Source of the DNA: Bdellovibrionales bacterium RIFOXYA1_FULL_36_14
GTDB taxonomy: Bacteria; Bdellovibrionota; Bacteriovoracia; Bacteriovoracales; Bacteriovoracaceae
Assembly: GCA_001769975.1 (NCBI GenBank)
Contig: MEPW01000023.1
Span: 1-64,000, forward strand
Length of the DNA: 64,000 nt
Reading direction: 5' to 3'
This document shows positions 1-64,000 of the stretch, in pieces. Every line of letters starts with the position of its first letter. Positions within the stretch are counted from its first letter, which is position 1. A model generated the notes under the pieces. It was not told where the DNA came from. It worked only from the letters and a program-made list of their open reading frames with translations, and searched no databases. A program made the translations under genes and the position numbers.

Positions 1-1839
1 CCAGAAAAATTCTGGGGCGATTATGCCGAACAATTTACTTGGCATAAGAAGTGGAACAAAGTTTGTTCAGGAAATTTCCAAAATCTAGATTACAAATGGT
101 TTGAAGGCGCCAAACTGAACATGTCTGAAAACTGTCTAGATCGACATCTGGCAACGAAAGGCGATAAAGTCGCTTTATTGTTTGAACCAAATGATCCCAA
201 TGAAGATGTCAAACGTTACACTTACAAACAACTTCATAAAGAAGTTTGCAAAATGGCCAATGTTTTAAAAAACAAAGGCGTAAAAAAAGGTGATATTGTA
301 ACTTTCTACATGGGCATGGTACCAGAACTCCTTATTGGTATTGTAGCATGTACGAGAATTGGAGCTATTCACTCTGTAGTATTTGGTGGATTTTCAGCTA
401 CCGCTCTTGCTGATAGAATGATTGATGCCAAATCAACTATACTAGTAACTAATGATGCTTCTTATCGAGGCAACAAAACCGTTCCTCTCAAAGAAACCGC
501 TGACGAAGCAGTAGCTAAATCCCCAACCGTTAAAACGGTTATTGTAGCAAAAAGAATCGGGAACAAAGTAAATATGCAAGCTGGAAGAGATGTATGGTTG
601 CATGAAGAACTAGAAAAAGCATCTGATACCTGTGCTCCTGCTTCTATGGACGCAGAAGATCCACTCTTTATCCTTTATACTTCTGGTTCAACCGGAAAAC
701 CAAAAGGCCAACTACATACCACCGCAGGTTACATGACTTGGGCAAAATTTACTTTTGAAAACGTATTTCAAGTCAACGAAAACGATTTGTACTGGTGTAC
801 CGCTGATATCGGTTGGGTAACTGGACATACTTATATTACTTACGGTCCACTGCTTTCAGGTGCTACAACTATCATGTTTGAAGGTATTCCAACTTACCCA
901 GACGCTGGCAGATTCTGGCAAGTAGTTGATAAACACAAAGTAACTCATTTTTATACAGCTCCTACTGCTATCAGAGCACTTCAAGCTCAGGGGCTAGAAT
1001 TTGTTAATAAACACAGCCTCTCTAGCTTAAAAGTTTTGGGCACCGTTGGCGAACCTATCAATGAAGAAGCATGGGATTGGTACTACAAAAACATTGGAAA
1101 AAACAAATGCCCAATCGCCGATACTTGGTGGCAAACTGAAACTGGCGGTATCATGATTTCTAACCTTGCAGGAGTAACTCCTCATAAAGCTACATTTGCC
1201 ACGATTCCACTTCCTGGTGTTGAGCCGATGCTGGTGGATGCCGATGGCAAAGAAATTAAAGGAAACCCAGCTGACGGTAACCTCTGTATTAATAGATCAT
1301 GGCCTGGTATGACTCGTGGTATTTACGGTGACATGGATCGATTTAAGAATACTTATTTCACCACTTACCCAGGCAAATATTTCACTGGCGACGGTGCCCG
1401 AAGAGATGAAAAAGGTCAATATAGAATTACTGGTCGAGTTGATGATGTTATCAACGTATCTGGTCACCGAATTGGTACAGCAGAAGTTGAAGATGCACTT
1501 AACCAACATGAAAAAGTAGTTGAATCAGCTGTTGTTGGCTACCCACATGAAATCAAAGGTCAAGGTATCTACGCATACGTTATCTGTACTGAAAAACCAA
1601 CAGACCAAGAAGCTTTCAAAAAAGAACTCAATGCACTTGTTAATAAAATTATTGGGCCAATTGCAAAACCTGATAAAATTCAGTTAACTTCTGGTCTTCC
1701 AAAGACTCGTTCAGGAAAGATCATGAGAAGAATTCTTAGAAAAGTTGCAGAAAATGATACCAGCTCGCTTGGTGATACATCTACTCTTTTAAATCCTGAA
1801 ATAGTTGATGAAATTATTAAAGGTGCAAAGAAAATCTAA
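1..1839 (+). CDS. acs: Acetyl-CoA synthetase, 5'-truncated by the window edge
   Basis: Frame stays open from base 1 (PEKFWGDYAEQFTWHKKWNKVCSGNF...KWFEGAKLNMSENCLDRHL). Contains AMP-binding motif YTSGSTGKPKG, ADIGWVTGHTYITYGPL, DTWWQTETGG and C-terminal SGLPKTRSGKIMRRILRK. The M at 121 is internal. Confidence 0.96.
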   Translation, partial: PEKFWGDYAEQFTWHKKWNKVCSGNFQNLDYKWFEGAKLNMSENCLDRHLATKGDKVALLFEPNDPNEDVKRYTYKQLHKEVCKMANVLKNKGVKKGDIVTFYMGMVPELLIGIVACTRIGAIHSVVFGGFSATALADRMIDAKSTILVTNDASYRGNKTVPLKETADEAVAKSPTVKTVIVAKRIGNKVNMQAGRDVWLHEELEKASDTCAPASMDAEDPLFILYTSGSTGKPKGQLHTTAGYMTWAKFTFENVFQVNENDLYWCTADIGWVTGHTYITYGPLLSGATTIMFEGIPTYPDAGRFWQVVDKHKVTHFYTAPTAIRALQAQGLEFVNKHSLSSLKVLGTVGEPINEEAWDWYYKNIGKNKCPIADTWWQTETGGIMISNLAGVTPHKATFATIPLPGVEPMLVDADGKEIKGNPADGNLCINRSWPGMTRGIYGDMDRFKNTYFTTYPGKYFTGDGARRDEKGQYRITGRVDDVINVSGHRIGTAEVEDALNQHEKVVESAVVGYPHEIKGQGIYAYVICTEKPTDQEAFKKELNALVNKIIGPIAKPDKIQLTSGLPKTRSGKIMRRILRKVAENDTSSLGDTSTLLNPEIVDEIIKGAKKI

Positions 1840-1870
1840 TTTTAACATTTTTTTAAAATGATTTTTTGAG

Positions 1871-1899
1871 GGCCGCAAGATAATTGCGGCCTTCTTTTT
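1871..1899. terminator. Rho-independent terminator between convergent acs and PLD gene
   Basis: GGCCGCAA-GATAA-TTGCGGCC stem followed by TTCTTTTT. Confidence 0.85.
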
Positions 1900-1900
1900 A

Positions 1901-3640
1901 TCAGAGCTGGTCAATTACATCTTGAAGTTGAGTCACTTTTAATACGATTTTTGATTTTTCATCTGTTTGTAGATAACTTAAAATGCCCTGTAATTTTTCA
2001 GGTGTGATCTTTTCCCAGGGCAGCTTTTTTAAATAAAAAGAAAACACTTCTTGAGCCACGCTAGTACTATTTTTGAAATTCATAATCATTAAATTATTAG
2101 TATCAAATAAATGACTGCGAGGATCGGAATTTGCCGACCCGATCCCCACAAAAATATCATCTACATTAATAATTTTAGCATGCAACGATCCTTCTTGCTT
2201 GCCAAGACCTAGTTCATGAAACTGGATAGAACCAATCTGATTAATCCAATCTTTCATTTTGCTATAGGCGCCCACATTAACAATACTAAGATCTGTTGTA
2301 GTTGCTGAATTTGTATAAATATCTATTTGAACCCCGTTTGCAGCTGCCTGCTTTAATGATTCAATGAGTTCCGGGTATAGATATAGATAGGCAGATACAA
2401 TTTGGATCTTGCTAGTAGCATTTCCAATTAAATGTTGCCAAGCAAGCGTAATTTCTTTGCCATCAAGCTTTGATAAATAACTGTTTTCAACATAATGAGC
2501 AGCGATCTTATCACTAATTACATAAGAACCACGCTCCCCACGTTCTTTCATCCGAGCAATATTATCTAAATAGGTATTTGCCTTTATTGACATATTTTTT
2601 TGAATCTCGTCAAAAATATTTTGGTCTAGCTGAGAGTTATCCAGCGCAATGGCAAGAGTAGAATCCCACAGCTGATTAAATGTATCTTCAAAATCTTCGG
2701 CGAAGTTGTTAACAGAAAACAACCCCGAAACTTCACAATCATAAAATGGATATGAGCGCCCCTTCAAAAGATTCTTTTCATGCTTTAATTCTTCTGCACC
2801 AATGTGATACTCATCACTTATATTTCGACCGCCAACGATAAATTCTTTTCCATTATTGGTACGAGCAATTGTAATTTTATGGTGCATTCTTCGAAGGAAT
2901 GTTCTCAAAAAACTTCTCATTTTAATTAATGACTTAACAGTCCCGAAAGCCTGGGGATTGGTCATAACCGATTGTAATACGCTGAACTTTAAACTATTTA
3001 ATTCATCTGGCGAAATCCCTCCTGCCGCATTTAATTTTTTCAATTCTTCCAGCAATTTGGTCTGACTTTCTATCAGGGGTCTAATCGTATCGGAAGACAT
3101 CATGCCTGTAAGTAGCAGCTCGCTGTTTTGACTCATTAATCCCTTGATAAAAGAGTCTGACGCTTTCATCCCTAGCTCGCTCGCAAGATAATTTTTAAAA
3201 TCTTTGGTCGGTGGCCTAAATCGTTTAATTTTGATATTTGAGTTGGAACCTATAAACTTTAACCAAGGAATATATTTCTCACTCATAAAGTAATCAACAA
3301 TCAGACGGATTTTAACTCCTCTATCCGCCGCTTCAAGCATTTTTTTAACAAGGAAAGAGGATGAATAATCATCTTCAAAAATAAAATAGGCCATACTTAT
3401 TGTACTACCAGGCAAGGCATTTTCAAGCATGGAGACTTTTTTAAAAAAACCAGAATCTCCAACGAGATGAATTACGGGGTGATCAATTTCCCCAAGGACT
3501 GAATGAGTCAAATCACTAGGAAGAAATGCATCTAATTGGGTGCTAGAAGGGGCCCGATCTTCTGTTTTTAAAAAGACTGAACAGGAAATTAAACTCGTGA
3601 TTAAAATAATACTAAAAAAATAAATTACACAAAATTTCAT
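1901..3640 (-). CDS. Phospholipase D / cardiolipin synthase-like lipoprotein
   Basis: Lipobox-like LITSLISC at N-terminus. Second HKD motif HAKIINVDDIFVGIGSANSD is intact; the first, HHKITIARTNNGKEFIVGGRN, is degenerate. Confidence 0.8.
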   Translation of the reverse strand: MKFCVIYFFSIILITSLISCSVFLKTEDRAPSSTQLDAFLPSDLTHSVLGEIDHPVIHLVGDSGFFKKVSMLENALPGSTISMAYFIFEDDYSSSFLVKKMLEAADRGVKIRLIVDYFMSEKYIPWLKFIGSNSNIKIKRFRPPTKDFKNYLASELGMKASDSFIKGLMSQNSELLLTGMMSSDTIRPLIESQTKLLEELKKLNAAGGISPDELNSLKFSVLQSVMTNPQAFGTVKSLIKMRSFLRTFLRRMHHKITIARTNNGKEFIVGGRNISDEYHIGAEELKHEKNLLKGRSYPFYDCEVSGLFSVNNFAEDFEDTFNQLWDSTLAIALDNSQLDQNIFDEIQKNMSIKANTYLDNIARMKERGERGSYVISDKIAAHYVENSYLSKLDGKEITLAWQHLIGNATSKIQIVSAYLYLYPELIESLKQAAANGVQIDIYTNSATTTDLSIVNVGAYSKMKDWINQIGSIQFHELGLGKQEGSLHAKIINVDDIFVGIGSANSDPRSHLFDTNNLMIMNFKNSTSVAQEVFSFYLKKLPWEKITPEKLQGILSYLQTDEKSKIVLKVTQLQDVIDQL

Positions 3641-3663
3641 CGTTATCCCCTTTTATTGGTCAA

Positions 3664-4752
3664 CTATTTTTTATTAGGAATAGGTGGCAGTGGAGGTGGT
3701 GACTCAAGTTCCAATACCGCTAAACCATCATGATGAATGACATCTTCTTCTTGTAACCCAGTTTCTGGTGATTCTGCCATATCACTGAAATCAACTGCAT
3801 CCCCCTCATCCTTATCTGCTGCAATAATTTCTTCCAGCTCCACCAATTCATCTATCTCCTCTTCCACAAAATCAATCAACTGATTAACAAACTTCGCATC
3901 ATCGGCCCCTGGATCTCCGTAGCGCAGATTAATCCTTTCTTCCCAATTGCCCTGGATCACATCTTTCAAAGTTCTAAAATAAGCGTAAGTTACACCATTG
4001 GTTTTCGCAAAAAGATTATTAGCAATGATAAAATACACCAGCACCATCGTCACCATGGTAACCATGACGATAGATGAAAGTAATTCTTGCTGGGTACTAA
4101 AAAAAAGCATGTGATTTTGCTTGATCTGTAGTACTTCCACCGCAAAATTGGTAATCTTTTGATAAACATCCTTGCTCATATAATCAAGGCCCAGCGTCGT
4201 TACAATCGTAATTACAAAAAGCAAGAGCACATATATAAGATAATGAAGGTAATCAAAAACCACCCCTTTAATATTCCAAAATTTCATAGGTATTTCTGAT
4301 TTCAGCACTACCCCGGCTCCCCGAGACTCCGCTATGTAATCAAAAAATAATTGTGCAAATCGCATGAGATATTCACGCTTTTCCAAGGTTGAAAGTTTGA
4401 ATTCTGCATTAGGCTCATCCGTTAATTGGGCAGCAAACTTGCCAATTTTTTTAAAACTTCTAAGCAAAAGGTTGGCGAGGTAAAAACCAATCACATAAAG
4501 AAAAACAAAATATAAAAGAAGCAAGGGAATATAATTTTTAAGATCACTTAGTATTTGTTTATAAAACATTTCTTTCAGATTTAAGGTGTTAATCATGCTC
4601 GACAAAAAAAATCCATACATGGTTTCTAGAAAAATCCAAAATCCAAAAGAGATAATAATAAGAGAAATAAAAGGTACAAATGCCACCTTAAATGCGGTTA
4701 CATGTTTAAATTTAGTATCGTTTGATAATTTCAAATCATAAATAATATTCAT
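3664..4752 (-). CDS. Multi-pass membrane protein, unknown function, acidic/proline-rich C-terminus
   Basis: Long ORF with several hydrophobic segments; cytoplasmic-like tail DELVELEEIIAADKDEGDAVDF...PPPLPPIPNKK. Confidence 0.75.
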   Translation of the reverse strand: MNIIYDLKLSNDTKFKHVTAFKVAFVPFISLIIISFGFWIFLETMYGFFLSSMINTLNLKEMFYKQILSDLKNYIPLLLLYFVFLYVIGFYLANLLLRSFKKIGKFAAQLTDEPNAEFKLSTLEKREYLMRFAQLFFDYIAESRGAGVVLKSEIPMKFWNIKGVVFDYLHYLIYVLLLFVITIVTTLGLDYMSKDVYQKITNFAVEVLQIKQNHMLFFSTQQELLSSIVMVTMVTMVLVYFIIANNLFAKTNGVTYAYFRTLKDVIQGNWEERINLRYGDPGADDAKFVNQLIDFVEEEIDELVELEEIIAADKDEGDAVDFSDMAESPETGLQEEDVIHHDGLAVLELESPPPLPPIPNKK

Positions 4753-5082
4753 TTACAAGTCCCTAAAAAAAAGACCTTTAAATCCATTATAAACGATTCA
4801 TATTTAAATCATAACAAGAACTTATTACCTCTTACTAACTGGCTCACAAGAATGGGGGCGATTCATATCTAACTTTGGGAAATCATATTAGTTATTTAAA
4901 TAAAAATAAGCTGTTACAGTAGAAAAATCATAACCTCTTAAAAAATAAAGATTATTGTTTCCTTCAACCCCATTGGTGTAGACCAGTTTAGTATGTAATT
5001 ATGGGTAATAAAGATTGTATTTTTACCCTCCGTGTCATTTTTATTGTATAACCATATGCATGTATAAACTGCGAGGACTTGT

Positions 5083-7095
5083 ATGAACCAATTGATTCTA
5101 ATTACTCTTCTTTTTTCTTCATTATTAACAACTCCCGCTATGGCCATCATGTTTGAAAAAAGAATGGAAGTAGGATTAAAAAACCTATCCATCATATCTA
5201 ACGAAAATAATCTGATTGGTTCGACCGAACTGACTCACCTGATCTTTGCCAACGAATTAACCAACATAACGTTGCGAGATAAGCAATTGAAAAAATATTC
5301 CATCACCATCAATCCGGAAATGATTCAAGTGATGGGTGGCGATTTTAATTATAAATTTCCCAGCTTTGATAATTTTGATGGTATCAATTATAAAAAAATT
5401 CTATCCAACAATTTTAATTATCAGCTTTATAATAACATTCTCGAGATCAAATCTGACTATTTTGAAATTGAAACTTATAGCTACTATTTAAAAGCAGTCA
5501 TGTTTAACCTGGAATGTTTTCTTGAAAATAATGAAATCGACGTAGAGCGCTGCCTCAATAATTCGCAAGTAACCTCTTATGACCCGGTCATATCTCCATC
5601 GATTCATTTTAACAACGCTGAGTCAGATTTAGAAATTAATGCCAATAATATAACGCTTACACCAGACCGGTTAAAAATAGATACCAATACTTTGAATTAT
5701 GTTTCCCAAAATTTGGAGGTTGCCCTTAAAGAAAGCAATATCGAGTGTCAAAAAAGCTGGGTTACTCCCAATTCCCAAGGGCTGGATTTCATCCTAGGGT
5801 GCCTGGCCGAAGGAAATCTAAAAAAAGGCTGGTTTGAAATTTTTCTTCCCGAAAAGTCAATTAAAGCCACTCTCTTTAACAATCAAATGACAATTAATGA
5901 TTATAACTTTGATTTCAATTTAAAAAGTAGCAAGTTCGAAATGGAAGACAAATCCTTATTTAGCACAGAAAAAACTACTTTTAAGTGTCATGCTCAAACT
6001 CATATTCAAAACATTGAAACTTTTGATTTTCAAAAAATTCTATTCGAATGTGCTAGTGAACTAAGAAGTGACATTGAAAATCTGGTCTATCAATCCAAGG
6101 ATCTTTCATTGAAAATGGAAACTTTCCATTACGAAACCCAAAAGGAAGATTCAACCAAAATATATGCGCAAATCAATAACATTTCCGGTAACAAAGACAC
6201 TGGAAGTTTTTTAATTCCTACGGTGAAAGCTAGTTGTAACAACATAAAAAACTTTGACCTCAGTGCCTTGATCACTGACTGTCTAATGGATGGCACTGTC
6301 GAACTTCCCACTATTGATTATAGTGACCAAGAGACTAAAACGAATGTCAAAATTAATATTTCCAGTGCCAATATTAAAAACAATCAATTTATATTAAATG
6401 CTCCCAAAATCGCCATTTCCTCTCCTACCATCATAGCGTCAATTCATAATATCGAGGCCAGCTGTAAAAGAAATCAAAATGATCCTCCACTGGATTTTGA
6501 CTTACTTCAACGGAGGTGTTTCGAAAACTCACTCCTTAAAATTTCACTAATTAAAGCCACCAATAACAAATATGATCTCCAAATGGAAGTTAAGGATGTG
6601 TCGGTAGACAAAAATAAACTATTTTTAAATATTCCTGCTGCTAAATATAATCTTAACCAAAAGAGTATTTATTTTGAAAAAATGAATTTTTTATGCAACC
6701 CCAACGTAACGTTTGAAAACTTTCAAGATTTGAACGTAAACAATGTACTTGATAATTGTGTTAACAATACTAAAATCACTATCGACACCGTTAAAAATGC
6801 CCTAAACGGAGGAAGCAAAAAAACCAAATATGAAAATATTACTTTTCTAACTGCCAATTCAAACTTCACTCTCAAACTTAAAATGAGTGTTATGTTGATT
6901 CCAACTAATGTTAAGTTTGAAGGAACTATCAAGTATAATAAAGAAACTTCAGAAATCATTCTAAATGTAGTCAAGGCTTCTGCCGGTCCATTGCTTGGAA
7001 AAAATTCCATTTTATTTTTCATGAAGAACTTTTTTGCGGATGAAAACATTCGCGTAGAAGGAAATAAGATCATTGCCAAGCTTGGTGATAATTAG
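5083..7095 (+). CDS. Secreted protein with about six Cys-pair repeats, unknown function
   Basis: Signal peptide MNQLILITLLFSSLLTTPAMA; recurring C-x(~11-20)-C segments within beta-rich sequence. Confidence 0.8.
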   Translation: MNQLILITLLFSSLLTTPAMAIMFEKRMEVGLKNLSIISNENNLIGSTELTHLIFANELTNITLRDKQLKKYSITINPEMIQVMGGDFNYKFPSFDNFDGINYKKILSNNFNYQLYNNILEIKSDYFEIETYSYYLKAVMFNLECFLENNEIDVERCLNNSQVTSYDPVISPSIHFNNAESDLEINANNITLTPDRLKIDTNTLNYVSQNLEVALKESNIECQKSWVTPNSQGLDFILGCLAEGNLKKGWFEIFLPEKSIKATLFNNQMTINDYNFDFNLKSSKFEMEDKSLFSTEKTTFKCHAQTHIQNIETFDFQKILFECASELRSDIENLVYQSKDLSLKMETFHYETQKEDSTKIYAQINNISGNKDTGSFLIPTVKASCNNIKNFDLSALITDCLMDGTVELPTIDYSDQETKTNVKINISSANIKNNQFILNAPKIAISSPTIIASIHNIEASCKRNQNDPPLDFDLLQRRCFENSLLKISLIKATNNKYDLQMEVKDVSVDKNKLFLNIPAAKYNLNQKSIYFEKMNFLCNPNVTFENFQDLNVNNVLDNCVNNTKITIDTVKNALNGGSKKTKYENITFLTANSNFTLKLKMSVMLIPTNVKFEGTIKYNKETSEIILNVVKASAGPLLGKNSILFFMKNFFADENIRVEGNKIIAKLGDN

Positions 7096-7101
7096 GTCAT
7101 C

Positions 7102-7869
7102 TTACATTGCGGTAATGGATATACCCGAATCGACATAAATAATTTGACCGGTCACCGCTTTGGATAAATCACTGGCCAACCATACTGCCGCACCACCAAT
7201 ATCCTCCGTGGTTACATTTTTATGCAATGGAGCACGTTGTTCAATTATTGCTCTAAAATTTTGAATAGTTTTTATACCAGAAGATGCCAAAGTTTTAATT
7301 GGTCCAGCGGAGATGGCATTAACCCTAATTTGATCCTCCCCCAAGTCATCAGCAAGATATCTGGTCGCTGATTCCAAAGCTGCCTTAGCGGCGCCCATAA
7401 CATTATAGCCCTTCAAAACTTTCTGTGACCCATGATAAGTCATGGCCATGGCCGAGCTACCTGCGGGCATCATGGTTTTCAAGTACTTAAGTAATGCAAT
7501 AAAAGAATAAACTGAAACATCAAAGGCCTGCATAAATCCTGATCTTGAAATATCGGAAAATCTTCCGCTTAAATCCTCCTTATCAGCATATGCGAGTGAA
7601 TGAACCAGGATATCCACCCTCCCCCATTTTTTTTCGATAAGTTCTTTTAAGTTTTGAAAATGTTGATCGTTAGTAACATCCATTTCTTGCAAAAAATCCA
7701 CTGGAAAATTTAAAAGAAGTGGATCTATTCTTTTCTTAAACAGTTCACTTTGATAGGTAAGACCAATATTTGCGCCATATTTTTTTAGTTCTTTAGTTAT
7801 TCCCCAGGCAATAGATCTTTCGTTGGCCACACCAAGGATAAGTGCATTTTTATTCTCTAATAAATTCAT
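7102..7869 (-). CDS. fabI: Enoyl-[acyl-carrier-protein] reductase (NADH), FabI
   Basis: SDR fold with GVANERSIAWGITKEL N-terminus, YxMGAAKAALE active site region, RVNAISAGPIKTLASSGI, GQIIYVDSG. Confidence 0.95.
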   Translation of the reverse strand: MNLLENKNALILGVANERSIAWGITKELKKYGANIGLTYQSELFKKRIDPLLLNFPVDFLQEMDVTNDQHFQNLKELIEKKWGRVDILVHSLAYADKEDLSGRFSDISRSGFMQAFDVSVYSFIALLKYLKTMMPAGSSAMAMTYHGSQKVLKGYNVMGAAKAALESATRYLADDLGEDQIRVNAISAGPIKTLASSGIKTIQNFRAIIEQRAPLHKNVTTEDIGGAAVWLASDLSKAVTGQIIYVDSGISITAM

Positions 7870-7933
7870 TACTTCTCCTTAGGTGTTGGTTTAGTGCATT
7901 TAGGAGATTAGTTATTACATAATATCATACCGC

Positions 7934-10240
7934 TTACTTACTTATTTTCATTTTGATTTTGTCTTTAAGTCCGTACACAATATTTTTTTTCTGATAAGTA
8001 TTATAGGCACATGCTCTTACTGGAAATTGTTTTTTATAATAATTATCATAATGCAAATCAAGTTCGGGTAAAACGCCTAGATTTAATTCAAATCTTATGC
8101 GGTTCCATTCGCTTATGATGCGAGAGTCTTTACAAACAGCAACGACCTCTCCACCTTCCCCTGTACTATAATTTTTGTAGGGAGTAGACAGGAGTATGGC
8201 GCATGCCTCATTATATGTATCCATATTGACCAAAATTCCATCCTCAAAATCTCTTTTTATTTGCTTAATTTCATTCAAAATTGTTTTGCGCAAAGGTTTT
8301 ACTTCCACAAATGATTTCAAATTGTAAGTAATGACATCCATCGACCTCTGCCGATCATCTAAGGCCCTTCTTTTATCATTATCAGCCCCTTCTTTTCTTA
8401 GAGTTTCTAAAACATTTTGTCTTTTTAGATGAATTAACTCATCTTCCAGTGGGGAAATTTCCCCCAGTTTGATTTTCGCCTCCAAGTCTTTTTTTAAAAT
8501 AATTTCAAACTTAGGACCCAGAAGCAATGCTCTATTATCTTTAAATGAAAGTAAGTCGGACAAAAGTTTTATTCTAGAAGCTGCATCGATCAGGTTATTT
8601 TGCAAAACTTCCTCAATACTATCTATAATATTTTTTATTTTTATGGCTTCTTGTAACGGTGTAGGACAACCAGCCTTGGTCTTTAGATTAATGCAAGTTT
8701 CCTCATCTCGGTTATATTCATAATACTTTTTAAATGTGACAATTACTCCCAATATATAATCATGAAGGTTTTTCAATCCCTCTCTTGGGGATAAATCATA
8801 AATCGTGTCTTTCACTTCAGCATATGCCAGCAACACCCCGGGGTCCCCCAATCTACGTTTTAATAAATCGCGATCCATGTCCTTACTGACGGTGGTGGAA
8901 ATCATCTGAATATTCTTTTCCATATTGGTAATAATACTCTTTAAACTTTCGTCACTGGTGGGAGGATTTCCATAATAAATTTTTAAGAACACAATAAAAC
9001 GATCGCAGTTTAAATCATTGTCAGGGCAAGCAGGAGAAGTCGTTATAGTGCCAGCTATTTCTGGTGGTGCGACCAGAATATAATTCATAAGTCCGGCATT
9101 AAATCTTTGGGTAAAGTAAACGGTTCCCGGCTCTGACTCCACTGCACCTGTTGAGGTGGACATCCCCGTCATCAATATTTGCAAGGATTGCGTATAATTT
9201 CTAATCAAATTAAACTTATCTCCACCTTCTTCCATTTTTTCTATCATTTCTTTATATTTTGCATGCACCAAATTCAAAATCGCTTCAGCTGAATTAATTT
9301 GTTTTAACATCATATTTTGTGAGTAGGCATCCGTCGTATTGGCCGCAGGTGTTCCGTAATACAACCTTTTAATCCAAGACTGAAAAACCGGTAAAGATTC
9401 AGATTGAATATCTATCCCCTTCCATACCACTTGTGATTGATTATCTTCACCAACTAAATCGATCCTCATTAATTCTTTTATCAGGCTAATCTCAGTTTGT
9501 TTTTCGCAATAATAATTCGATTGCATCTCAATCATGCAAATAAGATTATAAAAAAGTGCCGTTTTATCCAAATCATCAATATATTTCCACTGATAATTTC
9601 TTATGGCCTGCCCCAACTGGGTCACGAGACTTCCGATGGTATTGCCAACCCCTGCCCATAAAGGATTAAGTCCGGCGAGTCCGGCCACACTACCAGTAAG
9701 ATTAATCATCCCCCCTAAAATGCTGGCTGCCCTAGCTGGATTTTGAGCAAAGCAACCCTCATACATAGAAACATCATTTATCACGTTTGATATTTCCATC
9801 ACCAAATTCTGAATATTAGTTTTTTTAAATTCTTCACCTAGATCGCTGCTGGATATCTTCAAGCTGGCTTCGTTTTCAATCAAACTACTTTGAGAGCTCA
9901 ACATTTCATTCATGACGCTAGTTCTTTCTTCCACACTGGAAGCATCATTATAAACATTGTACAGTTGTTCCAGTTGTTCCTTTTGCAACAAAATGCCTGC
10001 TTCCTGCGAGCGATGTTCCAAGTAATAGCTATAAAATTTTGTAATATCATCCAATGATTGAAAGCTTCTATCGGAAACTGCGCAATTAGTTTCGGTTTTT
10101 AATTTACTTAAATCGCTTATCAATTCATTAGTATATTGCAAGGCCATTTGAGTATTGCTACCGATAAAAGAACAATAGTTACTTGATGCATATAAATTAA
10201 AGGTAACCATCCACCCGCAGATTATAATAGTTAATTTCAT
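7934..10240 (-). CDS. Large secreted protein of unknown function
   Basis: 768-aa ORF with signal peptide (MKLTIIICGWMVTFNLYASS) and multiple cysteines; no domain recognised. Confidence 0.75.
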   Translation of the reverse strand: MKLTIIICGWMVTFNLYASSNYCSFIGSNTQMALQYTNELISDLSKLKTETNCAVSDRSFQSLDDITKFYSYYLEHRSQEAGILLQKEQLEQLYNVYNDASSVEERTSVMNEMLSSQSSLIENEASLKISSSDLGEEFKKTNIQNLVMEISNVINDVSMYEGCFAQNPARAASILGGMINLTGSVAGLAGLNPLWAGVGNTIGSLVTQLGQAIRNYQWKYIDDLDKTALFYNLICMIEMQSNYYCEKQTEISLIKELMRIDLVGEDNQSQVVWKGIDIQSESLPVFQSWIKRLYYGTPAANTTDAYSQNMMLKQINSAEAILNLVHAKYKEMIEKMEEGGDKFNLIRNYTQSLQILMTGMSTSTGAVESEPGTVYFTQRFNAGLMNYILVAPPEIAGTITTSPACPDNDLNCDRFIVFLKIYYGNPPTSDESLKSIITNMEKNIQMISTTVSKDMDRDLLKRRLGDPGVLLAYAEVKDTIYDLSPREGLKNLHDYILGVIVTFKKYYEYNRDEETCINLKTKAGCPTPLQEAIKIKNIIDSIEEVLQNNLIDAASRIKLLSDLLSFKDNRALLLGPKFEIILKKDLEAKIKLGEISPLEDELIHLKRQNVLETLRKEGADNDKRRALDDRQRSMDVITYNLKSFVEVKPLRKTILNEIKQIKRDFEDGILVNMDTYNEACAILLSTPYKNYSTGEGGEVVAVCKDSRIISEWNRIRFELNLGVLPELDLHYDNYYKKQFPVRACAYNTYQKKNIVYGLKDKIKMKISK

Positions 10241-10496
10241 CTATTCTCCTACACATTATAATTTTTTAAACAAGATAAAATCATGCCATTAGTTCAAGGA
10301 AAATGAAAAGGATAATGGTGCGTGCGTCTTTTTTTTTAAAAAGGGGCACATTTGCCATGTTTTAATGTTTATGCGTTAAAAATACCCGTGTTTAAAACCA
10401 AATCTTGATAAAAATCAGCATATTTTAGGTAGTCAATTTAGCTCTATATCTTTAGAATGACATGGCTTAAGAATTGATTTTTAAGGAGTCTTTGAC

Positions 10497-11375
10497 ATGG
10501 GTGCTCTCAACATCATCGTAACCGTTAAACAAGTCCCGGATACTCATAATATTTCGGTAGATGCCATGAAAGAAGATGGCACTGTAAACAGAGCACTGCT
10601 TCCCACTATCTTTAATCCAGAAGATCTAAACGCCCTTGAGGAAGCTCTAAAAGTAAAAGACCAATTAGGTGGAAAAATCACAGTTATAACTATGGGCCCA
10701 CCAAAGGCAATTGAAGTCTTAAAAGATTCTCTTTACCGAGGTGCGGACGAAGCTATTTTAATCTCAGACCGAAAATTTGCGGGAGCTGATACTCTGGCTA
10801 CGTCATATTCGCTAAAATGTGCGATTGAAAAGCTAGGCAAATACGACATTATTTTCTGTGGTAGACAAGCTATCGATGGCGACACAGCCCAAGTTGGGCC
10901 ACAAATCGCCGAAAAACTTAAGATCAACCAAATCACCAACATCATCAATGTCGAAGAAGTCACCCATGAATCAATAACCCTCCGCAGACAAACTGAATAC
11001 GGACAAGAGATCGTTAAATCTCGCTTCCCTGTTCTTATAACCGTAACCGCAGAGGCCAATGAGCCAAGGTTTCCAAGCGTCAAAAGAGTCATGATGTTTA
11101 AAAACATCACTAAAAAAGAAACTGAGGAATCTTATGATGAGACTTATTTAAAAATTGATACAGATCGATCTAAAAAATATATTACTGAATGGAGTGCTGA
11201 CTCTATTGGGGCAGATAGTATAAAAATCGGATTAGCAGGCTCTCCTACCAAAGTTAAACATATTGAAAAAGTAGTTTTAACCGCTAATAGTAAAAATATG
11301 CAAGATATTCCAAACACTGAGGTCGGCATTTGTGCCTTGATTAATGAACTTAAAAATGAACATATTTTTGGATAG
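10497..11375 (+). CDS. etfB: Electron transfer flavoprotein beta subunit
   Basis: IIVTVKQVPDTHN...NPEDLNALEEALKVKD...GRQAIDGDTAQVGPQIAEKL. Confidence 0.95.
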   Translation: MGALNIIVTVKQVPDTHNISVDAMKEDGTVNRALLPTIFNPEDLNALEEALKVKDQLGGKITVITMGPPKAIEVLKDSLYRGADEAILISDRKFAGADTLATSYSLKCAIEKLGKYDIIFCGRQAIDGDTAQVGPQIAEKLKINQITNIINVEEVTHESITLRRQTEYGQEIVKSRFPVLITVTAEANEPRFPSVKRVMMFKNITKKETEESYDETYLKIDTDRSKKYITEWSADSIGADSIKIGLAGSPTKVKHIEKVVLTANSKNMQDIPNTEVGICALINELKNEHIFG

Positions 11376-11384
11376 GAGATAAAA

Positions 11385-12386
11385 ATGAACGCGCCGATCC
11401 TGGTCTTTATTGAACATAATAATAAAAAAGTTGCTGACGTAAGTTTGGAATTGATCAGCGAAGCCACAAGACTTGCTAAAAAATTAAACTGCGAAATTCA
11501 TGGGGTCGTCTTATCCCACAATGCCGCAGAAGAACTTACCCAACTTGGACACTATGGATGCCAAAAACTTTACTACGTAAAAGACAAACGATTGAATCAT
11601 TTTTCTTCGGTCCCTTTTGCCAAATTAGTTACATCAATTATCAAAAAGCACCAACCGCAAATCGTGCTGTTTGGCGCAACTTCCACTGGTCGCGATATTG
11701 CCCCCAGAGTTGCCAGCGAACTATGCTGTGGACTCACTGCTGATTGCACCAAGCTGGAAATTGGTAGTCATAGTATTAAAGATCAAACTTTTGACAATAC
11801 TCTCCTACAAATTCGTCCTGCCTTTGGCGGAAACATTGTGGCAACGATTGTGTCACCAGAATCAAATCCCTCTATGGCGACGGTACGAGAAGGTGTCATG
11901 AAGCTTAATCATCCTGAGACTAATAAAAAAGTTGAAATTATATCTGAGCCGTGTGATCTCTCAGATAGTGATTTTTTAAGTGAGATTTTGGAAGTCATTC
12001 GCGAAGAAAAAACCGTAGATCTTAAACAAGCCAGAATAATTGTCGCCAGCGGAATGGGTGCTAGCACTCCAGAATGTATCTCCCTCATTAGACAACTGGC
12101 TAAAACATTAGGTGGCGAAGTCGGTGCAAGCAGACCAGTGGTAGATGCGGGACTGCTTGGCAAAGATCATCAAGTTGGTCAAACGGGAATCACCGTACGC
12201 CCCAACTTATATATCGCTTGCGGAATATCCGGCCAGATTCAACATATGGCCGGTATGAGTGAAGCCAAAAGAATAATTGCCATCAACAATGATCCTGATG
12301 CCCCGATATTTAAAATAGCTAATTATGGCATCGTGGGAGATGTTAAAGACGTAATACCAAAAATGATCAAGGCCTACCGAGGATAA
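11385..12386 (+). CDS. etfA: Electron transfer flavoprotein alpha subunit
   Basis: C-terminal FAD domain GGEVGASRPVVDAGLLGKDHQVGQTGITVRPNLYIACGISGQIQHMAGM; RBS aggag upstream. Confidence 0.95.
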   Translation: MNAPILVFIEHNNKKVADVSLELISEATRLAKKLNCEIHGVVLSHNAAEELTQLGHYGCQKLYYVKDKRLNHFSSVPFAKLVTSIIKKHQPQIVLFGATSTGRDIAPRVASELCCGLTADCTKLEIGSHSIKDQTFDNTLLQIRPAFGGNIVATIVSPESNPSMATVREGVMKLNHPETNKKVEIISEPCDLSDSDFLSEILEVIREEKTVDLKQARIIVASGMGASTPECISLIRQLAKTLGGEVGASRPVVDAGLLGKDHQVGQTGITVRPNLYIACGISGQIQHMAGMSEAKRIIAINNDPDAPIFKIANYGIVGDVKDVIPKMIKAYRG

Positions 12387-12390
12387 ATAC

Positions 12391-14106
12391 ATGTCAAACT
12401 TTTATAATGATAATCAAGATATTATATTTCATATGGAAAATATGGATCTTCGCAGGATTGTCGAACTCAAAGAAGACAACTTCACTGATTCAAAAACCTG
12501 TAGATATTCTCCACTGGATTATGAAGATACCAGGGATAATTATAAAAAGCTCTTAGAAATTATGGGTGATATTACTGGCAATTATATTGCGCCTAGGGCG
12601 ACTGAAGTTGATCAATTAGGCGCTACATATAAGGACGGTGAAGTCGCTTATGCCCAAGGTACTAAGGAAGCCATTGATATTTTAAAAAAAGCAGATCTTA
12701 TGGGAATGACTCTCCCTCGAAAATACGAAGGTCTTAATCTTCCTAAAACCATCTATTCTATGTGCATCGAAATGGTTTCCCGTGCAGATGCATCTTTAAT
12801 GAACCTAGTGGGTCTGCAAGATATCGCGGACACTATCTGTAAATTTGGTTCCGAAGATCAAAAAGCCAGATATCTTCCTCGTTTTGCCAGAGGAGAAGTT
12901 ATGGGGGCCATGGCCTTAACTGAACCAGATGCCGGTAGTGACCTGCAAGCCGTTATGTTAAAAGCTACACAAAATCCCGACGGAAACTGGTATTTAAACG
13001 GAGTAAAAAGATTTATCACTAACGGCTGCGCCGATGTTTCGCTAGTTCTTGCCCGAAGTGAAGATAAAACCACTGATGGTCGAGGGCTTTCTCTTTTTGT
13101 CTATGAACGAGATAAAAATATGACCATTAGAAGAATTGAACACAAGCTTGGTATTCATGGTTCGCCGACTTGTGAAATCCAATTTAACAATGCCAGATGT
13201 GAGCTACTGGGTACCAGAAGAATGGGGCTCATTAAATACACCATGAGTCTTATGAATGGTGCCAGACTTGGGATTGCGGCTCAATCCCTGGGTATTGCCG
13301 AAGCTGCCTATCGAGAAGCCTTAAAATATGCCAAAGAACGAAATCAATTCAAAAAGAAAATTTTAAACTTTACGGCAGTCTATGAGATGCTTACTGATAT
13401 GAAAATTGGTTTGGAAGCTTCTCGAACACTCCTTTATGAAACCAGTAAAATTGTCGATATCAAAGAAGGCCTGGAAGAGCGGATGGAAAAATATCCCGAG
13501 AGAAAATCCGATCTCCGTGATGAAATCAGCAAATACACCAAACTGGCAGGATTATTTACTCCCTTAGCAAAGGCCCATAACGCTGAAATAGGAAATAAAA
13601 TTTGCTACGATGCCATTCAAATTCATGGAGGAGTTGGTTATACCACTGAATTTAGCGTAGAGAGACACGCCAGAGATCAAAGGATCACCAACATTTATGA
13701 AGGTACTACCCAAATGCAAATCGTCGCAGCTATTGGTGGAATTACCAGCGGCTTAGTAAGTGAGAGACTAAACGAATACGAAAACGATAACGATTTTACT
13801 AAAATGCCAGATCTTTTTAAATCGCTTCAAGAACTAAGAACTAATTTAGAATTGGCCGTATCTCATATTAAAAAGAGAAATGATAATTTATCAATAGAAT
13901 TCCATGCCCGGAGACTCACTGAGATGGCCCTCTATACTGTTAACTCATATCTACTTTCCATTGCTGGACTAAAAAATGATCGAAAAAAACAAATTGCCAA
14001 AATTTATACCAGCAAAGCTTTACCAGACAGTAGAAGCAGACTTGAATTTATCTCCTCGAATGATTACTCCATTGTTGAACTACATGAAGGGATTATCAAC
14101 CATTAA
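12391..14106 (+). CDS. Acyl-CoA dehydrogenase (with C-terminal extension)
   Basis: MGAMALTEPDAGSDLQAVMLKA, YAKERNQFKK, DAIQIHGGVGYTTEFSVERHARDQRITNIYEGTTQMQIVAAI; 4-nt gap after etfA. Confidence 0.93.
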   Translation: MSNFYNDNQDIIFHMENMDLRRIVELKEDNFTDSKTCRYSPLDYEDTRDNYKKLLEIMGDITGNYIAPRATEVDQLGATYKDGEVAYAQGTKEAIDILKKADLMGMTLPRKYEGLNLPKTIYSMCIEMVSRADASLMNLVGLQDIADTICKFGSEDQKARYLPRFARGEVMGAMALTEPDAGSDLQAVMLKATQNPDGNWYLNGVKRFITNGCADVSLVLARSEDKTTDGRGLSLFVYERDKNMTIRRIEHKLGIHGSPTCEIQFNNARCELLGTRRMGLIKYTMSLMNGARLGIAAQSLGIAEAAYREALKYAKERNQFKKKILNFTAVYEMLTDMKIGLEASRTLLYETSKIVDIKEGLEERMEKYPERKSDLRDEISKYTKLAGLFTPLAKAHNAEIGNKICYDAIQIHGGVGYTTEFSVERHARDQRITNIYEGTTQMQIVAAIGGITSGLVSERLNEYENDNDFTKMPDLFKSLQELRTNLELAVSHIKKRNDNLSIEFHARRLTEMALYTVNSYLLSIAGLKNDRKKQIAKIYTSKALPDSRSRLEFISSNDYSIVELHEGIINH

Positions 14107-14752
14107 TGGGTTTGAATACTTTTTATAAAAGTCAATAGCATGAATTCACGGCAAGACATCGGTAAGTCATTCTCTTTACAAGGGAGAAATCCAACTATTT
14201 GATAACGTTTATTACAGATTTAAAGCTATGCTTAACTCTCTGATTTTTTGTAGGGTTGAACACATTTTTATATATTAATTGTTCCAATCCCTAAGCAGGG
14301 TTAAAATGTAAAAAACAATGTTTTTTTATTATTTGATTTTGCAGTAGCACGTAAGCCCCATGACAAAATCAATTGATAGTATGTTGTGGCCTTTATGAAA
14401 GTGAAAAGACATCAATCTAAAACTAAAACTTTTCTAAAGCGCATTTGGGCCTTTGGTGCTCAAATGATTCCTTCTATTCTAATTAGAAATCAAAATGTTA
14501 TTAATCTTAGAGAAGATTTTTGTATAGTTGATGGTCAGGCCAATCAGGGGGAGGACAATATGAACTATAAAACACCACCGTAACCAGCCTAAACTTATTG
14601 TAATAAGTAAGTTAGGGTTTAACGTTTCTTTATTTTGTTTTTTATGCTTTTCGAAATCTGTGTTTTTGTGTAGTACGTTTGTTCCATGGGTACGTTTGAT
14701 ATAAACAAAAGCAGGAAAACCGGAATACGAAGTTGAGATCATTAACGACTTT

Positions 14753-15949
14753 GTGACCGTTTCATTAGGAGACGGTATGGTTTTCACAACATTTACAAAA
14801 TTATTATTTATTGCTTCACTTTTAGTGGTTTTATCCGCTTGTCAACAAGAAGAATTTTTTGAGAAGACATATCTTGAGGGTACAGACGTTGTTGATACCA
14901 CTCCTGATATTGACCTTCCAATTATTGATGAGATTCCAGTAGTTGAACCAACCCCAGTAGTGGGACCAACTCCAGTAGTTGAGCCAACTCCAGTAGTTGA
15001 GCCAACTCCAGTAGTTGAACCAACTCCAGCAGTAGTTGAACTTGAACTCGTTTCAGAGCAATTTATTCAAAAAAATGTTGGCGCTAATTCAGGTAAAGTT
15101 GACATTCTATGGGTAATTGACAACTCAGGTTCAATGGGTGATGAACAACAAGCTATTGCCAAAAACTTCAAATTCTTTATTAATGCCTTCATCAATAAAG
15201 GAGCTGATTTTAAAATGGCAATTACTACTACAGACACTACTACCAAGTACAATGGTAACATTACCTGCGGTTATAATTACTCCTACAGATCAACCAATGT
15301 TTGCGGAACTCCTGGTAACATCAGTTCAGATGAACTTATCTATAAGTTATCTGCTGAAGCCGCCAGCTACGATCTGGTTGATTTTATCGACGACTTTATG
15401 AAATACATCTATGTAGGTGCAAATGGTTCAGGTACAGAAAGAGGACTCAAAGCTACTTCTTCTTTCTTAGCTAAATACAACCAAACTTTCCTACGTGATG
15501 AAGCTTTCTTTGCTGTTATCGTTGTTAGTGATGAGCAAGATCAATCATCAGATACCGTTGCTAATTATGTAAACTACATTAGATCACACAAAACTAACGA
15601 AGGTATGGCAAAAATCTATTCCATCGTTGCTAAAACTGCTAGTTCACAAAATACGATTGGAAGTAGATACGTAGAAGCTTCAAATTTAACAGGTGGAATT
15701 CACGATGATATTAAAAAAGATTTCTATGAAACACTTCTTAATATCGGTGGTTCTATTATTGAATTGTTAGATAGTTTTGCTTTGGCCCAAGGCCCATACG
15801 CTGGTACAGACGTAATAGTTAAAGTAAACGGAGTTGTTATGAATTCAGGCTGGATCTTTAATGCTGATAATAACTCAATTAAATTTAATGAAGACAGTAT
15901 CCCAGCAGAAGGAAGCATAATCACTATCGATTACTATGTACAAAAGTAA
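14753..15949 (+). CDS. VWA-domain lipoprotein with Pro-Thr repeat linker; possible CglB-like adhesin
   Basis: Predicted lipobox (VVLSAC), (PVVEPT)n linker, MIDAS motif DILWVIDNSGSMGDEQ. Confidence 0.85.
   Translation: MTVSLGDGMVFTTFTKLLFIASLLVVLSACQQEEFFEKTYLEGTDVVDTTPDIDLPIIDEIPVVEPTPVVGPTPVVEPTPVVEPTPVVEPTPAVVELELVSEQFIQKNVGANSGKVDILWVIDNSGSMGDEQQAIAKNFKFFINAFINKGADFKMAITTTDTTTKYNGNITCGYNYSYRSTNVCGTPGNISSDELIYKLSAEAASYDLVDFIDDFMKYIYVGANGSGTERGLKATSSFLAKYNQTFLRDEAFFAVIVVSDEQDQSSDTVANYVNYIRSHKTNEGMAKIYSIVAKTASSQNTIGSRYVEASNLTGGIHDDIKKDFYETLLNIGGSIIELLDSFALAQGPYAGTDVIVKVNGVVMNSGWIFNADNNSIKFNEDSIPAEGSIITIDYYVQK
14936..15025 (+). repeat. 18-bp tandem repeat, 5 units (ccagtagttgarccaact), encoding PVVEPT
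   Basis: Direct reading: five consecutive 18-nt units with 0-3 substitutions. Confidence 0.95.
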
Positions 15950-15962
15950 GGATTAAATAGCT

Positions 15963-15997
15963 GGTCGGGATAACGAGGAGTTATCCCGGCCTTTTTT
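15963..15997 (+). terminator. Rho-independent terminator after the VWA gene
   Basis: GGTCGGGATAAC-GAGGA-GTTATCCCGGCC followed by TTTTTT. Confidence 0.93.
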
Positions 15998-16167
15998 CAT
16001 TTAAGTATTTTGATTTTTTAAGATTTAGTTAATTGTTAGTAAAAAGCAATTGAAGTTTTGGACGCATTGCGCTATTTTTAAATAAAGGGTTCTTTTCTTT
16101 AGATTTTGTGTCAGGACGTTAGTTAGCGTTGAAAAAAGTGGTTACACAATCTCAAAGTTTTCCAGAG

Positions 16168-16199
16168 AAGTTTAAGTCCAAGTTACCATGCTTAAACTT
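16168..16199 (+). other. Stem-loop in the leader of the Glt-like operon
   Basis: AAGTTTAAG (16168-16176) pairs with CTTAAACTT (16191-16199), 19 nt before the ATG of the beta-barrel gene. Confidence 0.5.
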
Positions 16200-16218
16200 T
16201 GGCTTCTAGGTATATCCC

Positions 16219-16944
16219 ATGAAAAATAATTTTATTCTAAGTGAGATCGGACGGTTTATTATCGTATTATTTTTAATTTTCATTTTCATCGTTCCAACAT
16301 ACCTGCGAGCAACGGAAAAAGACCTCTACGATTTTTTGTGGCTTGATCAGGATAAAAAAGTTTATGTTCTCCAAAACAAAAACTATAAAAAGAAAAATTC
16401 ATTTTATTTTGATGCAGGTTACACCAAGGTTATCAACCAAAAATTTATAAGTGGTAAAGCCTTGGCCTTAAGAACTGGTTTTTATTTTCATGAGGAGTGG
16501 GGTGTTGAACTGCTTTACAATACTTATTTCAATACCAACAATGATACTTTTGCGGCTGTCCAAAGAGTTAATGGTAGTGTGCCCTTCGTTAGAAAACTAA
16601 CTGGCAGTTACGCTGGTCTTTTGGTGTGGTCACCCTTTTATGGCAAAATAAATACGTTTAATAAAATCTATTATTTCGATTGGTCGTTTGGACTCGGTCT
16701 GGGTAATGCTGATTTTGAAAATAACTTAATTTCCGCAGGTGATGAGAATGTGCCAGACTCTTATGACAAAAAAAGTAGCATGGCAATCATGGCTAAAACC
16801 AATTTAAAATTCCATATTTCTAAACACATCCATTTAAATATTGAATACCTAAATACTTCATACAAAGACCGAAGCCCTTCCTCTCCCAAAGAAGAAAGAA
16901 GGTATAATTCAGACGTCACCGTTGGACTTGGGTTCTCATTCTAA
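16219..16944 (+). CDS. Outer-membrane beta-barrel protein (myxobacterial/Bdellovibrio OMP type)
   Basis: Signal-like N-terminus; alternating beta strands; FYFDAGYTKVINQKFISGKALALRTGFYFHEEWGVELLYN; C-terminal SDVTVGLGFSF barrel signature. Confidence 0.8.
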   Translation: MKNNFILSEIGRFIIVLFLIFIFIVPTYLRATEKDLYDFLWLDQDKKVYVLQNKNYKKKNSFYFDAGYTKVINQKFISGKALALRTGFYFHEEWGVELLYNTYFNTNNDTFAAVQRVNGSVPFVRKLTGSYAGLLVWSPFYGKINTFNKIYYFDWSFGLGLGNADFENNLISAGDENVPDSYDKKSSMAIMAKTNLKFHISKHIHLNIEYLNTSYKDRSPSSPKEERRYNSDVTVGLGFSF

Positions 16945-16958
16945 GGTAGAGGCAAAAC

Positions 16959-18479
16959 ATGAAAAAAATAATAATTAAATTACTACTCATTTTTATCATA
17001 TGCTTTGAAGCTTTTGGGTCCCTGGAAAAAGCCCGACAGCTTTATAACGATCCCAAGGTTGAGCGAAAAAATGAAAAGATCACTTATGAACTGATCATGG
17101 GGGATTATTATTTTTCCGCCATTCCATTTGCTATCAAACATATTGCAAGCACGCAAAAAATCAATCCGGAATTTGAAAAAGCATTAAAGGCTTTAGTCGT
17201 CAAAGCCGGCCCAGAAATCTTTTTTGATGTTTCCACGGAAGTACTTGTGAAACATGACTCGCCTACTCTATATTTTGTGCTAGGACTGAGATACTTCCAT
17301 GAAAAAAATTATGCCCTGGCCATTAAATATTTAGAAAAAGTTCCAGACAATAATTACCTACAACCAGAGGTAAGGCTCACCAAAGGTGCTGCCTATAGTT
17401 TGCTTGGTAATAGCGACGCTGGATATACCGAATATAAAAAATGCTACAATTACGCTGAGAGTGCGGTGAGCTCTAGTGCTAACGATAAAATAAAAAGATA
17501 CTACGCAATTCTAAAAGAAACCTGCTCAATTCATGTTGCCAGATTGAAATTTACCTCTCAAGAATATGACAAATCTATTGAAGCGTACGATGAAATTGAT
17601 AAGACTTCTTATAAATGGCCCTACGTGCTTTTGGAAAAGGCATGGGTAAAATTTAAACAAAAAGATTACAACCGAACACTCGGTTTGTTGGTTACTTACA
17701 AATATCCGCTACTCGAAAGTTATTTTATGCCAGAGAGCGAACTCCTCACGGCCTTATCTTATCATAAACTGTGCTTATGGGAGGATGCTTTAAGCGTTGT
17801 AGACCAATATTATAAAATTTATAAACCCAGATCAGAAGCGTTGGCTTCAGTGCTTATCAAAAACAAAACTTCTGACAATTATTTTTTCTACCTGACTCAC
17901 GAATCAACGCAAATGCTGGAAGCTAAGCACCCCTTTATTAAAAGTTTGATTACTCAGATTAAAAAAACAGTTAAATACAACGTAGAATATGGAGCTTATA
18001 AAATTGCCATGAAAGAAGCCACCTTGCTTAAAAAGATGAATCGGGATGATTTTATACGAGTCCTAATTGAAGAAACTGACACCCAGATTAACTCAAAAAT
18101 TAAATCCTTGAACTGGTACATTAAGGAATACATGTATGAGTTCATTAACAAAATAAACGGTCTGTCTTTCCAACTTTTTAAAATTAGAATCGATATTATG
18201 AGTAAAAAAAGAGATCTGATTTACAAAGGGACCCAGCTAATTTCCGATCGCGGACGAGGTGATTTAAAACATGTCAACAGAACAGTCGATGAACAATTTT
18301 GGGAATTCACTGGAGAATTTTGGGCCGATGAACTGGGGGATTATTCGTTTGGACTTAAATCCAACTGCGAAGAAGTAAAACAAAGAACGTTTGAGGACGT
18401 AAAACAGGAAATACTTGAGGAAGAAAAAAGTCAAAAGAAGAAAGATGATGACAGCTCCAAGGGGGTAAAAAATGACTAA
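16959..18479 (+). CDS. Secreted TPR-repeat protein, Glt-like cluster
   Basis: Signal peptide; helical repeats such as PTLYFVLGLRYFHEKNYALAIKYLEKVPDN. Confidence 0.75.
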   Translation: MKKIIIKLLLIFIICFEAFGSLEKARQLYNDPKVERKNEKITYELIMGDYYFSAIPFAIKHIASTQKINPEFEKALKALVVKAGPEIFFDVSTEVLVKHDSPTLYFVLGLRYFHEKNYALAIKYLEKVPDNNYLQPEVRLTKGAAYSLLGNSDAGYTEYKKCYNYAESAVSSSANDKIKRYYAILKETCSIHVARLKFTSQEYDKSIEAYDEIDKTSYKWPYVLLEKAWVKFKQKDYNRTLGLLVTYKYPLLESYFMPESELLTALSYHKLCLWEDALSVVDQYYKIYKPRSEALASVLIKNKTSDNYFFYLTHESTQMLEAKHPFIKSLITQIKKTVKYNVEYGAYKIAMKEATLLKKMNRDDFIRVLIEETDTQINSKIKSLNWYIKEYMYEFINKINGLSFQLFKIRIDIMSKKRDLIYKGTQLISDRGRGDLKHVNRTVDEQFWEFTGEFWADELGDYSFGLKSNCEEVKQRTFEDVKQEILEEEKSQKKKDDDSSKGVKND

Positions 18480-18738
18480 AACAATTGTAACGATATTTTT
18501 ATTCACTTTGTTTACCACTAGCTTTCACGCTTTCGCAGAAAATAAAAAAGAAAAAGTAATCGTTGAATACAAAAAGTATGAACGCTTTGACCTTGGAAAC
18601 TTAGAAATCCAAGGTTCCGTCATCGCCCCTGGAGATGTTTCCGTAAAAGAGCGGGAACGTAAAGTATTGGAAACTGATTTCTATGAAAAAAAGGATTATT
18701 TTCCAGATATCAGACGGGATGTATTAAATTTAAAGTAA
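18472..18738 (+). CDS. Small secreted protein (88 aa), Glt-like cluster
   Basis: ATG overlaps the stop region of the preceding gene; signal peptide MTKTIVTIFLFTLFTTSFHAFA. Confidence 0.7.
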   Translation: MTKTIVTIFLFTLFTTSFHAFAENKKEKVIVEYKKYERFDLGNLEIQGSVIAPGDVSVKERERKVLETDFYEKKDYFPDIRRDVLNLK

Positions 18739-18856
18739 TCTTTTGCTAATAATTTTAATAACTTGACTTTGAAATTGATGTGCCTTTTTCCTCAAGTTTA
18801 TTTCATTAAGTGTCGATATAAGAACGTGATAGGAACATTTTTGTAGAGGAAAATAT

Positions 18857-19600
18857 ATGGAACAAACAATGAGTCAAGTTGCGGCAACCACACCCATCAA
18901 CGAAGCAATCGCTAACACCTCCTTAATTGAAGATATTGCTATTTTCATGAATGATGGTGGCGTCTTCATGTGGATCATTTTGGCGATTTGGATTTTTGGA
19001 ATTCTAATCACTTTAGAACGCTTCAAATCCTACGCCGTGTTTGATACAAAGGGTGATAGCTTAATGAATATGATAAAGAAGCACGTACTTCTAAACAATG
19101 TTCAAGAAGCTATTAAAATTTGTAGCAGTTCTAAGGCCCTACTCCCCTACGTGCTTAAGTCAGGACTAAAAAGAGCCAACCAAAGCAAGGAACAAATACA
19201 AGACGCGATCGAATCCTCCATGCTGGAAGTTCAACCTAAAATTGAACGCTGGATGGGATACTTACAATTAGTTGCCAATATTTCAACCCTATTTGGATTG
19301 CTTGGCACAATTCAAGGTTTAATTGGATCCTTTAGTGCTGTGGCTACGGCTGACCCCGCTTCTAAAGCAAAGTTATTGGCCATAGGTATTTCAACCGCCA
19401 TGAATACCACCGCACTTGGACTTTTATCTGCCATTACTATTATGATTGCTTACCAGGTACTGCTGAGCAAACATGACAAAATTACCGGGGAGATTGAAGA
19501 ATATTCAGTAAAATTAATTGACCTGCTAGGAACTAAAAAAGGTGGAAGCTTTACAGTCTCGGGTAGCTCGGAAGCACCAGATATTACTAAAGCTGCTTAA
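18857..19600 (+). CDS. MotA/TolQ/ExbB-family proton channel (AglR-like)
   Basis: Typical TolQ core: LQLVANISTLFGLLGTIQGLIGSFSAVATADPASKAKLLAIGISTAMNTTALGLLSAITIMIAY. Confidence 0.9.
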   Translation: MEQTMSQVAATTPINEAIANTSLIEDIAIFMNDGGVFMWIILAIWIFGILITLERFKSYAVFDTKGDSLMNMIKKHVLLNNVQEAIKICSSSKALLPYVLKSGLKRANQSKEQIQDAIESSMLEVQPKIERWMGYLQLVANISTLFGLLGTIQGLIGSFSAVATADPASKAKLLAIGISTAMNTTALGLLSAITIMIAYQVLLSKHDKITGEIEEYSVKLIDLLGTKKGGSFTVSGSSEAPDITKAA

Positions 19601-19623
19601 ATTTGTATTGAGTGGATTAATAT

Positions 19624-20139
19624 ATGCAAAAATCGTTTAGTAAGTTAAACAGAAAAACCAAACCTAATTTGATTCCAATTATGGATGCGGTTTTTATTTT
19701 CATTTTTTTCCTGCTCATGTCTGCCCAGTTTATTGATATATACGAAATAAACTCCGATGCTCCTGCCGTAGTCACTATTGATAAAAAAATTGATAAAAAA
19801 GATCCTCTAAATTTAGTTTTAGAGATCACTAAGGATAGCATAATAATTAAAACAGGACTTAGTGAAAAAACTCACTTTGAACTTAATAAGAAAACCGACG
19901 GTAAATATGATTTAGAAAAGCTCAATAAAATGCTGGCGGAAATTAAGTTAAAAAACATTGATGAGGATGCAGTTATTTTGCGTCCGATCTCGACGGTATC
20001 CTATGCTGATATTGTCAAGATCATGGATACCACCAGAGAAACAAGTCATAACCAGATACTGACTGCACGTAATAAAAAAGGTGAACTTATAAAGACCACC
20101 AGCTTGTTTAATAAAATTATTTTTGAAACAATAATTTAG
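19624..20139 (+). CDS. ExbD/TolR-family protein 1
   Basis: Single TM with Asp (NLIPIMDAVFIFIFFLLM), periplasmic TolR-like domain (ILRPISTVSYADIVKIMDTTRE). Confidence 0.85.
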   Translation: MQKSFSKLNRKTKPNLIPIMDAVFIFIFFLLMSAQFIDIYEINSDAPAVVTIDKKIDKKDPLNLVLEITKDSIIIKTGLSEKTHFELNKKTDGKYDLEKLNKMLAEIKLKNIDEDAVILRPISTVSYADIVKIMDTTRETSHNQILTARNKKGELIKTTSLFNKIIFETII

Positions 20140-20145
20140 GATACT

Positions 20146-20646
20146 ATGAGAAAAAAACGTTTTAACCGATTAAAGAAAGGTAGTGGGGATAAGGCCCTGG
20201 AACTCGATATCACTTCGTTACTTGATATTCTAGTTATCCTGCTGGTTTTTTTATTAAAAAGTTATAATGCTTCAGATTTAAAATTGGATTTGCTCGGAAA
20301 AATTGAGTTGCCGGATTCAGTCTCTCGTACGCTGGGTAACGACTCAGTCATTTTACAAGTCAACCGCGATAAAAAGGTTTGGATCAACAACGTTTATGCT
20401 GGTGATATTCAAACAGGAGAAGAACGAGTTGATTTTATCTATGACAAGCTTGATGAAATAAAAAAAGAAAAAGATAAGACCGCCGATAGCATGAGGACAC
20501 TGGCCAGTGCTATGAAGGACCATAACAAACAAATCAATATTGTATTGGATAAAACCCTCTCGTATAAAACCCTTCGCCAGGTTATGCATACTGCGGCTTT
20601 AGCCGGCTATCCTGAGTTTAAGTTTATTGTCCAGGGTAATTACTGA
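20146..20646 (+). CDS. ExbD/TolR-family protein 2
   Basis: LELDITSLLDILVILLVFLL TM with Asp; NIVLDKTLSYKTLRQVMHTAALAGYPEFKFIV. Confidence 0.87.
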   Translation: MRKKRFNRLKKGSGDKALELDITSLLDILVILLVFLLKSYNASDLKLDLLGKIELPDSVSRTLGNDSVILQVNRDKKVWINNVYAGDIQTGEERVDFIYDKLDEIKKEKDKTADSMRTLASAMKDHNKQINIVLDKTLSYKTLRQVMHTAALAGYPEFKFIVQGNY

Positions 20647-23558
20647 TGAGAAAATTTATAAATTTAACCATATTCATTTGTTTCGTCTTAACTACACAAG
20701 GTTTCAGTAGCGATAAATGGCGAGAGTTAAGTAAATTGGTTGATAGTGAAATAAAAGCTATCACTCAAATCAAAGATAGAAAAGCCAAACTGGAATACCG
20801 CCTGTTTGAACTATACACTGAGAAAATGAAATTAATCAGGGAGGAAGAAAACAAATTATTTCTCCAGGCCACTCCCTCTGAAGTTGGCAAACTTGGCAAA
20901 GGCGCTTACTTTAAAAACACTAGAAACGCTTATACACTCACTAAAAACCATGGCCTATCTATTTTAAATAAATGGCCGGATAATCAGCATACCGCCGACA
21001 TTTACTATACCCTCGCACTTAATTCTAGGGACTACGGAAATGATCAATATACTGAACCTTTTTTTAAACATACCCTAAGGTATGCACCTAAAGATTCCAA
21101 GATTGCCCACAATGCCAAGATTTCTCTAGCAGAACACTATTACAACGAGAAAAGATGGAGTGATGCTTTCAACCTATATCAGGAAATTCTAGTAAAACCA
21201 CTAGATGAGTTTCATAGTAAGCATTTATATAACTCAGCTTGGTGTCTTTATCAAATGAGAGAATTTTCTGCTGCTATCAAAAACATGCACCGAGCATTTG
21301 CTTTTTCTAAAAATAAAAATTACATCAATATCAATGAACAAATTTTTGATTTTATGGGTTTGTTTCATGTGGACGGTAAGGATATCCCGGGCGGAGTTGA
21401 TTTTTATGTAAAAAACACCACTGATCCGGGAACTCACCTAATTAAAATGGCCAAAAGAACAGCTAAAAACGGTCAGTTTGAAGATACTAGATACATTCTA
21501 AGCAAAGCTTTGATTGAATGCCAAACCAGAAAACAGCGTGATATAGAAATTAATATTCGTTTGGAAGAATTGGATATTTATCGAAAATTCAAGAAAAATG
21601 ACCTCCATTTTCAAGTAGCTGATACTCTAGCTAAAATGCAAACCCAAAGCCCACTACCCACCGAACAACAAGCTTTAGCAGTAAAAGAAATTAAAGACTA
21701 TACTGGTTACTTGCAAGTTAGGCTTACTCGAAATGCCAAACATAAAATTCAACACTACAATAAAAACGATCTAGCAGAAATTATAAGCTACTTCGATATT
21801 TTAACCAGGCTAGATAAATCCAATATAGATCAATACCGTTTTTATCAAGGTGAAACCTTTTATGCCGTAAAAGAATACGCTCAAGCTGCCAATTATTATC
21901 AAATGGGTGTTGAATGGGGAAATAAAAATCTAACTCCAGAAAATAAAACTGCAGATAATGAAACCTTCCGAAGGAAGTTACTCGACTCACTTCTGGCCAC
22001 TTTAGCAGAGGGTGGTTTTTCTCCTGAAGCAAACTTTAAACACACTGAATTTGCCTATACAAACTACATAAAAAGCTGGCCGGTAGATCCTAAAAGTCAA
22101 AAAATCTATGAAAGGCTTTTTAACCTTTATTTCCAAAAGACCCTTTTGGATAAAGCGGTAGATGCTATTGCCATCTACAACAAAAGCTATCCCGTTGATA
22201 TCGAAAAACATCGCGCCATGCTGGGAGCTGTTATTGATCATTACGTAAAAACTAAAAACACTACCAACTTAGCTTTTTGGGTAAATGAAATAATTGGAGG
22301 TTTATATAGTTTTGAGCGAACCTATGTTGACAAGGCTACCATCATTTTAGGTCAGCTTTTGTTTGAAAAAATTCAAAGCGTAGAAAATAAAAACAAAGAT
22401 ACCGCTTTAGAAATGTATCAGCGCATTTATGACAACAAAATCTACCCAGCAAAAATCAAAGCAGAGGCAGCGCTTTGGATTTCCATTATCTATCTTGAAA
22501 AAAGCAATACTAAGGAGTCTTTAAATTGGGCGATGAAATCTTTTGATTACTTCCCGGATAAAGAGTTATTTGAAAATCGAAAAAAATATGTCACTTTGGC
22601 CAATCAATATTACTTAAATCAGGACTTCGATCGCTCCATTGAAATTTCAGCTAAATATCTGTCACGTTTTTGCAAAGATGAATATAGCGAAAAACAGGAA
22701 TTTTTAAAAAATATAATCCAGTTGCAAGTTGCAAGTGGTAAACCAGATCTGGCACTCACTGCACTCCAGGAATATAAGAAATGTTATGATGATAGGAACT
22801 TTGAAATTATCAGCAGACTTTCCATCTTAAATTATTATATTTTACATAACGACCTGGATAATTTTTTTAAATTCTATGCAAATTATAAAAAGGATCTGGC
22901 CCTTACCGAAACCTTTTTTTCTGCCATGCTTAATTACTATTGGCATTCACTGTATTTAAACCAACCAGCTATTAACGAAAAAATCAGTAAGATATTCAAA
23001 GCCGTGCTAGAAGTTTCATCTTCCGAGCCAGCTCCTAGCTCATACGTCATCTCCTCGATCCGAGGTATTTTTGCCTATAAAGAATTTATGGTATTTTCCA
23101 AAGATTTTTTCAATTTCAACGTTGAAGAAAAAGAGGAATTTGATGAAAAAATTTTTAACGAACAATTGCAAAAGAAAGTAATGTTGCTTAAATCGCTAGA
23201 AGATAAGGCCCAAGAGATTATCGCTTTAGGCCAATCTGATGTTATTTTGGGAGTCTATCAGATTTTAAATATTGCCGCAGAAGATTTCTCTAAAATGTTG
23301 CTGGCATATAATCCCAAAGGTATGCCGGAAGAATTCGTCATTAGTTTCAAACGGTCCATGAATCAACTGGTCATGAATTTACAAACCAAAATTAGCAACA
23401 ATACTAGAAGCATTGACCAACTTATTCATAAAAATCAACTGATTTCTTATTTTAATACGGAGGTAACCAGGGATTCTAAGTTACGAAAGACCACTGGCTT
23501 TCAATGGCCATTTGTCTGGAGATCATCCACGGTAGATTTCAAGGAGAATGATAAATGA
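20646..23558 (+). CDS. Large secreted TPR-repeat protein (GltI/AgmK-like by position and architecture)
   Basis: Signal peptide; many TPR-like helical repeats; start overlaps the preceding stop by 1 nt. Confidence 0.75.
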   Translation: MRKFINLTIFICFVLTTQGFSSDKWRELSKLVDSEIKAITQIKDRKAKLEYRLFELYTEKMKLIREEENKLFLQATPSEVGKLGKGAYFKNTRNAYTLTKNHGLSILNKWPDNQHTADIYYTLALNSRDYGNDQYTEPFFKHTLRYAPKDSKIAHNAKISLAEHYYNEKRWSDAFNLYQEILVKPLDEFHSKHLYNSAWCLYQMREFSAAIKNMHRAFAFSKNKNYININEQIFDFMGLFHVDGKDIPGGVDFYVKNTTDPGTHLIKMAKRTAKNGQFEDTRYILSKALIECQTRKQRDIEINIRLEELDIYRKFKKNDLHFQVADTLAKMQTQSPLPTEQQALAVKEIKDYTGYLQVRLTRNAKHKIQHYNKNDLAEIISYFDILTRLDKSNIDQYRFYQGETFYAVKEYAQAANYYQMGVEWGNKNLTPENKTADNETFRRKLLDSLLATLAEGGFSPEANFKHTEFAYTNYIKSWPVDPKSQKIYERLFNLYFQKTLLDKAVDAIAIYNKSYPVDIEKHRAMLGAVIDHYVKTKNTTNLAFWVNEIIGGLYSFERTYVDKATIILGQLLFEKIQSVENKNKDTALEMYQRIYDNKIYPAKIKAEAALWISIIYLEKSNTKESLNWAMKSFDYFPDKELFENRKKYVTLANQYYLNQDFDRSIEISAKYLSRFCKDEYSEKQEFLKNIIQLQVASGKPDLALTALQEYKKCYDDRNFEIISRLSILNYYILHNDLDNFFKFYANYKKDLALTETFFSAMLNYYWHSLYLNQPAINEKISKIFKAVLEVSSSEPAPSSYVISSIRGIFAYKEFMVFSKDFFNFNVEEKEEFDEKIFNEQLQKKVMLLKSLEDKAQEIIALGQSDVILGVYQILNIAAEDFSKMLLAYNPKGMPEEFVISFKRSMNQLVMNLQTKISNNTRSIDQLIHKNQLISYFNTEVTRDSKLRKTTGFQWPFVWRSSTVDFKENDK

Positions 23559-24421
23559 TCAAGTTGCATAATTTTACAATCATTCTTGCTATCTTCTTTT
23601 ATGGTTGTGCCTCCACAGTACCACGACCTAAAATTGATTCCTTAGACAACGACTTATTTAGAAATGAATCACTCACTCAATATTCGATCGTTAACTTAGA
23701 GCTTGTGAAAAACAAGAAAAACAATGCCGCAATTGCTCTTTGTCACAATAAAAAAATCAGCGAAGGACTCGACCTATTGAAGACTTCTTTTGCTCAACAA
23801 AAAAACCACCCACTCTATTGGCTGCATGTGGGAACTTGTTACTATCTAAACGACAATTTTGACAAGGCAAAATTTTTCTATAACATATCACTGGATACTG
23901 CTTCCAAAGATGAACTGCAAAAGGCATTCGCCTATAACAATTTAGGTATACTCTATCTTAAAAATAACCATATTCTAGAAGCCCGGGATTATTTTGAAAA
24001 ATCACACAAAAGTAACCCCGATCTAATCACACCTAGATACAATCTTGGACAGATCTATATCAGATATGGATTGTTAACTGAAGCACTAAAGCTACTTGCT
24101 CCGCTTGAAACGCAAAATCCGAAAAGCATAGAACTGCTTTCATCTTTGGGTGTAATCCATACGTTGGATAATAATTCAAAGCAAGCTTTAAATTACTTTA
24201 AAAGAATCCCCGAGCCACTAAGACAACGTGAAGACATTGCTTGTGCCTATGCGCTAGCGCTTTATAACTTAAAAGATTACGCCAGTGCTAAAACAGTGTT
24301 GAGTGATCGAAAATCGCTTGGTTTAAAAGAAATGAATCAGATGGCATCCATGCTTATGGATGAAATAGATAATGAACTTAAGAATATTGAAAATTTAAAT
24401 AATAAAGTTAAGAAAAAATAG
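23555..24421 (+). CDS. TPR lipoprotein (GltE/AglT-like)
   Basis: Lipobox FFYGCAS; TPR units AFAYNNLGILYLKNNHILEARDYFEKSHKSNPDL; 4-nt overlap with upstream gene. Confidence 0.8.
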   Translation: MIKLHNFTIILAIFFYGCASTVPRPKIDSLDNDLFRNESLTQYSIVNLELVKNKKNNAAIALCHNKKISEGLDLLKTSFAQQKNHPLYWLHVGTCYYLNDNFDKAKFFYNISLDTASKDELQKAFAYNNLGILYLKNNHILEARDYFEKSHKSNPDLITPRYNLGQIYIRYGLLTEALKLLAPLETQNPKSIELLSSLGVIHTLDNNSKQALNYFKRIPEPLRQREDIACAYALALYNLKDYASAKTVLSDRKSLGLKEMNQMASMLMDEIDNELKNIENLNNKVKKK

Positions 24422-24429
24422 GAATACAT

Positions 24430-26301
24430 GTGGGTTTATTAAAAAATAAACAAAATCTTAATGCTTTAAAATTGGTCTTATACCAAGAAGGTACAGATCA
24501 GATAACTTTCAATTTAAGTAAAGATAAACTTTTAGTCGGCAGTTATGAAAATTGTGACATTGTATTGAAAGATTCACATGTATCTCATTATCACGCCATA
24601 ATTTTTATGAACGAAGATGGTGGAAAATTTCTGGATTTAGAAAGCGTCAATGGGGTCATTTTAAATGGAACCCGGATAAAAGAAAGTTATTTCGGTGTAG
24701 GCGACGTCATTAAAATTGGAAATTTAGAACTGCATGTTGAAGAATATCTGGCGAGCGAATCTTTACACAATTTAGACCAAAATATCTCAAGGTATAAAAC
24801 GACAATTGACACTTATATTCCCACCCAAAAATCAAGTGCTGATCTGGTCCTGGTGGACGGAGAATTTTGCGACATAGTCTTCACCGAACCGATGCATCCT
24901 CCATTAACGGACATTCCCTTAAAACCTAACAGCCTAGATTTCACCAGTTATATAGATACTGATGAGAATAAAATTCTCTATCCACTATTTAAAAAAGCTG
25001 ACCAGCTGGCCATCCAGGTCACGATTATGTCCAACCGACAAATTTTAAATATTGAGTATCTACAATTAAAAGATGGTACCTATTTCATTTCCAACAAAAA
25101 ATCCAATCGTCGCACCATCAAAATTGAAACTTTAAATTCAACCACCAAATTACCTTTTATAGATATCAAAGGTACTGATATTGAAATTCATCCCGTTAAA
25201 GATTTTTCAATGACCAACTTTAGACAAAACATTGAATTATCTACCAAAGAACCTTTTAAACTCACCCAAAATGATATCTTGAGTTTTTATTCAAACACTG
25301 TACAAATCATTGTTCAGCTAGTGGAAGCTCCACCGGAAATTAAGAAAGTGCCCTTCTTTGATTATGACAAACATATGGGCAAGCAATCCGGCATTGTATT
25401 TGGTATCTATATTGCTCTATGGTTGATCTTAACTTTCATTATAAATATCAATGAACTTAAAAAAGAACCAGTGAAAAATATTGCGGTAGTTTATCGACCG
25501 GCCGTGCGCAGTGAAGTCACTTCTGAACAAAAATCAAGCGGAGAATCAACTGTTAAACCAGAAGACAAAGGTGTAGAAAAGAATTTACGCCCAGATGATC
25601 CAATTAAACAAGCTAAGCAGGGACCAAAGACTCCGACAGAGCAACAACAGTCTAAAGCTAAACAGGAGACGTCTGCTAAGACAGAAACTAAAAATATCAA
25701 ACAGATTAAGACTTATAACTTCGCCATGGCAAACAACCTTTCATCCATGTTAAGTTCCAATACCAATGTGGAAAATGTAAAAGTTAATCAAAACAATAAG
25801 GCCATAGCTTCAGAAGGTTTTTCTAATTCAGTCAGCGACTCTTCAGACCTAAAAAGCAGAAAGATCGGAGACGCGGGAAATCTGGGTAGCGGTTTAAAAG
25901 GAAAATTTAGTACCTCCTCTGGAGCACAAGGGTTGGGTTCTAAACAGGGTATTGATACGACATATGTAGATCCTAAGACGGTTGTGCTAGGCTCCATGGA
26001 TCCCGAGCTGATCAGAAAAATCTTACAAGAATATCTCCCTCAATTTCAGCACTGCTACCAACAAGAACTTATGAGAAATGATGCGGTAAAAGGCGTAGTT
26101 CGACTTGATTTTAGAATTAATAAGGATGGTGCGGTATCGAATGTTTCCATGAGTGCTAAGAATGCCCAATTCTCAAGCCGCGGTGTAGGCTGCATTACCC
26201 AGGTAATGAATATGATCAACTTTCCTCAACCCAAAGGTGGAGGTGTAGTAGACGTTACCCAACCTCTCAACTTCTTTAGTGAGAAAATTTCAGGTAGGTA
26301 A
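24430..26301 (+). CDS. FHA-domain / TM / AgmX-PglI C-terminal domain protein (GltG-like)
   Basis: GTG start. FHA: LLVGSYENCDIVLKDSHVSHYHAIIFMNEDGGKFLDLESVNGVILNG. TM near residues 325-340. TonB-like tail VKGVVRLDFRINKDGAVSNVSMSAKNAQFSSRGVGCITQVMNMINFPQPKGGGVVDVTQPLNFF. Confidence 0.88.
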   Translation: MGLLKNKQNLNALKLVLYQEGTDQITFNLSKDKLLVGSYENCDIVLKDSHVSHYHAIIFMNEDGGKFLDLESVNGVILNGTRIKESYFGVGDVIKIGNLELHVEEYLASESLHNLDQNISRYKTTIDTYIPTQKSSADLVLVDGEFCDIVFTEPMHPPLTDIPLKPNSLDFTSYIDTDENKILYPLFKKADQLAIQVTIMSNRQILNIEYLQLKDGTYFISNKKSNRRTIKIETLNSTTKLPFIDIKGTDIEIHPVKDFSMTNFRQNIELSTKEPFKLTQNDILSFYSNTVQIIVQLVEAPPEIKKVPFFDYDKHMGKQSGIVFGIYIALWLILTFIININELKKEPVKNIAVVYRPAVRSEVTSEQKSSGESTVKPEDKGVEKNLRPDDPIKQAKQGPKTPTEQQQSKAKQETSAKTETKNIKQIKTYNFAMANNLSSMLSSNTNVENVKVNQNNKAIASEGFSNSVSDSSDLKSRKIGDAGNLGSGLKGKFSTSSGAQGLGSKQGIDTTYVDPKTVVLGSMDPELIRKILQEYLPQFQHCYQQELMRNDAVKGVVRLDFRINKDGAVSNVSMSAKNAQFSSRGVGCITQVMNMINFPQPKGGGVVDVTQPLNFFSEKISGR

Positions 26302-26553
26302 TCTTAACTTTCTTAAATTTTTTGTTACTTTTATTTGAAAATATAAAAGCTCATAACCAAGTATCACCAATCAACCATCTTTATTCAACATGAATAAGGT
26401 CAAATGTATTCAATTTAATTTTTGAGTAAGATCTTTCTTGTACATATTTTCAAATCATTCTGAATTTTATACCAGTAAAATAATTTTTAATAGACGATTA
26501 TTATCTAAAATTCTAGGATTCAAGAATTATTTAAACGAACTAATATTAATTTA

Positions 26554-28833
26554 ATGACCGCCAGGACTTACAAAATGTCTTTTATTTCAAAATTACAACT
26601 TATGAACAAACCCCAAAAACATCAACCGAGTGACTCAAAAATCTTTTTTTATGGACGCATTAGTTCTGCTATCTTAGTTTCATCTGGAGCCCTAGCAATT
26701 CAAAAAATACTACAAACCAAAGTGGGTGGTACGATCCCTTTATTTCTACTTTCATATCCAGCTGTGTTTGGTATAACCGGACTATGCGGTATGATACCTG
26801 GCTTGATTGCCACGACTATAACCGGATTAGGCGTGCTGTATTTTTTTATTCCTTCACTTGACAACAATGTCATTTATAATTTGGCTGATTTACTTTCGCT
26901 TGGAATTTTTTTAGTAGTAGGTGTGGCTTCTAGTATGCTCATCCCTAGTATTCAAATAAAACAAACTCAGGCCAAGTTAGCGGCTGCTTCGGAATCACTA
27001 AAACTTTACGAGCTCATGGCCATGCACTGTCGTGATATAATTCTTTTTATAAGACAAGTTGATGGGAAAATTCTAGAATGTAATAAAGCTGCTACCCTAA
27101 CCTATGGTTTTAGTCATGAGGAGTTCAAGTCTTTAACCATTTCGAACTTGTTGGCGGACCAAGCGCCTTCTCATACTCATGACTTAAAAAGCGATACAAA
27201 CCCTAATGGCATGTTGTGGGAATCAATACATCGACGCAAAGATGGTAGCACCTTCCCCGTAGAAATTAGCTCCCAGGCTGGAGTTACCATGGGAGAAACC
27301 CGCGCATTAATTAGTGTTATTCGCGATATCTCTAAACGTAAAAAAGCTGAAGAGACTTTGCTTACTACTGGAGAACATTTACGAATCTCTCTGGCATCCA
27401 ATCATATGGCCACCTTTGATTGGGACATTATTCAAAACAAACACACCTGGGATAACATCGTACACGAATTGTTTGGAACCAACCCTGAAACTTTCAGAGG
27501 TACTACCGAAGAGTTTTACCAGATTGTTCATCCAGATGATTTAAATTGCGTAAAGGAAGCACAAAACTTGGCGATCAAAACTGGCCATAGCAAAGTTGAT
27601 TTCCGGGTTATCTGGCCAGACGGAAGTCATCATCATATCTCGTCTTGCAAAAAAGTTTATCGAAACGAAGCTGGAGTTGCCCATAGAATGATTGGCATTT
27701 GCTGGGATGTCACGGAACAAAAAGTTAATGAGAAGGCCCTGCGTTTGGCCACCGAAAGCTGGCTACGCACCTTTGATGCTATTCCCGACCTCATCGCTAT
27801 ACTTGATTCTCAACATCGAATTACTCTGGTAAACAAGGCCATGGCCTTGCGACTCAAAAAGCAACCACATGACTGCACGGGATTGTTTTGTTACAACGTG
27901 GTTCACGGACTTGATGCTCCACCAATGTTTTGCCCTCACTCGAAAACGATCTGTGACGGGCATGCGCACATGGAAGAGGTGCACGAAATTCACATAGGCG
28001 GAGACTTTCTCGTCAGTACCACTCCTATTGCAGGAGATGATGGCAAAATTCTAGGCTCAGTACATGTCGCCAGAGATATCACCGACCGCAAAAAAATGGA
28101 AACAGAACTTCGCTGTGCCATCGAATCTCAAGAGGAATTTCTAGCGATTGCCTCTCATGACCTAAAGGCTCCTCTTACCGATTTATACTTGACTCTAAAT
28201 TTTATGGAAGAAATAGTTAAGCAATCCCCCATGGACCAACCACAACTTTTCGATATGATCTCTCATGCGCTTAAGTCAGGGCAGCAGTTAGTTGTCCTAC
28301 TGGATGAGCTGCTGGATATTACCAGAATTCGCGCAGGAAAACTGGTGCTAGAAAAAGAAGACATGGATCTCAAATCCGCCGTCTTAGAATGGGTATCAAT
28401 TGTATCCACTGAAGCTCGCCAAAAAGGAAGTCAGATAACCGTCAAAGCCAGTGATTCTGTGGTAGGAGAATGGGACCCGGTACGCATCAATCAAGTGATA
28501 TCTAACTTGCTTTCCAATGCGATTAAATACGGCGAAGGAAAACCTATAGAAGTCACAGTGCTAGCCGATTTGCAAACTAAATGCGCTAAACTGATTGTAC
28601 GCGATCAAGGAATCGGTGTTCCTTTAGAAATGCAGTCCAAGATTTTTAAACGCTTCGAACGCGCAGTATCTGATCGTATGATTCACGGTCTTGGACTGGG
28701 CCTTTATATTGTAGGCCAGATTGTCCACGCCCATGGCGGCTCTATCAGCCTTAAAAGCGAGCCTGGCAAGGGATCTCAGTTTACAGTTTTGCTCCCCTTG
28801 AGCGATATAGAGTGCACACTGGTAGATGTATAA
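26554..28833 (+). CDS. PAS-domain sensor histidine kinase with KdpD-like (DUF4118-type) TM region
   Basis: N-terminal 4-TM region, several PAS domains, HisKA (EEFLAIASHDLKAPLTDL), HATPase (NQVISNLLSNAIKYGEG, VRDQGIGVP, GLGLGLYIVGQIVHAHGGSISLKSEPGKGSQFTVLLPL). Start could be 26575. Confidence 0.9.
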   Translation: MTARTYKMSFISKLQLMNKPQKHQPSDSKIFFYGRISSAILVSSGALAIQKILQTKVGGTIPLFLLSYPAVFGITGLCGMIPGLIATTITGLGVLYFFIPSLDNNVIYNLADLLSLGIFLVVGVASSMLIPSIQIKQTQAKLAAASESLKLYELMAMHCRDIILFIRQVDGKILECNKAATLTYGFSHEEFKSLTISNLLADQAPSHTHDLKSDTNPNGMLWESIHRRKDGSTFPVEISSQAGVTMGETRALISVIRDISKRKKAEETLLTTGEHLRISLASNHMATFDWDIIQNKHTWDNIVHELFGTNPETFRGTTEEFYQIVHPDDLNCVKEAQNLAIKTGHSKVDFRVIWPDGSHHHISSCKKVYRNEAGVAHRMIGICWDVTEQKVNEKALRLATESWLRTFDAIPDLIAILDSQHRITLVNKAMALRLKKQPHDCTGLFCYNVVHGLDAPPMFCPHSKTICDGHAHMEEVHEIHIGGDFLVSTTPIAGDDGKILGSVHVARDITDRKKMETELRCAIESQEEFLAIASHDLKAPLTDLYLTLNFMEEIVKQSPMDQPQLFDMISHALKSGQQLVVLLDELLDITRIRAGKLVLEKEDMDLKSAVLEWVSIVSTEARQKGSQITVKASDSVVGEWDPVRINQVISNLLSNAIKYGEGKPIEVTVLADLQTKCAKLIVRDQGIGVPLEMQSKIFKRFERAVSDRMIHGLGLGLYIVGQIVHAHGGSISLKSEPGKGSQFTVLLPLSDIECTLVDV

Positions 28834-29001
28834 ACTTTTGACACTTTTTAGACTCACTACACTCCATAAACTTTTTTGACAAAGAAAAGCCCTTAAATTC
28901 CATAGATTGTGAACACAAATAAGCATAATTCGTGGCACTTATCTTGCACTCTTATCTATAAATATAGTTATTTGAGTTTTTTATATTTTAAAGACAAAAG
29001 G

Positions 29002-32000
29002 ATGCATATGCAAAACCAAAAACACCTTATTACTCTCAGCTTTTCCTTGGTAATCGTAGTGATAGTGTTAGCTTCATGTAGCCTTAAAAGACCTGAAAGT
29101 GCAGCACCACTTGAAACCGGTATTAGCAAAGATTTTTTTACGACTAAAGTAATTAATCCAATGACTAAAAAAGAAGTATTACAGGGAAAAAAGTTTATGT
29201 GTGGTTGGGCACCAGTGGCGGAAGTTGGAGCATATGCCAAACATTATAATGATCATAATGTTATTGAAAATTGGCATTGCAATGTTGTTTTCACTTTTAA
29301 TCATGATCATTCACGTCTAATCGGAAAACTAGTTAACCCCAGTTATCCAGATGATATAAGCAAATGGACTACGGCTTTAGAAATTCCCATTACCAGAAAT
29401 TATACTCGGGAATATAAAAAAGATGAGTATCAACGAGTAACCAATGAAATCGTCGAAGATGAAACTAAGAATCATCCATCCGCCAGACCATTAATGGATC
29501 TGGATTTTTCCAATATGATGGTATCTGAAATTGGTTTTCGTAATATAACAACTGAGAGTGATTTAATAAGACCCGGGTCTTCTACTCAAAACATTGAAGA
29601 TATTGAAATTGATAACGCTACCGGTTTTATCGGTTTTACCTTAACTTTCAATGACCCTGATGTTTCCAGCGGTAATTCATTCGAAAGAAAAATCCGTTAC
29701 AACTTCCTGGAAATGAAAACTAACGAAAAATTCGAGTCCACCCCATGGCACGAAAAAAATGCTTCTCATTTAAATGCTCTTCATATTCTTGGCAAGAAAG
29801 TAGAAGGAGCTTCTTCTGCTTTCTTTGCTGCACATTGGGATAAATATAAAAGCCGTAAAGTTTATCTCATTGGTTTCCCAGAGAAATATTTTAAAATCGC
29901 AAAAGAAGCGTTGGGAAATTATAACAAACTATTTAAAGACCAAGTTGCTGATAAAGATCACCCCATTACTCATGACTTATTTATCCCGGAGCGAGGAGAT
30001 CATTTAAAATACTCCTTCGACCTACGTTATACCAGCATCACTTGGATTGATGATTTTGAAAAATCCCTAAACGCACCGCTTGGAATAGGTACGGCTTTAG
30101 CGGATAGATTAACCGGTGAAATTCAGTGGGGGGGCGTAACACTTTGGGGAGGCATGATTGAATATATAATAAAATCAGCAGCACCAAGCTTGGATCTTAA
30201 TTCTTCTCTTCCAGCTTCTCATGGTTTAAACTGGCTTGATAAAATAGAAGACAATGCTTTTGCATTTAATTATCAATTTGATTTCCCCGTCTCTCTAGAT
30301 CCTAATTTTAAAGGCCCATTTTTCAACACGTTTGTCAGCAACTCTTTAAATAAGATATTATTTGATGATTCCAAGCTCATGCTTGGCCAAAAAGATTTTG
30401 TTAAAACAAAACTAAATGATGAGTATCTAGAAAATTTTATTACAAACCAGGCCAGTTGGTTAAATAACCATCATAATGCGCAAAAGAGAAATTATCAGGA
30501 TTTTAGTTTTAATCATTATTTTAAAAATCTAGTCGGCAATAAACAATATAGCCAAAGTCAGGTTATGCATGACTTTAATAATAAGGATGCACTTCACTAC
30601 CATATGAATCAGGCAAAACAACATCTCAACTCCCCTATTTGTGTTATTTCTACGGAAGACGTCATTGCTGATATCCTAGAAGCCAAAGAGCGTGGCAATT
30701 TTGATCCAGAAAAAGTTATGGAAGCCTTTGTGAAAGATGTTATCCTTCATGAATTTGGACATATGATCGGACTCGGCCATAATATGGCAGAGAATATTCT
30801 TCCTACGGTTTCTGCAGTTATGGATTTGAATATTCATCCACCAAAAGTTGATATGAACGATAGCGAATACCAAGATCTTGATAATCTAAAAAAGATCATG
30901 CAATCAGAAAAAACCAAGTATACCGTACCTAAGAAATACTGGTTGCCACTTGAAATAGCCGCTATAAAAAACATGACTAATGCGTCCACAGTGATGGGTT
31001 ACAAGAACTCAAGAACGGACGTTCTATATGACAATCATGAACAAATTTTGCCAGGTCCTAGTGACGTTCAAGTCCTTAAATATCTTTACAATCAACAATA
31101 TGCCACGTTTAAATACGGCGAAGAAGATTTTACCTATTACAAAGTTCCTGCCACCGGACAAATTCCACTTTTTGCTCCTCGTAACGTAAAAGATCGATCA
31201 AGTAGATTTGTTTCATACTTTCCATCATGCACCGATTTTGAAGCAACCTTTGACACTAGTCCTTTATGTAAAAGATGGGATCGGGGTTATGATGTAAAAA
31301 CCCTGGCAGAAGATTACATGCTCTCCATTGATAATTTAAGAGATTCCAAACTTATTGCCAAATCAGAATTAAAAGGTGCTCGCAGTATTTATCGATTAGA
31401 AAACTATCTCTACGGTCACAATTTGGAGATGATGGGACGCCTTCGACTTTTTTATGATTATATGAGAGATCTCTTTAAAGATGAAATTGATTCCATCTCC
31501 CATGACGTTGAAGCAATCAAAATGTTTTCCACAGATTGTATGAGAGAAAAGATGGAAAACGCTTCTTTAATAAATCTATTCACCAATAATCCTAAATTAA
31601 AAGAACTCTGCCAAGTCAATAAAAAGATCGTTGAAAAGCTTGGTAGTTATATGGCCAAAAGCGGTAGAGATTTTACTAAAATTGATTATAAAAATAAAAC
31701 CGCACCTGGGGGAATGAGTTTTGGTGATGCTGACCCAAACTGGACTCAAATGAGTGGAACTTACCAAATATTATCCGATTTACCCTTTAAAATAGTGGCC
31801 CTCAACACCTTAACCTTAAGTCAACCTTATGCTTACCTTTATGGATGGATGCTTGAGATGGACAACTACTCCCATGAAAATGGCGGTTACCTTTATAGCT
31901 CACTTTATCCCAATGAATATTCACACGCGATCAAAAATGCCGTCCAAAACAATCTGCAGTTTGGTACCAATGGCGAAAAAACTATTCTGAAAAAAACTGC

Positions 32001-32778
32001 ATTAAGCCTTGGATACTTTCTCCAGCGAGGAAGTTGGGAAACGGCTAACGATAAATTCAGATTCCCCAAACCTACTTTTTTAAAGAAAATTGCTGACCAA
32101 ACCCAATTTAATGTTTCGTATGTGGCAGTTATTTTAACCGCCGTTAAGATGGAAGGAAACAATGCTCCACCTAATCGTTACAGCTCATTTACTGGAAGAA
32201 TTCTAGATATTAACAGTGGAAAAGATACTTTAGCTGGAGAAGTTTTTGTGCTACCGGATAGTTCCATTTTGGTTAAAGGTGCCGCCAACACCATTATTAA
32301 CCCTATCACTAAATTACAATTTTATAGCGACACTGAAGCCTTTGCTTGGGCCTATAAAATTTCTTTTGATTCAGATGATAATGACAGTCTATCATCCGAA
32401 AGTGTCAAAAACATATTCCCTAACATGGTTAATAATGCAATTGATGCTTGTATAAATGGTAAAGATGGCAACCAAAATGGACTAAAACATTTCTTCAATA
32501 AGATGGCCAACCCTGATGTTAACAATTTATTGGAAAAAGAAGATGAGTATATTGGCTTTGAAATACTTCCGGGAATTGCCCAATCAGCTGCTTTCCAAAA
32601 TGATTTCAAAGATTCTATCAAAGACAACTACCAAAGATTTGTTAAAAAGTTCCCTTCTCATGAACTAATTGAAAAGACTTGTTTTGAAGCTTTAAACGGA
32701 GTTGGATTAACCAGCGCGAGCGCAGGGGCCATCAATGGATATTGGATGCCTGGAATGCGTGAGTACATAGAGGAGTAG
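29002..32778 (+). CDS. Very large lipoprotein with metzincin-like zinc protease motif
   Basis: ORF track start is 28909; ATG at 29002 or 29008 has a better RBS and signal (QNQKHLITLSFSLVIVVIVLASCS). HEFGHMIGLGHN plus downstream STVMGY (Met-turn-like). Confidence 0.85.
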   Translation: MHMQNQKHLITLSFSLVIVVIVLASCSLKRPESAAPLETGISKDFFTTKVINPMTKKEVLQGKKFMCGWAPVAEVGAYAKHYNDHNVIENWHCNVVFTFNHDHSRLIGKLVNPSYPDDISKWTTALEIPITRNYTREYKKDEYQRVTNEIVEDETKNHPSARPLMDLDFSNMMVSEIGFRNITTESDLIRPGSSTQNIEDIEIDNATGFIGFTLTFNDPDVSSGNSFERKIRYNFLEMKTNEKFESTPWHEKNASHLNALHILGKKVEGASSAFFAAHWDKYKSRKVYLIGFPEKYFKIAKEALGNYNKLFKDQVADKDHPITHDLFIPERGDHLKYSFDLRYTSITWIDDFEKSLNAPLGIGTALADRLTGEIQWGGVTLWGGMIEYIIKSAAPSLDLNSSLPASHGLNWLDKIEDNAFAFNYQFDFPVSLDPNFKGPFFNTFVSNSLNKILFDDSKLMLGQKDFVKTKLNDEYLENFITNQASWLNNHHNAQKRNYQDFSFNHYFKNLVGNKQYSQSQVMHDFNNKDALHYHMNQAKQHLNSPICVISTEDVIADILEAKERGNFDPEKVMEAFVKDVILHEFGHMIGLGHNMAENILPTVSAVMDLNIHPPKVDMNDSEYQDLDNLKKIMQSEKTKYTVPKKYWLPLEIAAIKNMTNASTVMGYKNSRTDVLYDNHEQILPGPSDVQVLKYLYNQQYATFKYGEEDFTYYKVPATGQIPLFAPRNVKDRSSRFVSYFPSCTDFEATFDTSPLCKRWDRGYDVKTLAEDYMLSIDNLRDSKLIAKSELKGARSIYRLENYLYGHNLEMMGRLRLFYDYMRDLFKDEIDSISHDVEAIKMFSTDCMREKMENASLINLFTNNPKLKELCQVNKKIVEKLGSYMAKSGRDFTKIDYKNKTAPGGMSFGDADPNWTQMSGTYQILSDLPFKIVALNTLTLSQPYAYLYGWMLEMDNYSHENGGYLYSSLYPNEYSHAIKNAVQNNLQFGTNGEKTILKKTALSLGYFLQRGSWETANDKFRFPKPTFLKKIADQTQFNVSYVAVILTAVKMEGNNAPPNRYSSFTGRILDINSGKDTLAGEVFVLPDSSILVKGAANTIINPITKLQFYSDTEAFAWAYKISFDSDDNDSLSSESVKNIFPNMVNNAIDACINGKDGNQNGLKHFFNKMANPDVNNLLEKEDEYIGFEILPGIAQSAAFQNDFKDSIKDNYQRFVKKFPSHELIEKTCFEALNGVGLTSASAGAINGYWMPGMREYIEE

Positions 32779-32781
32779 ACC

Positions 32782-35700
32782 ATGAAGCAAAATATTAAAA
32801 ACCAGATCGTCTCTCTTTTATTACTCAGCTTATTGGCATGTTCCAAAGAAAACATCCAAGAAGCTAAACATATGGATAAAGTTGACTCTGACCTATCTCA
32901 ATCAACATTCATACCAAGCAATATTAATCCGGCTGACCTGGATAATTTAAACAACATTGATCTCGATCTTTTCAATACCACCAACCTAAAATCAGCGAGC
33001 GGCCCAGCACTCAAAAATGCGGAAGCTTCCCTTCGCAATTTCATTTCACAAAATTATATAGATCAGTTTCAAAACACTCAAAAGTTAAAAAACCTACTAT
33101 CTACCTATAATCAAATCATCATTGCCCTGATTACAAACAATCCACGCAAAGACGATAAAGACATCAACACAATTCTTGACCGTTATTACGATCTCTTACT
33201 GGCTGATTGCGATGAATCCATGAAGGGTTGTGTAAACCTAAGTTTCTTTAACAAAGACTATTATAATACCGCCACTATTTTACAAGATAAGGTTTACACA
33301 ATTGATAAAAACATTGAGCTTAAGAAAAATAAATCAAAAGATTTTAATCAAGAACTAGTGACGTATTATCAATATTTGGATCTTATTTATGAACTGAAAA
33401 ATTCACGCACCAATGAAATGCTGGACGCTCTTTATATTAAATATTCTTTCGAATATGCCAAACACCTAAACCAAACCAAGCAAACCGAAAAGCTTAAAGA
33501 GCATGGTAGTTTTTTTGAAAATAAATTAAAAGCCTACCTGGAAATCGCTGACAAATCTCAAACCAAGATTCACACACTCAACGTCATTGGACAATTTGAT
33601 CCTTGCCACTACTCAAAAAACAACCAAACCCAATTTTTTAAATATGGTCAACCGGAATTACTTAGCTTAAGTTCAGAATTCATGGGAAATGAGCTTATTA
33701 AATGTTTCTCCAAAGCCATGAGTGAAAATAAAAACAATTCCAGTTTACAAGAAAAAAGTTTTTTACAAACTGTCGAAACACTCAATGCCAAATATTTAGA
33801 TATTTTAAATAATATGGATATGACTTCCCTTAAAAATGTTTTTACCAACAACCCAAGTTACTTATATATAATCGATAATCTCTATAGAAGAAACTGGTCA
33901 GAATTAGATGCGCAAAGCTTAACCGATAAATTAAACCTCAACAATGACATTATGTTAAATGTTGTGGAAGCTTATATTAAATACGAGTTAATCAATGCTG
34001 TAATCAAAACCAATGCAATTTTGCATAATATTTACTACAATGACAAAACCGTAACCAGTAAAAACATCTACTCAAAGGCCATTGACGAAAATCTTGAACT
34101 CATTACCATCTGGAAAGAGTTTAATGATCGCACTGAAGCCTTAAAACGTTTCACCCTATACAATCTTAACCAAAAAAGAAACGCTGATCAGATTGCCAAA
34201 TTTAATGTACTTTTTGAAGATCTAGAAAAAAACATTAAGTATATCTCAAGCGTACCCCAGATGATGCTCCTTACTTATAAAATGGCGCAAAAGGAATTCA
34301 AAGTTTCGGTAATGGGTTTTGGTGGATTAACCCAAATTGACACTAACGACATTATCAATAAATTTTTCGGCGGTGATTTTCCATTATGGTTTAAATTTGT
34401 AGAAAATACTAATCCCCTTAAAAAGATGGAGCTGCTTTATGCATTCGATTTTGCTTTAAAAACCAAAGTCTTTGACAATTTTGCGCAAAAAAATGACACC
34501 CAAAAAACTAAAATTAGTCCTGCGGATTTCTTTAAAGTAGTAATTGGACGATATTTAAGAACAACCCGGGAGTCGGTTCAATTACTACTTAATGACACTG
34601 AACTGCTGAATAAGAAAAACCTTACTACTATTTATAAAATTTGTAATAATGACCAATATTCTCTATCAATTGCTTTAAAAGATTTATCTTATAAAACTCT
34701 CCTTGGAAATATTCCAGAAATTGCCCAATTTCACAACGGTAATATCGCTAATGCCCTAAAATCTGCGCGCAGTAATTTGCTCATTGAACTATCTTTTGTA
34801 CAAAATTTAATTGATCTCTATAAGTCTCACAACCCCAACGCAAAAGACAGTATTGACGAAGAAACCAATGCGATCAAAAACAAACTGGCCATGGTTTACC
34901 AAAACGTCCTAACTTTTGAGACCAACACCTCTGACTGTATGTACAAGCTCATTAAAAAGGAATACGCCCAACAACAGGCCTTGTTTGAAATGGAAAAAAA
35001 CCATATTAAAACCATTTTTGACAAGATGATCAGTCTGCAAGATATGCCTTCCTCACAAAAAGATGAACTGGAAGCTACCTTCAATCAAGAACTCAATACT
35101 TCTAATCTCAAAGATATTCTTAAGCGTGAACTTGTATCAGAAGATGAATACTTTGATAAAATCAGCAATAATTATTATTATTTTTCAAAGCTCGGTGTCC
35201 TCGGTCGAATCACCAATTATTTAAAAGAAATTAATGCCAATATCATTATTGATGTACCAAGTATGATGCAACATAATGATCTTTACCAGACAGATAAAGG
35301 TAATACTATTCACGCCGTATTTTTACCTCAGGAAGGTAGTTATGAAGAAAGACTACAAATATTCACTAAAAATGTGCTAGAAAAAATGTTAAGCGGGGCC
35401 ATGGCCCAGATCAGATGGACTGAAGACTCTACTACCATGAATGTTAATTATTTGTACGACAAATTGATTTTGCTAGTAGAATTACTCAAAGGAAAAAGCC
35501 ATAATCTTTTTAACGAAAATGAATCTTTTTGCACAGGCAAGCTAGCAACGCTTACTAAAAAAGCATGTTTGGAAAAAGTAAAAATCACTCCGACTAGAGT
35601 AATTCAAGAAACTTTAAATGTGGCCAAACTTTTATCATTAAGCGCACAAGATATCGAAATGTTAAAATTAATTAATTTAGATAAAAAATTCCCCCAGATT

Positions 35701-36174
35701 TTACAAGAACGACTCTTTTTTAAATCGCAAACCGAACCGCTGACCCTTTTGGAAAAGATCTATGCTGAAATAAGTGACAACAACCAACTCAAAAATGAAG
35801 CCGAAACATTTCATAAACAAATTGTACAAAGTCGTCAAAACTTGCTTTTTATGCCAAGTGCAAACATTAAATCAATTATGACTGCTAATTATGCCCCTCT
35901 CATTCATGACTCTTTTGGCCTAATAAATGATTTTAATAAGGCAGTCACTCGAATAGAGAATGCTCACAGCCAGGATAATGAATTAGGGATAACCCAGTAC
36001 TTTTATAAAATAGATCTGGAAGGTGATGAGCACCAGTTCATATCAATGGTTAATGACACAAATGAACTTACTTATTTAAACCCAGATAAAATGTCAGACA
36101 ACGATAAAATAATCATCAACTTTCATAAGGATACCCAAAATTATTTCAATGCTTCCAAAGCTGGGAAAAACTAA
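32782..36174 (+). CDS. Large lipoprotein, paralog of 37018..40239
   Basis: Lipobox LLSLLACS; homologous blocks to the downstream lipoprotein; 3-nt gap after the metalloprotease gene. Confidence 0.8.
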   Translation: MKQNIKNQIVSLLLLSLLACSKENIQEAKHMDKVDSDLSQSTFIPSNINPADLDNLNNIDLDLFNTTNLKSASGPALKNAEASLRNFISQNYIDQFQNTQKLKNLLSTYNQIIIALITNNPRKDDKDINTILDRYYDLLLADCDESMKGCVNLSFFNKDYYNTATILQDKVYTIDKNIELKKNKSKDFNQELVTYYQYLDLIYELKNSRTNEMLDALYIKYSFEYAKHLNQTKQTEKLKEHGSFFENKLKAYLEIADKSQTKIHTLNVIGQFDPCHYSKNNQTQFFKYGQPELLSLSSEFMGNELIKCFSKAMSENKNNSSLQEKSFLQTVETLNAKYLDILNNMDMTSLKNVFTNNPSYLYIIDNLYRRNWSELDAQSLTDKLNLNNDIMLNVVEAYIKYELINAVIKTNAILHNIYYNDKTVTSKNIYSKAIDENLELITIWKEFNDRTEALKRFTLYNLNQKRNADQIAKFNVLFEDLEKNIKYISSVPQMMLLTYKMAQKEFKVSVMGFGGLTQIDTNDIINKFFGGDFPLWFKFVENTNPLKKMELLYAFDFALKTKVFDNFAQKNDTQKTKISPADFFKVVIGRYLRTTRESVQLLLNDTELLNKKNLTTIYKICNNDQYSLSIALKDLSYKTLLGNIPEIAQFHNGNIANALKSARSNLLIELSFVQNLIDLYKSHNPNAKDSIDEETNAIKNKLAMVYQNVLTFETNTSDCMYKLIKKEYAQQQALFEMEKNHIKTIFDKMISLQDMPSSQKDELEATFNQELNTSNLKDILKRELVSEDEYFDKISNNYYYFSKLGVLGRITNYLKEINANIIIDVPSMMQHNDLYQTDKGNTIHAVFLPQEGSYEERLQIFTKNVLEKMLSGAMAQIRWTEDSTTMNVNYLYDKLILLVELLKGKSHNLFNENESFCTGKLATLTKKACLEKVKITPTRVIQETLNVAKLLSLSAQDIEMLKLINLDKKFPQILQERLFFKSQTEPLTLLEKIYAEISDNNQLKNEAETFHKQIVQSRQNLLFMPSANIKSIMTANYAPLIHDSFGLINDFNKAVTRIENAHSQDNELGITQYFYKIDLEGDEHQFISMVNDTNELTYLNPDKMSDNDKIIINFHKDTQNYFNASKAGKN

Positions 36175-37004
36175 TGAAATATGTTTTATCGATCACATTT
36201 ATTTTTTCACTCTTAAGCTTACATACTGTAATCCTGGCTAGCGAAGAGACTAAAACATGGGGAGCAACTGCCGGTTACATGATCACTAGCGATTATGCGG
36301 ATGAACGCTCCCCTAGACTCTACGAAAACAAAGTTTTATTAAACCTTTCAGGAAACTTTCTTCCTTATCAAATAACTACCACCCTGAAAAATTCTATTAA
36401 CTTCAACACTCTGGGTAACTCAGTTTATGAAGAAAATCCTGACTCTCATGGAATTCATTTTGCTGATACGATTTTAGTTTTTAACAAGACGTTAGCCTTA
36501 TCCCAGACCAATTCACAATTTCCTGGAATTCATCAACTAACACCCATAGTTTTTAATATATTTCCAACCAGCGACAGCTCAAGATATGCAGGATATCGAT
36601 CATCTCCTGGAGCACAGGCTGTGTTATCTTCTACCTTCTTTGATGGACATTATAATCTGAAAAATGGGATAAATTTTATTAAAGTCATTAACACTTACAC
36701 CCACAATCCAGCTAACCACACACCATCTCCATCCTTGATAAGCGTTTTTGAACAAGATCATACTTTTGCTTTAGGCCTGGGATTTTCCGTAGGTGCTGGC
36801 TTTAGTTTTAAATATTCAAAGGATGTGGATGGTAATAGCAATACCACTTTTGAAAATAGCGCTTCGCTTGAATTCGCCTATAAACAAATGAGTGCATCAC
36901 TAGTTTACTCAGGTGGCGATCATACTACAATTGACAAAGTGGAGCTCTGGTACGTTGATAATACTAGAGAATTATTAACCTTGGTTTTGACTTATACCAT
37001 TTAA
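36174..37004 (+). CDS. Secreted protein, candidate outer-membrane beta-barrel
   Basis: Signal peptide MKYVLSITFIFSLLSLHTVILA; amphipathic beta-strands at C-terminus (ASLEFAYKQMSASLVYSGG...LLTLVLTYTI); TAATG overlap with the upstream gene. Confidence 0.7.
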   Translation: MKYVLSITFIFSLLSLHTVILASEETKTWGATAGYMITSDYADERSPRLYENKVLLNLSGNFLPYQITTTLKNSINFNTLGNSVYEENPDSHGIHFADTILVFNKTLALSQTNSQFPGIHQLTPIVFNIFPTSDSSRYAGYRSSPGAQAVLSSTFFDGHYNLKNGINFIKVINTYTHNPANHTPSPSLISVFEQDHTFALGLGFSVGAGFSFKYSKDVDGNSNTTFENSASLEFAYKQMSASLVYSGGDHTTIDKVELWYVDNTRELLTLVLTYTI

Positions 37005-37017
37005 GGAAGAAGTACTT

Positions 37018-40000
37018 ATGAAAAATACTTTTAATCTAATTCTTCTTGTTATTACTATGATTATGATTAGTTCATGTAACAAGAAAATTGAATCCAGTCA
37101 AAACCAACATAAAAATGCTGTTTTAAATTACAGCGAAGTATCGGCGATTGATAATTCTGTTTGTAGTTTTGAATTAAATCATGAGAAGCTTGAAAGAGTT
37201 TTAATAAATCCAGCATACTCCGCCCATAACCAGTGTGTACTTAAATTTTTAGAAAAACAGATTGCCAAACTTACCTCTTCACTCGACTCAAATAACGCCG
37301 ACACTTTAAAAAGCATGAATTTAATTTTCGAAGGTTGCAGCGCTGACAGTTTAAATGGTTGTTTATATTTTCAAAAACTAAAATCGATCTTGGCCATGAG
37401 AGATTTTTTACTAAAGCTTGCGACAGTTCATGAATCTAATATTCAAAAATACTATTTCTTTCTAAATGCATGGTTTGAGCTTAAAAACGAACAATTAGAT
37501 GCTAGACTTTTTGAATTATACTTAAAGAAAGAAAAAGAATACCGCAAGCTAATCGCTCACGATAAAACCTTACTTGATTTACATAACGAAACTCTACATC
37601 TGATATCCCAAAATGCCTCTCAGTTATCTAACAATTCAGCTTTCAAAGCCTTCATTCTCTCTTACAAACTCCCCACCCATAAAAATATTTCCAATCTAGA
37701 CAAAATAGTTTTGGAAATTATCTTTTCTAACTCTCAAGATAGAGATTATAAAAGCAAATTAGAGACTTTTATAAATAATGAAATTACTAGTATCAAAGCC
37801 ATCGATAACTTCAAACAAGCCGACCTTGATTATTATTTAAAATCCCTTGATATCTCAAGCTTGCAATATGATTTTTATTATTACATGATAGCTAGCGCTT
37901 ATCACAACAGAAGTGATAGTAATTTTTTAGAAACTCTCTGGAAATTCTACCAAGGAGATACCCAAAAGCTAAGTGATACTACGAATTCCTATGTGCGCAT
38001 CAAATTCCTTCAAGTGCTTAGTTTATCCCATCAAAACATAGTTAAATATTTTCATGAAAAAGATTATACCCCTAATAATTTCTTTATTAAGGCCATATCA
38101 AAAAGCGAACAAGTATCTCCTCATTTTCAGGAACTTTTTCAAAAATCTGAATATCTTCAACTATTTTTAGAAAGCTTATTAATGAAAGGTAACTCTAAGT
38201 CTCAAGCGATCTATCAGGATTTATCAAGAAATCTTTTTTCTGGGATCAAAATGAATATAAAATATATGATTTCGTTTCCAGAAATGATGATCTTACTTTA
38301 TGAATTTGCCAAAAACGGACTGGAATTTAAAATCAACTCCCACTATAATGGCCTAGTACAAGTCTCATCTAATCAGATCATGAAAGAATTTTTCGAAGGT
38401 AGATTTTATTCATTTTTTAATTATTCCGACGATACTAAAGCACTTACTTCTGAAGAAATCCTATATGCTTTCTACTTTGCACTTAATACCGGTCTCTTTA
38501 GAGATTTTGCTTCCAAGCAAAATGAAACCCAATTGGTAAAAGACTTTATTAAAATGGTGGCTACGCAACTTTCCAACATCGAAATTAATAAACTCACCAC
38601 GGATTTTAACGTATTTACCAATAATTATAAAGCCGATACCACCTATAACATTTTTTTAAACCTATGTAATTCACCAAAAGGTTATGTTCACCAGCTAACC
38701 CTCGATGATCTCGATCGGTCGGTGCTTCAGGGTAAGATAGTTGGGGAACGTATTGTTAATAATCCTGGCTTCTATGGTCCCTACTTTGAAAGGAGTTTGG
38801 AGCGCATTCGCACCAATGTGCAAAACATTGAATTTAAAGTTACCCAGATGATCTCCATTTATGAAAAATACCTTCGTAAGTTTAATACTAATGAAACCGT
38901 TGTGAAAGAAATTATGGCAGACTTAAATTCTGCGCTAGATCCTATCACTCATATCAAAACCGCATATTTAACTCAATTTATGAAACGTCACCAGGAAATT
39001 GATAAATGCCATTTTTCTATCTATCAAAAAGAAAAAAAATTACAAGAGAATCTGATAAAATATGAAGAACTTTATCTTAGAAACTTGTATAACAAATACC
39101 AGGAAGCTTACGCCACTAATTCGCTGGAAGAATTAAATAGGGAAATTCAAAATTATAACTTGAAAGATTTTATAGGTCTTAATAAATTCAAAAATGGTCA
39201 CTACTACTACACCCAGATAGATTTTTTAATACGCGCAAAGCAATTTATCGAAGTTGGACAGACTCTGGATAATCAAAAACTTCCTGCACTTTCTAAGGGG
39301 GTGAAAATTTCTGTCCCCACTAATGAATATAATTGGATTCAACACTCTTTTTATGCTGGGTCACAAGATAAATATTTTACTCTTGATATTAGCAATATGA
39401 CGGAAGATGAATTTGTCTTAAATGCACTTTCCAACATTGTGACTGACACTACCAACCCAAATGGTTTTGTCACCTGGTTTGTGGATAAGAGTTATTACAC
39501 TTACAATCTTCCTTCTTTTAATGCCAAATCCCGCACGTTGGTATCCCTGTATAAACTTGGTGATTTTGACATTTACGAAAAAGAAGAGTGTAGCTTAAAA
39601 AACAGTGGGAAAGGTTGTAAAAGAATTAAACAAAAATTTTCCGTAGATAACCTGGTAAAGATTGGATCTAATTTAAAAAACTTTTTACACATTGATGACC
39701 AAGAAGCTTTGATACTTAAAAAAGTTGGAAGAAAGAAAAGAATAGATGATTATCTACAAGCTTTTAGTTTCATGCATCCGATGTCTAATCGCCCAGAAAA
39801 CTGGGGAATATTTGACTATCTCTATTATTCCCTGAAAGAACCTTTGCTAGATGCTTACTCAAAATTTCCATGGGACATGGAAGATGACCATGTAAGTAAA
39901 ACACTTGATAAGCGAAAAGGAGCTTTGGAAACGGCTTTTGATTATTGGCAGGCCAGAAATAATCGCGGAGAATTCTTATTTAACATCAGTAATTCTTTTG

Positions 40001-40239
40001 AAGCAGAAATGAATCAAAAATTTAAAGAAATTGCCTGGAATGAAATCAACAAGATCAGAAGCTTTGAAGCGGCCATTAACCCGGAAAACAACCCGGCTAT
40101 TGAAAAGTTACAAGGTCAAATTCGCTACGAAATTGACAAAACCGTTGATAAAGATATTTTGAGTGACACTCTCCTTGAGGAAGTAGATGGAGTTATTAGA
40201 AACTTTCATCAACAAACAAATTATTTTTATAAACAATAA
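37018..40239 (+). CDS. Large lipoprotein, paralog of 32782..36174
   Basis: Lipobox IMISSCN; shared YxxSxPxMMxLxYxxA...G(L)xQxxxxxIxxxFFxGxF...LYAFxFALxTxxFxxFAxKx block. Confidence 0.8.
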   Translation: MKNTFNLILLVITMIMISSCNKKIESSQNQHKNAVLNYSEVSAIDNSVCSFELNHEKLERVLINPAYSAHNQCVLKFLEKQIAKLTSSLDSNNADTLKSMNLIFEGCSADSLNGCLYFQKLKSILAMRDFLLKLATVHESNIQKYYFFLNAWFELKNEQLDARLFELYLKKEKEYRKLIAHDKTLLDLHNETLHLISQNASQLSNNSAFKAFILSYKLPTHKNISNLDKIVLEIIFSNSQDRDYKSKLETFINNEITSIKAIDNFKQADLDYYLKSLDISSLQYDFYYYMIASAYHNRSDSNFLETLWKFYQGDTQKLSDTTNSYVRIKFLQVLSLSHQNIVKYFHEKDYTPNNFFIKAISKSEQVSPHFQELFQKSEYLQLFLESLLMKGNSKSQAIYQDLSRNLFSGIKMNIKYMISFPEMMILLYEFAKNGLEFKINSHYNGLVQVSSNQIMKEFFEGRFYSFFNYSDDTKALTSEEILYAFYFALNTGLFRDFASKQNETQLVKDFIKMVATQLSNIEINKLTTDFNVFTNNYKADTTYNIFLNLCNSPKGYVHQLTLDDLDRSVLQGKIVGERIVNNPGFYGPYFERSLERIRTNVQNIEFKVTQMISIYEKYLRKFNTNETVVKEIMADLNSALDPITHIKTAYLTQFMKRHQEIDKCHFSIYQKEKKLQENLIKYEELYLRNLYNKYQEAYATNSLEELNREIQNYNLKDFIGLNKFKNGHYYYTQIDFLIRAKQFIEVGQTLDNQKLPALSKGVKISVPTNEYNWIQHSFYAGSQDKYFTLDISNMTEDEFVLNALSNIVTDTTNPNGFVTWFVDKSYYTYNLPSFNAKSRTLVSLYKLGDFDIYEKEECSLKNSGKGCKRIKQKFSVDNLVKIGSNLKNFLHIDDQEALILKKVGRKKRIDDYLQAFSFMHPMSNRPENWGIFDYLYYSLKEPLLDAYSKFPWDMEDDHVSKTLDKRKGALETAFDYWQARNNRGEFLFNISNSFEAEMNQKFKEIAWNEINKIRSFEAAINPENNPAIEKLQGQIRYEIDKTVDKDILSDTLLEEVDGVIRNFHQQTNYFYKQ

Positions 40240-40247
40240 ATGCTTAG

Positions 40248-40284
40248 AAAGCTAATGTAAATTACTTTAGTTTACATTAGCTTT
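40248..40284 (+). terminator. Terminator closing the metalloprotease/lipoprotein operon
   Basis: 14-bp perfect stem AAAGCTAATGTAAA / TTTACATTAGCTTT with 9-nt loop, 9 nt after the stop codon. Confidence 0.8.
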
Positions 40285-40496
40285 TCATTCGTATTTTCAA
40301 TAGGTTAAAATACCAATACTGCCTTATTTATTGGCCTATTTCTATGGTCGACCTCTGCTAGGCAAATCCTATCTACCCCCAGTAAGCCTTTAAAACCTTT
40401 ATGTTTTTATGCTTTTATCCGATACGTTGTGCAGAGTGGAATATAATGAATTAATCCATAAACCGAAGGATGCGGTGAGTTAGTATAAAAATACAT

Positions 40497-43400
40497 ATGA
40501 TGTTTGTAAGTACTAAAAACACATTCCTTTTAGCATTACTGACCGCAGCGCTGGTCCTGATGAGCTGTATTCAACCCCCACCTGCTTCTAAAAGTGCCGG
40601 AAAATATGGTGCAAACCCAACCACCCCCCGCATTAATCTTTCAAGTGGTACCACCACCATCACCGAATCAAATACCACAATAAATATACCAGTTTATTTG
40701 GATATAGCTAGCGGTAGCACGGTAACGGCTTTCTGGCGTATAGTAAATTCAGGCGATTTGCCGACAACCAGCGCTTTTTCAGTAGCTGCCGGGTCTGTCA
40801 GTATTCCTGCCGGATATAAAATTGGTAATATCGCACTGGTTGCTTCTGATGACTACCTCTACGAAACTAACGAAATTGTTTATCTAGAAATCTATAGTGT
40901 TACCGGGGCGATTATTTCAAATCCATCCACTAAATTTATTACCGTTATTGATAACGACTCTGGTAACAAACCGACCCTCTTTTTCCCATCTACCTTCGCG
41001 CAAACCACGGAAGATTCCACGGCCTCAATCAATGTAGCGGTTTCCATCAGTGCTCCTTTAAATATTGACGTGGATATTGCTTTTCTAGTTTATGGGGATG
41101 CCGTTTATCCAGCCGATCACGGGTTAACGAGTGGGATGATTCACTTCCCAAGAGGAACCACCACTTTGAATATCAACGTTCCTATTGTAAACGATGCAGT
41201 TTTAGAAAATAATGAAAATATTTATATCGAACTTATAGGTATTGACGAAATTCAACTCACACCAGCTACGAGTGTCTTTAATTTAAGTATTCTAGATGAT
41301 GAAGCAGGTGCGGTAATCAATTTCACACCCCCACTCACGATAACCGCTACAGAAAGTGATGGTGCGGTGTATGCCACTGTCAACCTTTCCTTTGCTCATG
41401 GTATTGATACCATCATTAACTTTACCGCCAGTGGCGATGCTACTTGGGGCGCCGACTACACCGCCTCCTCCAGCATTACTATTCCAGCGGGAATAACCAC
41501 TTATACCGTAACTTTCTCGCTGATTAATGATTTAAAAGACGAATACGATCAAACCATCGAATATATTCTAACAACTCCAAGCAGAGGCACGATTGGGGTC
41601 AATAACTCATTTGTTATCACTCTCCAAGATGACGATAATATTCCTACCTTAGCTTTTAATTCTTCCACTTCAAGCATTGTAGAAGGGCAGACCGGTTTTT
41701 TTAGTCGGATGATTCCACTTACTTTGAATGTGGCCAGCGAAAAAATAATTACCATCGATTATAATTTATCAGGCACAGCCACCGTTAATTTGGATTATAG
41801 CAATTTTACCGGTTTTACCGGAACCTCTTCTGGCTCGTTAACTATTGCCGCTGGATCAACATCATTTGATCTCTATTATATTGCCCACGGTGATCTGATT
41901 GATGAAGATAATGAAACAATTATTGTTGACCTGGCCACCACCAGTCAGGTTAATGTGGAGGCAACGGGAATCATTACTCATACCGTAACCATCGTGGATG
42001 AAGACCTCGTGCCGACCATATACTTCCCGCAAACCAGTGCCCTCATTGATGAAGATATGATTACTTATAGTGTAACGGTCAGTCTGCGCACGCCCTCCCA
42101 AAAAATAATCACCGCAGATTTTTCAACGGCAGCTGGCTCAGCTTCTCCTGGGGGAACGGATTACGACTTCCCAAGTGGAAGTATCATCACTTTTAATCCC
42201 GGAGAAATGACTAGTAATATACTCATTAGTGTAGTTAATGGAGATGGTGTTGAACCACTAGAGGATATCGTCCTCATCCTTGATTCCATAACTAATTCCG
42301 TAACCTCTACCCTGCCTGCCTACCCTGACACTTTCACCTTAAATATAGTTGATACCGACGCACTGGCTGAATTATCTTTTACTACATTATCATCAACCGT
42401 GGCTGAAAATATTTCTCCGGCCCGAATCAGTATTACGGCCATACTTGATAAAATCAGTGCAAGGGATACGGAATTTGAATTTGAATTATCAGGGACAGCT
42501 ACGACCAGCGCTCCTTATCAAGATGTTCTCTTACCGGCCATACCGATCATCATTCCAGCGGGCAGCTTAAGTACCATATTCAATCTAACTATGGTAAACG
42601 ATGTCCACTTAGAATCCACCGAGTATTTAACCCTCACCGCAACCAACTTAACAAGTTATGCGACCATCACCGATATTGCCTCTGTTACATACAACCTCAC
42701 CATTTTAGAAGACGATGTGATAATACCGCAAATCAGGTTTTCTTCCGCGAGTTCAATATATGTCACTGAAGATGCGACAAACTTTTCCATTCAAATTCAA
42801 AGCGATCGTTCCTTTGGTTTTGATATCGAAGCCTATATCACCTTAACTGCTTCGGAAACTACCGCAACCTCCAGTCCTTCAGCCTTCGCTGATTTTGACT
42901 GGCCGGGCTCAGTGACGGGAGTGGCCACAATTACGATACCGGCCTACGGTACCACCGCGGCTTTCGATATCGGGATATTCGAAGATATTGCTGACGAAAT
43001 AGATCCTGAATCCATTAGCTTAAAAATTGATTCAGTATCATTAGAGGCTACGGTAGGAAGTATTAACACCTCATTTATTTATATTAATGATGACGACGGA
43101 CCACCAAGTGTGGATTTTGTAGATGTAACTTTGGATGCGACAGAAGGGTTTTCTTTTACTGCTACAGTCACCCTAAACGCCACTTCGGCTTTTGATGTGT
43201 CTATCCCTATTTCCATAAACGGAGGTCTAACCACCGCCAATGCCAGCGACTACACCTTCGCGCCTTCAACTTTGAGTATTCCAGCAGGTAGCTTGATTGC
43301 CACCACCTCGCTTATTTCCATCACCGACGATTTATTAGACGAAGCCACGGAACATTTAGTTTTACAATTGGGAACCCTGGTGAACGCGGTAGCCGGACCA

Positions 43401-46400
43401 TCCAATCCGATGGATATAAGCTTAATTGATAATGATGATCCACCAACTATTTATTTTGAGGCCACTTCCGAGATCGTCAATGAAACCAACGCCAATATTA
43501 CGTTATCAACCACCATTTCACTGTCTGCAACTTCCGGCCAGGATATCACCGTCAATATCACATCCGCACTTTCCACCACCGCCATTTTGGGTGGCGATTA
43601 TATTTCTGATTCTGCCACGATCACTATTTTAGCAGGAGAAGTGATTTACTATGCTACCACAACTATTATAGGTGATTTCATTGATGAGTCTGATAAACAA
43701 ATTGTGTACGATTTGTCCGCGCCAACTAACGCTACTTTGGGAGCTACCACGGCTCACACTATCTTCATCATTGATGATGAAGCCACCCCTTCCATCTTCT
43801 TTAGTACCGCTACTGCCGCATTTATGGAAGGTGGTCTATACGCCTTTACTATTAATCTTACTGCCACCAGCGAATATGATGTAACCTTTGATCTGGATTA
43901 TAATTTGCTAACGACGGCGTCCATGACCTTGGGAGTGGATCACACTTTTGCCACTGGATCATTAACGATATTGGCCGGCAACCTCTCAGTTACCAGCACT
44001 CCTTTTAATATTATTAATGATGGTTTTTATGACGAGGAAATTTTAGTTATTGATCTGGTAAACCCCATCAATACAGCGACGTCGGCTCCGGCCACCATTA
44101 CGGCAACGCTGTTTGATACTTCGGCTAAACCATTGGTCAGTATGTCACAAAATAGTATTACATTGTACGAACCAGGAGCAGGGGCCACAACCACTTATAC
44201 CGTCACGTTTTCGCAAACAGAAGCCTCTGGGCTTGATACTGAAATATATTTCTCTCTGTCCGGAACTGCTGTAAGTGGAGTCGATTTTACCATTCCAGCC
44301 AGTCCCGTTACTATTTTAGAAGGCAGTACCTCCGCCTATGCACTTATCACTATTTTAGACGACACTCCCGCAATTGATCCAGGTGAATATTTTGATCTGC
44401 AGATTACCAGTATCACCGGAGCTTCCACCAGTGCGTATGACAGCTTACATGTCTTTATTAATGATGCTGGAACAGAAGATGCTAGTGCTTCATTAACTCC
44501 CACCATGATTACGATCACGGAAGGAGCAACCTTCGAAATCGAATTTAGAATTAATGAGCCGATTACTGAAGATATCACGATGTCATATCGACTGGCACCT
44601 CCTCCTACTTCCTCAGCTACACCTACTGATATATCTCCCTCTTTAGGAAATATTTTAATTACTGCGGGCAGTACCAATACCAGTGTTATATTTACCGCCA
44701 TAAACGACACGCTAGATGAATTTGATGAAATTGGATACATTGAAATTACGGGAACATCCACTGGGGTTATCTCTACCACCAATGCCACGGCTACCGTAAC
44801 CATTCTTGATAATGATCCGTTAACTAGAGTCAGTTTTCAATCTGTTGCTGCCAGTACCAATGAATCCTCACCGGTGGGATCATTTACCTTTGTGCTGGAT
44901 AATATCGTTGGCAAAAATGTAGGCATTCCATATACCGTGGCGGCTACTTCAACGGCGATCAATCCCACCGATCATGATCTAGTATCTGGTACGGCTACCA
45001 TCACCGAAGGAAATACCAGCATTACCGTCACCTTTAGTATCGTCAATGATTCCATCGATGAATACAATGAAACTGTTGTAGCGCAAATGGGTCCTCCTAT
45101 AAATGCAAACGTCGGCACAATTGTTAATCATACTCTGACCATTCTTGACGATGATCCAGCTCCCTTTGTTAACTTTGCCACCACTTCCCTAACCGTGATG
45201 GAAAGTGTTGGAGTGGTCAGCATTGATATAACCCTCAGTAGCACTTCCGAAAAAATCATGAGTTTGCCATATGAATTTGGGCCTGGTACTTTAGCCACCT
45301 ATGGGCAAGACCATGACTTACCTAATAATGGAAGCATAAGTATTCCTTCAGGAGCCTCTTCCCATACTGCGACCTTCACGATCATTGATGATACTCAGTA
45401 TGAAGACACTGAAGCTGTAGAAATCACCATGCTGGCACCAATGAATCTGGAACTAGGTACCACCGTTACCGCCAGCGTACACATCGTTGATAATGATCTG
45501 CCACCCACGGTGCAATTTACGATGGCCACCTCCACTATTCAAGAAGACACCGGCACATCACGAATTCAATTCTCACTCAATCCGGCCAGTGGAAAAGCTA
45601 CGACGGTCTACTACTCAGTCCAACCAGCCTCCACCGCACAAGGATTGGGAATTGATCACAATTTAGTGGACGGATCAACCGTTATACCGGCCGGTCAAAC
45701 CATTGCCTACACCACCGTTTTTGATATCAATGATGATGTACTAACAGAAAACCCCGAGACCATCGTAGTCAATCTTGATAGCGCTACCAACGCCAACGTC
45801 GGTGCACTCACTTCTCATACCATGACTATTATCGACAATGATCAAATTAAAGTGGCCATTGGAGCTGAGCATACCTGTACTTTAGTGGATGGCGGAGTCT
45901 ATTGTTGGGGAGACAATACTTATGGACAAAGAGGAATGGAAGTAATAGACGACGCATTTGGTGATGAGCCCGGAGAAGATCTAGCGCTACTTACCGCTCA
46001 AGGTACTGTTGATCTAGGAACAGGCTTTAGTGTTAAACAAATTGTAGCAGGAAGCTATCATAACTGTGCCCTATCCACCGCCGGACAGGTCAAGTGTTGG
46101 GGTCTTAATAACGAGGGACAACTAGGACTAGGTGATGCTATTGATCGTGGCAGACTGGGCAGTCAAATGGGTGATGACTTACCAACTGTCAACATTGATC
46201 CAGGAGTAACTGTCACCAAACTATCAGCAGGCGAACAACATACCTGTGCTCTTTTAAGTAATCAAACCATCAAGTGTTGGGGTTCAAATAATTCAGGTAA
46301 CCTAGGTCAACCATCTATCTTAAACCTCGGTACAACCCCAGATGATATTTTTAATATAAGCCCCATTCTCTTTACCAGTGCTCCAAGAGATGTAGTGTCC

Positions 46401-47081
46401 GGTTCCAATCATAACTGCGCAAGATTTGCAGGACCAAATCTTGAATGCTGGGGCGAAAACAGTGATGGACAACTAGGGTACGATAATAATATTGATACTG
46501 GTGGATCAGTGGGAGATTTCTCCCCTGCCAATTATGTAGAACTTAACGGTACCGTGTTTACTGACATGTCCCTCGGTCACCGTCATACCTGTATTTTGGC
46601 TGCCAGTACCAGCGAGGCTAAATGCTTCGGCGAAAACACCTACGGGCAACTGGGACTTGGAGACACCATCAACAGGGGCGATATGGTCGGTGATATGTTA
46701 AACTTGAATCCCCTACCACTGCCTGGTGGAGTAACAATTAAAAAAATAAGTAGCGGTTATAACCATAACTGTATGCTTTATAGTAATAATCAGACCAGAT
46801 GCTTTGGTAGAAATGACTTGGGTCAGCTAGGATCTGATGACTCTATTGATTGGGGTGATGACCCCACTGAAACTGCTAGCAACGCTGCGGTTATTAATAT
46901 TAATGGAAGCACCGTTATGACAGATATATTCTCAGGGGGAAATCATAGTTGTGGCGCCATAGATTCTCGAACCATTAAATGTTGGGGTAATAACAGTAGT
47001 GGGCAATTACTGACAGAAGACACCATTCCATATGGATCAAGTGTCGATACCGTCACCAATTCAGCAACTTTAGGTTTCTAA
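40497..47081 (+). CDS. 2194-aa lipoprotein: about 15 Calx-beta domains plus 7 RCC1 repeats
   Basis: Lipobox LVLMSC. Repeated pattern (P)P.I.F......v.E......i.v.l...s...i.i.y......a..g.D(y)....g...ipaG.......i.DD..dE..E...l.l......g.....tl.I.DdD. C-terminal repeats G..H.C.l.....kCWG.N..GQLG. Confidence 0.9.
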   Translation: MMFVSTKNTFLLALLTAALVLMSCIQPPPASKSAGKYGANPTTPRINLSSGTTTITESNTTINIPVYLDIASGSTVTAFWRIVNSGDLPTTSAFSVAAGSVSIPAGYKIGNIALVASDDYLYETNEIVYLEIYSVTGAIISNPSTKFITVIDNDSGNKPTLFFPSTFAQTTEDSTASINVAVSISAPLNIDVDIAFLVYGDAVYPADHGLTSGMIHFPRGTTTLNINVPIVNDAVLENNENIYIELIGIDEIQLTPATSVFNLSILDDEAGAVINFTPPLTITATESDGAVYATVNLSFAHGIDTIINFTASGDATWGADYTASSSITIPAGITTYTVTFSLINDLKDEYDQTIEYILTTPSRGTIGVNNSFVITLQDDDNIPTLAFNSSTSSIVEGQTGFFSRMIPLTLNVASEKIITIDYNLSGTATVNLDYSNFTGFTGTSSGSLTIAAGSTSFDLYYIAHGDLIDEDNETIIVDLATTSQVNVEATGIITHTVTIVDEDLVPTIYFPQTSALIDEDMITYSVTVSLRTPSQKIITADFSTAAGSASPGGTDYDFPSGSIITFNPGEMTSNILISVVNGDGVEPLEDIVLILDSITNSVTSTLPAYPDTFTLNIVDTDALAELSFTTLSSTVAENISPARISITAILDKISARDTEFEFELSGTATTSAPYQDVLLPAIPIIIPAGSLSTIFNLTMVNDVHLESTEYLTLTATNLTSYATITDIASVTYNLTILEDDVIIPQIRFSSASSIYVTEDATNFSIQIQSDRSFGFDIEAYITLTASETTATSSPSAFADFDWPGSVTGVATITIPAYGTTAAFDIGIFEDIADEIDPESISLKIDSVSLEATVGSINTSFIYINDDDGPPSVDFVDVTLDATEGFSFTATVTLNATSAFDVSIPISINGGLTTANASDYTFAPSTLSIPAGSLIATTSLISITDDLLDEATEHLVLQLGTLVNAVAGPSNPMDISLIDNDDPPTIYFEATSEIVNETNANITLSTTISLSATSGQDITVNITSALSTTAILGGDYISDSATITILAGEVIYYATTTIIGDFIDESDKQIVYDLSAPTNATLGATTAHTIFIIDDEATPSIFFSTATAAFMEGGLYAFTINLTATSEYDVTFDLDYNLLTTASMTLGVDHTFATGSLTILAGNLSVTSTPFNIINDGFYDEEILVIDLVNPINTATSAPATITATLFDTSAKPLVSMSQNSITLYEPGAGATTTYTVTFSQTEASGLDTEIYFSLSGTAVSGVDFTIPASPVTILEGSTSAYALITILDDTPAIDPGEYFDLQITSITGASTSAYDSLHVFINDAGTEDASASLTPTMITITEGATFEIEFRINEPITEDITMSYRLAPPPTSSATPTDISPSLGNILITAGSTNTSVIFTAINDTLDEFDEIGYIEITGTSTGVISTTNATATVTILDNDPLTRVSFQSVAASTNESSPVGSFTFVLDNIVGKNVGIPYTVAATSTAINPTDHDLVSGTATITEGNTSITVTFSIVNDSIDEYNETVVAQMGPPINANVGTIVNHTLTILDDDPAPFVNFATTSLTVMESVGVVSIDITLSSTSEKIMSLPYEFGPGTLATYGQDHDLPNNGSISIPSGASSHTATFTIIDDTQYEDTEAVEITMLAPMNLELGTTVTASVHIVDNDLPPTVQFTMATSTIQEDTGTSRIQFSLNPASGKATTVYYSVQPASTAQGLGIDHNLVDGSTVIPAGQTIAYTTVFDINDDVLTENPETIVVNLDSATNANVGALTSHTMTIIDNDQIKVAIGAEHTCTLVDGGVYCWGDNTYGQRGMEVIDDAFGDEPGEDLALLTAQGTVDLGTGFSVKQIVAGSYHNCALSTAGQVKCWGLNNEGQLGLGDAIDRGRLGSQMGDDLPTVNIDPGVTVTKLSAGEQHTCALLSNQTIKCWGSNNSGNLGQPSILNLGTTPDDIFNISPILFTSAPRDVVSGSNHNCARFAGPNLECWGENSDGQLGYDNNIDTGGSVGDFSPANYVELNGTVFTDMSLGHRHTCILAASTSEAKCFGENTYGQLGLGDTINRGDMVGDMLNLNPLPLPGGVTIKKISSGYNHNCMLYSNNQTRCFGRNDLGQLGSDDSIDWGDDPTETASNAAVININGSTVMTDIFSGGNHSCGAIDSRTIKCWGNNSSGQLLTEDTIPYGSSVDTVTNSATLGF

Positions 47082-48007
47082 TTACAAAGCGCTCGCATAT
47101 GGTATAAAACACCTTCCGTCAAACCTTGTGGTTCGTACCCTCCTTCCAGATAAGAAATAATCCGACCTTTAAAAGAAGGAGTAGATTCCATGATTATCTT
47201 AGTGAACTCACCGTAGACCTCACTCGATAAATTTATACCCGATAAAAAATCCCTCGCATGGGCATCAAACCCCGCCGAAATCAAAATAAAATCTGGCCCA
47301 AAATTTTGTACAATTGGTACAATCTCATTATTAAAAACCTCCAGATATTCCTTATCACCACTATGAATTTTCATAGGAAAATTTCGGTTATATCCTTTTC
47401 CGGTGTCACGCCCGTTTTCATTACTAGCTCCGGTTCCCGGATAATGTGGATACTGGTGCAAGCTGATATAATAAACGCTGTGGTCCTCGTAAAAAATTTC
47501 TTCAGTTCCGTTACCATGATGAACGTCCCAATCCAAAATTAATATTTTCTTTATTTGGTGTTTTGCTTGCAGATACTTCGCAGTAATGGCCACATTATTA
47601 AACAAACAAAAGCCCATTGGTTTATTAGTTTCCGCATGATGACCAGGTGGTCTTGCGGCAATAAAGGCCCGTTTAAAGTTGCCTTTCATAATTTCATCGC
47701 TCGCCAAAATACCGGCACCCGCGGCATACAACGCCACCTCAAATGAATTTTTACAAATAACGGTATCAGCATCCAGTGCTTTGATTTCTCTGATGGATGC
47801 TTCTTCTATTCTTTTAATATGGGATTCAGGATGAACTCGAAGTAAATCTTCCCGCTTGGCCTTAATTGGCTTTTTAATGACCAACTTATCTCTAAACGAA
47901 CAATGCTCAATGCCAGCATTAATCCAATCCAAACGAAACTTGGTTTCTGGATGATCATCAGTTTCATGTTGTTTAAAGATGTCGTCGTAGATATAGAGTA
48001 AGGACAT
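47078..48007 (-). CDS. Histone deacetylase / AcuC / AphA superfamily protein
   Basis: RPPGHHAETNKPMGFCLFNNVAITAKYL, ILDWDVHHGNGTEEIFYEDHSVYYISLHQYPHYPGTG, LISAGFDAHARDFL, LEGGYEPQGL. ORF track start is 48049; ATG at 48007 has a good RBS (agggga). Confidence 0.93.
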   Translation of the reverse strand: MSLLYIYDDIFKQHETDDHPETKFRLDWINAGIEHCSFRDKLVIKKPIKAKREDLLRVHPESHIKRIEEASIREIKALDADTVICKNSFEVALYAAGAGILASDEIMKGNFKRAFIAARPPGHHAETNKPMGFCLFNNVAITAKYLQAKHQIKKILILDWDVHHGNGTEEIFYEDHSVYYISLHQYPHYPGTGASNENGRDTGKGYNRNFPMKIHSGDKEYLEVFNNEIVPIVQNFGPDFILISAGFDAHARDFLSGINLSSEVYGEFTKIIMESTPSFKGRIISYLEGGYEPQGLTEGVLYHMRALCN

Positions 48008-48109
48008 AACTTCTCCCCTTAGGTTAGCAAAACTGTCAGATATTAACATAAATGTGAAATAATAAACAAATGATAAAATGATTAGCGCATGTAGTCTTTA
48101 GAGATTTTT

Positions 48110-48868
48110 GTGGAATTTAAATTATATAATGGATTAAGTATGACCAATTTTTTTAAAACCACCGTCCAACCCAAGAATTTACTCTTAAAAGTATTTTTCG
48201 TTTTATTTTTTTATAAATTCTATAAATTTATCATCGCCCAATCTTTAGGCCATCACAATTATTACCTCCTTGAATATTTCCATTCCATTTATCGCCTAAT
48301 CGCAATACTGCTGGCCTTTTATTGGATAAGTCATTTATATCCGTCACCCAAAAAACAATTTATCATATCCAATCGCCCCTTAGTCCTTCTAAATCTTGGC
48401 ATCTTCTTCCCTCTTTTTTTTATCATACGATACCTTAACTATGATTTTAGCTTTCATTTCAATCAATTTTTTCAAGAACTAGGTTTTTGTGTGTTAGTGG
48501 GCCTATTTGAAGAATTTTTTTTTCGTGGGTTGATGCTCACTCTATTTTTTAACTACTTTACCAAGTCCAAGGCCATTATTTTTTCTTCTCTTATTTTTAT
48601 GATTTGGCATCTTGATGTCACTCAAAATCACCTTGAATTGTTTACAATTTTCTTGGCCAGCATTTATTTTTCCCTTAATTTCACCTCCGGAATATCACTT
48701 CTGGTTTTAGCTTTTTTCCATTTTTTATGGGATTTGATTATTTCAGGTTTTGGGTGGGAGGTTTTTAAACATCCGACCACGAATTTTTACGATGAATACC
48801 TGAGAATTGCTTTACTCATTACTTTTAGCTGGTTTATCTATGTATATAATAAGCGTAAAAAAAATTAG
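48110..48868 (+). CDS. CPBP-family (Abi/CAAX) intramembrane metalloprotease
   Basis: Multi-TM; motif 1 FEEFFFRG, motif 2 FMIWHLD, motif 3 FFHFLWDLI. Internal ATG at 48140 is an alternative start. Confidence 0.85.
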   Translation: MEFKLYNGLSMTNFFKTTVQPKNLLLKVFFVLFFYKFYKFIIAQSLGHHNYYLLEYFHSIYRLIAILLAFYWISHLYPSPKKQFIISNRPLVLLNLGIFFPLFFIIRYLNYDFSFHFNQFFQELGFCVLVGLFEEFFFRGLMLTLFFNYFTKSKAIIFSSLIFMIWHLDVTQNHLELFTIFLASIYFSLNFTSGISLLVLAFFHFLWDLIISGFGWEVFKHPTTNFYDEYLRIALLITFSWFIYVYNKRKKN

Positions 48869-48978
48869 TTCAAATCAAACAGCCAATTTCTCTTTTATTA
48901 TCATTGATATTTTTATAAGTTAAATCGACAAAAATGATTGTTTTTGATATAGAAATCTTTTAACGCTGGAGTCTTAAT

Positions 48979-49812
48979 TTGGCAGAATACATCGAAAAAT
49001 ATGTAGGTAACAAATCCCCGCTTCGAGCGTCAGTAGTCATCGATACGGAGCTAATTGAGCAAATCAGAAAAATGCAAAAGTTATCTCCCGTAAGTACCAT
49101 AGGTCTCGGCAGGGCCTTATCAGGTGCACTGCTTTTAGCTTCTAATACCAAAAACAATCATAAAGTCGGCCTGCAATTTAAGGGCATAGGCCCCCTTGGA
49201 AGTATCTATGCGGAGGCCAATTACGAAGGGCAAACCAGAGGTTGTGTCAGTAATCCGGGACTCATCATGGAAAAGCCCGAAGACAATTTTAGCCTAAAAA
49301 ACACCCTAGGCTTAGGTGAGCTGACCGTATTTAACAATATGGGAGACGGAGGAATGTACCAAGGACGCGTCCTTCTACAAACTTCAGAGATTGGTGATGA
49401 CATTGCTTTTTTTCTCTATCAATCCCAGCAAATTCCCTCCATCGTTTCACTTGGTATTTATCTGGACAAAAATGGGATTGTTCAAGGAAGCGGCGGTATT
49501 ATCGTCGAGCTCATGCCAGGACATACTGAGGAATTAATCAATCAGCTTGAAAAAAATGTTTCCAAGATTAAATCTATTTCCTCGATGATTTCAGATCATG
49601 CCAGTCATGATGAAATTATGAACGCTTTTTTATCTGGAATTGAGATGAATTCGATGAATCATCATAGGGAAATTGAATTTAAATGTGAATGTAGTGAAGA
49701 ACGGGCAGCACGTTCTCTAAGCCTTTTAGAAAAAAATACCAAAAGCTCTGAAAAAGATTTCAAAATCACCTGCGAGTTTTGCGGAAAGGAATACCTACTC
49801 TCCCCCAAATAA
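48979..49812 (+). CDS. hslO: Redox-regulated chaperone Hsp33
   Basis: TTG start. SPVSTIGLGRALSGALLLAS; NNMGDGGMYQGRVLLQTSEIGDDIAFFLYQSQQIPS; zinc-site cysteines FKCECSEERA...CEFCGKEY. Confidence 0.93.
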   Translation: MAEYIEKYVGNKSPLRASVVIDTELIEQIRKMQKLSPVSTIGLGRALSGALLLASNTKNNHKVGLQFKGIGPLGSIYAEANYEGQTRGCVSNPGLIMEKPEDNFSLKNTLGLGELTVFNNMGDGGMYQGRVLLQTSEIGDDIAFFLYQSQQIPSIVSLGIYLDKNGIVQGSGGIIVELMPGHTEELINQLEKNVSKIKSISSMISDHASHDEIMNAFLSGIEMNSMNHHREIEFKCECSEERAARSLSLLEKNTKSSEKDFKITCEFCGKEYLLSPK

Positions 49813-49846
49813 ATGATGTCTGTTGAAGATTAGAAATAATGAATAT

Positions 49847-50128
49847 TTAATGAACCAGATTGTAGGCCCGAAATATTCCCACAATGCTTACAAAAATCCA
49901 AAAGGTATTAAGTAAAATATAAGCATAGTCTTTTTTTAGAGTGGAACACCAAGAAAGTATTACAGAGTCTATGGTGTTTAAAACCCAAACAAACATAAAG
50001 GGACTACTAGAGCCGAGCCAGCTTACCAGACTAAAGCTAAATATTCTCATTAACACACCAACCATTTCGATAGTGCGAATGTTTGTTAAAATTTTCTGGT
50101 TAATTGGATACAAAAGTGTCATTTTCAT
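49847..50128 (-). CDS. Small putative membrane protein
   Basis: 93-aa ORF, three hydrophobic segments; no family recognised. Confidence 0.45.
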   Translation of the reverse strand: MKMTLLYPINQKILTNIRTIEMVGVLMRIFSFSLVSWLGSSSPFMFVWVLNTIDSVILSWCSTLKKDYAYILLNTFWIFVSIVGIFRAYNLVH

Positions 50129-50221
50129 TGAGCCCCTTTTATAATGATATATTTAATAAATCTAGAAATAAATATCAGAATGACTTAAAAGAAGTTACAA
50201 TTTTATTATAAGGGAAGGTTT

Positions 50222-50860
50222 ATGAAGCTTTTCGTTTTATTGATAATTATTTTTGGAAAAACTTTTGCCAACGAAAACACATCCATTGTGTGTAAGGAAA
50301 ATCGATCAAGAGAACTCCAAACCATTGTTAAGGCGAGTCAGGATGCGCGAAAAAATTTTGAAAATTTGACCCAAGAACAGCTGAACTTATTGGGAAAAAA
50401 AGATAACGAACATCTTTTACGGATCGAGAAAATTTTTAAAGAAGGATGTTTAACATCATCTGAAGATTTTGCAGCCGCCGCAATGGTGTTTCAATATGGT
50501 GCAACCTCAAAACATTTTTTTCAATCATTTTTATGGGCAAAAAAAGCAGTTGAACTGGGTGATACTACTCAAAAACGTTTAATGGCACTTTCAATTGATC
50601 GCTATCTAATAAGTATTAACCATAAGCAAATTTTTGCCAGCCAGGCCTTTAAACCTGATAGGCCTAAAAATAGTTGCTGGTGTCTTGAGATGGTGGAAAA
50701 AAGTTTTCCTGACAAACTGAGATTACATTATATGGGCAATAATTTAAATGCACAGATAACTTGGTTAAAGGGCCTTAATAAAAACAATAAATGTCCTCAG
50801 ATTTATTGTAACAAGAAAAGAAAGAATTCTCCCAAGGGAACAGTGCCAGGGTTTTGGTAA
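50222..50860 (+). CDS. Secreted hypothetical protein (resembles DUF6624-type)
   Basis: Signal peptide MKLFVLLIIIFGKTFA; AAAMVFQYGATSKHFFQSFLWAKKAVELGDTTQKRLMALSIDRYLISINHKQIFASQAF. Confidence 0.65.
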   Translation: MKLFVLLIIIFGKTFANENTSIVCKENRSRELQTIVKASQDARKNFENLTQEQLNLLGKKDNEHLLRIEKIFKEGCLTSSEDFAAAAMVFQYGATSKHFFQSFLWAKKAVELGDTTQKRLMALSIDRYLISINHKQIFASQAFKPDRPKNSCWCLEMVEKSFPDKLRLHYMGNNLNAQITWLKGLNKNNKCPQIYCNKKRKNSPKGTVPGFW

Positions 50861-50973
50861 ATTTTATTCGTAGTCTTTAAAGAATGCCTACACCTACGTA
50901 GAGTCTTAGCGTTCACTTATCTTGTCTATTTATAATTTAGAGTTTAGCCTGATTGTTTTCCTCAAAATGTCTG

Positions 50974-51256
50974 TCCCGGACGGGTACTTAGGATTTAAAT
51001 ACTGATCCATTTTATTTTGTCCAAAATCCTTGATCGTTTTGCGCTTATTGCTTTTGGATCGATAAAAGTTGATATTGGAGAGATCGTTGCTAACTCTCTT
51101 ATCAACGATCTCTTTAACTTTTCGAGTAATAGCATGGTTTCAATGATCCAAAATATTTTTCAAAAAAGTCTTACAGTGAAAAATATTTTTATTCACTCAT
51201 ATTAACACTTGGATTTTCAATTTGAGAATCAAGAGACAAAGTACCCTTCCCGGACA
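50974..51256. mobile_element. MITE-like / degenerate transposable element with terminal inverted repeats
   Basis: TGTCCCGGACGGGTACTT at 50974 and reverse complement of AAGTACCCTTCCCGGACA ending 51256 (16/18 match). Nested internal inverted repeats; no credible ORF. Confidence 0.5.
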
Positions 51257-51366
51257 AGTAAACGTATAAAATGAAATAAAAGTTTTATAAATATTTTTTG
51301 AGATCAGGTCAAATCAGAAGTTCCGGCTAAAAAACTGGTCTTGCACGCCATTAGACCGACTGACTA

Positions 51367-51816
51367 TTAAAAATCCCCCCAATCCGGTTGCAGGGTAATA
51401 AGACCCAATTCATCACGCCACATTTTTACCACACTTAAGCGGTCATCCAATACAAATAAAATATCATATCGATTTTTTATCTGTTCTAGGTAAATTTCTT
51501 TTTTCACCAGAGCATCATCCCGACGATCTTTTGATTTTCGAGAATAATATTCATCATACCTTATAGAATGATCAGCCAACCATTGTTTGGTTAACCCATC
51601 AAATCGCTCTCCTCTTCCTGTGATAATAATAATTTTATATTCGCGTAAAGAGAAAGCCTTTAACAATTCATGACACCAATGATTGACTTTATCGGAGGGG
51701 ATTTGCTCCATGAAGTTCTTCCAATCAGGCGGATTTTGCCTGACTAAAGACACTCGGTGCTCCATCTCGACCAAGGTCCCATCCAAATCTACAATTATGG
51801 CCTTGGGTTTATTCAT
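51367..51816 (-). CDS. HAD-superfamily phosphatase resembling the T4 Pnkp 3'-phosphatase domain
   Basis: IIVDLDGTLVEMEHR, KIIIITGRGERFDGLTKQWL, KSKDRRDDALVKKEIYLEQIKNRYDILFVLDDRLSVVKMWRDELGLITLQPDWGDF. Real start 51816 (MNKPKAI), not the 51975 of the ORF track, which overlaps the upstream gene in another frame. Confidence 0.85.
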   Translation of the reverse strand: MNKPKAIIVDLDGTLVEMEHRVSLVRQNPPDWKNFMEQIPSDKVNHWCHELLKAFSLREYKIIIITGRGERFDGLTKQWLADHSIRYDEYYSRKSKDRRDDALVKKEIYLEQIKNRYDILFVLDDRLSVVKMWRDELGLITLQPDWGDF

Positions 51817-53485
51817 TATGAGCAATCTCGTAACCACTTCCACCAATAAATTCCCTGATCGGTGAAAAGCGATCCACGTCTTCGATCTGTGGATATTCCA
51901 AAACTGTATCAAGCAAGGATAAAAGTCTAATACCTCTGATGTAGGCATCCAGTCTACCTTGCGCCAATAACTCATTTAAATATTTTTTATCGGGAAGTTT
52001 ATCTTTTAAGACCGCTTTTAATATCGGTAGCTCATAAGGGAGACCGGAATTAAGTACGGCATCTACTGAATAAACGTAAGGGATAATATGCTTTAATTCT
52101 CCTTTTCTTACATAAAACCAATGCTCTAAGGTTTTTTTGGCCTCGTATGCACGATAAAGGGAATCGCGGATCATGCGTTTTAAAAGTCTGATATCTGTCC
52201 ACATGGTATAGGAACTATCAGAACTTCTAAGCATATTGGCGGATTCAGTGTAAATTTTAAATTTATTTCGAGAAGGCACACTGGCGGTCAACTTTTGAAA
52301 AAGACCATGCAGACAATCTATTAAAATGATTTCATCTTTACCGACTTTGAAATCCGTATAACCGTCTCGCATACCTGTTTTAAAATTATATTTAGGACGC
52401 TTGATAGTCTTGCCGGAAATTAAATCCTTTAAATTTTCATTAAGAAGCGGAATATCAATTGCTTCCGGCATCTCATAATCATAATCACCAAATTCATCCT
52501 TGGGATGTTCACTCAAGTTGTAAAAATAATCATCAATATTAAGTTGTTTTAGTTTGAGACCATTTTTTTCCAGTTCTTTTTCAATAATAGTCGTAGTCGT
52601 AGTTTTATTGGAACAACTTGGACCGGCGATAATCACCACTTTTATTTCATTTTTTCTGCCTACAATTTTTGTCACAACACTGGCAATATCATTATAGAAT
52701 CTTTGATCAGAGAGTTTCATCAATTCCTTGAAACTTTTTCCGTTACGACCAATAATCCAATCATTGAGTCCGAAAACCGTGTCACATTCATGTTGAATAT
52801 TCCAGGTAAGAGTCTGCCTTACCCTTTCCTTATGTATTCCATTATGAGTAAACTGGGCCTTGGATATCTCATTTTGCATGATTTTCTTTTTTCCTTCCCT
52901 GAAAATCATAAACCCTTCCGCAATCATCACTTCACCAATATCTTTTAGCGTGGTTTCAATTTGATCTTGGATATAATCGCGGGTGGGAAAATAATCACTA
53001 TCCGTTAACCCTTCTTGAGATTTTAAAATAACTTTTTTCACAAAGAGCGTAGAAACTTCATGCAACAAAGTTTTATCCGTAAAATATTTGGCAAATACCG
53101 TACCAATAAAGTCGGTTAACTCGGGACTATTTTTATCTGTTAATCGCTGGATTTTCTTTTCGCTAACAAAGTGAAGCAAGAGCAAAGTGGTAAAGCGACT
53201 GGCAAACTCAACGCGATTAATGCGAATTTCCCTTTCATTTTTATCAAAAGACTTGATCACCCGAGAAAAAAACTGGGCCAAAAAATCAATATTGTAAAAG
53301 TTATTATAGGCATTCTCCTTCACCATGTCGGCGTATTTAAAAGCTCTTTCCTGGGCTTCCCAAGAAGCAGCGTTCTCCACATCCATAATACATCTGGAAA
53401 TGGCGTTTTGAACTTTGGCAATTTGAAAACTTTCAACTTGAGCGTTCTTGTTAATCATTTTAATGAGCGTATTAGGTACTGGCAT
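51809..53485 (-). CDS. ATP-cone domain plus uridine/nucleoside-kinase-like P-loop protein
   Basis: N-terminal ATP-cone-like VESFQIAKVQNAISRCIMDVENAA; P-loop VVIIAGPSCSNKTTTTTIIEKEL; LNIDDYFYN; DCLHGLF; WTDIRLLKRMIRDSLYRAYEAKKTLEHW; VLNSGLPYELPILK. Confidence 0.83.
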   Translation of the reverse strand: MPVPNTLIKMINKNAQVESFQIAKVQNAISRCIMDVENAASWEAQERAFKYADMVKENAYNNFYNIDFLAQFFSRVIKSFDKNEREIRINRVEFASRFTTLLLLHFVSEKKIQRLTDKNSPELTDFIGTVFAKYFTDKTLLHEVSTLFVKKVILKSQEGLTDSDYFPTRDYIQDQIETTLKDIGEVMIAEGFMIFREGKKKIMQNEISKAQFTHNGIHKERVRQTLTWNIQHECDTVFGLNDWIIGRNGKSFKELMKLSDQRFYNDIASVVTKIVGRKNEIKVVIIAGPSCSNKTTTTTIIEKELEKNGLKLKQLNIDDYFYNLSEHPKDEFGDYDYEMPEAIDIPLLNENLKDLISGKTIKRPKYNFKTGMRDGYTDFKVGKDEIILIDCLHGLFQKLTASVPSRNKFKIYTESANMLRSSDSSYTMWTDIRLLKRMIRDSLYRAYEAKKTLEHWFYVRKGELKHIIPYVYSVDAVLNSGLPYELPILKAVLKDKLPDKKYLNELLAQGRLDAYIRGIRLLSLLDTVLEYPQIEDVDRFSPIREFIGGSGYEIAHNE

Positions 53486-53555
53486 AGCTTAAATCCTTCA
53501 GGGTTAATGGGTAGGTTAAAAATTATCTTATCTACTTTCAAAAAACAATTCATAT

Positions 53556-53614
53556 CTAACATTATATTACATTTTTAAATAAGTTTTGACGGTATTTTTT
53601 TGGCCGGATATGAT
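53556..53614 (+). promoter_or_regulatory. sigma70-type promoter with conserved upstream box, C25 peptidase gene 1
   Basis: CTAACATTATATTACATT (53556-53573), TTGACG (53586-53591), 17-nt spacer, TATGAT (53609-53614). Confidence 0.75.
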
Positions 53615-53669
53615 TCCTCTGAAGTCGTTGTTTCGACTGCGTATATTAACTCACGTCAAGGAAGATCCT

Positions 53670-55316
53670 ATGTTTAAAATTTTATCTCTCTCTTTGCTCG
53701 CTTTATTTGCCGTAAATGTTCTTGGTCGGGTTGAAGTTTCTCAACAAGGTGACCTTATCAACTATGAATTTTCTGACCTTTCCATAAGCACAGAAAATCT
53801 GACTATTGAAGGTTCGGAATTTATTCGCACAAAACTCGTAGGTGCTGATGACTACGAAGCTATTTTATTTGAACTGGGCATGCCTGAAATTCCAGTTATT
53901 CGTTTTTATGCGCCACAAGGCGAAGTTGAAGTTGTTTTAGGCGATGAAAAAGATTTTGGTCAACCCAAGGGACTTGCCATGGACCTTGTGCCAAACCTTG
54001 AATCTTTGGAAAAAATTAAAGGTAGCACAAGAAAACTTATCATTAATAAGTCATTTCAAAAAAGCAGTGCCTATTATCCTGCTAAAAAATTTGAAATCAG
54101 TAATGGCGGAACTACTAACGGCAATCAAGAACAGTTAATAACCGTTTACCCGCTTACTTGGAATCCATCATCAAAATCTATTAAACTAGTTAAGAATTTC
54201 CAAGTCATTGTTAAACCTGCTGTACAAGAACAAACCAAAAGTTTAGAAGTGGAAACCATGGTTTTTGTTATCGGTGGACAATTTAAAAATAGTCCCGCTA
54301 TAGCTCAATACGAAAATTTTAAAAAGCAGCTTGGTTTTAATGTAGTTCGAATTATTGTTGAAGGTTCAGTAAATACACCTGAAGCAATTCGCACCAAACT
54401 ACAAGAGCTTTTAAAGTCCACAAATTTGAAGTACGCTTTGATTTTTGGGGATGCTGAACATGTTCCGGCCAAGAAATCCAACATTATCTCTGGAGTGACC
54501 GACCACTTCTACGCAGCGATTGATACCAACAATTACGCCCAAGATATCAATGGTCCAGATATTGGAGTAGGAAGAGTTACTATAAAAAATGAAACCGAAT
54601 TACAAAATGTTGTTGATAAATTCATTAAGTATCAAACTACTAATTTTACCACTGATGAATGGCTATCAAACGCCTCCTTCCTTGCAACCAATGACAGATA
54701 TACTGTTGCCGAAGGTTCCCACAACTACGTCATTGACAGTTTTATGACCAACCACGGTTACAGCGGAATTTTTCCTAATGCTGCTCAACCGGGCGGTGAT
54801 AAACTTTACGCCATCACCTATCGGGTTAAAAATGAACAAGTAATAAACGCCATTAGTGCTGGTAGATCCATTATCGACTACTCCGGACATGGTGCCACTA
54901 CTTTTTGGGATGCTCCAAGATTCACTCAAGCTAACGTTAGAGATCTGAATCACTCCGCAGCCCTACCCTTTGTTATTTCTAACGCTTGTATCACCGGACA
55001 ATTTACCGTAAACGAATCCTTTGCTGAAACCTGGATCAAGCATCCACATGGTGCCATTATGTTTTGGGGATCTATGGATAGCACATATTGGGATGAAGAT
55101 GATTTCTTAGAAAGAGATACATTTAAGGGCATTTTTGAACTAAAGAAAGCCACCTTTTCGGAAATTACCCATTACGGTCTCAAGGAACTCTGGAGAAGAT
55201 ACAATGGGCAAAACCGCGCAGCCTACTACTGGGAAACTTATCTTACTTTTGGCGACCCATCTATTAAACTCAAGGTCAATGGTAATCAAGATTTTCTAGC
55301 TGAAGTCCTACCTTAA
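53670..55316 (+). CDS. Gingipain-like C25-family cysteine peptidase (short form)
   Basis: Signal peptide from M at 53670 (RBS aaggaag). Catalytic His/Cys motifs IIDYSGHGATTFWD and FVISNACITGQF. The 53586 start in the ORF track lies on the -35 box. Confidence 0.88.
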   Translation: MFKILSLSLLALFAVNVLGRVEVSQQGDLINYEFSDLSISTENLTIEGSEFIRTKLVGADDYEAILFELGMPEIPVIRFYAPQGEVEVVLGDEKDFGQPKGLAMDLVPNLESLEKIKGSTRKLIINKSFQKSSAYYPAKKFEISNGGTTNGNQEQLITVYPLTWNPSSKSIKLVKNFQVIVKPAVQEQTKSLEVETMVFVIGGQFKNSPAIAQYENFKKQLGFNVVRIIVEGSVNTPEAIRTKLQELLKSTNLKYALIFGDAEHVPAKKSNIISGVTDHFYAAIDTNNYAQDINGPDIGVGRVTIKNETELQNVVDKFIKYQTTNFTTDEWLSNASFLATNDRYTVAEGSHNYVIDSFMTNHGYSGIFPNAAQPGGDKLYAITYRVKNEQVINAISAGRSIIDYSGHGATTFWDAPRFTQANVRDLNHSAALPFVISNACITGQFTVNESFAETWIKHPHGAIMFWGSMDSTYWDEDDFLERDTFKGIFELKKATFSEITHYGLKELWRRYNGQNRAAYYWETYLTFGDPSIKLKVNGNQDFLAEVLP

Positions 55317-55334
55317 ACATTTAGTTTTTTAATA

Positions 55335-55378
55335 CAACGTTTCTTACGATCTATAAATAAGTAAGAAACGTTGTTCTT
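55335..55378 (+). terminator. Terminator between the two C25 genes
   Basis: 13-bp perfect stem CAACGTTTCTTAC / GTAAGAAACGTTG then TTCTT. Confidence 0.8.
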
Positions 55379-55397
55379 AGTTAATATCAAATCAATA

Positions 55398-55458
55398 CTA
55401 ACATTATATTACATTCCACTGAAAACTTTTGACTGGGTGTTTTCTACCTGGTTATGAT
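55398..55458 (+). promoter_or_regulatory. sigma70-type promoter with the same upstream box, C25 peptidase gene 2
   Basis: CTAACATTATATTACATT (55398-55415), TTGACT (55429-55434), 18-nt spacer, TATGAT (55453-55458). Confidence 0.75.
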
Positions 55459-55504
55459 TTTGTCGTATTACTAATTTATTATTGATTTACTCAAGGAAGA
55501 TTTT

Positions 55505-58480
55505 ATGAAGAAGGTTTTCACGTTCATTCTTTTTTGCTTATTTTCATTTAGCATTTTTGCAACTGTAACCATCACCAAACAAGGTGACACTACCTCTTAT
55601 GACTTTACGGATATTTCTTTGGATACCCAAAAAGTGTTAGTAGAAGGTCAGTCCTTTATTAAAGCCAAATTGCTAGGAGTTGATGAGTTTGGTGCCATAA
55701 AATTTAAACTGGGTATGCCCGAAATTCCGGCAGTTCGATTATATGTTCCGGCCGGTGAAGTTACCGTTCAAATTGACGATACCAAAGGACTAAGTGACTC
55801 AGGAAAACTGGCCAAAGATATTGTGCCCAACCTGGAATCACTGGAAAAAATTCCCGGCAGTCAAAGAAAACTTATTATTAACAAATCATTTCAAAAATCT
55901 AATGCCTTTTATCCCCATAACAGTTACGAAATAATGAATGCAGGCACTTTAGAGGGCAAAGCCACTTTACTGGTTACGGTATACCCACTTTCGTGGAATC
56001 CAGCCTCAAAAAGTTATAAATTAATTGATCATTTCAATATAACTGTTAAAGAAAATCAAGTTCAGAAAAACCATGATCCCATGGAACAAACTTTTGCTTT
56101 CATCGTAGGCGGACAATTCAAAAATAGTCCCGCTGTATTAAAATATGAAAATTTTAAAAAACAACTAGGATATAATGTCGTCAGAATTATTGCCGAAGGT
56201 ACCATGAACTCACCTGAAGCTATCCGTACTAAGCTACAAGAATTATATCGCTCTTCCAATCTGAAATACGCCTTAATTTTTGGTGATGCGGAACATGTTC
56301 CTTCCAAAAGAGCCAACAATATATCAGGGGTCACCGATCATTATTATCGAGCTATTGATAATGCTGACTACGAGTCTGACATAAATGGTCCCGATATTGG
56401 TGTCGGACGAGTCACAATTAAAAACGAGCAGGAACTTTCCCAGGTAGTAGAAAAATTTATAAAATACCAAACTGCTAATTTTAGTGACGAATCCTGGTTA
56501 GACAATGCGGCGTTTATCGCTACCGATGATCGTTATGTAGTTGCCGAAGGCTCGCACAACTTTGCTATTGATACGTACATGGCCCCTCGGGGTTATATGG
56601 GGGTTTTCCCATCTGCCGAACAACTCGGGGGGGATAAACTCTATGCTATTACCTATCGGGTTCAAGACGAGCAAGTGGTCAGCACCATGAACCTTGGACG
56701 AACGATTATCAATTATTCTGGACACGGAGGAACCACCGTGTGGGCAGGACCTACCGTGACCCAGGAAGATGTCAGATCGCTTAATCATCCAAACGCTCTT
56801 CCTTTTGTCATCTCTAATGCATGTGTAACCGGCGATTTTACTACCGACGAATCCTTTGGAGAAACCTGGATCAAACATCCTACTGGTGCCATAATGTACT
56901 GGGGATCAATGGATAGCTCTTACTGGGATGAAGATGATTTTCTAGAAAGAGATATGTATGCAGGAATCTATGATTTAAACAATTCCGAATTTTCTGAAAT
57001 CACCCATCACGCTCTCAGAGAACTTTGGCGTAGATATGGTGGCGAAAATAGATCCAAATATTATTGGGAAACTTATGTAACCTTTGGCGATCCTTCCATT
57101 AAGCTTCGCACCAGTCACACCCAAAATATTATTTTAAATGGTCCATCCACTATACCTGTCGGTATGTCCAATATAGAATTTCAATTAACTTATAACGATG
57201 GCACCTCTGCCCCCAACGCCAGGGTTGTGCTTATGCAAAATAATGCCTTAAAAGCATCTGGTACATCCGACAATCAAGGAATGGTCAAATTAGACATTCC
57301 ATCAAATTTAAACCCCGGAAACTATCAAATAAAAATTTATGGTATTAACACCAAAATTGTTGAAAACAATTTTACAGTGGCACTTGCTGATCAACCGTTA
57401 CTGATTTTAAGCGACGTGGTCATTAACGGGCAAGATGATTTAAAAGTAAACCCCTTCGAACAATTGGCATTCAATTTTAAAATTAAGAATGCCGCTCGAG
57501 TTGGAACCCGTGGTGCTTACGTGTCCATTGAAAAAATCGAGGGCGCTGCCAGTAATATTGGAGAAAAAAATGTGGAAATCCCCGCTTTAGGATCAAATGT
57601 ATCCTATCAATATGTAGAAGACGGACTGAAAATTCAAATTGACGATGCTGCCGATCAGGAACGCATAGTTGTTCATTTTAAATGGGTAACCCTAGAAGGA
57701 CAAGAGGGATTCGGCAAAGTGGCATTACTCGTTAACAGAGGGGATATCGTCATCAGCTCTCTTGACTATGGTGATATCCAAAATCCCAATAATGGAGGCA
57801 TCCGACCAGGTACGACAGGTGATGTCTATCTAACCATCAAAAACTCTGGCAGTGCCATCATGACAAACATTAATCTCTATCCAGAAATTGATACTTGTAT
57901 CGAATCCATAAACGGCGCCGTTTTTATTGACAAGCTTGCTCCAGGAGAGACCTATCGAGCGACTACACCACTTGCGGTAACGCTAAATAACGATTGCCAG
58001 AATAACCAGCTAGCAAAATTAAAACTGGTTGGCAGTTACGGATCTTGCACTCAAATAGACTTGACCGGACAAGTTGTTTTTGAAATTGGTAAGTATACCC
58101 TTACTTCGTTAGAACAAGACCTCTCGTTAGCTATTCCAGATCAATCTTCCATCACTCACACTTTTAACATAAACAGTGACATTGCCTTTATCAAGGATCT
58201 TGGCATTCATATTAAAATCACTCATACATATGTAGGCGATATCATCATTAAACTCGTACACCCTGATGGAACCAGCATTAAACTCAGGGATAAAGAAGGT
58301 AGTGATACACATAATATAGATGACATTTATGGAATGGGCGGTATTGCCAATAGTGCGTTTGAAAATTTAAAGAACAAACCCGCCAATGGCACTTGGAAGT
58401 TAATTGTTACTGATGATGCTAACAACGATATCGGCACCCTGACTTATTTGAATATAAATATTAAAGGTTTGATGGATTAA
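55505..58480 (+). CDS. Gingipain-like C25-family cysteine peptidase with Ig/CARDB-like region and C-terminal P-domain
   Basis: IINYSGHGGTTVWAGP and FVISNACVTGDF; C-terminal proprotein-convertase P-domain pattern IHIKITHTYVGDIIIKLVHPDGTSIKLRDKEG...PANGTWKLIVTDDANNDIGTL. Confidence 0.9.
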   Translation: MKKVFTFILFCLFSFSIFATVTITKQGDTTSYDFTDISLDTQKVLVEGQSFIKAKLLGVDEFGAIKFKLGMPEIPAVRLYVPAGEVTVQIDDTKGLSDSGKLAKDIVPNLESLEKIPGSQRKLIINKSFQKSNAFYPHNSYEIMNAGTLEGKATLLVTVYPLSWNPASKSYKLIDHFNITVKENQVQKNHDPMEQTFAFIVGGQFKNSPAVLKYENFKKQLGYNVVRIIAEGTMNSPEAIRTKLQELYRSSNLKYALIFGDAEHVPSKRANNISGVTDHYYRAIDNADYESDINGPDIGVGRVTIKNEQELSQVVEKFIKYQTANFSDESWLDNAAFIATDDRYVVAEGSHNFAIDTYMAPRGYMGVFPSAEQLGGDKLYAITYRVQDEQVVSTMNLGRTIINYSGHGGTTVWAGPTVTQEDVRSLNHPNALPFVISNACVTGDFTTDESFGETWIKHPTGAIMYWGSMDSSYWDEDDFLERDMYAGIYDLNNSEFSEITHHALRELWRRYGGENRSKYYWETYVTFGDPSIKLRTSHTQNIILNGPSTIPVGMSNIEFQLTYNDGTSAPNARVVLMQNNALKASGTSDNQGMVKLDIPSNLNPGNYQIKIYGINTKIVENNFTVALADQPLLILSDVVINGQDDLKVNPFEQLAFNFKIKNAARVGTRGAYVSIEKIEGAASNIGEKNVEIPALGSNVSYQYVEDGLKIQIDDAADQERIVVHFKWVTLEGQEGFGKVALLVNRGDIVISSLDYGDIQNPNNGGIRPGTTGDVYLTIKNSGSAIMTNINLYPEIDTCIESINGAVFIDKLAPGETYRATTPLAVTLNNDCQNNQLAKLKLVGSYGSCTQIDLTGQVVFEIGKYTLTSLEQDLSLAIPDQSSITHTFNINSDIAFIKDLGIHIKITHTYVGDIIIKLVHPDGTSIKLRDKEGSDTHNIDDIYGMGGIANSAFENLKNKPANGTWKLIVTDDANNDIGTLTYLNINIKGLMD

Positions 58481-58507
58481 ACTTTTCTCTTTTAGGGATT
58501 GAAAGGA

Positions 58508-58535
58508 TAAAGGCCGGTCACTGTACCGGCCTTTA
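58508..58535. terminator. Bidirectional terminator between convergent C25 and PHP genes
   Basis: TAAAGGCCGGT-CACTGT-ACCGGCCTTTA. Confidence 0.88.
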
Positions 58536-58536
58536 T

Positions 58537-59349
58537 TTATTGATTACTAAATATTTTAAATTTGGCAAAATTCTCCTCATCTAAACCATAATCACCTAAA
58601 CTATAATTATTATGGCCATGAAAATCACTACCCCCAGTCACCAACAAGTTATAGAATTTGGCCAATTCAAAGTAATGTCGTACATTCTTATTGGAATGCT
58701 TAGGGTGCCAAACTTCTAAACCTTGTAAGCCATCTTGTACCAGTTGCTTAAGCAAAGAATCTAAGTCTTCACATCCAGGATGGGCCCATACACAGATTCC
58801 ACCGGCTTGTTTGATTAATGCAAAAGCATCATGAGGGGTGATTTTAAATTTTGGCTCATAAAACGGACTTTGATCCCCTAAAAAAGTTTTAAAAGCATCT
58901 TGGATGGAACTCACTTGTCCGTTTTCATATAAAACCTTTGCAATGTGCATTCTACCAATGACCCCTAATCCTGCACATTTTTGAATTTGCTCGTAAGTGA
59001 TTTTAATTCCAGCTTGGATCAATTTGTTGACGATTTTAAGTCCTCGTTCTTGCCTGACTTCCTTACATTTTTTTAAAACATCTAAAAGTGTCTTATTTTT
59101 ATAATCCACATAATAACCTAAAATATGGACATCATGATTTTCAATTTCAGTAGATAATTCTATGCCTGGAATAACCTCGATCCGGTTATCTGCAAAGCTT
59201 ATGGCCGATGAAATTCCCGCTACTGTATCATGATCGGTAATGGCCACACTTTTTAAATTTCGTTTAATTGCCAAATCAACAATTTCATCCGGTGAGTAGA
59301 TTCCATCTGAGCAATTGGTATGGGTGTGAAGATCACAAACAACGCGCAT
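58537..59349 (-). CDS. PHP-domain phosphoesterase (RNase AM / YciV-like)
   Basis: CDLHTHTNCSDGIYSPDEIVDLA, VAITDHDTVAG, GIELSTEIENHDVHILGYYVD, VWAHPG, GGSDFHG. Confidence 0.9.
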   Translation of the reverse strand: MRVVCDLHTHTNCSDGIYSPDEIVDLAIKRNLKSVAITDHDTVAGISSAISFADNRIEVIPGIELSTEIENHDVHILGYYVDYKNKTLLDVLKKCKEVRQERGLKIVNKLIQAGIKITYEQIQKCAGLGVIGRMHIAKVLYENGQVSSIQDAFKTFLGDQSPFYEPKFKITPHDAFALIKQAGGICVWAHPGCEDLDSLLKQLVQDGLQGLEVWHPKHSNKNVRHYFELAKFYNLLVTGGSDFHGHNNYSLGDYGLDEENFAKFKIFSNQ

Positions 59350-59397
59350 AAAATAATCCCTAAAAATACTACTCTTTTAAAATACCAGTAAATTTAG

Positions 59398-60507
59398 TTA
59401 AACAAAACTTAAATCTTTAAAGAAATTCCAAAGCAGGGGTATAACTTCAATCGCAATTAAAATAATGATCACAATCTCAAGCAATTGATTTTTTCGGCTA
59501 TGTATTTCGCTTTGAAAAAGGGTGGAGATATCTAAAAGGTTTCTAAGCTTTTGGTCAACACTAGTCTGCCAGTCATTTAGCCTAAGCCTTTCATTAGATG
59601 CCCTATATATTTTGGCATAATAAGCATCCCCGATAAGCTTTAAGGAGTTTTCCACCTTTTCAATAACTTCACTGATCTCGATATATAATCTGGATGCCTT
59701 TTCAAACATCTGGGAATATTTATTTTTCCAGGCAAAACCACTGTTTTTTTTAATTGAACGATACAGGGCATTTAATTCTTTATCCAGCAAATCGTCATAA
59801 TAGCGCAGTTCCAATAACTGACAAACGGAAAATTCAATAACATCACAAATATCCTTAGCATCATCCTTGCTTAAAATAAAAGAACTGTTCCAATCCAGTA
59901 AGACCGCATCTTCGTTGGTATAGCGAAAGGTGTATTTTTTAATTGGGGCAATCATTTGATCATTAAGATTGTGGGAACTTTCTAACAATACTAATTCATA
60001 TAGTTCATTGCTACTAAGTAGCTGATCAACGTCGGTAACCGGCAATTTATCTGCATCGTGAACAAATATAAGATAATCCTCATATTCAACCCATACTTTC
60101 TTTTCACGGATAGCACTGGCAAGTTTGGTATAAACATCCTCCATTTTCTTTCGAGCAAGTTCGTGAATGGAAGGATCTTTTTCTAAAAAATTTGCTAAGT
60201 CTTTAAGCGCATTCAACTCCATCTCTTGAGCTATATTTACTTTGATAATAATTGAAAGCGCCCCAAAGTTCCATATCTTACCGGTTATAGTAACCAAATA
60301 CTCCGCACCCTGGATTTCTCGCATCTCTTTGCCCAGAAATACCACTAGCGGCTCTTCTTCAATTACCAATGCCCGAGAAATTTTTCCCAGATTGAAATCC
60401 TTTTGAGACGTCAAATTATTTAAGATAGCATCAGCTTCGAGAAGATTGACTTCTCCACCAATATCAAAAAACCTATAACAATTAATATAACCTGAAAATT
60501 TCATCAT
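59398..60507 (-). CDS. RMD1/DUF155-family protein with C-terminal TM helix
   Basis: ALVIEEEPLVVFLG; LELRYYDDLLDKELNALY; LLDISTLFQSEIHSRKNQLLEIVIIILIAIEVIPLLW. Confidence 0.75.
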   Translation of the reverse strand: MMKFSGYINCYRFFDIGGEVNLLEADAILNNLTSQKDFNLGKISRALVIEEEPLVVFLGKEMREIQGAEYLVTITGKIWNFGALSIIIKVNIAQEMELNALKDLANFLEKDPSIHELARKKMEDVYTKLASAIREKKVWVEYEDYLIFVHDADKLPVTDVDQLLSSNELYELVLLESSHNLNDQMIAPIKKYTFRYTNEDAVLLDWNSSFILSKDDAKDICDVIEFSVCQLLELRYYDDLLDKELNALYRSIKKNSGFAWKNKYSQMFEKASRLYIEISEVIEKVENSLKLIGDAYYAKIYRASNERLRLNDWQTSVDQKLRNLLDISTLFQSEIHSRKNQLLEIVIIILIAIEVIPLLWNFFKDLSFV

Positions 60508-60513
60508 ATATTT

Positions 60514-61428
60514 CTATTTTTCGTACTTCGTTTGGAATTTTTTTACAATTCCACCTCGGCGCAAAAAATCCCTGTAAAAGTTTGGTTGCTCTTTTAAAAC
60601 TTTATCCAAATAAGCAATGTGATGGTCTATAGCTTCCTGGTACAAATCCTCATCAATATTATACCGGTGTTTAAAATGCAAATGAACATATTTATGAAAC
60701 CCACCTAAAGTCTTTGTCAATCTATGTTCCGCTTCTTTTTTAAAGGAAATAGTCTTTTTGAAAAAGTCCAACTCCCCTTCAAAACCAGGAACCTTTCCTT
60801 CATCAAATTCTTTTACCAAAAATAATAACTTCTCCAAATAATTTCGATCAGACATCTGTCCGATTAAATCAGCTGCTCCTAAAATTTTCCCAAGATCCTC
60901 GATCTCTTTTGACGGAAATTTAACTCTAGTTAAATCAATACTCACCCCAGTACATCTAATCATGGCAGCGATCTTTTCAAAATCAAGATCATTATAACTA
61001 CCTTTGGTCTGCAGATATTTTTCGACAAAATCTACGCTCAGTTCCACATGATTAAGAGTGTATTTGGCTCCGGTTCCGGTTTTATCGGTCACTGGCAAAA
61101 TATAGCCTGTATCATGAAAAAGCGTCGCCAGCACTCCCAAAAAAATATCCCAAGACTTGTATTTTTTACCGGCCAATGAAGCTCCATGCACAATGCGCAC
61201 AAACGCCAAAGTAGCATCCAAAGTATGGAAAATATCATGATAATCGGTGGAACAGGACTGATATCCAGGATATTCTCCTTGAAAGATTTTCTTGAATTCT
61301 CCAATTAAATTTTTGACTTTTACTTGATCAATTTCCTTGGAGATTAATTTTATGGTTTCAAGAATCTCATCACTTATTGAGTCAACATCATAATTAGGGA
61401 CTAAGGCTGCAAGATTGATTTTTTTCAT
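60514..61428 (-). CDS. HD-domain (phosphohydrolase-like) protein
   Basis: STDYHDIFHTLDATLAF...LFHDTGYI...LNHVELSVDFVEKYL. Confidence 0.75.
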   Translation of the reverse strand: MKKINLAALVPNYDVDSISDEILETIKLISKEIDQVKVKNLIGEFKKIFQGEYPGYQSCSTDYHDIFHTLDATLAFVRIVHGASLAGKKYKSWDIFLGVLATLFHDTGYILPVTDKTGTGAKYTLNHVELSVDFVEKYLQTKGSYNDLDFEKIAAMIRCTGVSIDLTRVKFPSKEIEDLGKILGAADLIGQMSDRNYLEKLLFLVKEFDEGKVPGFEGELDFFKKTISFKKEAEHRLTKTLGGFHKYVHLHFKHRYNIDEDLYQEAIDHHIAYLDKVLKEQPNFYRDFLRRGGIVKKFQTKYEK

Positions 61429-61442
61429 AATTTTTATCCAAT

Positions 61443-61874
61443 TTAGTAAAATTCTCTTTCAATATAATCTATATCATTTGTTTCAGTAGTGATGTTCTTG
61501 TCGATAACGGTACGTCTACTGCTGGTATTAAAATAAACTGTCATTTTTCCTTTCAAAAAATCACCACCAATTACGATCTTTTTGAAAAACCAATAAGAAG
61601 ATGCATTATCAACTTTTACCGCTTCACCAACCCCAATCAACTGGGATTGATCATACCCCGTGTAAAACTCCCCTTCATCTCCAACTCTTATATCATCAAA
61701 ATAACCTCTATCAATCCGAAGAGTTCTACCGGTTGGGGAAGCCTCCATAATGGTAAAGGTTCGAGGCATAGTCTTCATATTTAAAGCTTCTTTTGATTGC
61801 GCTAATCTAACTGGCGTTAAAATGATCGCTAGGAACCAAAATGCAAAGATGAAGATATGAACTTTGATTAACAT
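61443..61874 (-). CDS. Secreted hypothetical protein
   Basis: Signal peptide; RTLRIDRGYFDDIRVGDEGEFYTGYDQSQLIGVGEAVKV; same-strand neighbour of the HD and RMD1 genes. Confidence 0.65.
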   Translation of the reverse strand: MLIKVHIFIFAFWFLAIILTPVRLAQSKEALNMKTMPRTFTIMEASPTGRTLRIDRGYFDDIRVGDEGEFYTGYDQSQLIGVGEAVKVDNASSYWFFKKIVIGGDFLKGKMTVYFNTSSRRTVIDKNITTETNDIDYIEREFY

Positions 61875-61966
61875 GTACTTATTTTATCTTTGTATCCAGT
61901 GCAAACAAATAAGGAAAAGAAATCCCCCTCTTTTATTATCTGATCAAGGCAATGTACTATTAAAAT

Positions 61967-62302
61967 ATGCCATTTATACTTATACTATTTTTTATATCTT
62001 TGAAGGCTTTTGCTAGCATAGGGACCCTGGGTTTTATCGTAAGAGATCAAGCTGAACTCTTTAGTGATCATCAGTTAACCGAGATTGTTAAACTAGCTCA
62101 AATAAACCAGCAAGCCATTATCGTAAATAGTACTTTTAATAACCACCATGCACAAAAAATCAATTTAGACGGATTTAATTACTGGATTGCCTTGAGAGAT
62201 ATCGTGATAGTCGACTATCCCCAGTACTCAGAAAGTCAAACCATAGATCCTGATAGATTAGGTATCATCAAAAATTATCTTTTCAGACTATATGCCAACT
62301 AA
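61967..62302 (+). CDS. Short secreted hypothetical protein
   Basis: Signal-like MPFILILFFISLKAFA; 111 aa; diverges from 61443..61874. Confidence 0.55.
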   Translation: MPFILILFFISLKAFASIGTLGFIVRDQAELFSDHQLTEIVKLAQINQQAIIVNSTFNNHHAQKINLDGFNYWIALRDIVIVDYPQYSESQTIDPDRLGIIKNYLFRLYAN

Positions 62303-62308
62303 GATTAG

Positions 62309-64000
62309 TTAGGTTTTTTTTCTGGCCAACATCCACAAATAAACACTGACTAGAATTAAAAGCAGTACTGAAACCAAATCCTTAAGTGCATAGTTTGAAA
62401 AACTGCCAGATATATCAATATTCATATAAATAATAAAGGCCAAAACGACTCCCATAATCGCCTCGCCCGCAATTAATCCGGAACTGAGTAAAACTCCATT
62501 TCCTGCTTCATCTTGGGATTTATTTTTTCGTTCCACAAAGTAGCGGATCAATCCACCAATCAGCATAGGCACAGCTAAAGTAATGGGTAAATAAATACCC
62601 ACTGCCATGGGCATTAAATGGAGTCTGAATTTCCCAATTTTTTTCAGTACTACTTGATCAAAGATAATTATCAAAACTCCACTGGCTGCACCAATAATGA
62701 CCATCCTATAGGGCAGACTGCCGTCACCAAAAAGTGCGTTAGTAATGCTAGCAAACAGAGTGGCTTGCGGGGCCTTTAACCCCGTACCAATGCCGTAGGC
62801 AGAATGAAGAACCGATAAAACCGGGGCAATCACAAACGCAGGTACTACCACCCCAATCATTTCAGCTATCTGTTGATATTTGGGAGTGGCCCCAACTAAA
62901 TATCCAGTTTTTAAATCTTGAGAGCAATCTCCGGCAGTACAAGCCGCACAACAAACAATTGCAGCCACACCGAGGGTGGCTAAGATTGCTGAGTTTCCGG
63001 TGAAACCTAAAACTAAAAACAAGGAAGCGGTTACTAACAAGGCAGAAATCGTCATTCCTGAAACTGGATTATTAGAACTTCCCACCAAACCCACAATATA
63101 ACTAGAAACTGCGACAAATAAAAAGGCTAAAATGGTCATAACTACGCTGGTGAAAAATGTTAATCCCAAATGGTGAATCATGGACTGGTAAACAAACAGC
63201 ATAATCGTAAAACTGATAATAAACATAACCAAGATAGCGAGTAAATTCATATCCTGTTCGGTTCTTTTAACCGTTTGGTTTTTTCCTCTGGAATAAGTAT
63301 TTTTAAGCTCGCCAACACCTTTAACAATACCTTTTCTAACTGATATAATTGACCACACCCCACCGGTTAACATGGCCCCTACTCCGAGATATCTAATTTG
63401 TTTGGACCATAGTTCCCAAGCAATTTCCAAAGCATCTTTGGAAGCGAGATCGCCACTTATGCCTAAAATGGGCATAGTGATGAACCAACCGAGTGATCCA
63501 CCAATAAAAACCAGTAAGGCGACTTCTAAATTTACAATGTAACCAACCGCCAAAAGTGCAGGAGAAATATCACTACCAAAAAACCAAACTCGGTCTCCTT
63601 GAACAAAAGCTTTTTCTACGCTTCCTTGGACCACTTTAAAACCAGAGGTGAGCAATTTAAAAATCCCACCAATCCCAAGACCGATTAAAATGGTAATAAA
63701 ACCTTTTTTTCCTTCTCCCGAACCAGCTTCTAAAACAGTAGCACAAGCCACACCCTCGGGATAAGTTAGATCTTTATCATCCACAATCAACGCTCTTCTT
63801 AGAGGAATCATAAAAACGACTCCCAGTAAGCCGCCGGAAATCGCAATCAACGTCGTCGGCCAAAATTCGAAGTTTTGCCAGGCCCCTACTAATACCAGCG
63901 CCGGAAGCGTAAAAATTATTCCAGCTGCCAGCGATTCACCTGCTGAGGCAATCGTTTGCACCATATTACTTTCTAAAATACTATTTTTTTTGAGTAGCCC
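62309..64000 (-). CDS. OPT-family oligopeptide transporter, 5'-truncated by the window edge
   Basis: Multi-TM; frame is open to the window end (GLLKKNSILESNMVQTIASAGESLAAGIIFTLPALVL); GDLASKDALE, CTAGDCSQDLKTGYLVGATPKYQQ. Confidence 0.9.
   Translation of the reverse strand, partial: GLLKKNSILESNMVQTIASAGESLAAGIIFTLPALVLVGAWQNFEFWPTTLIAISGGLLGVVFMIPLRRALIVDDKDLTYPEGVACATVLEAGSGEGKKGFITILIGLGIGGIFKLLTSGFKVVQGSVEKAFVQGDRVWFFGSDISPALLAVGYIVNLEVALLVFIGGSLGWFITMPILGISGDLASKDALEIAWELWSKQIRYLGVGAMLTGGVWSIISVRKGIVKGVGELKNTYSRGKNQTVKRTEQDMNLLAILVMFIISFTIMLFVYQSMIHHLGLTFFTSVVMTILAFLFVAVSSYIVGLVGSSNNPVSGMTISALLVTASLFLVLGFTGNSAILATLGVAAIVCCAACTAGDCSQDLKTGYLVGATPKYQQIAEMIGVVVPAFVIAPVLSVLHSAYGIGTGLKAPQATLFASITNALFGDGSLPYRMVIIGAASGVLIIIFDQVVLKKIGKFRLHLMPMAVGIYLPITLAVPMLIGGLIRYFVERKNKSQDEAGNGVLLSSGLIAGEAIMGVVLAFIIYMNIDISGSFSNYALKDLVSVLLLILVSVYLWMLARKKT

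Follow-up and report, generated by a model that had tools for sequence, protein, structure and literature searches.

The closest described relatives of the locus studied here are the A-motility machinery of Myxococcus xanthus, built from AglRQS and GltA-K, and the clusters of Bdellovibrio bacteriovorus HD100 that are called agl or gliding operons in the literature (PMC2797640; PMC3169522). GltJ is required in M. xanthus; B. bacteriovorus lacks GltH, I, J and K although it is a bona fide glider, and GltJ is no defining feature outside the Myxococcales (PMC3169522). The four tonB/agl operons of B. bacteriovorus differ in their regulation (PMC2797640), and Bd0828-0838 is regarded as the best gliding candidate of that species (PMC3169522). 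Proteins of Bd0411-0421 are highest at the early bdelloplast stage and those of Bd2368-2377 at exit (PMC12546842), Bd1480 (aglQ) is surface-induced (PMC9140294), and a mutant in Bd0838 (aglS) is attachment-defective (PMC6561027). CglB of M. xanthus is a VWA surface adhesin (PMC13104615).

In this study, we analysed a window of 64,000 nucleotides, the start of a contig from Bdellovibrionales bacterium RIFOXYA1_FULL_36_14, and found that nine genes at 16219-26301, all on the plus strand in the ORF listing, form a nearly complete Agl/Glt gene set and thereby encode a known kind of machine, the gliding-type motor powered by protons with which predatory bacteria exert pull on surfaces. ORFs and domain tests agree with the initial annotation on these nine genes and their parts; it had missed a tenth conserved neighbour (14753-15949) and a second Agl/Glt cluster in the same genome. 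Intergenic gaps within the block are at most 118 bases and several genes overlap. For comparison we used a genome that we take to be B. bacteriovorus HD100, in which the four clusters and Bd1483 lie where the locus tags of the literature would put them. All nine genes have counterparts in its Agl/Glt clusters.

The block opens with an eight-stranded, GltA-like outer-membrane barrel (16219-16944, 241 aa), its only barrel, which scores above the cut-off of TIGR04565 (5e-26). Its AlphaFold2 model (pLDDT 85) has eight strands, the best Foldseek relatives are of OmpW, OprG and OmpA type, and by sequence match it is nearer to the HD100 barrel adjoining GltC than to the other HD100 barrel. It is followed by a GltC-like secreted TPR protein (16959-18479, 506 aa; NF033756, 8e-24 over 357 residues), which carries a C-terminal GE(F/Y)W.DE.G.Y motif common across the phylum, and by a small secreted protein (18472-18738, 88 aa). 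The latter is assigned weakly as GltF-like, from gene order and a 31% match to the protein beside GltE and GltG in the cluster on contig C51, and its size resembles that of M. xanthus GltF, which has 89 aa (PMC3169522). Beyond the channel genes lie a GltD-like secreted TPR protein (20646-23558, 970 aa), matching GltD of HD100 Bd0828-0838 with an E-value of 4e-46, and a GltE-like TPR lipoprotein (23555-24421, 288 aa), which matches TPR families, retains its lipobox cysteine in 24 of 24 sequences and finds its counterpart in the same HD100 cluster (1e-22). The TPR content proposed earlier is strong in this lipoprotein; in the 506-aa and 970-aa proteins the Pfam signal is weak. The last gene (24430-26301, 623 aa) encodes a GltG-like energy transducer with an FHA domain (PF00498/PF16697, above cut-off), a transmembrane segment and an AgmX/PglI TonB-like tail (NF033768, 68.9 bits against a cut-off of 40; NF033760, 2e-34, under its cut-off). 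Thus three proteins, the barrel and those resembling GltC and GltG, have significant matches among NCBI's Myxococcus models, and the Glt relationship whose absence was to count against the family reading is detected for all three, with GltC and GltG scores that lie far below the equivalog cut-offs. Kinship with M. xanthus was judged through these models and HD100 rather than by direct sequence alignment, and GltA, GltD, GltE and GltF were assigned from matches to HD100 clusters together with gene order.

The channel is encoded in the middle of the block by an AglR-like TolQ/ExbB subunit (18857-19600, 247 aa; PF01618, 1.4e-25; also placed by the AglRQS tree) and two TolR/ExbD subunits (PF02472, 3e-12 and 6.5e-15), AglQ-like (19624-20139, 171 aa) and AglS-like (20146-20646, 166 aa). 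Their transmembrane aspartates, D21 of AglQ and D27 of AglS, are kept in 26 of 27 and 27 of 27 homologues, respectively, a conservation that fits proton drive. Separately, Bd1480 of HD100 (11843-12400 in locus L125), the AglQ of Bd1473-1483, has alanine at this position.

No GltB or GltH-K was seen in the block. The earlier remark that GltJ is missing holds when the search is extended to the genome, which is 86% complete and yielded only tail or GYF fragments, a candidate on contig C33 being a GYF-like fragment only. Cytoplasmic regulators, likewise reported as missing, do occur in the organism on another contig, where recR, an MglB-like gene and mglA lie together. The same arrangement has been reported for Bacteriovorax marinus (PMC3983030), and its presence here makes polarity control available. 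The idea that this version is minimal or repurposed finds no support, because GltH, I, J and K are missing from the gliding B. bacteriovorus as well and the set nearly equals the expanded Bdellovibrio set. Immediately 3′ of the block lies a PAS histidine kinase gene (26554-28833). Further on, four genes in a row occupy 28909-40239, the first encoding a lipoprotein that contains HEFGHMIGLGH and weakly matches a Met-zincin family and the other three giving no family matches in the profile search, and a 991-aa protein (55505-58480) matches the T9SS sortase PorU model at 1e-23, below its cut-off.

The tenth gene (14753-15949, plus strand, likely start ATG 14777) encodes an integrin-beta-like MIDAS/VWA lipoprotein, a putative surface adhesin. 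With its lipobox, DxSxS motif and VWA fold it belongs to the broad class of VWA/MIDAS lipoproteins, and the lipobox cysteine and DxSGSM are invariant in 12 relatives. The MIDAS adhesin model NF052240 (4e-17) and the CglD model NF033765 (4e-12) both match under cut-off, and the protein falls outside the Bd0875 equivalog (62 against 700 bits). Its AlphaFold2 model (pLDDT 80, residues 29-78 disordered) retrieves integrin-beta headpieces and the pilus protein PitA in Foldseek (best E 4e-10), with TM-scores of about 0.4, which support a VWA domain framed by beta-rich structure but do not amount to close homology. Between this gene and the block stands a predicted strong intrinsic terminator (15963-15991, plus strand), a pattern match with a 12-pair stem, seven G-C pairs and a T-rich tail, so that in this genome the MIDAS gene may form its own transcript.

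The family of the sampled relatives is probably Bacteriovoracaceae; in one of its genomes an mglA-like match at about 57 kb stands at the place expected for BMS_0054 (PMC3983030). Among these relatives, 18 of 20 loci have the order MIDAS-barrel-GltC-small protein-AglR-AglQ-AglS-GltD-GltE-GltG, all genes sharing a strand (type A; exceptions L080 and L086), and the arrangement of the block is therefore not a product of chance. The MIDAS gene often adjoins or overlaps the barrel gene in these loci, touching it in L087 and L088. Upstream of GltD, within 9 kb and on its strand, 33 genomes carry a MIDAS gene; 15 other MIDAS matches are placed otherwise, some on short contigs and others as true strays. 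Of 59 family genomes, 56 contain relatives of GltD, which fall mostly into two classes, corresponding to both cluster types. Type B, to which the second cluster of this genome (L038) belongs, has the order barrel-GltC-GltD-GltE-small protein-GltG, with AglRQS convergent where visible, and all 15 loci read, some of which end at contig edges, are without a MIDAS gene. In quick trees supported by SH-aLRT only, types A and B are sister clades for AglRQS and GltG, and the GltD tree places the A clade beside unresolved B rows. The AglRQS tree puts A and B nearest to the Bd1473 type (SH-aLRT 99), whereas the GltD and GltG trees leave them apart, a disagreement that leaves one-to-one orthology with any one of the HD100 clusters unsupported. 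The same genome holds two additional sets. Contig C16 (L042) carries GltG-like, barrel, GltC-like and 1082-aa TPR genes, with no AglRQS in view; on contig C40 (8060-12386 of L039), AglR, GltG-like and two TolR-like genes beside one for an OmpL47-type beta protein constitute a further motor variant.

Judging from the genes present, their homologies, the gene order conserved together with the adhesin gene, and the channel aspartates, we consider it likely that the locus encodes a trans-envelope motor, driven by protons, which moves or loads the MIDAS adhesin on a surface or on prey. What is carried over by analogy from the M. xanthus and B. bacteriovorus literature is proton drive, the contact between AglR and GltG, and gliding. 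In such a machine, proton flow through the inner-membrane channel of AglR, AglQ and AglS would cause a conformational change or rotation that works on GltG, and GltG would pass force through the periplasmic TPR proteins GltD, GltE and GltC, together with GltF, to the GltA-like barrel. The barrel complex would display or move the MIDAS lipoprotein encoded just upstream, and binding of the latter to a surface, matrix or prey ligand would turn proton energy into traction. We infer the moving or loading step, and with it the role of the MIDAS protein as this motor's load. The three Glt-model matches, the presence of all nine families in HD100 clusters, the ten-gene order, the proximity of MIDAS to GltD, the MIDAS-free type B loci read, the MIDAS genes inside three of four HD100 clusters, the similar defects after insertions in Bd1481 and Bd1483 (PMC2277423), the surface induction of Bd1480 (PMC9140294), the attachment defect of the Bd0838 mutant (PMC6561027) and the MglA/MglB-type genes speak for this reading; the low GltC and GltG scores, the fact that neither GltB nor GltH-K was seen in the block, the predicted terminator before the motor genes, the conflict between AglRQS and GltD/GltG trees and the deletion result described next speak against it.

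The MIDAS gene could instead be a mere conserved neighbour of a genuine motor, with a separate role in adhesion. This would agree with the terminator and with normal predation on E. coli after bd1483 deletion (PMC11003981), but we find it rather unlikely, as the position is kept across 33 genomes and three of the four HD100 clusters (Bd0412-0420, Bd1473-1483 and Bd2368-2377) contain a MIDAS gene, at differing positions. Moreover, transposon insertions in Bd1481 (aglR) and in the MIDAS gene Bd1483 cause similar biofilm-predation defects (PMC2277423), and the Bd1483 phenotype could reflect polarity on Bd1481. Less probable still is an Agl/Glt-related machine that spends its energy on secreting, assembling or transporting surface material rather than on movement, with the MIDAS protein as substrate or receptor. 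There is precedent for it in the Nfs version, which serves the M. xanthus spore coat. Agl motors also power Nfs-dependent polymer movement (PMC3858216), and the core complex is found in non-gliding bacteria (PMC3169522); yet in HD100 the clusters have been linked to surfaces, to attachment and to entering or leaving prey (PMC9140294; PMC6561027; PMC12546842), and the conserved presence of an integrin-like lipoprotein gene next to the motor genes is likewise at odds with it. That a Tol-Pal or TonB-ExbBD system was misread as Agl/Glt, as the homology of the three subunits to TolQ/TolR might suggest, is very hard to credit, given that the profile placement named in advance as a refutation of the Agl/Glt reading did not occur, the subunits falling outside the TolQ, TolR, ExbB and ExbD equivalogs (tolQ 63.7 bits against 221, tolR 20 against 127, exbB 46 against 206), that the block has no Pal, TolB or TonB-receptor gene, and that it matches the GltC, GltG-tail and OMP_myx_plus models.

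While the kind of machine is known, the conserved pairing of motor and adhesin genes is new here. In the literature searched we found no earlier description of a motor cluster paired with an integrin-like lipoprotein gene, and the terms CglB, Glt and "adventurous" were not found in the text of PMC11003981. That the motor is, in this family, consistently encoded beside its own integrin-like adhesin gene suggests what it grips. The adhesin gene supplies a concrete, testable candidate, and it links two literatures, on MIDAS adhesins (PMC11003981) and on agl clusters. More tentatively, and with somewhat less than even confidence, we propose that most Agl/Glt paralogues of Bdellovibrionota couple a motor to a dedicated adhesin, an integrin-like MIDAS foot of its own, and have become specialised for particular stages or surfaces, that the adhesin-free cluster is a general glider, and that the window cluster is its family's version of such a pair.

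Compared with known systems, the locus shares with M. xanthus a homologous channel, GltC, GltG, TPR proteins and a barrel; it differs in that M. xanthus distributes its motor and Glt genes over three loci (PMC3169522), and in that the block showed neither GltB nor GltH-K. Bd0875 (PMC11003981), whose family model the window MIDAS protein matches weakly, resembles that protein in its lipobox and in a MIDAS domain set into a small beta-rich domain, but possesses a cap region, and about 40 kb separate its gene from the nearest agl cluster. The gliding-like cluster Bd0828-0838 has the same core of barrel, GltC, GltD, GltE, GltF, GltG and AglRQS, but with two barrels, the motor genes last and no MIDAS gene in the cluster as read. 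Bd1473-1483 differs in its post-motor gene order, in the PilZ gene Bd1482 between adhesin and AglR (PMC3271064), in that no separate GltE was found there and in an AglQ without the transmembrane aspartate, and the GltD and GltG trees give no special kinship. Its AglRQS, however, group with those of the window cluster, and there too a MIDAS lipoprotein gene, Bd1483, lies upstream of AglR-AglQ-AglS, followed by GltD, a small protein, GltG, barrel and GltC.
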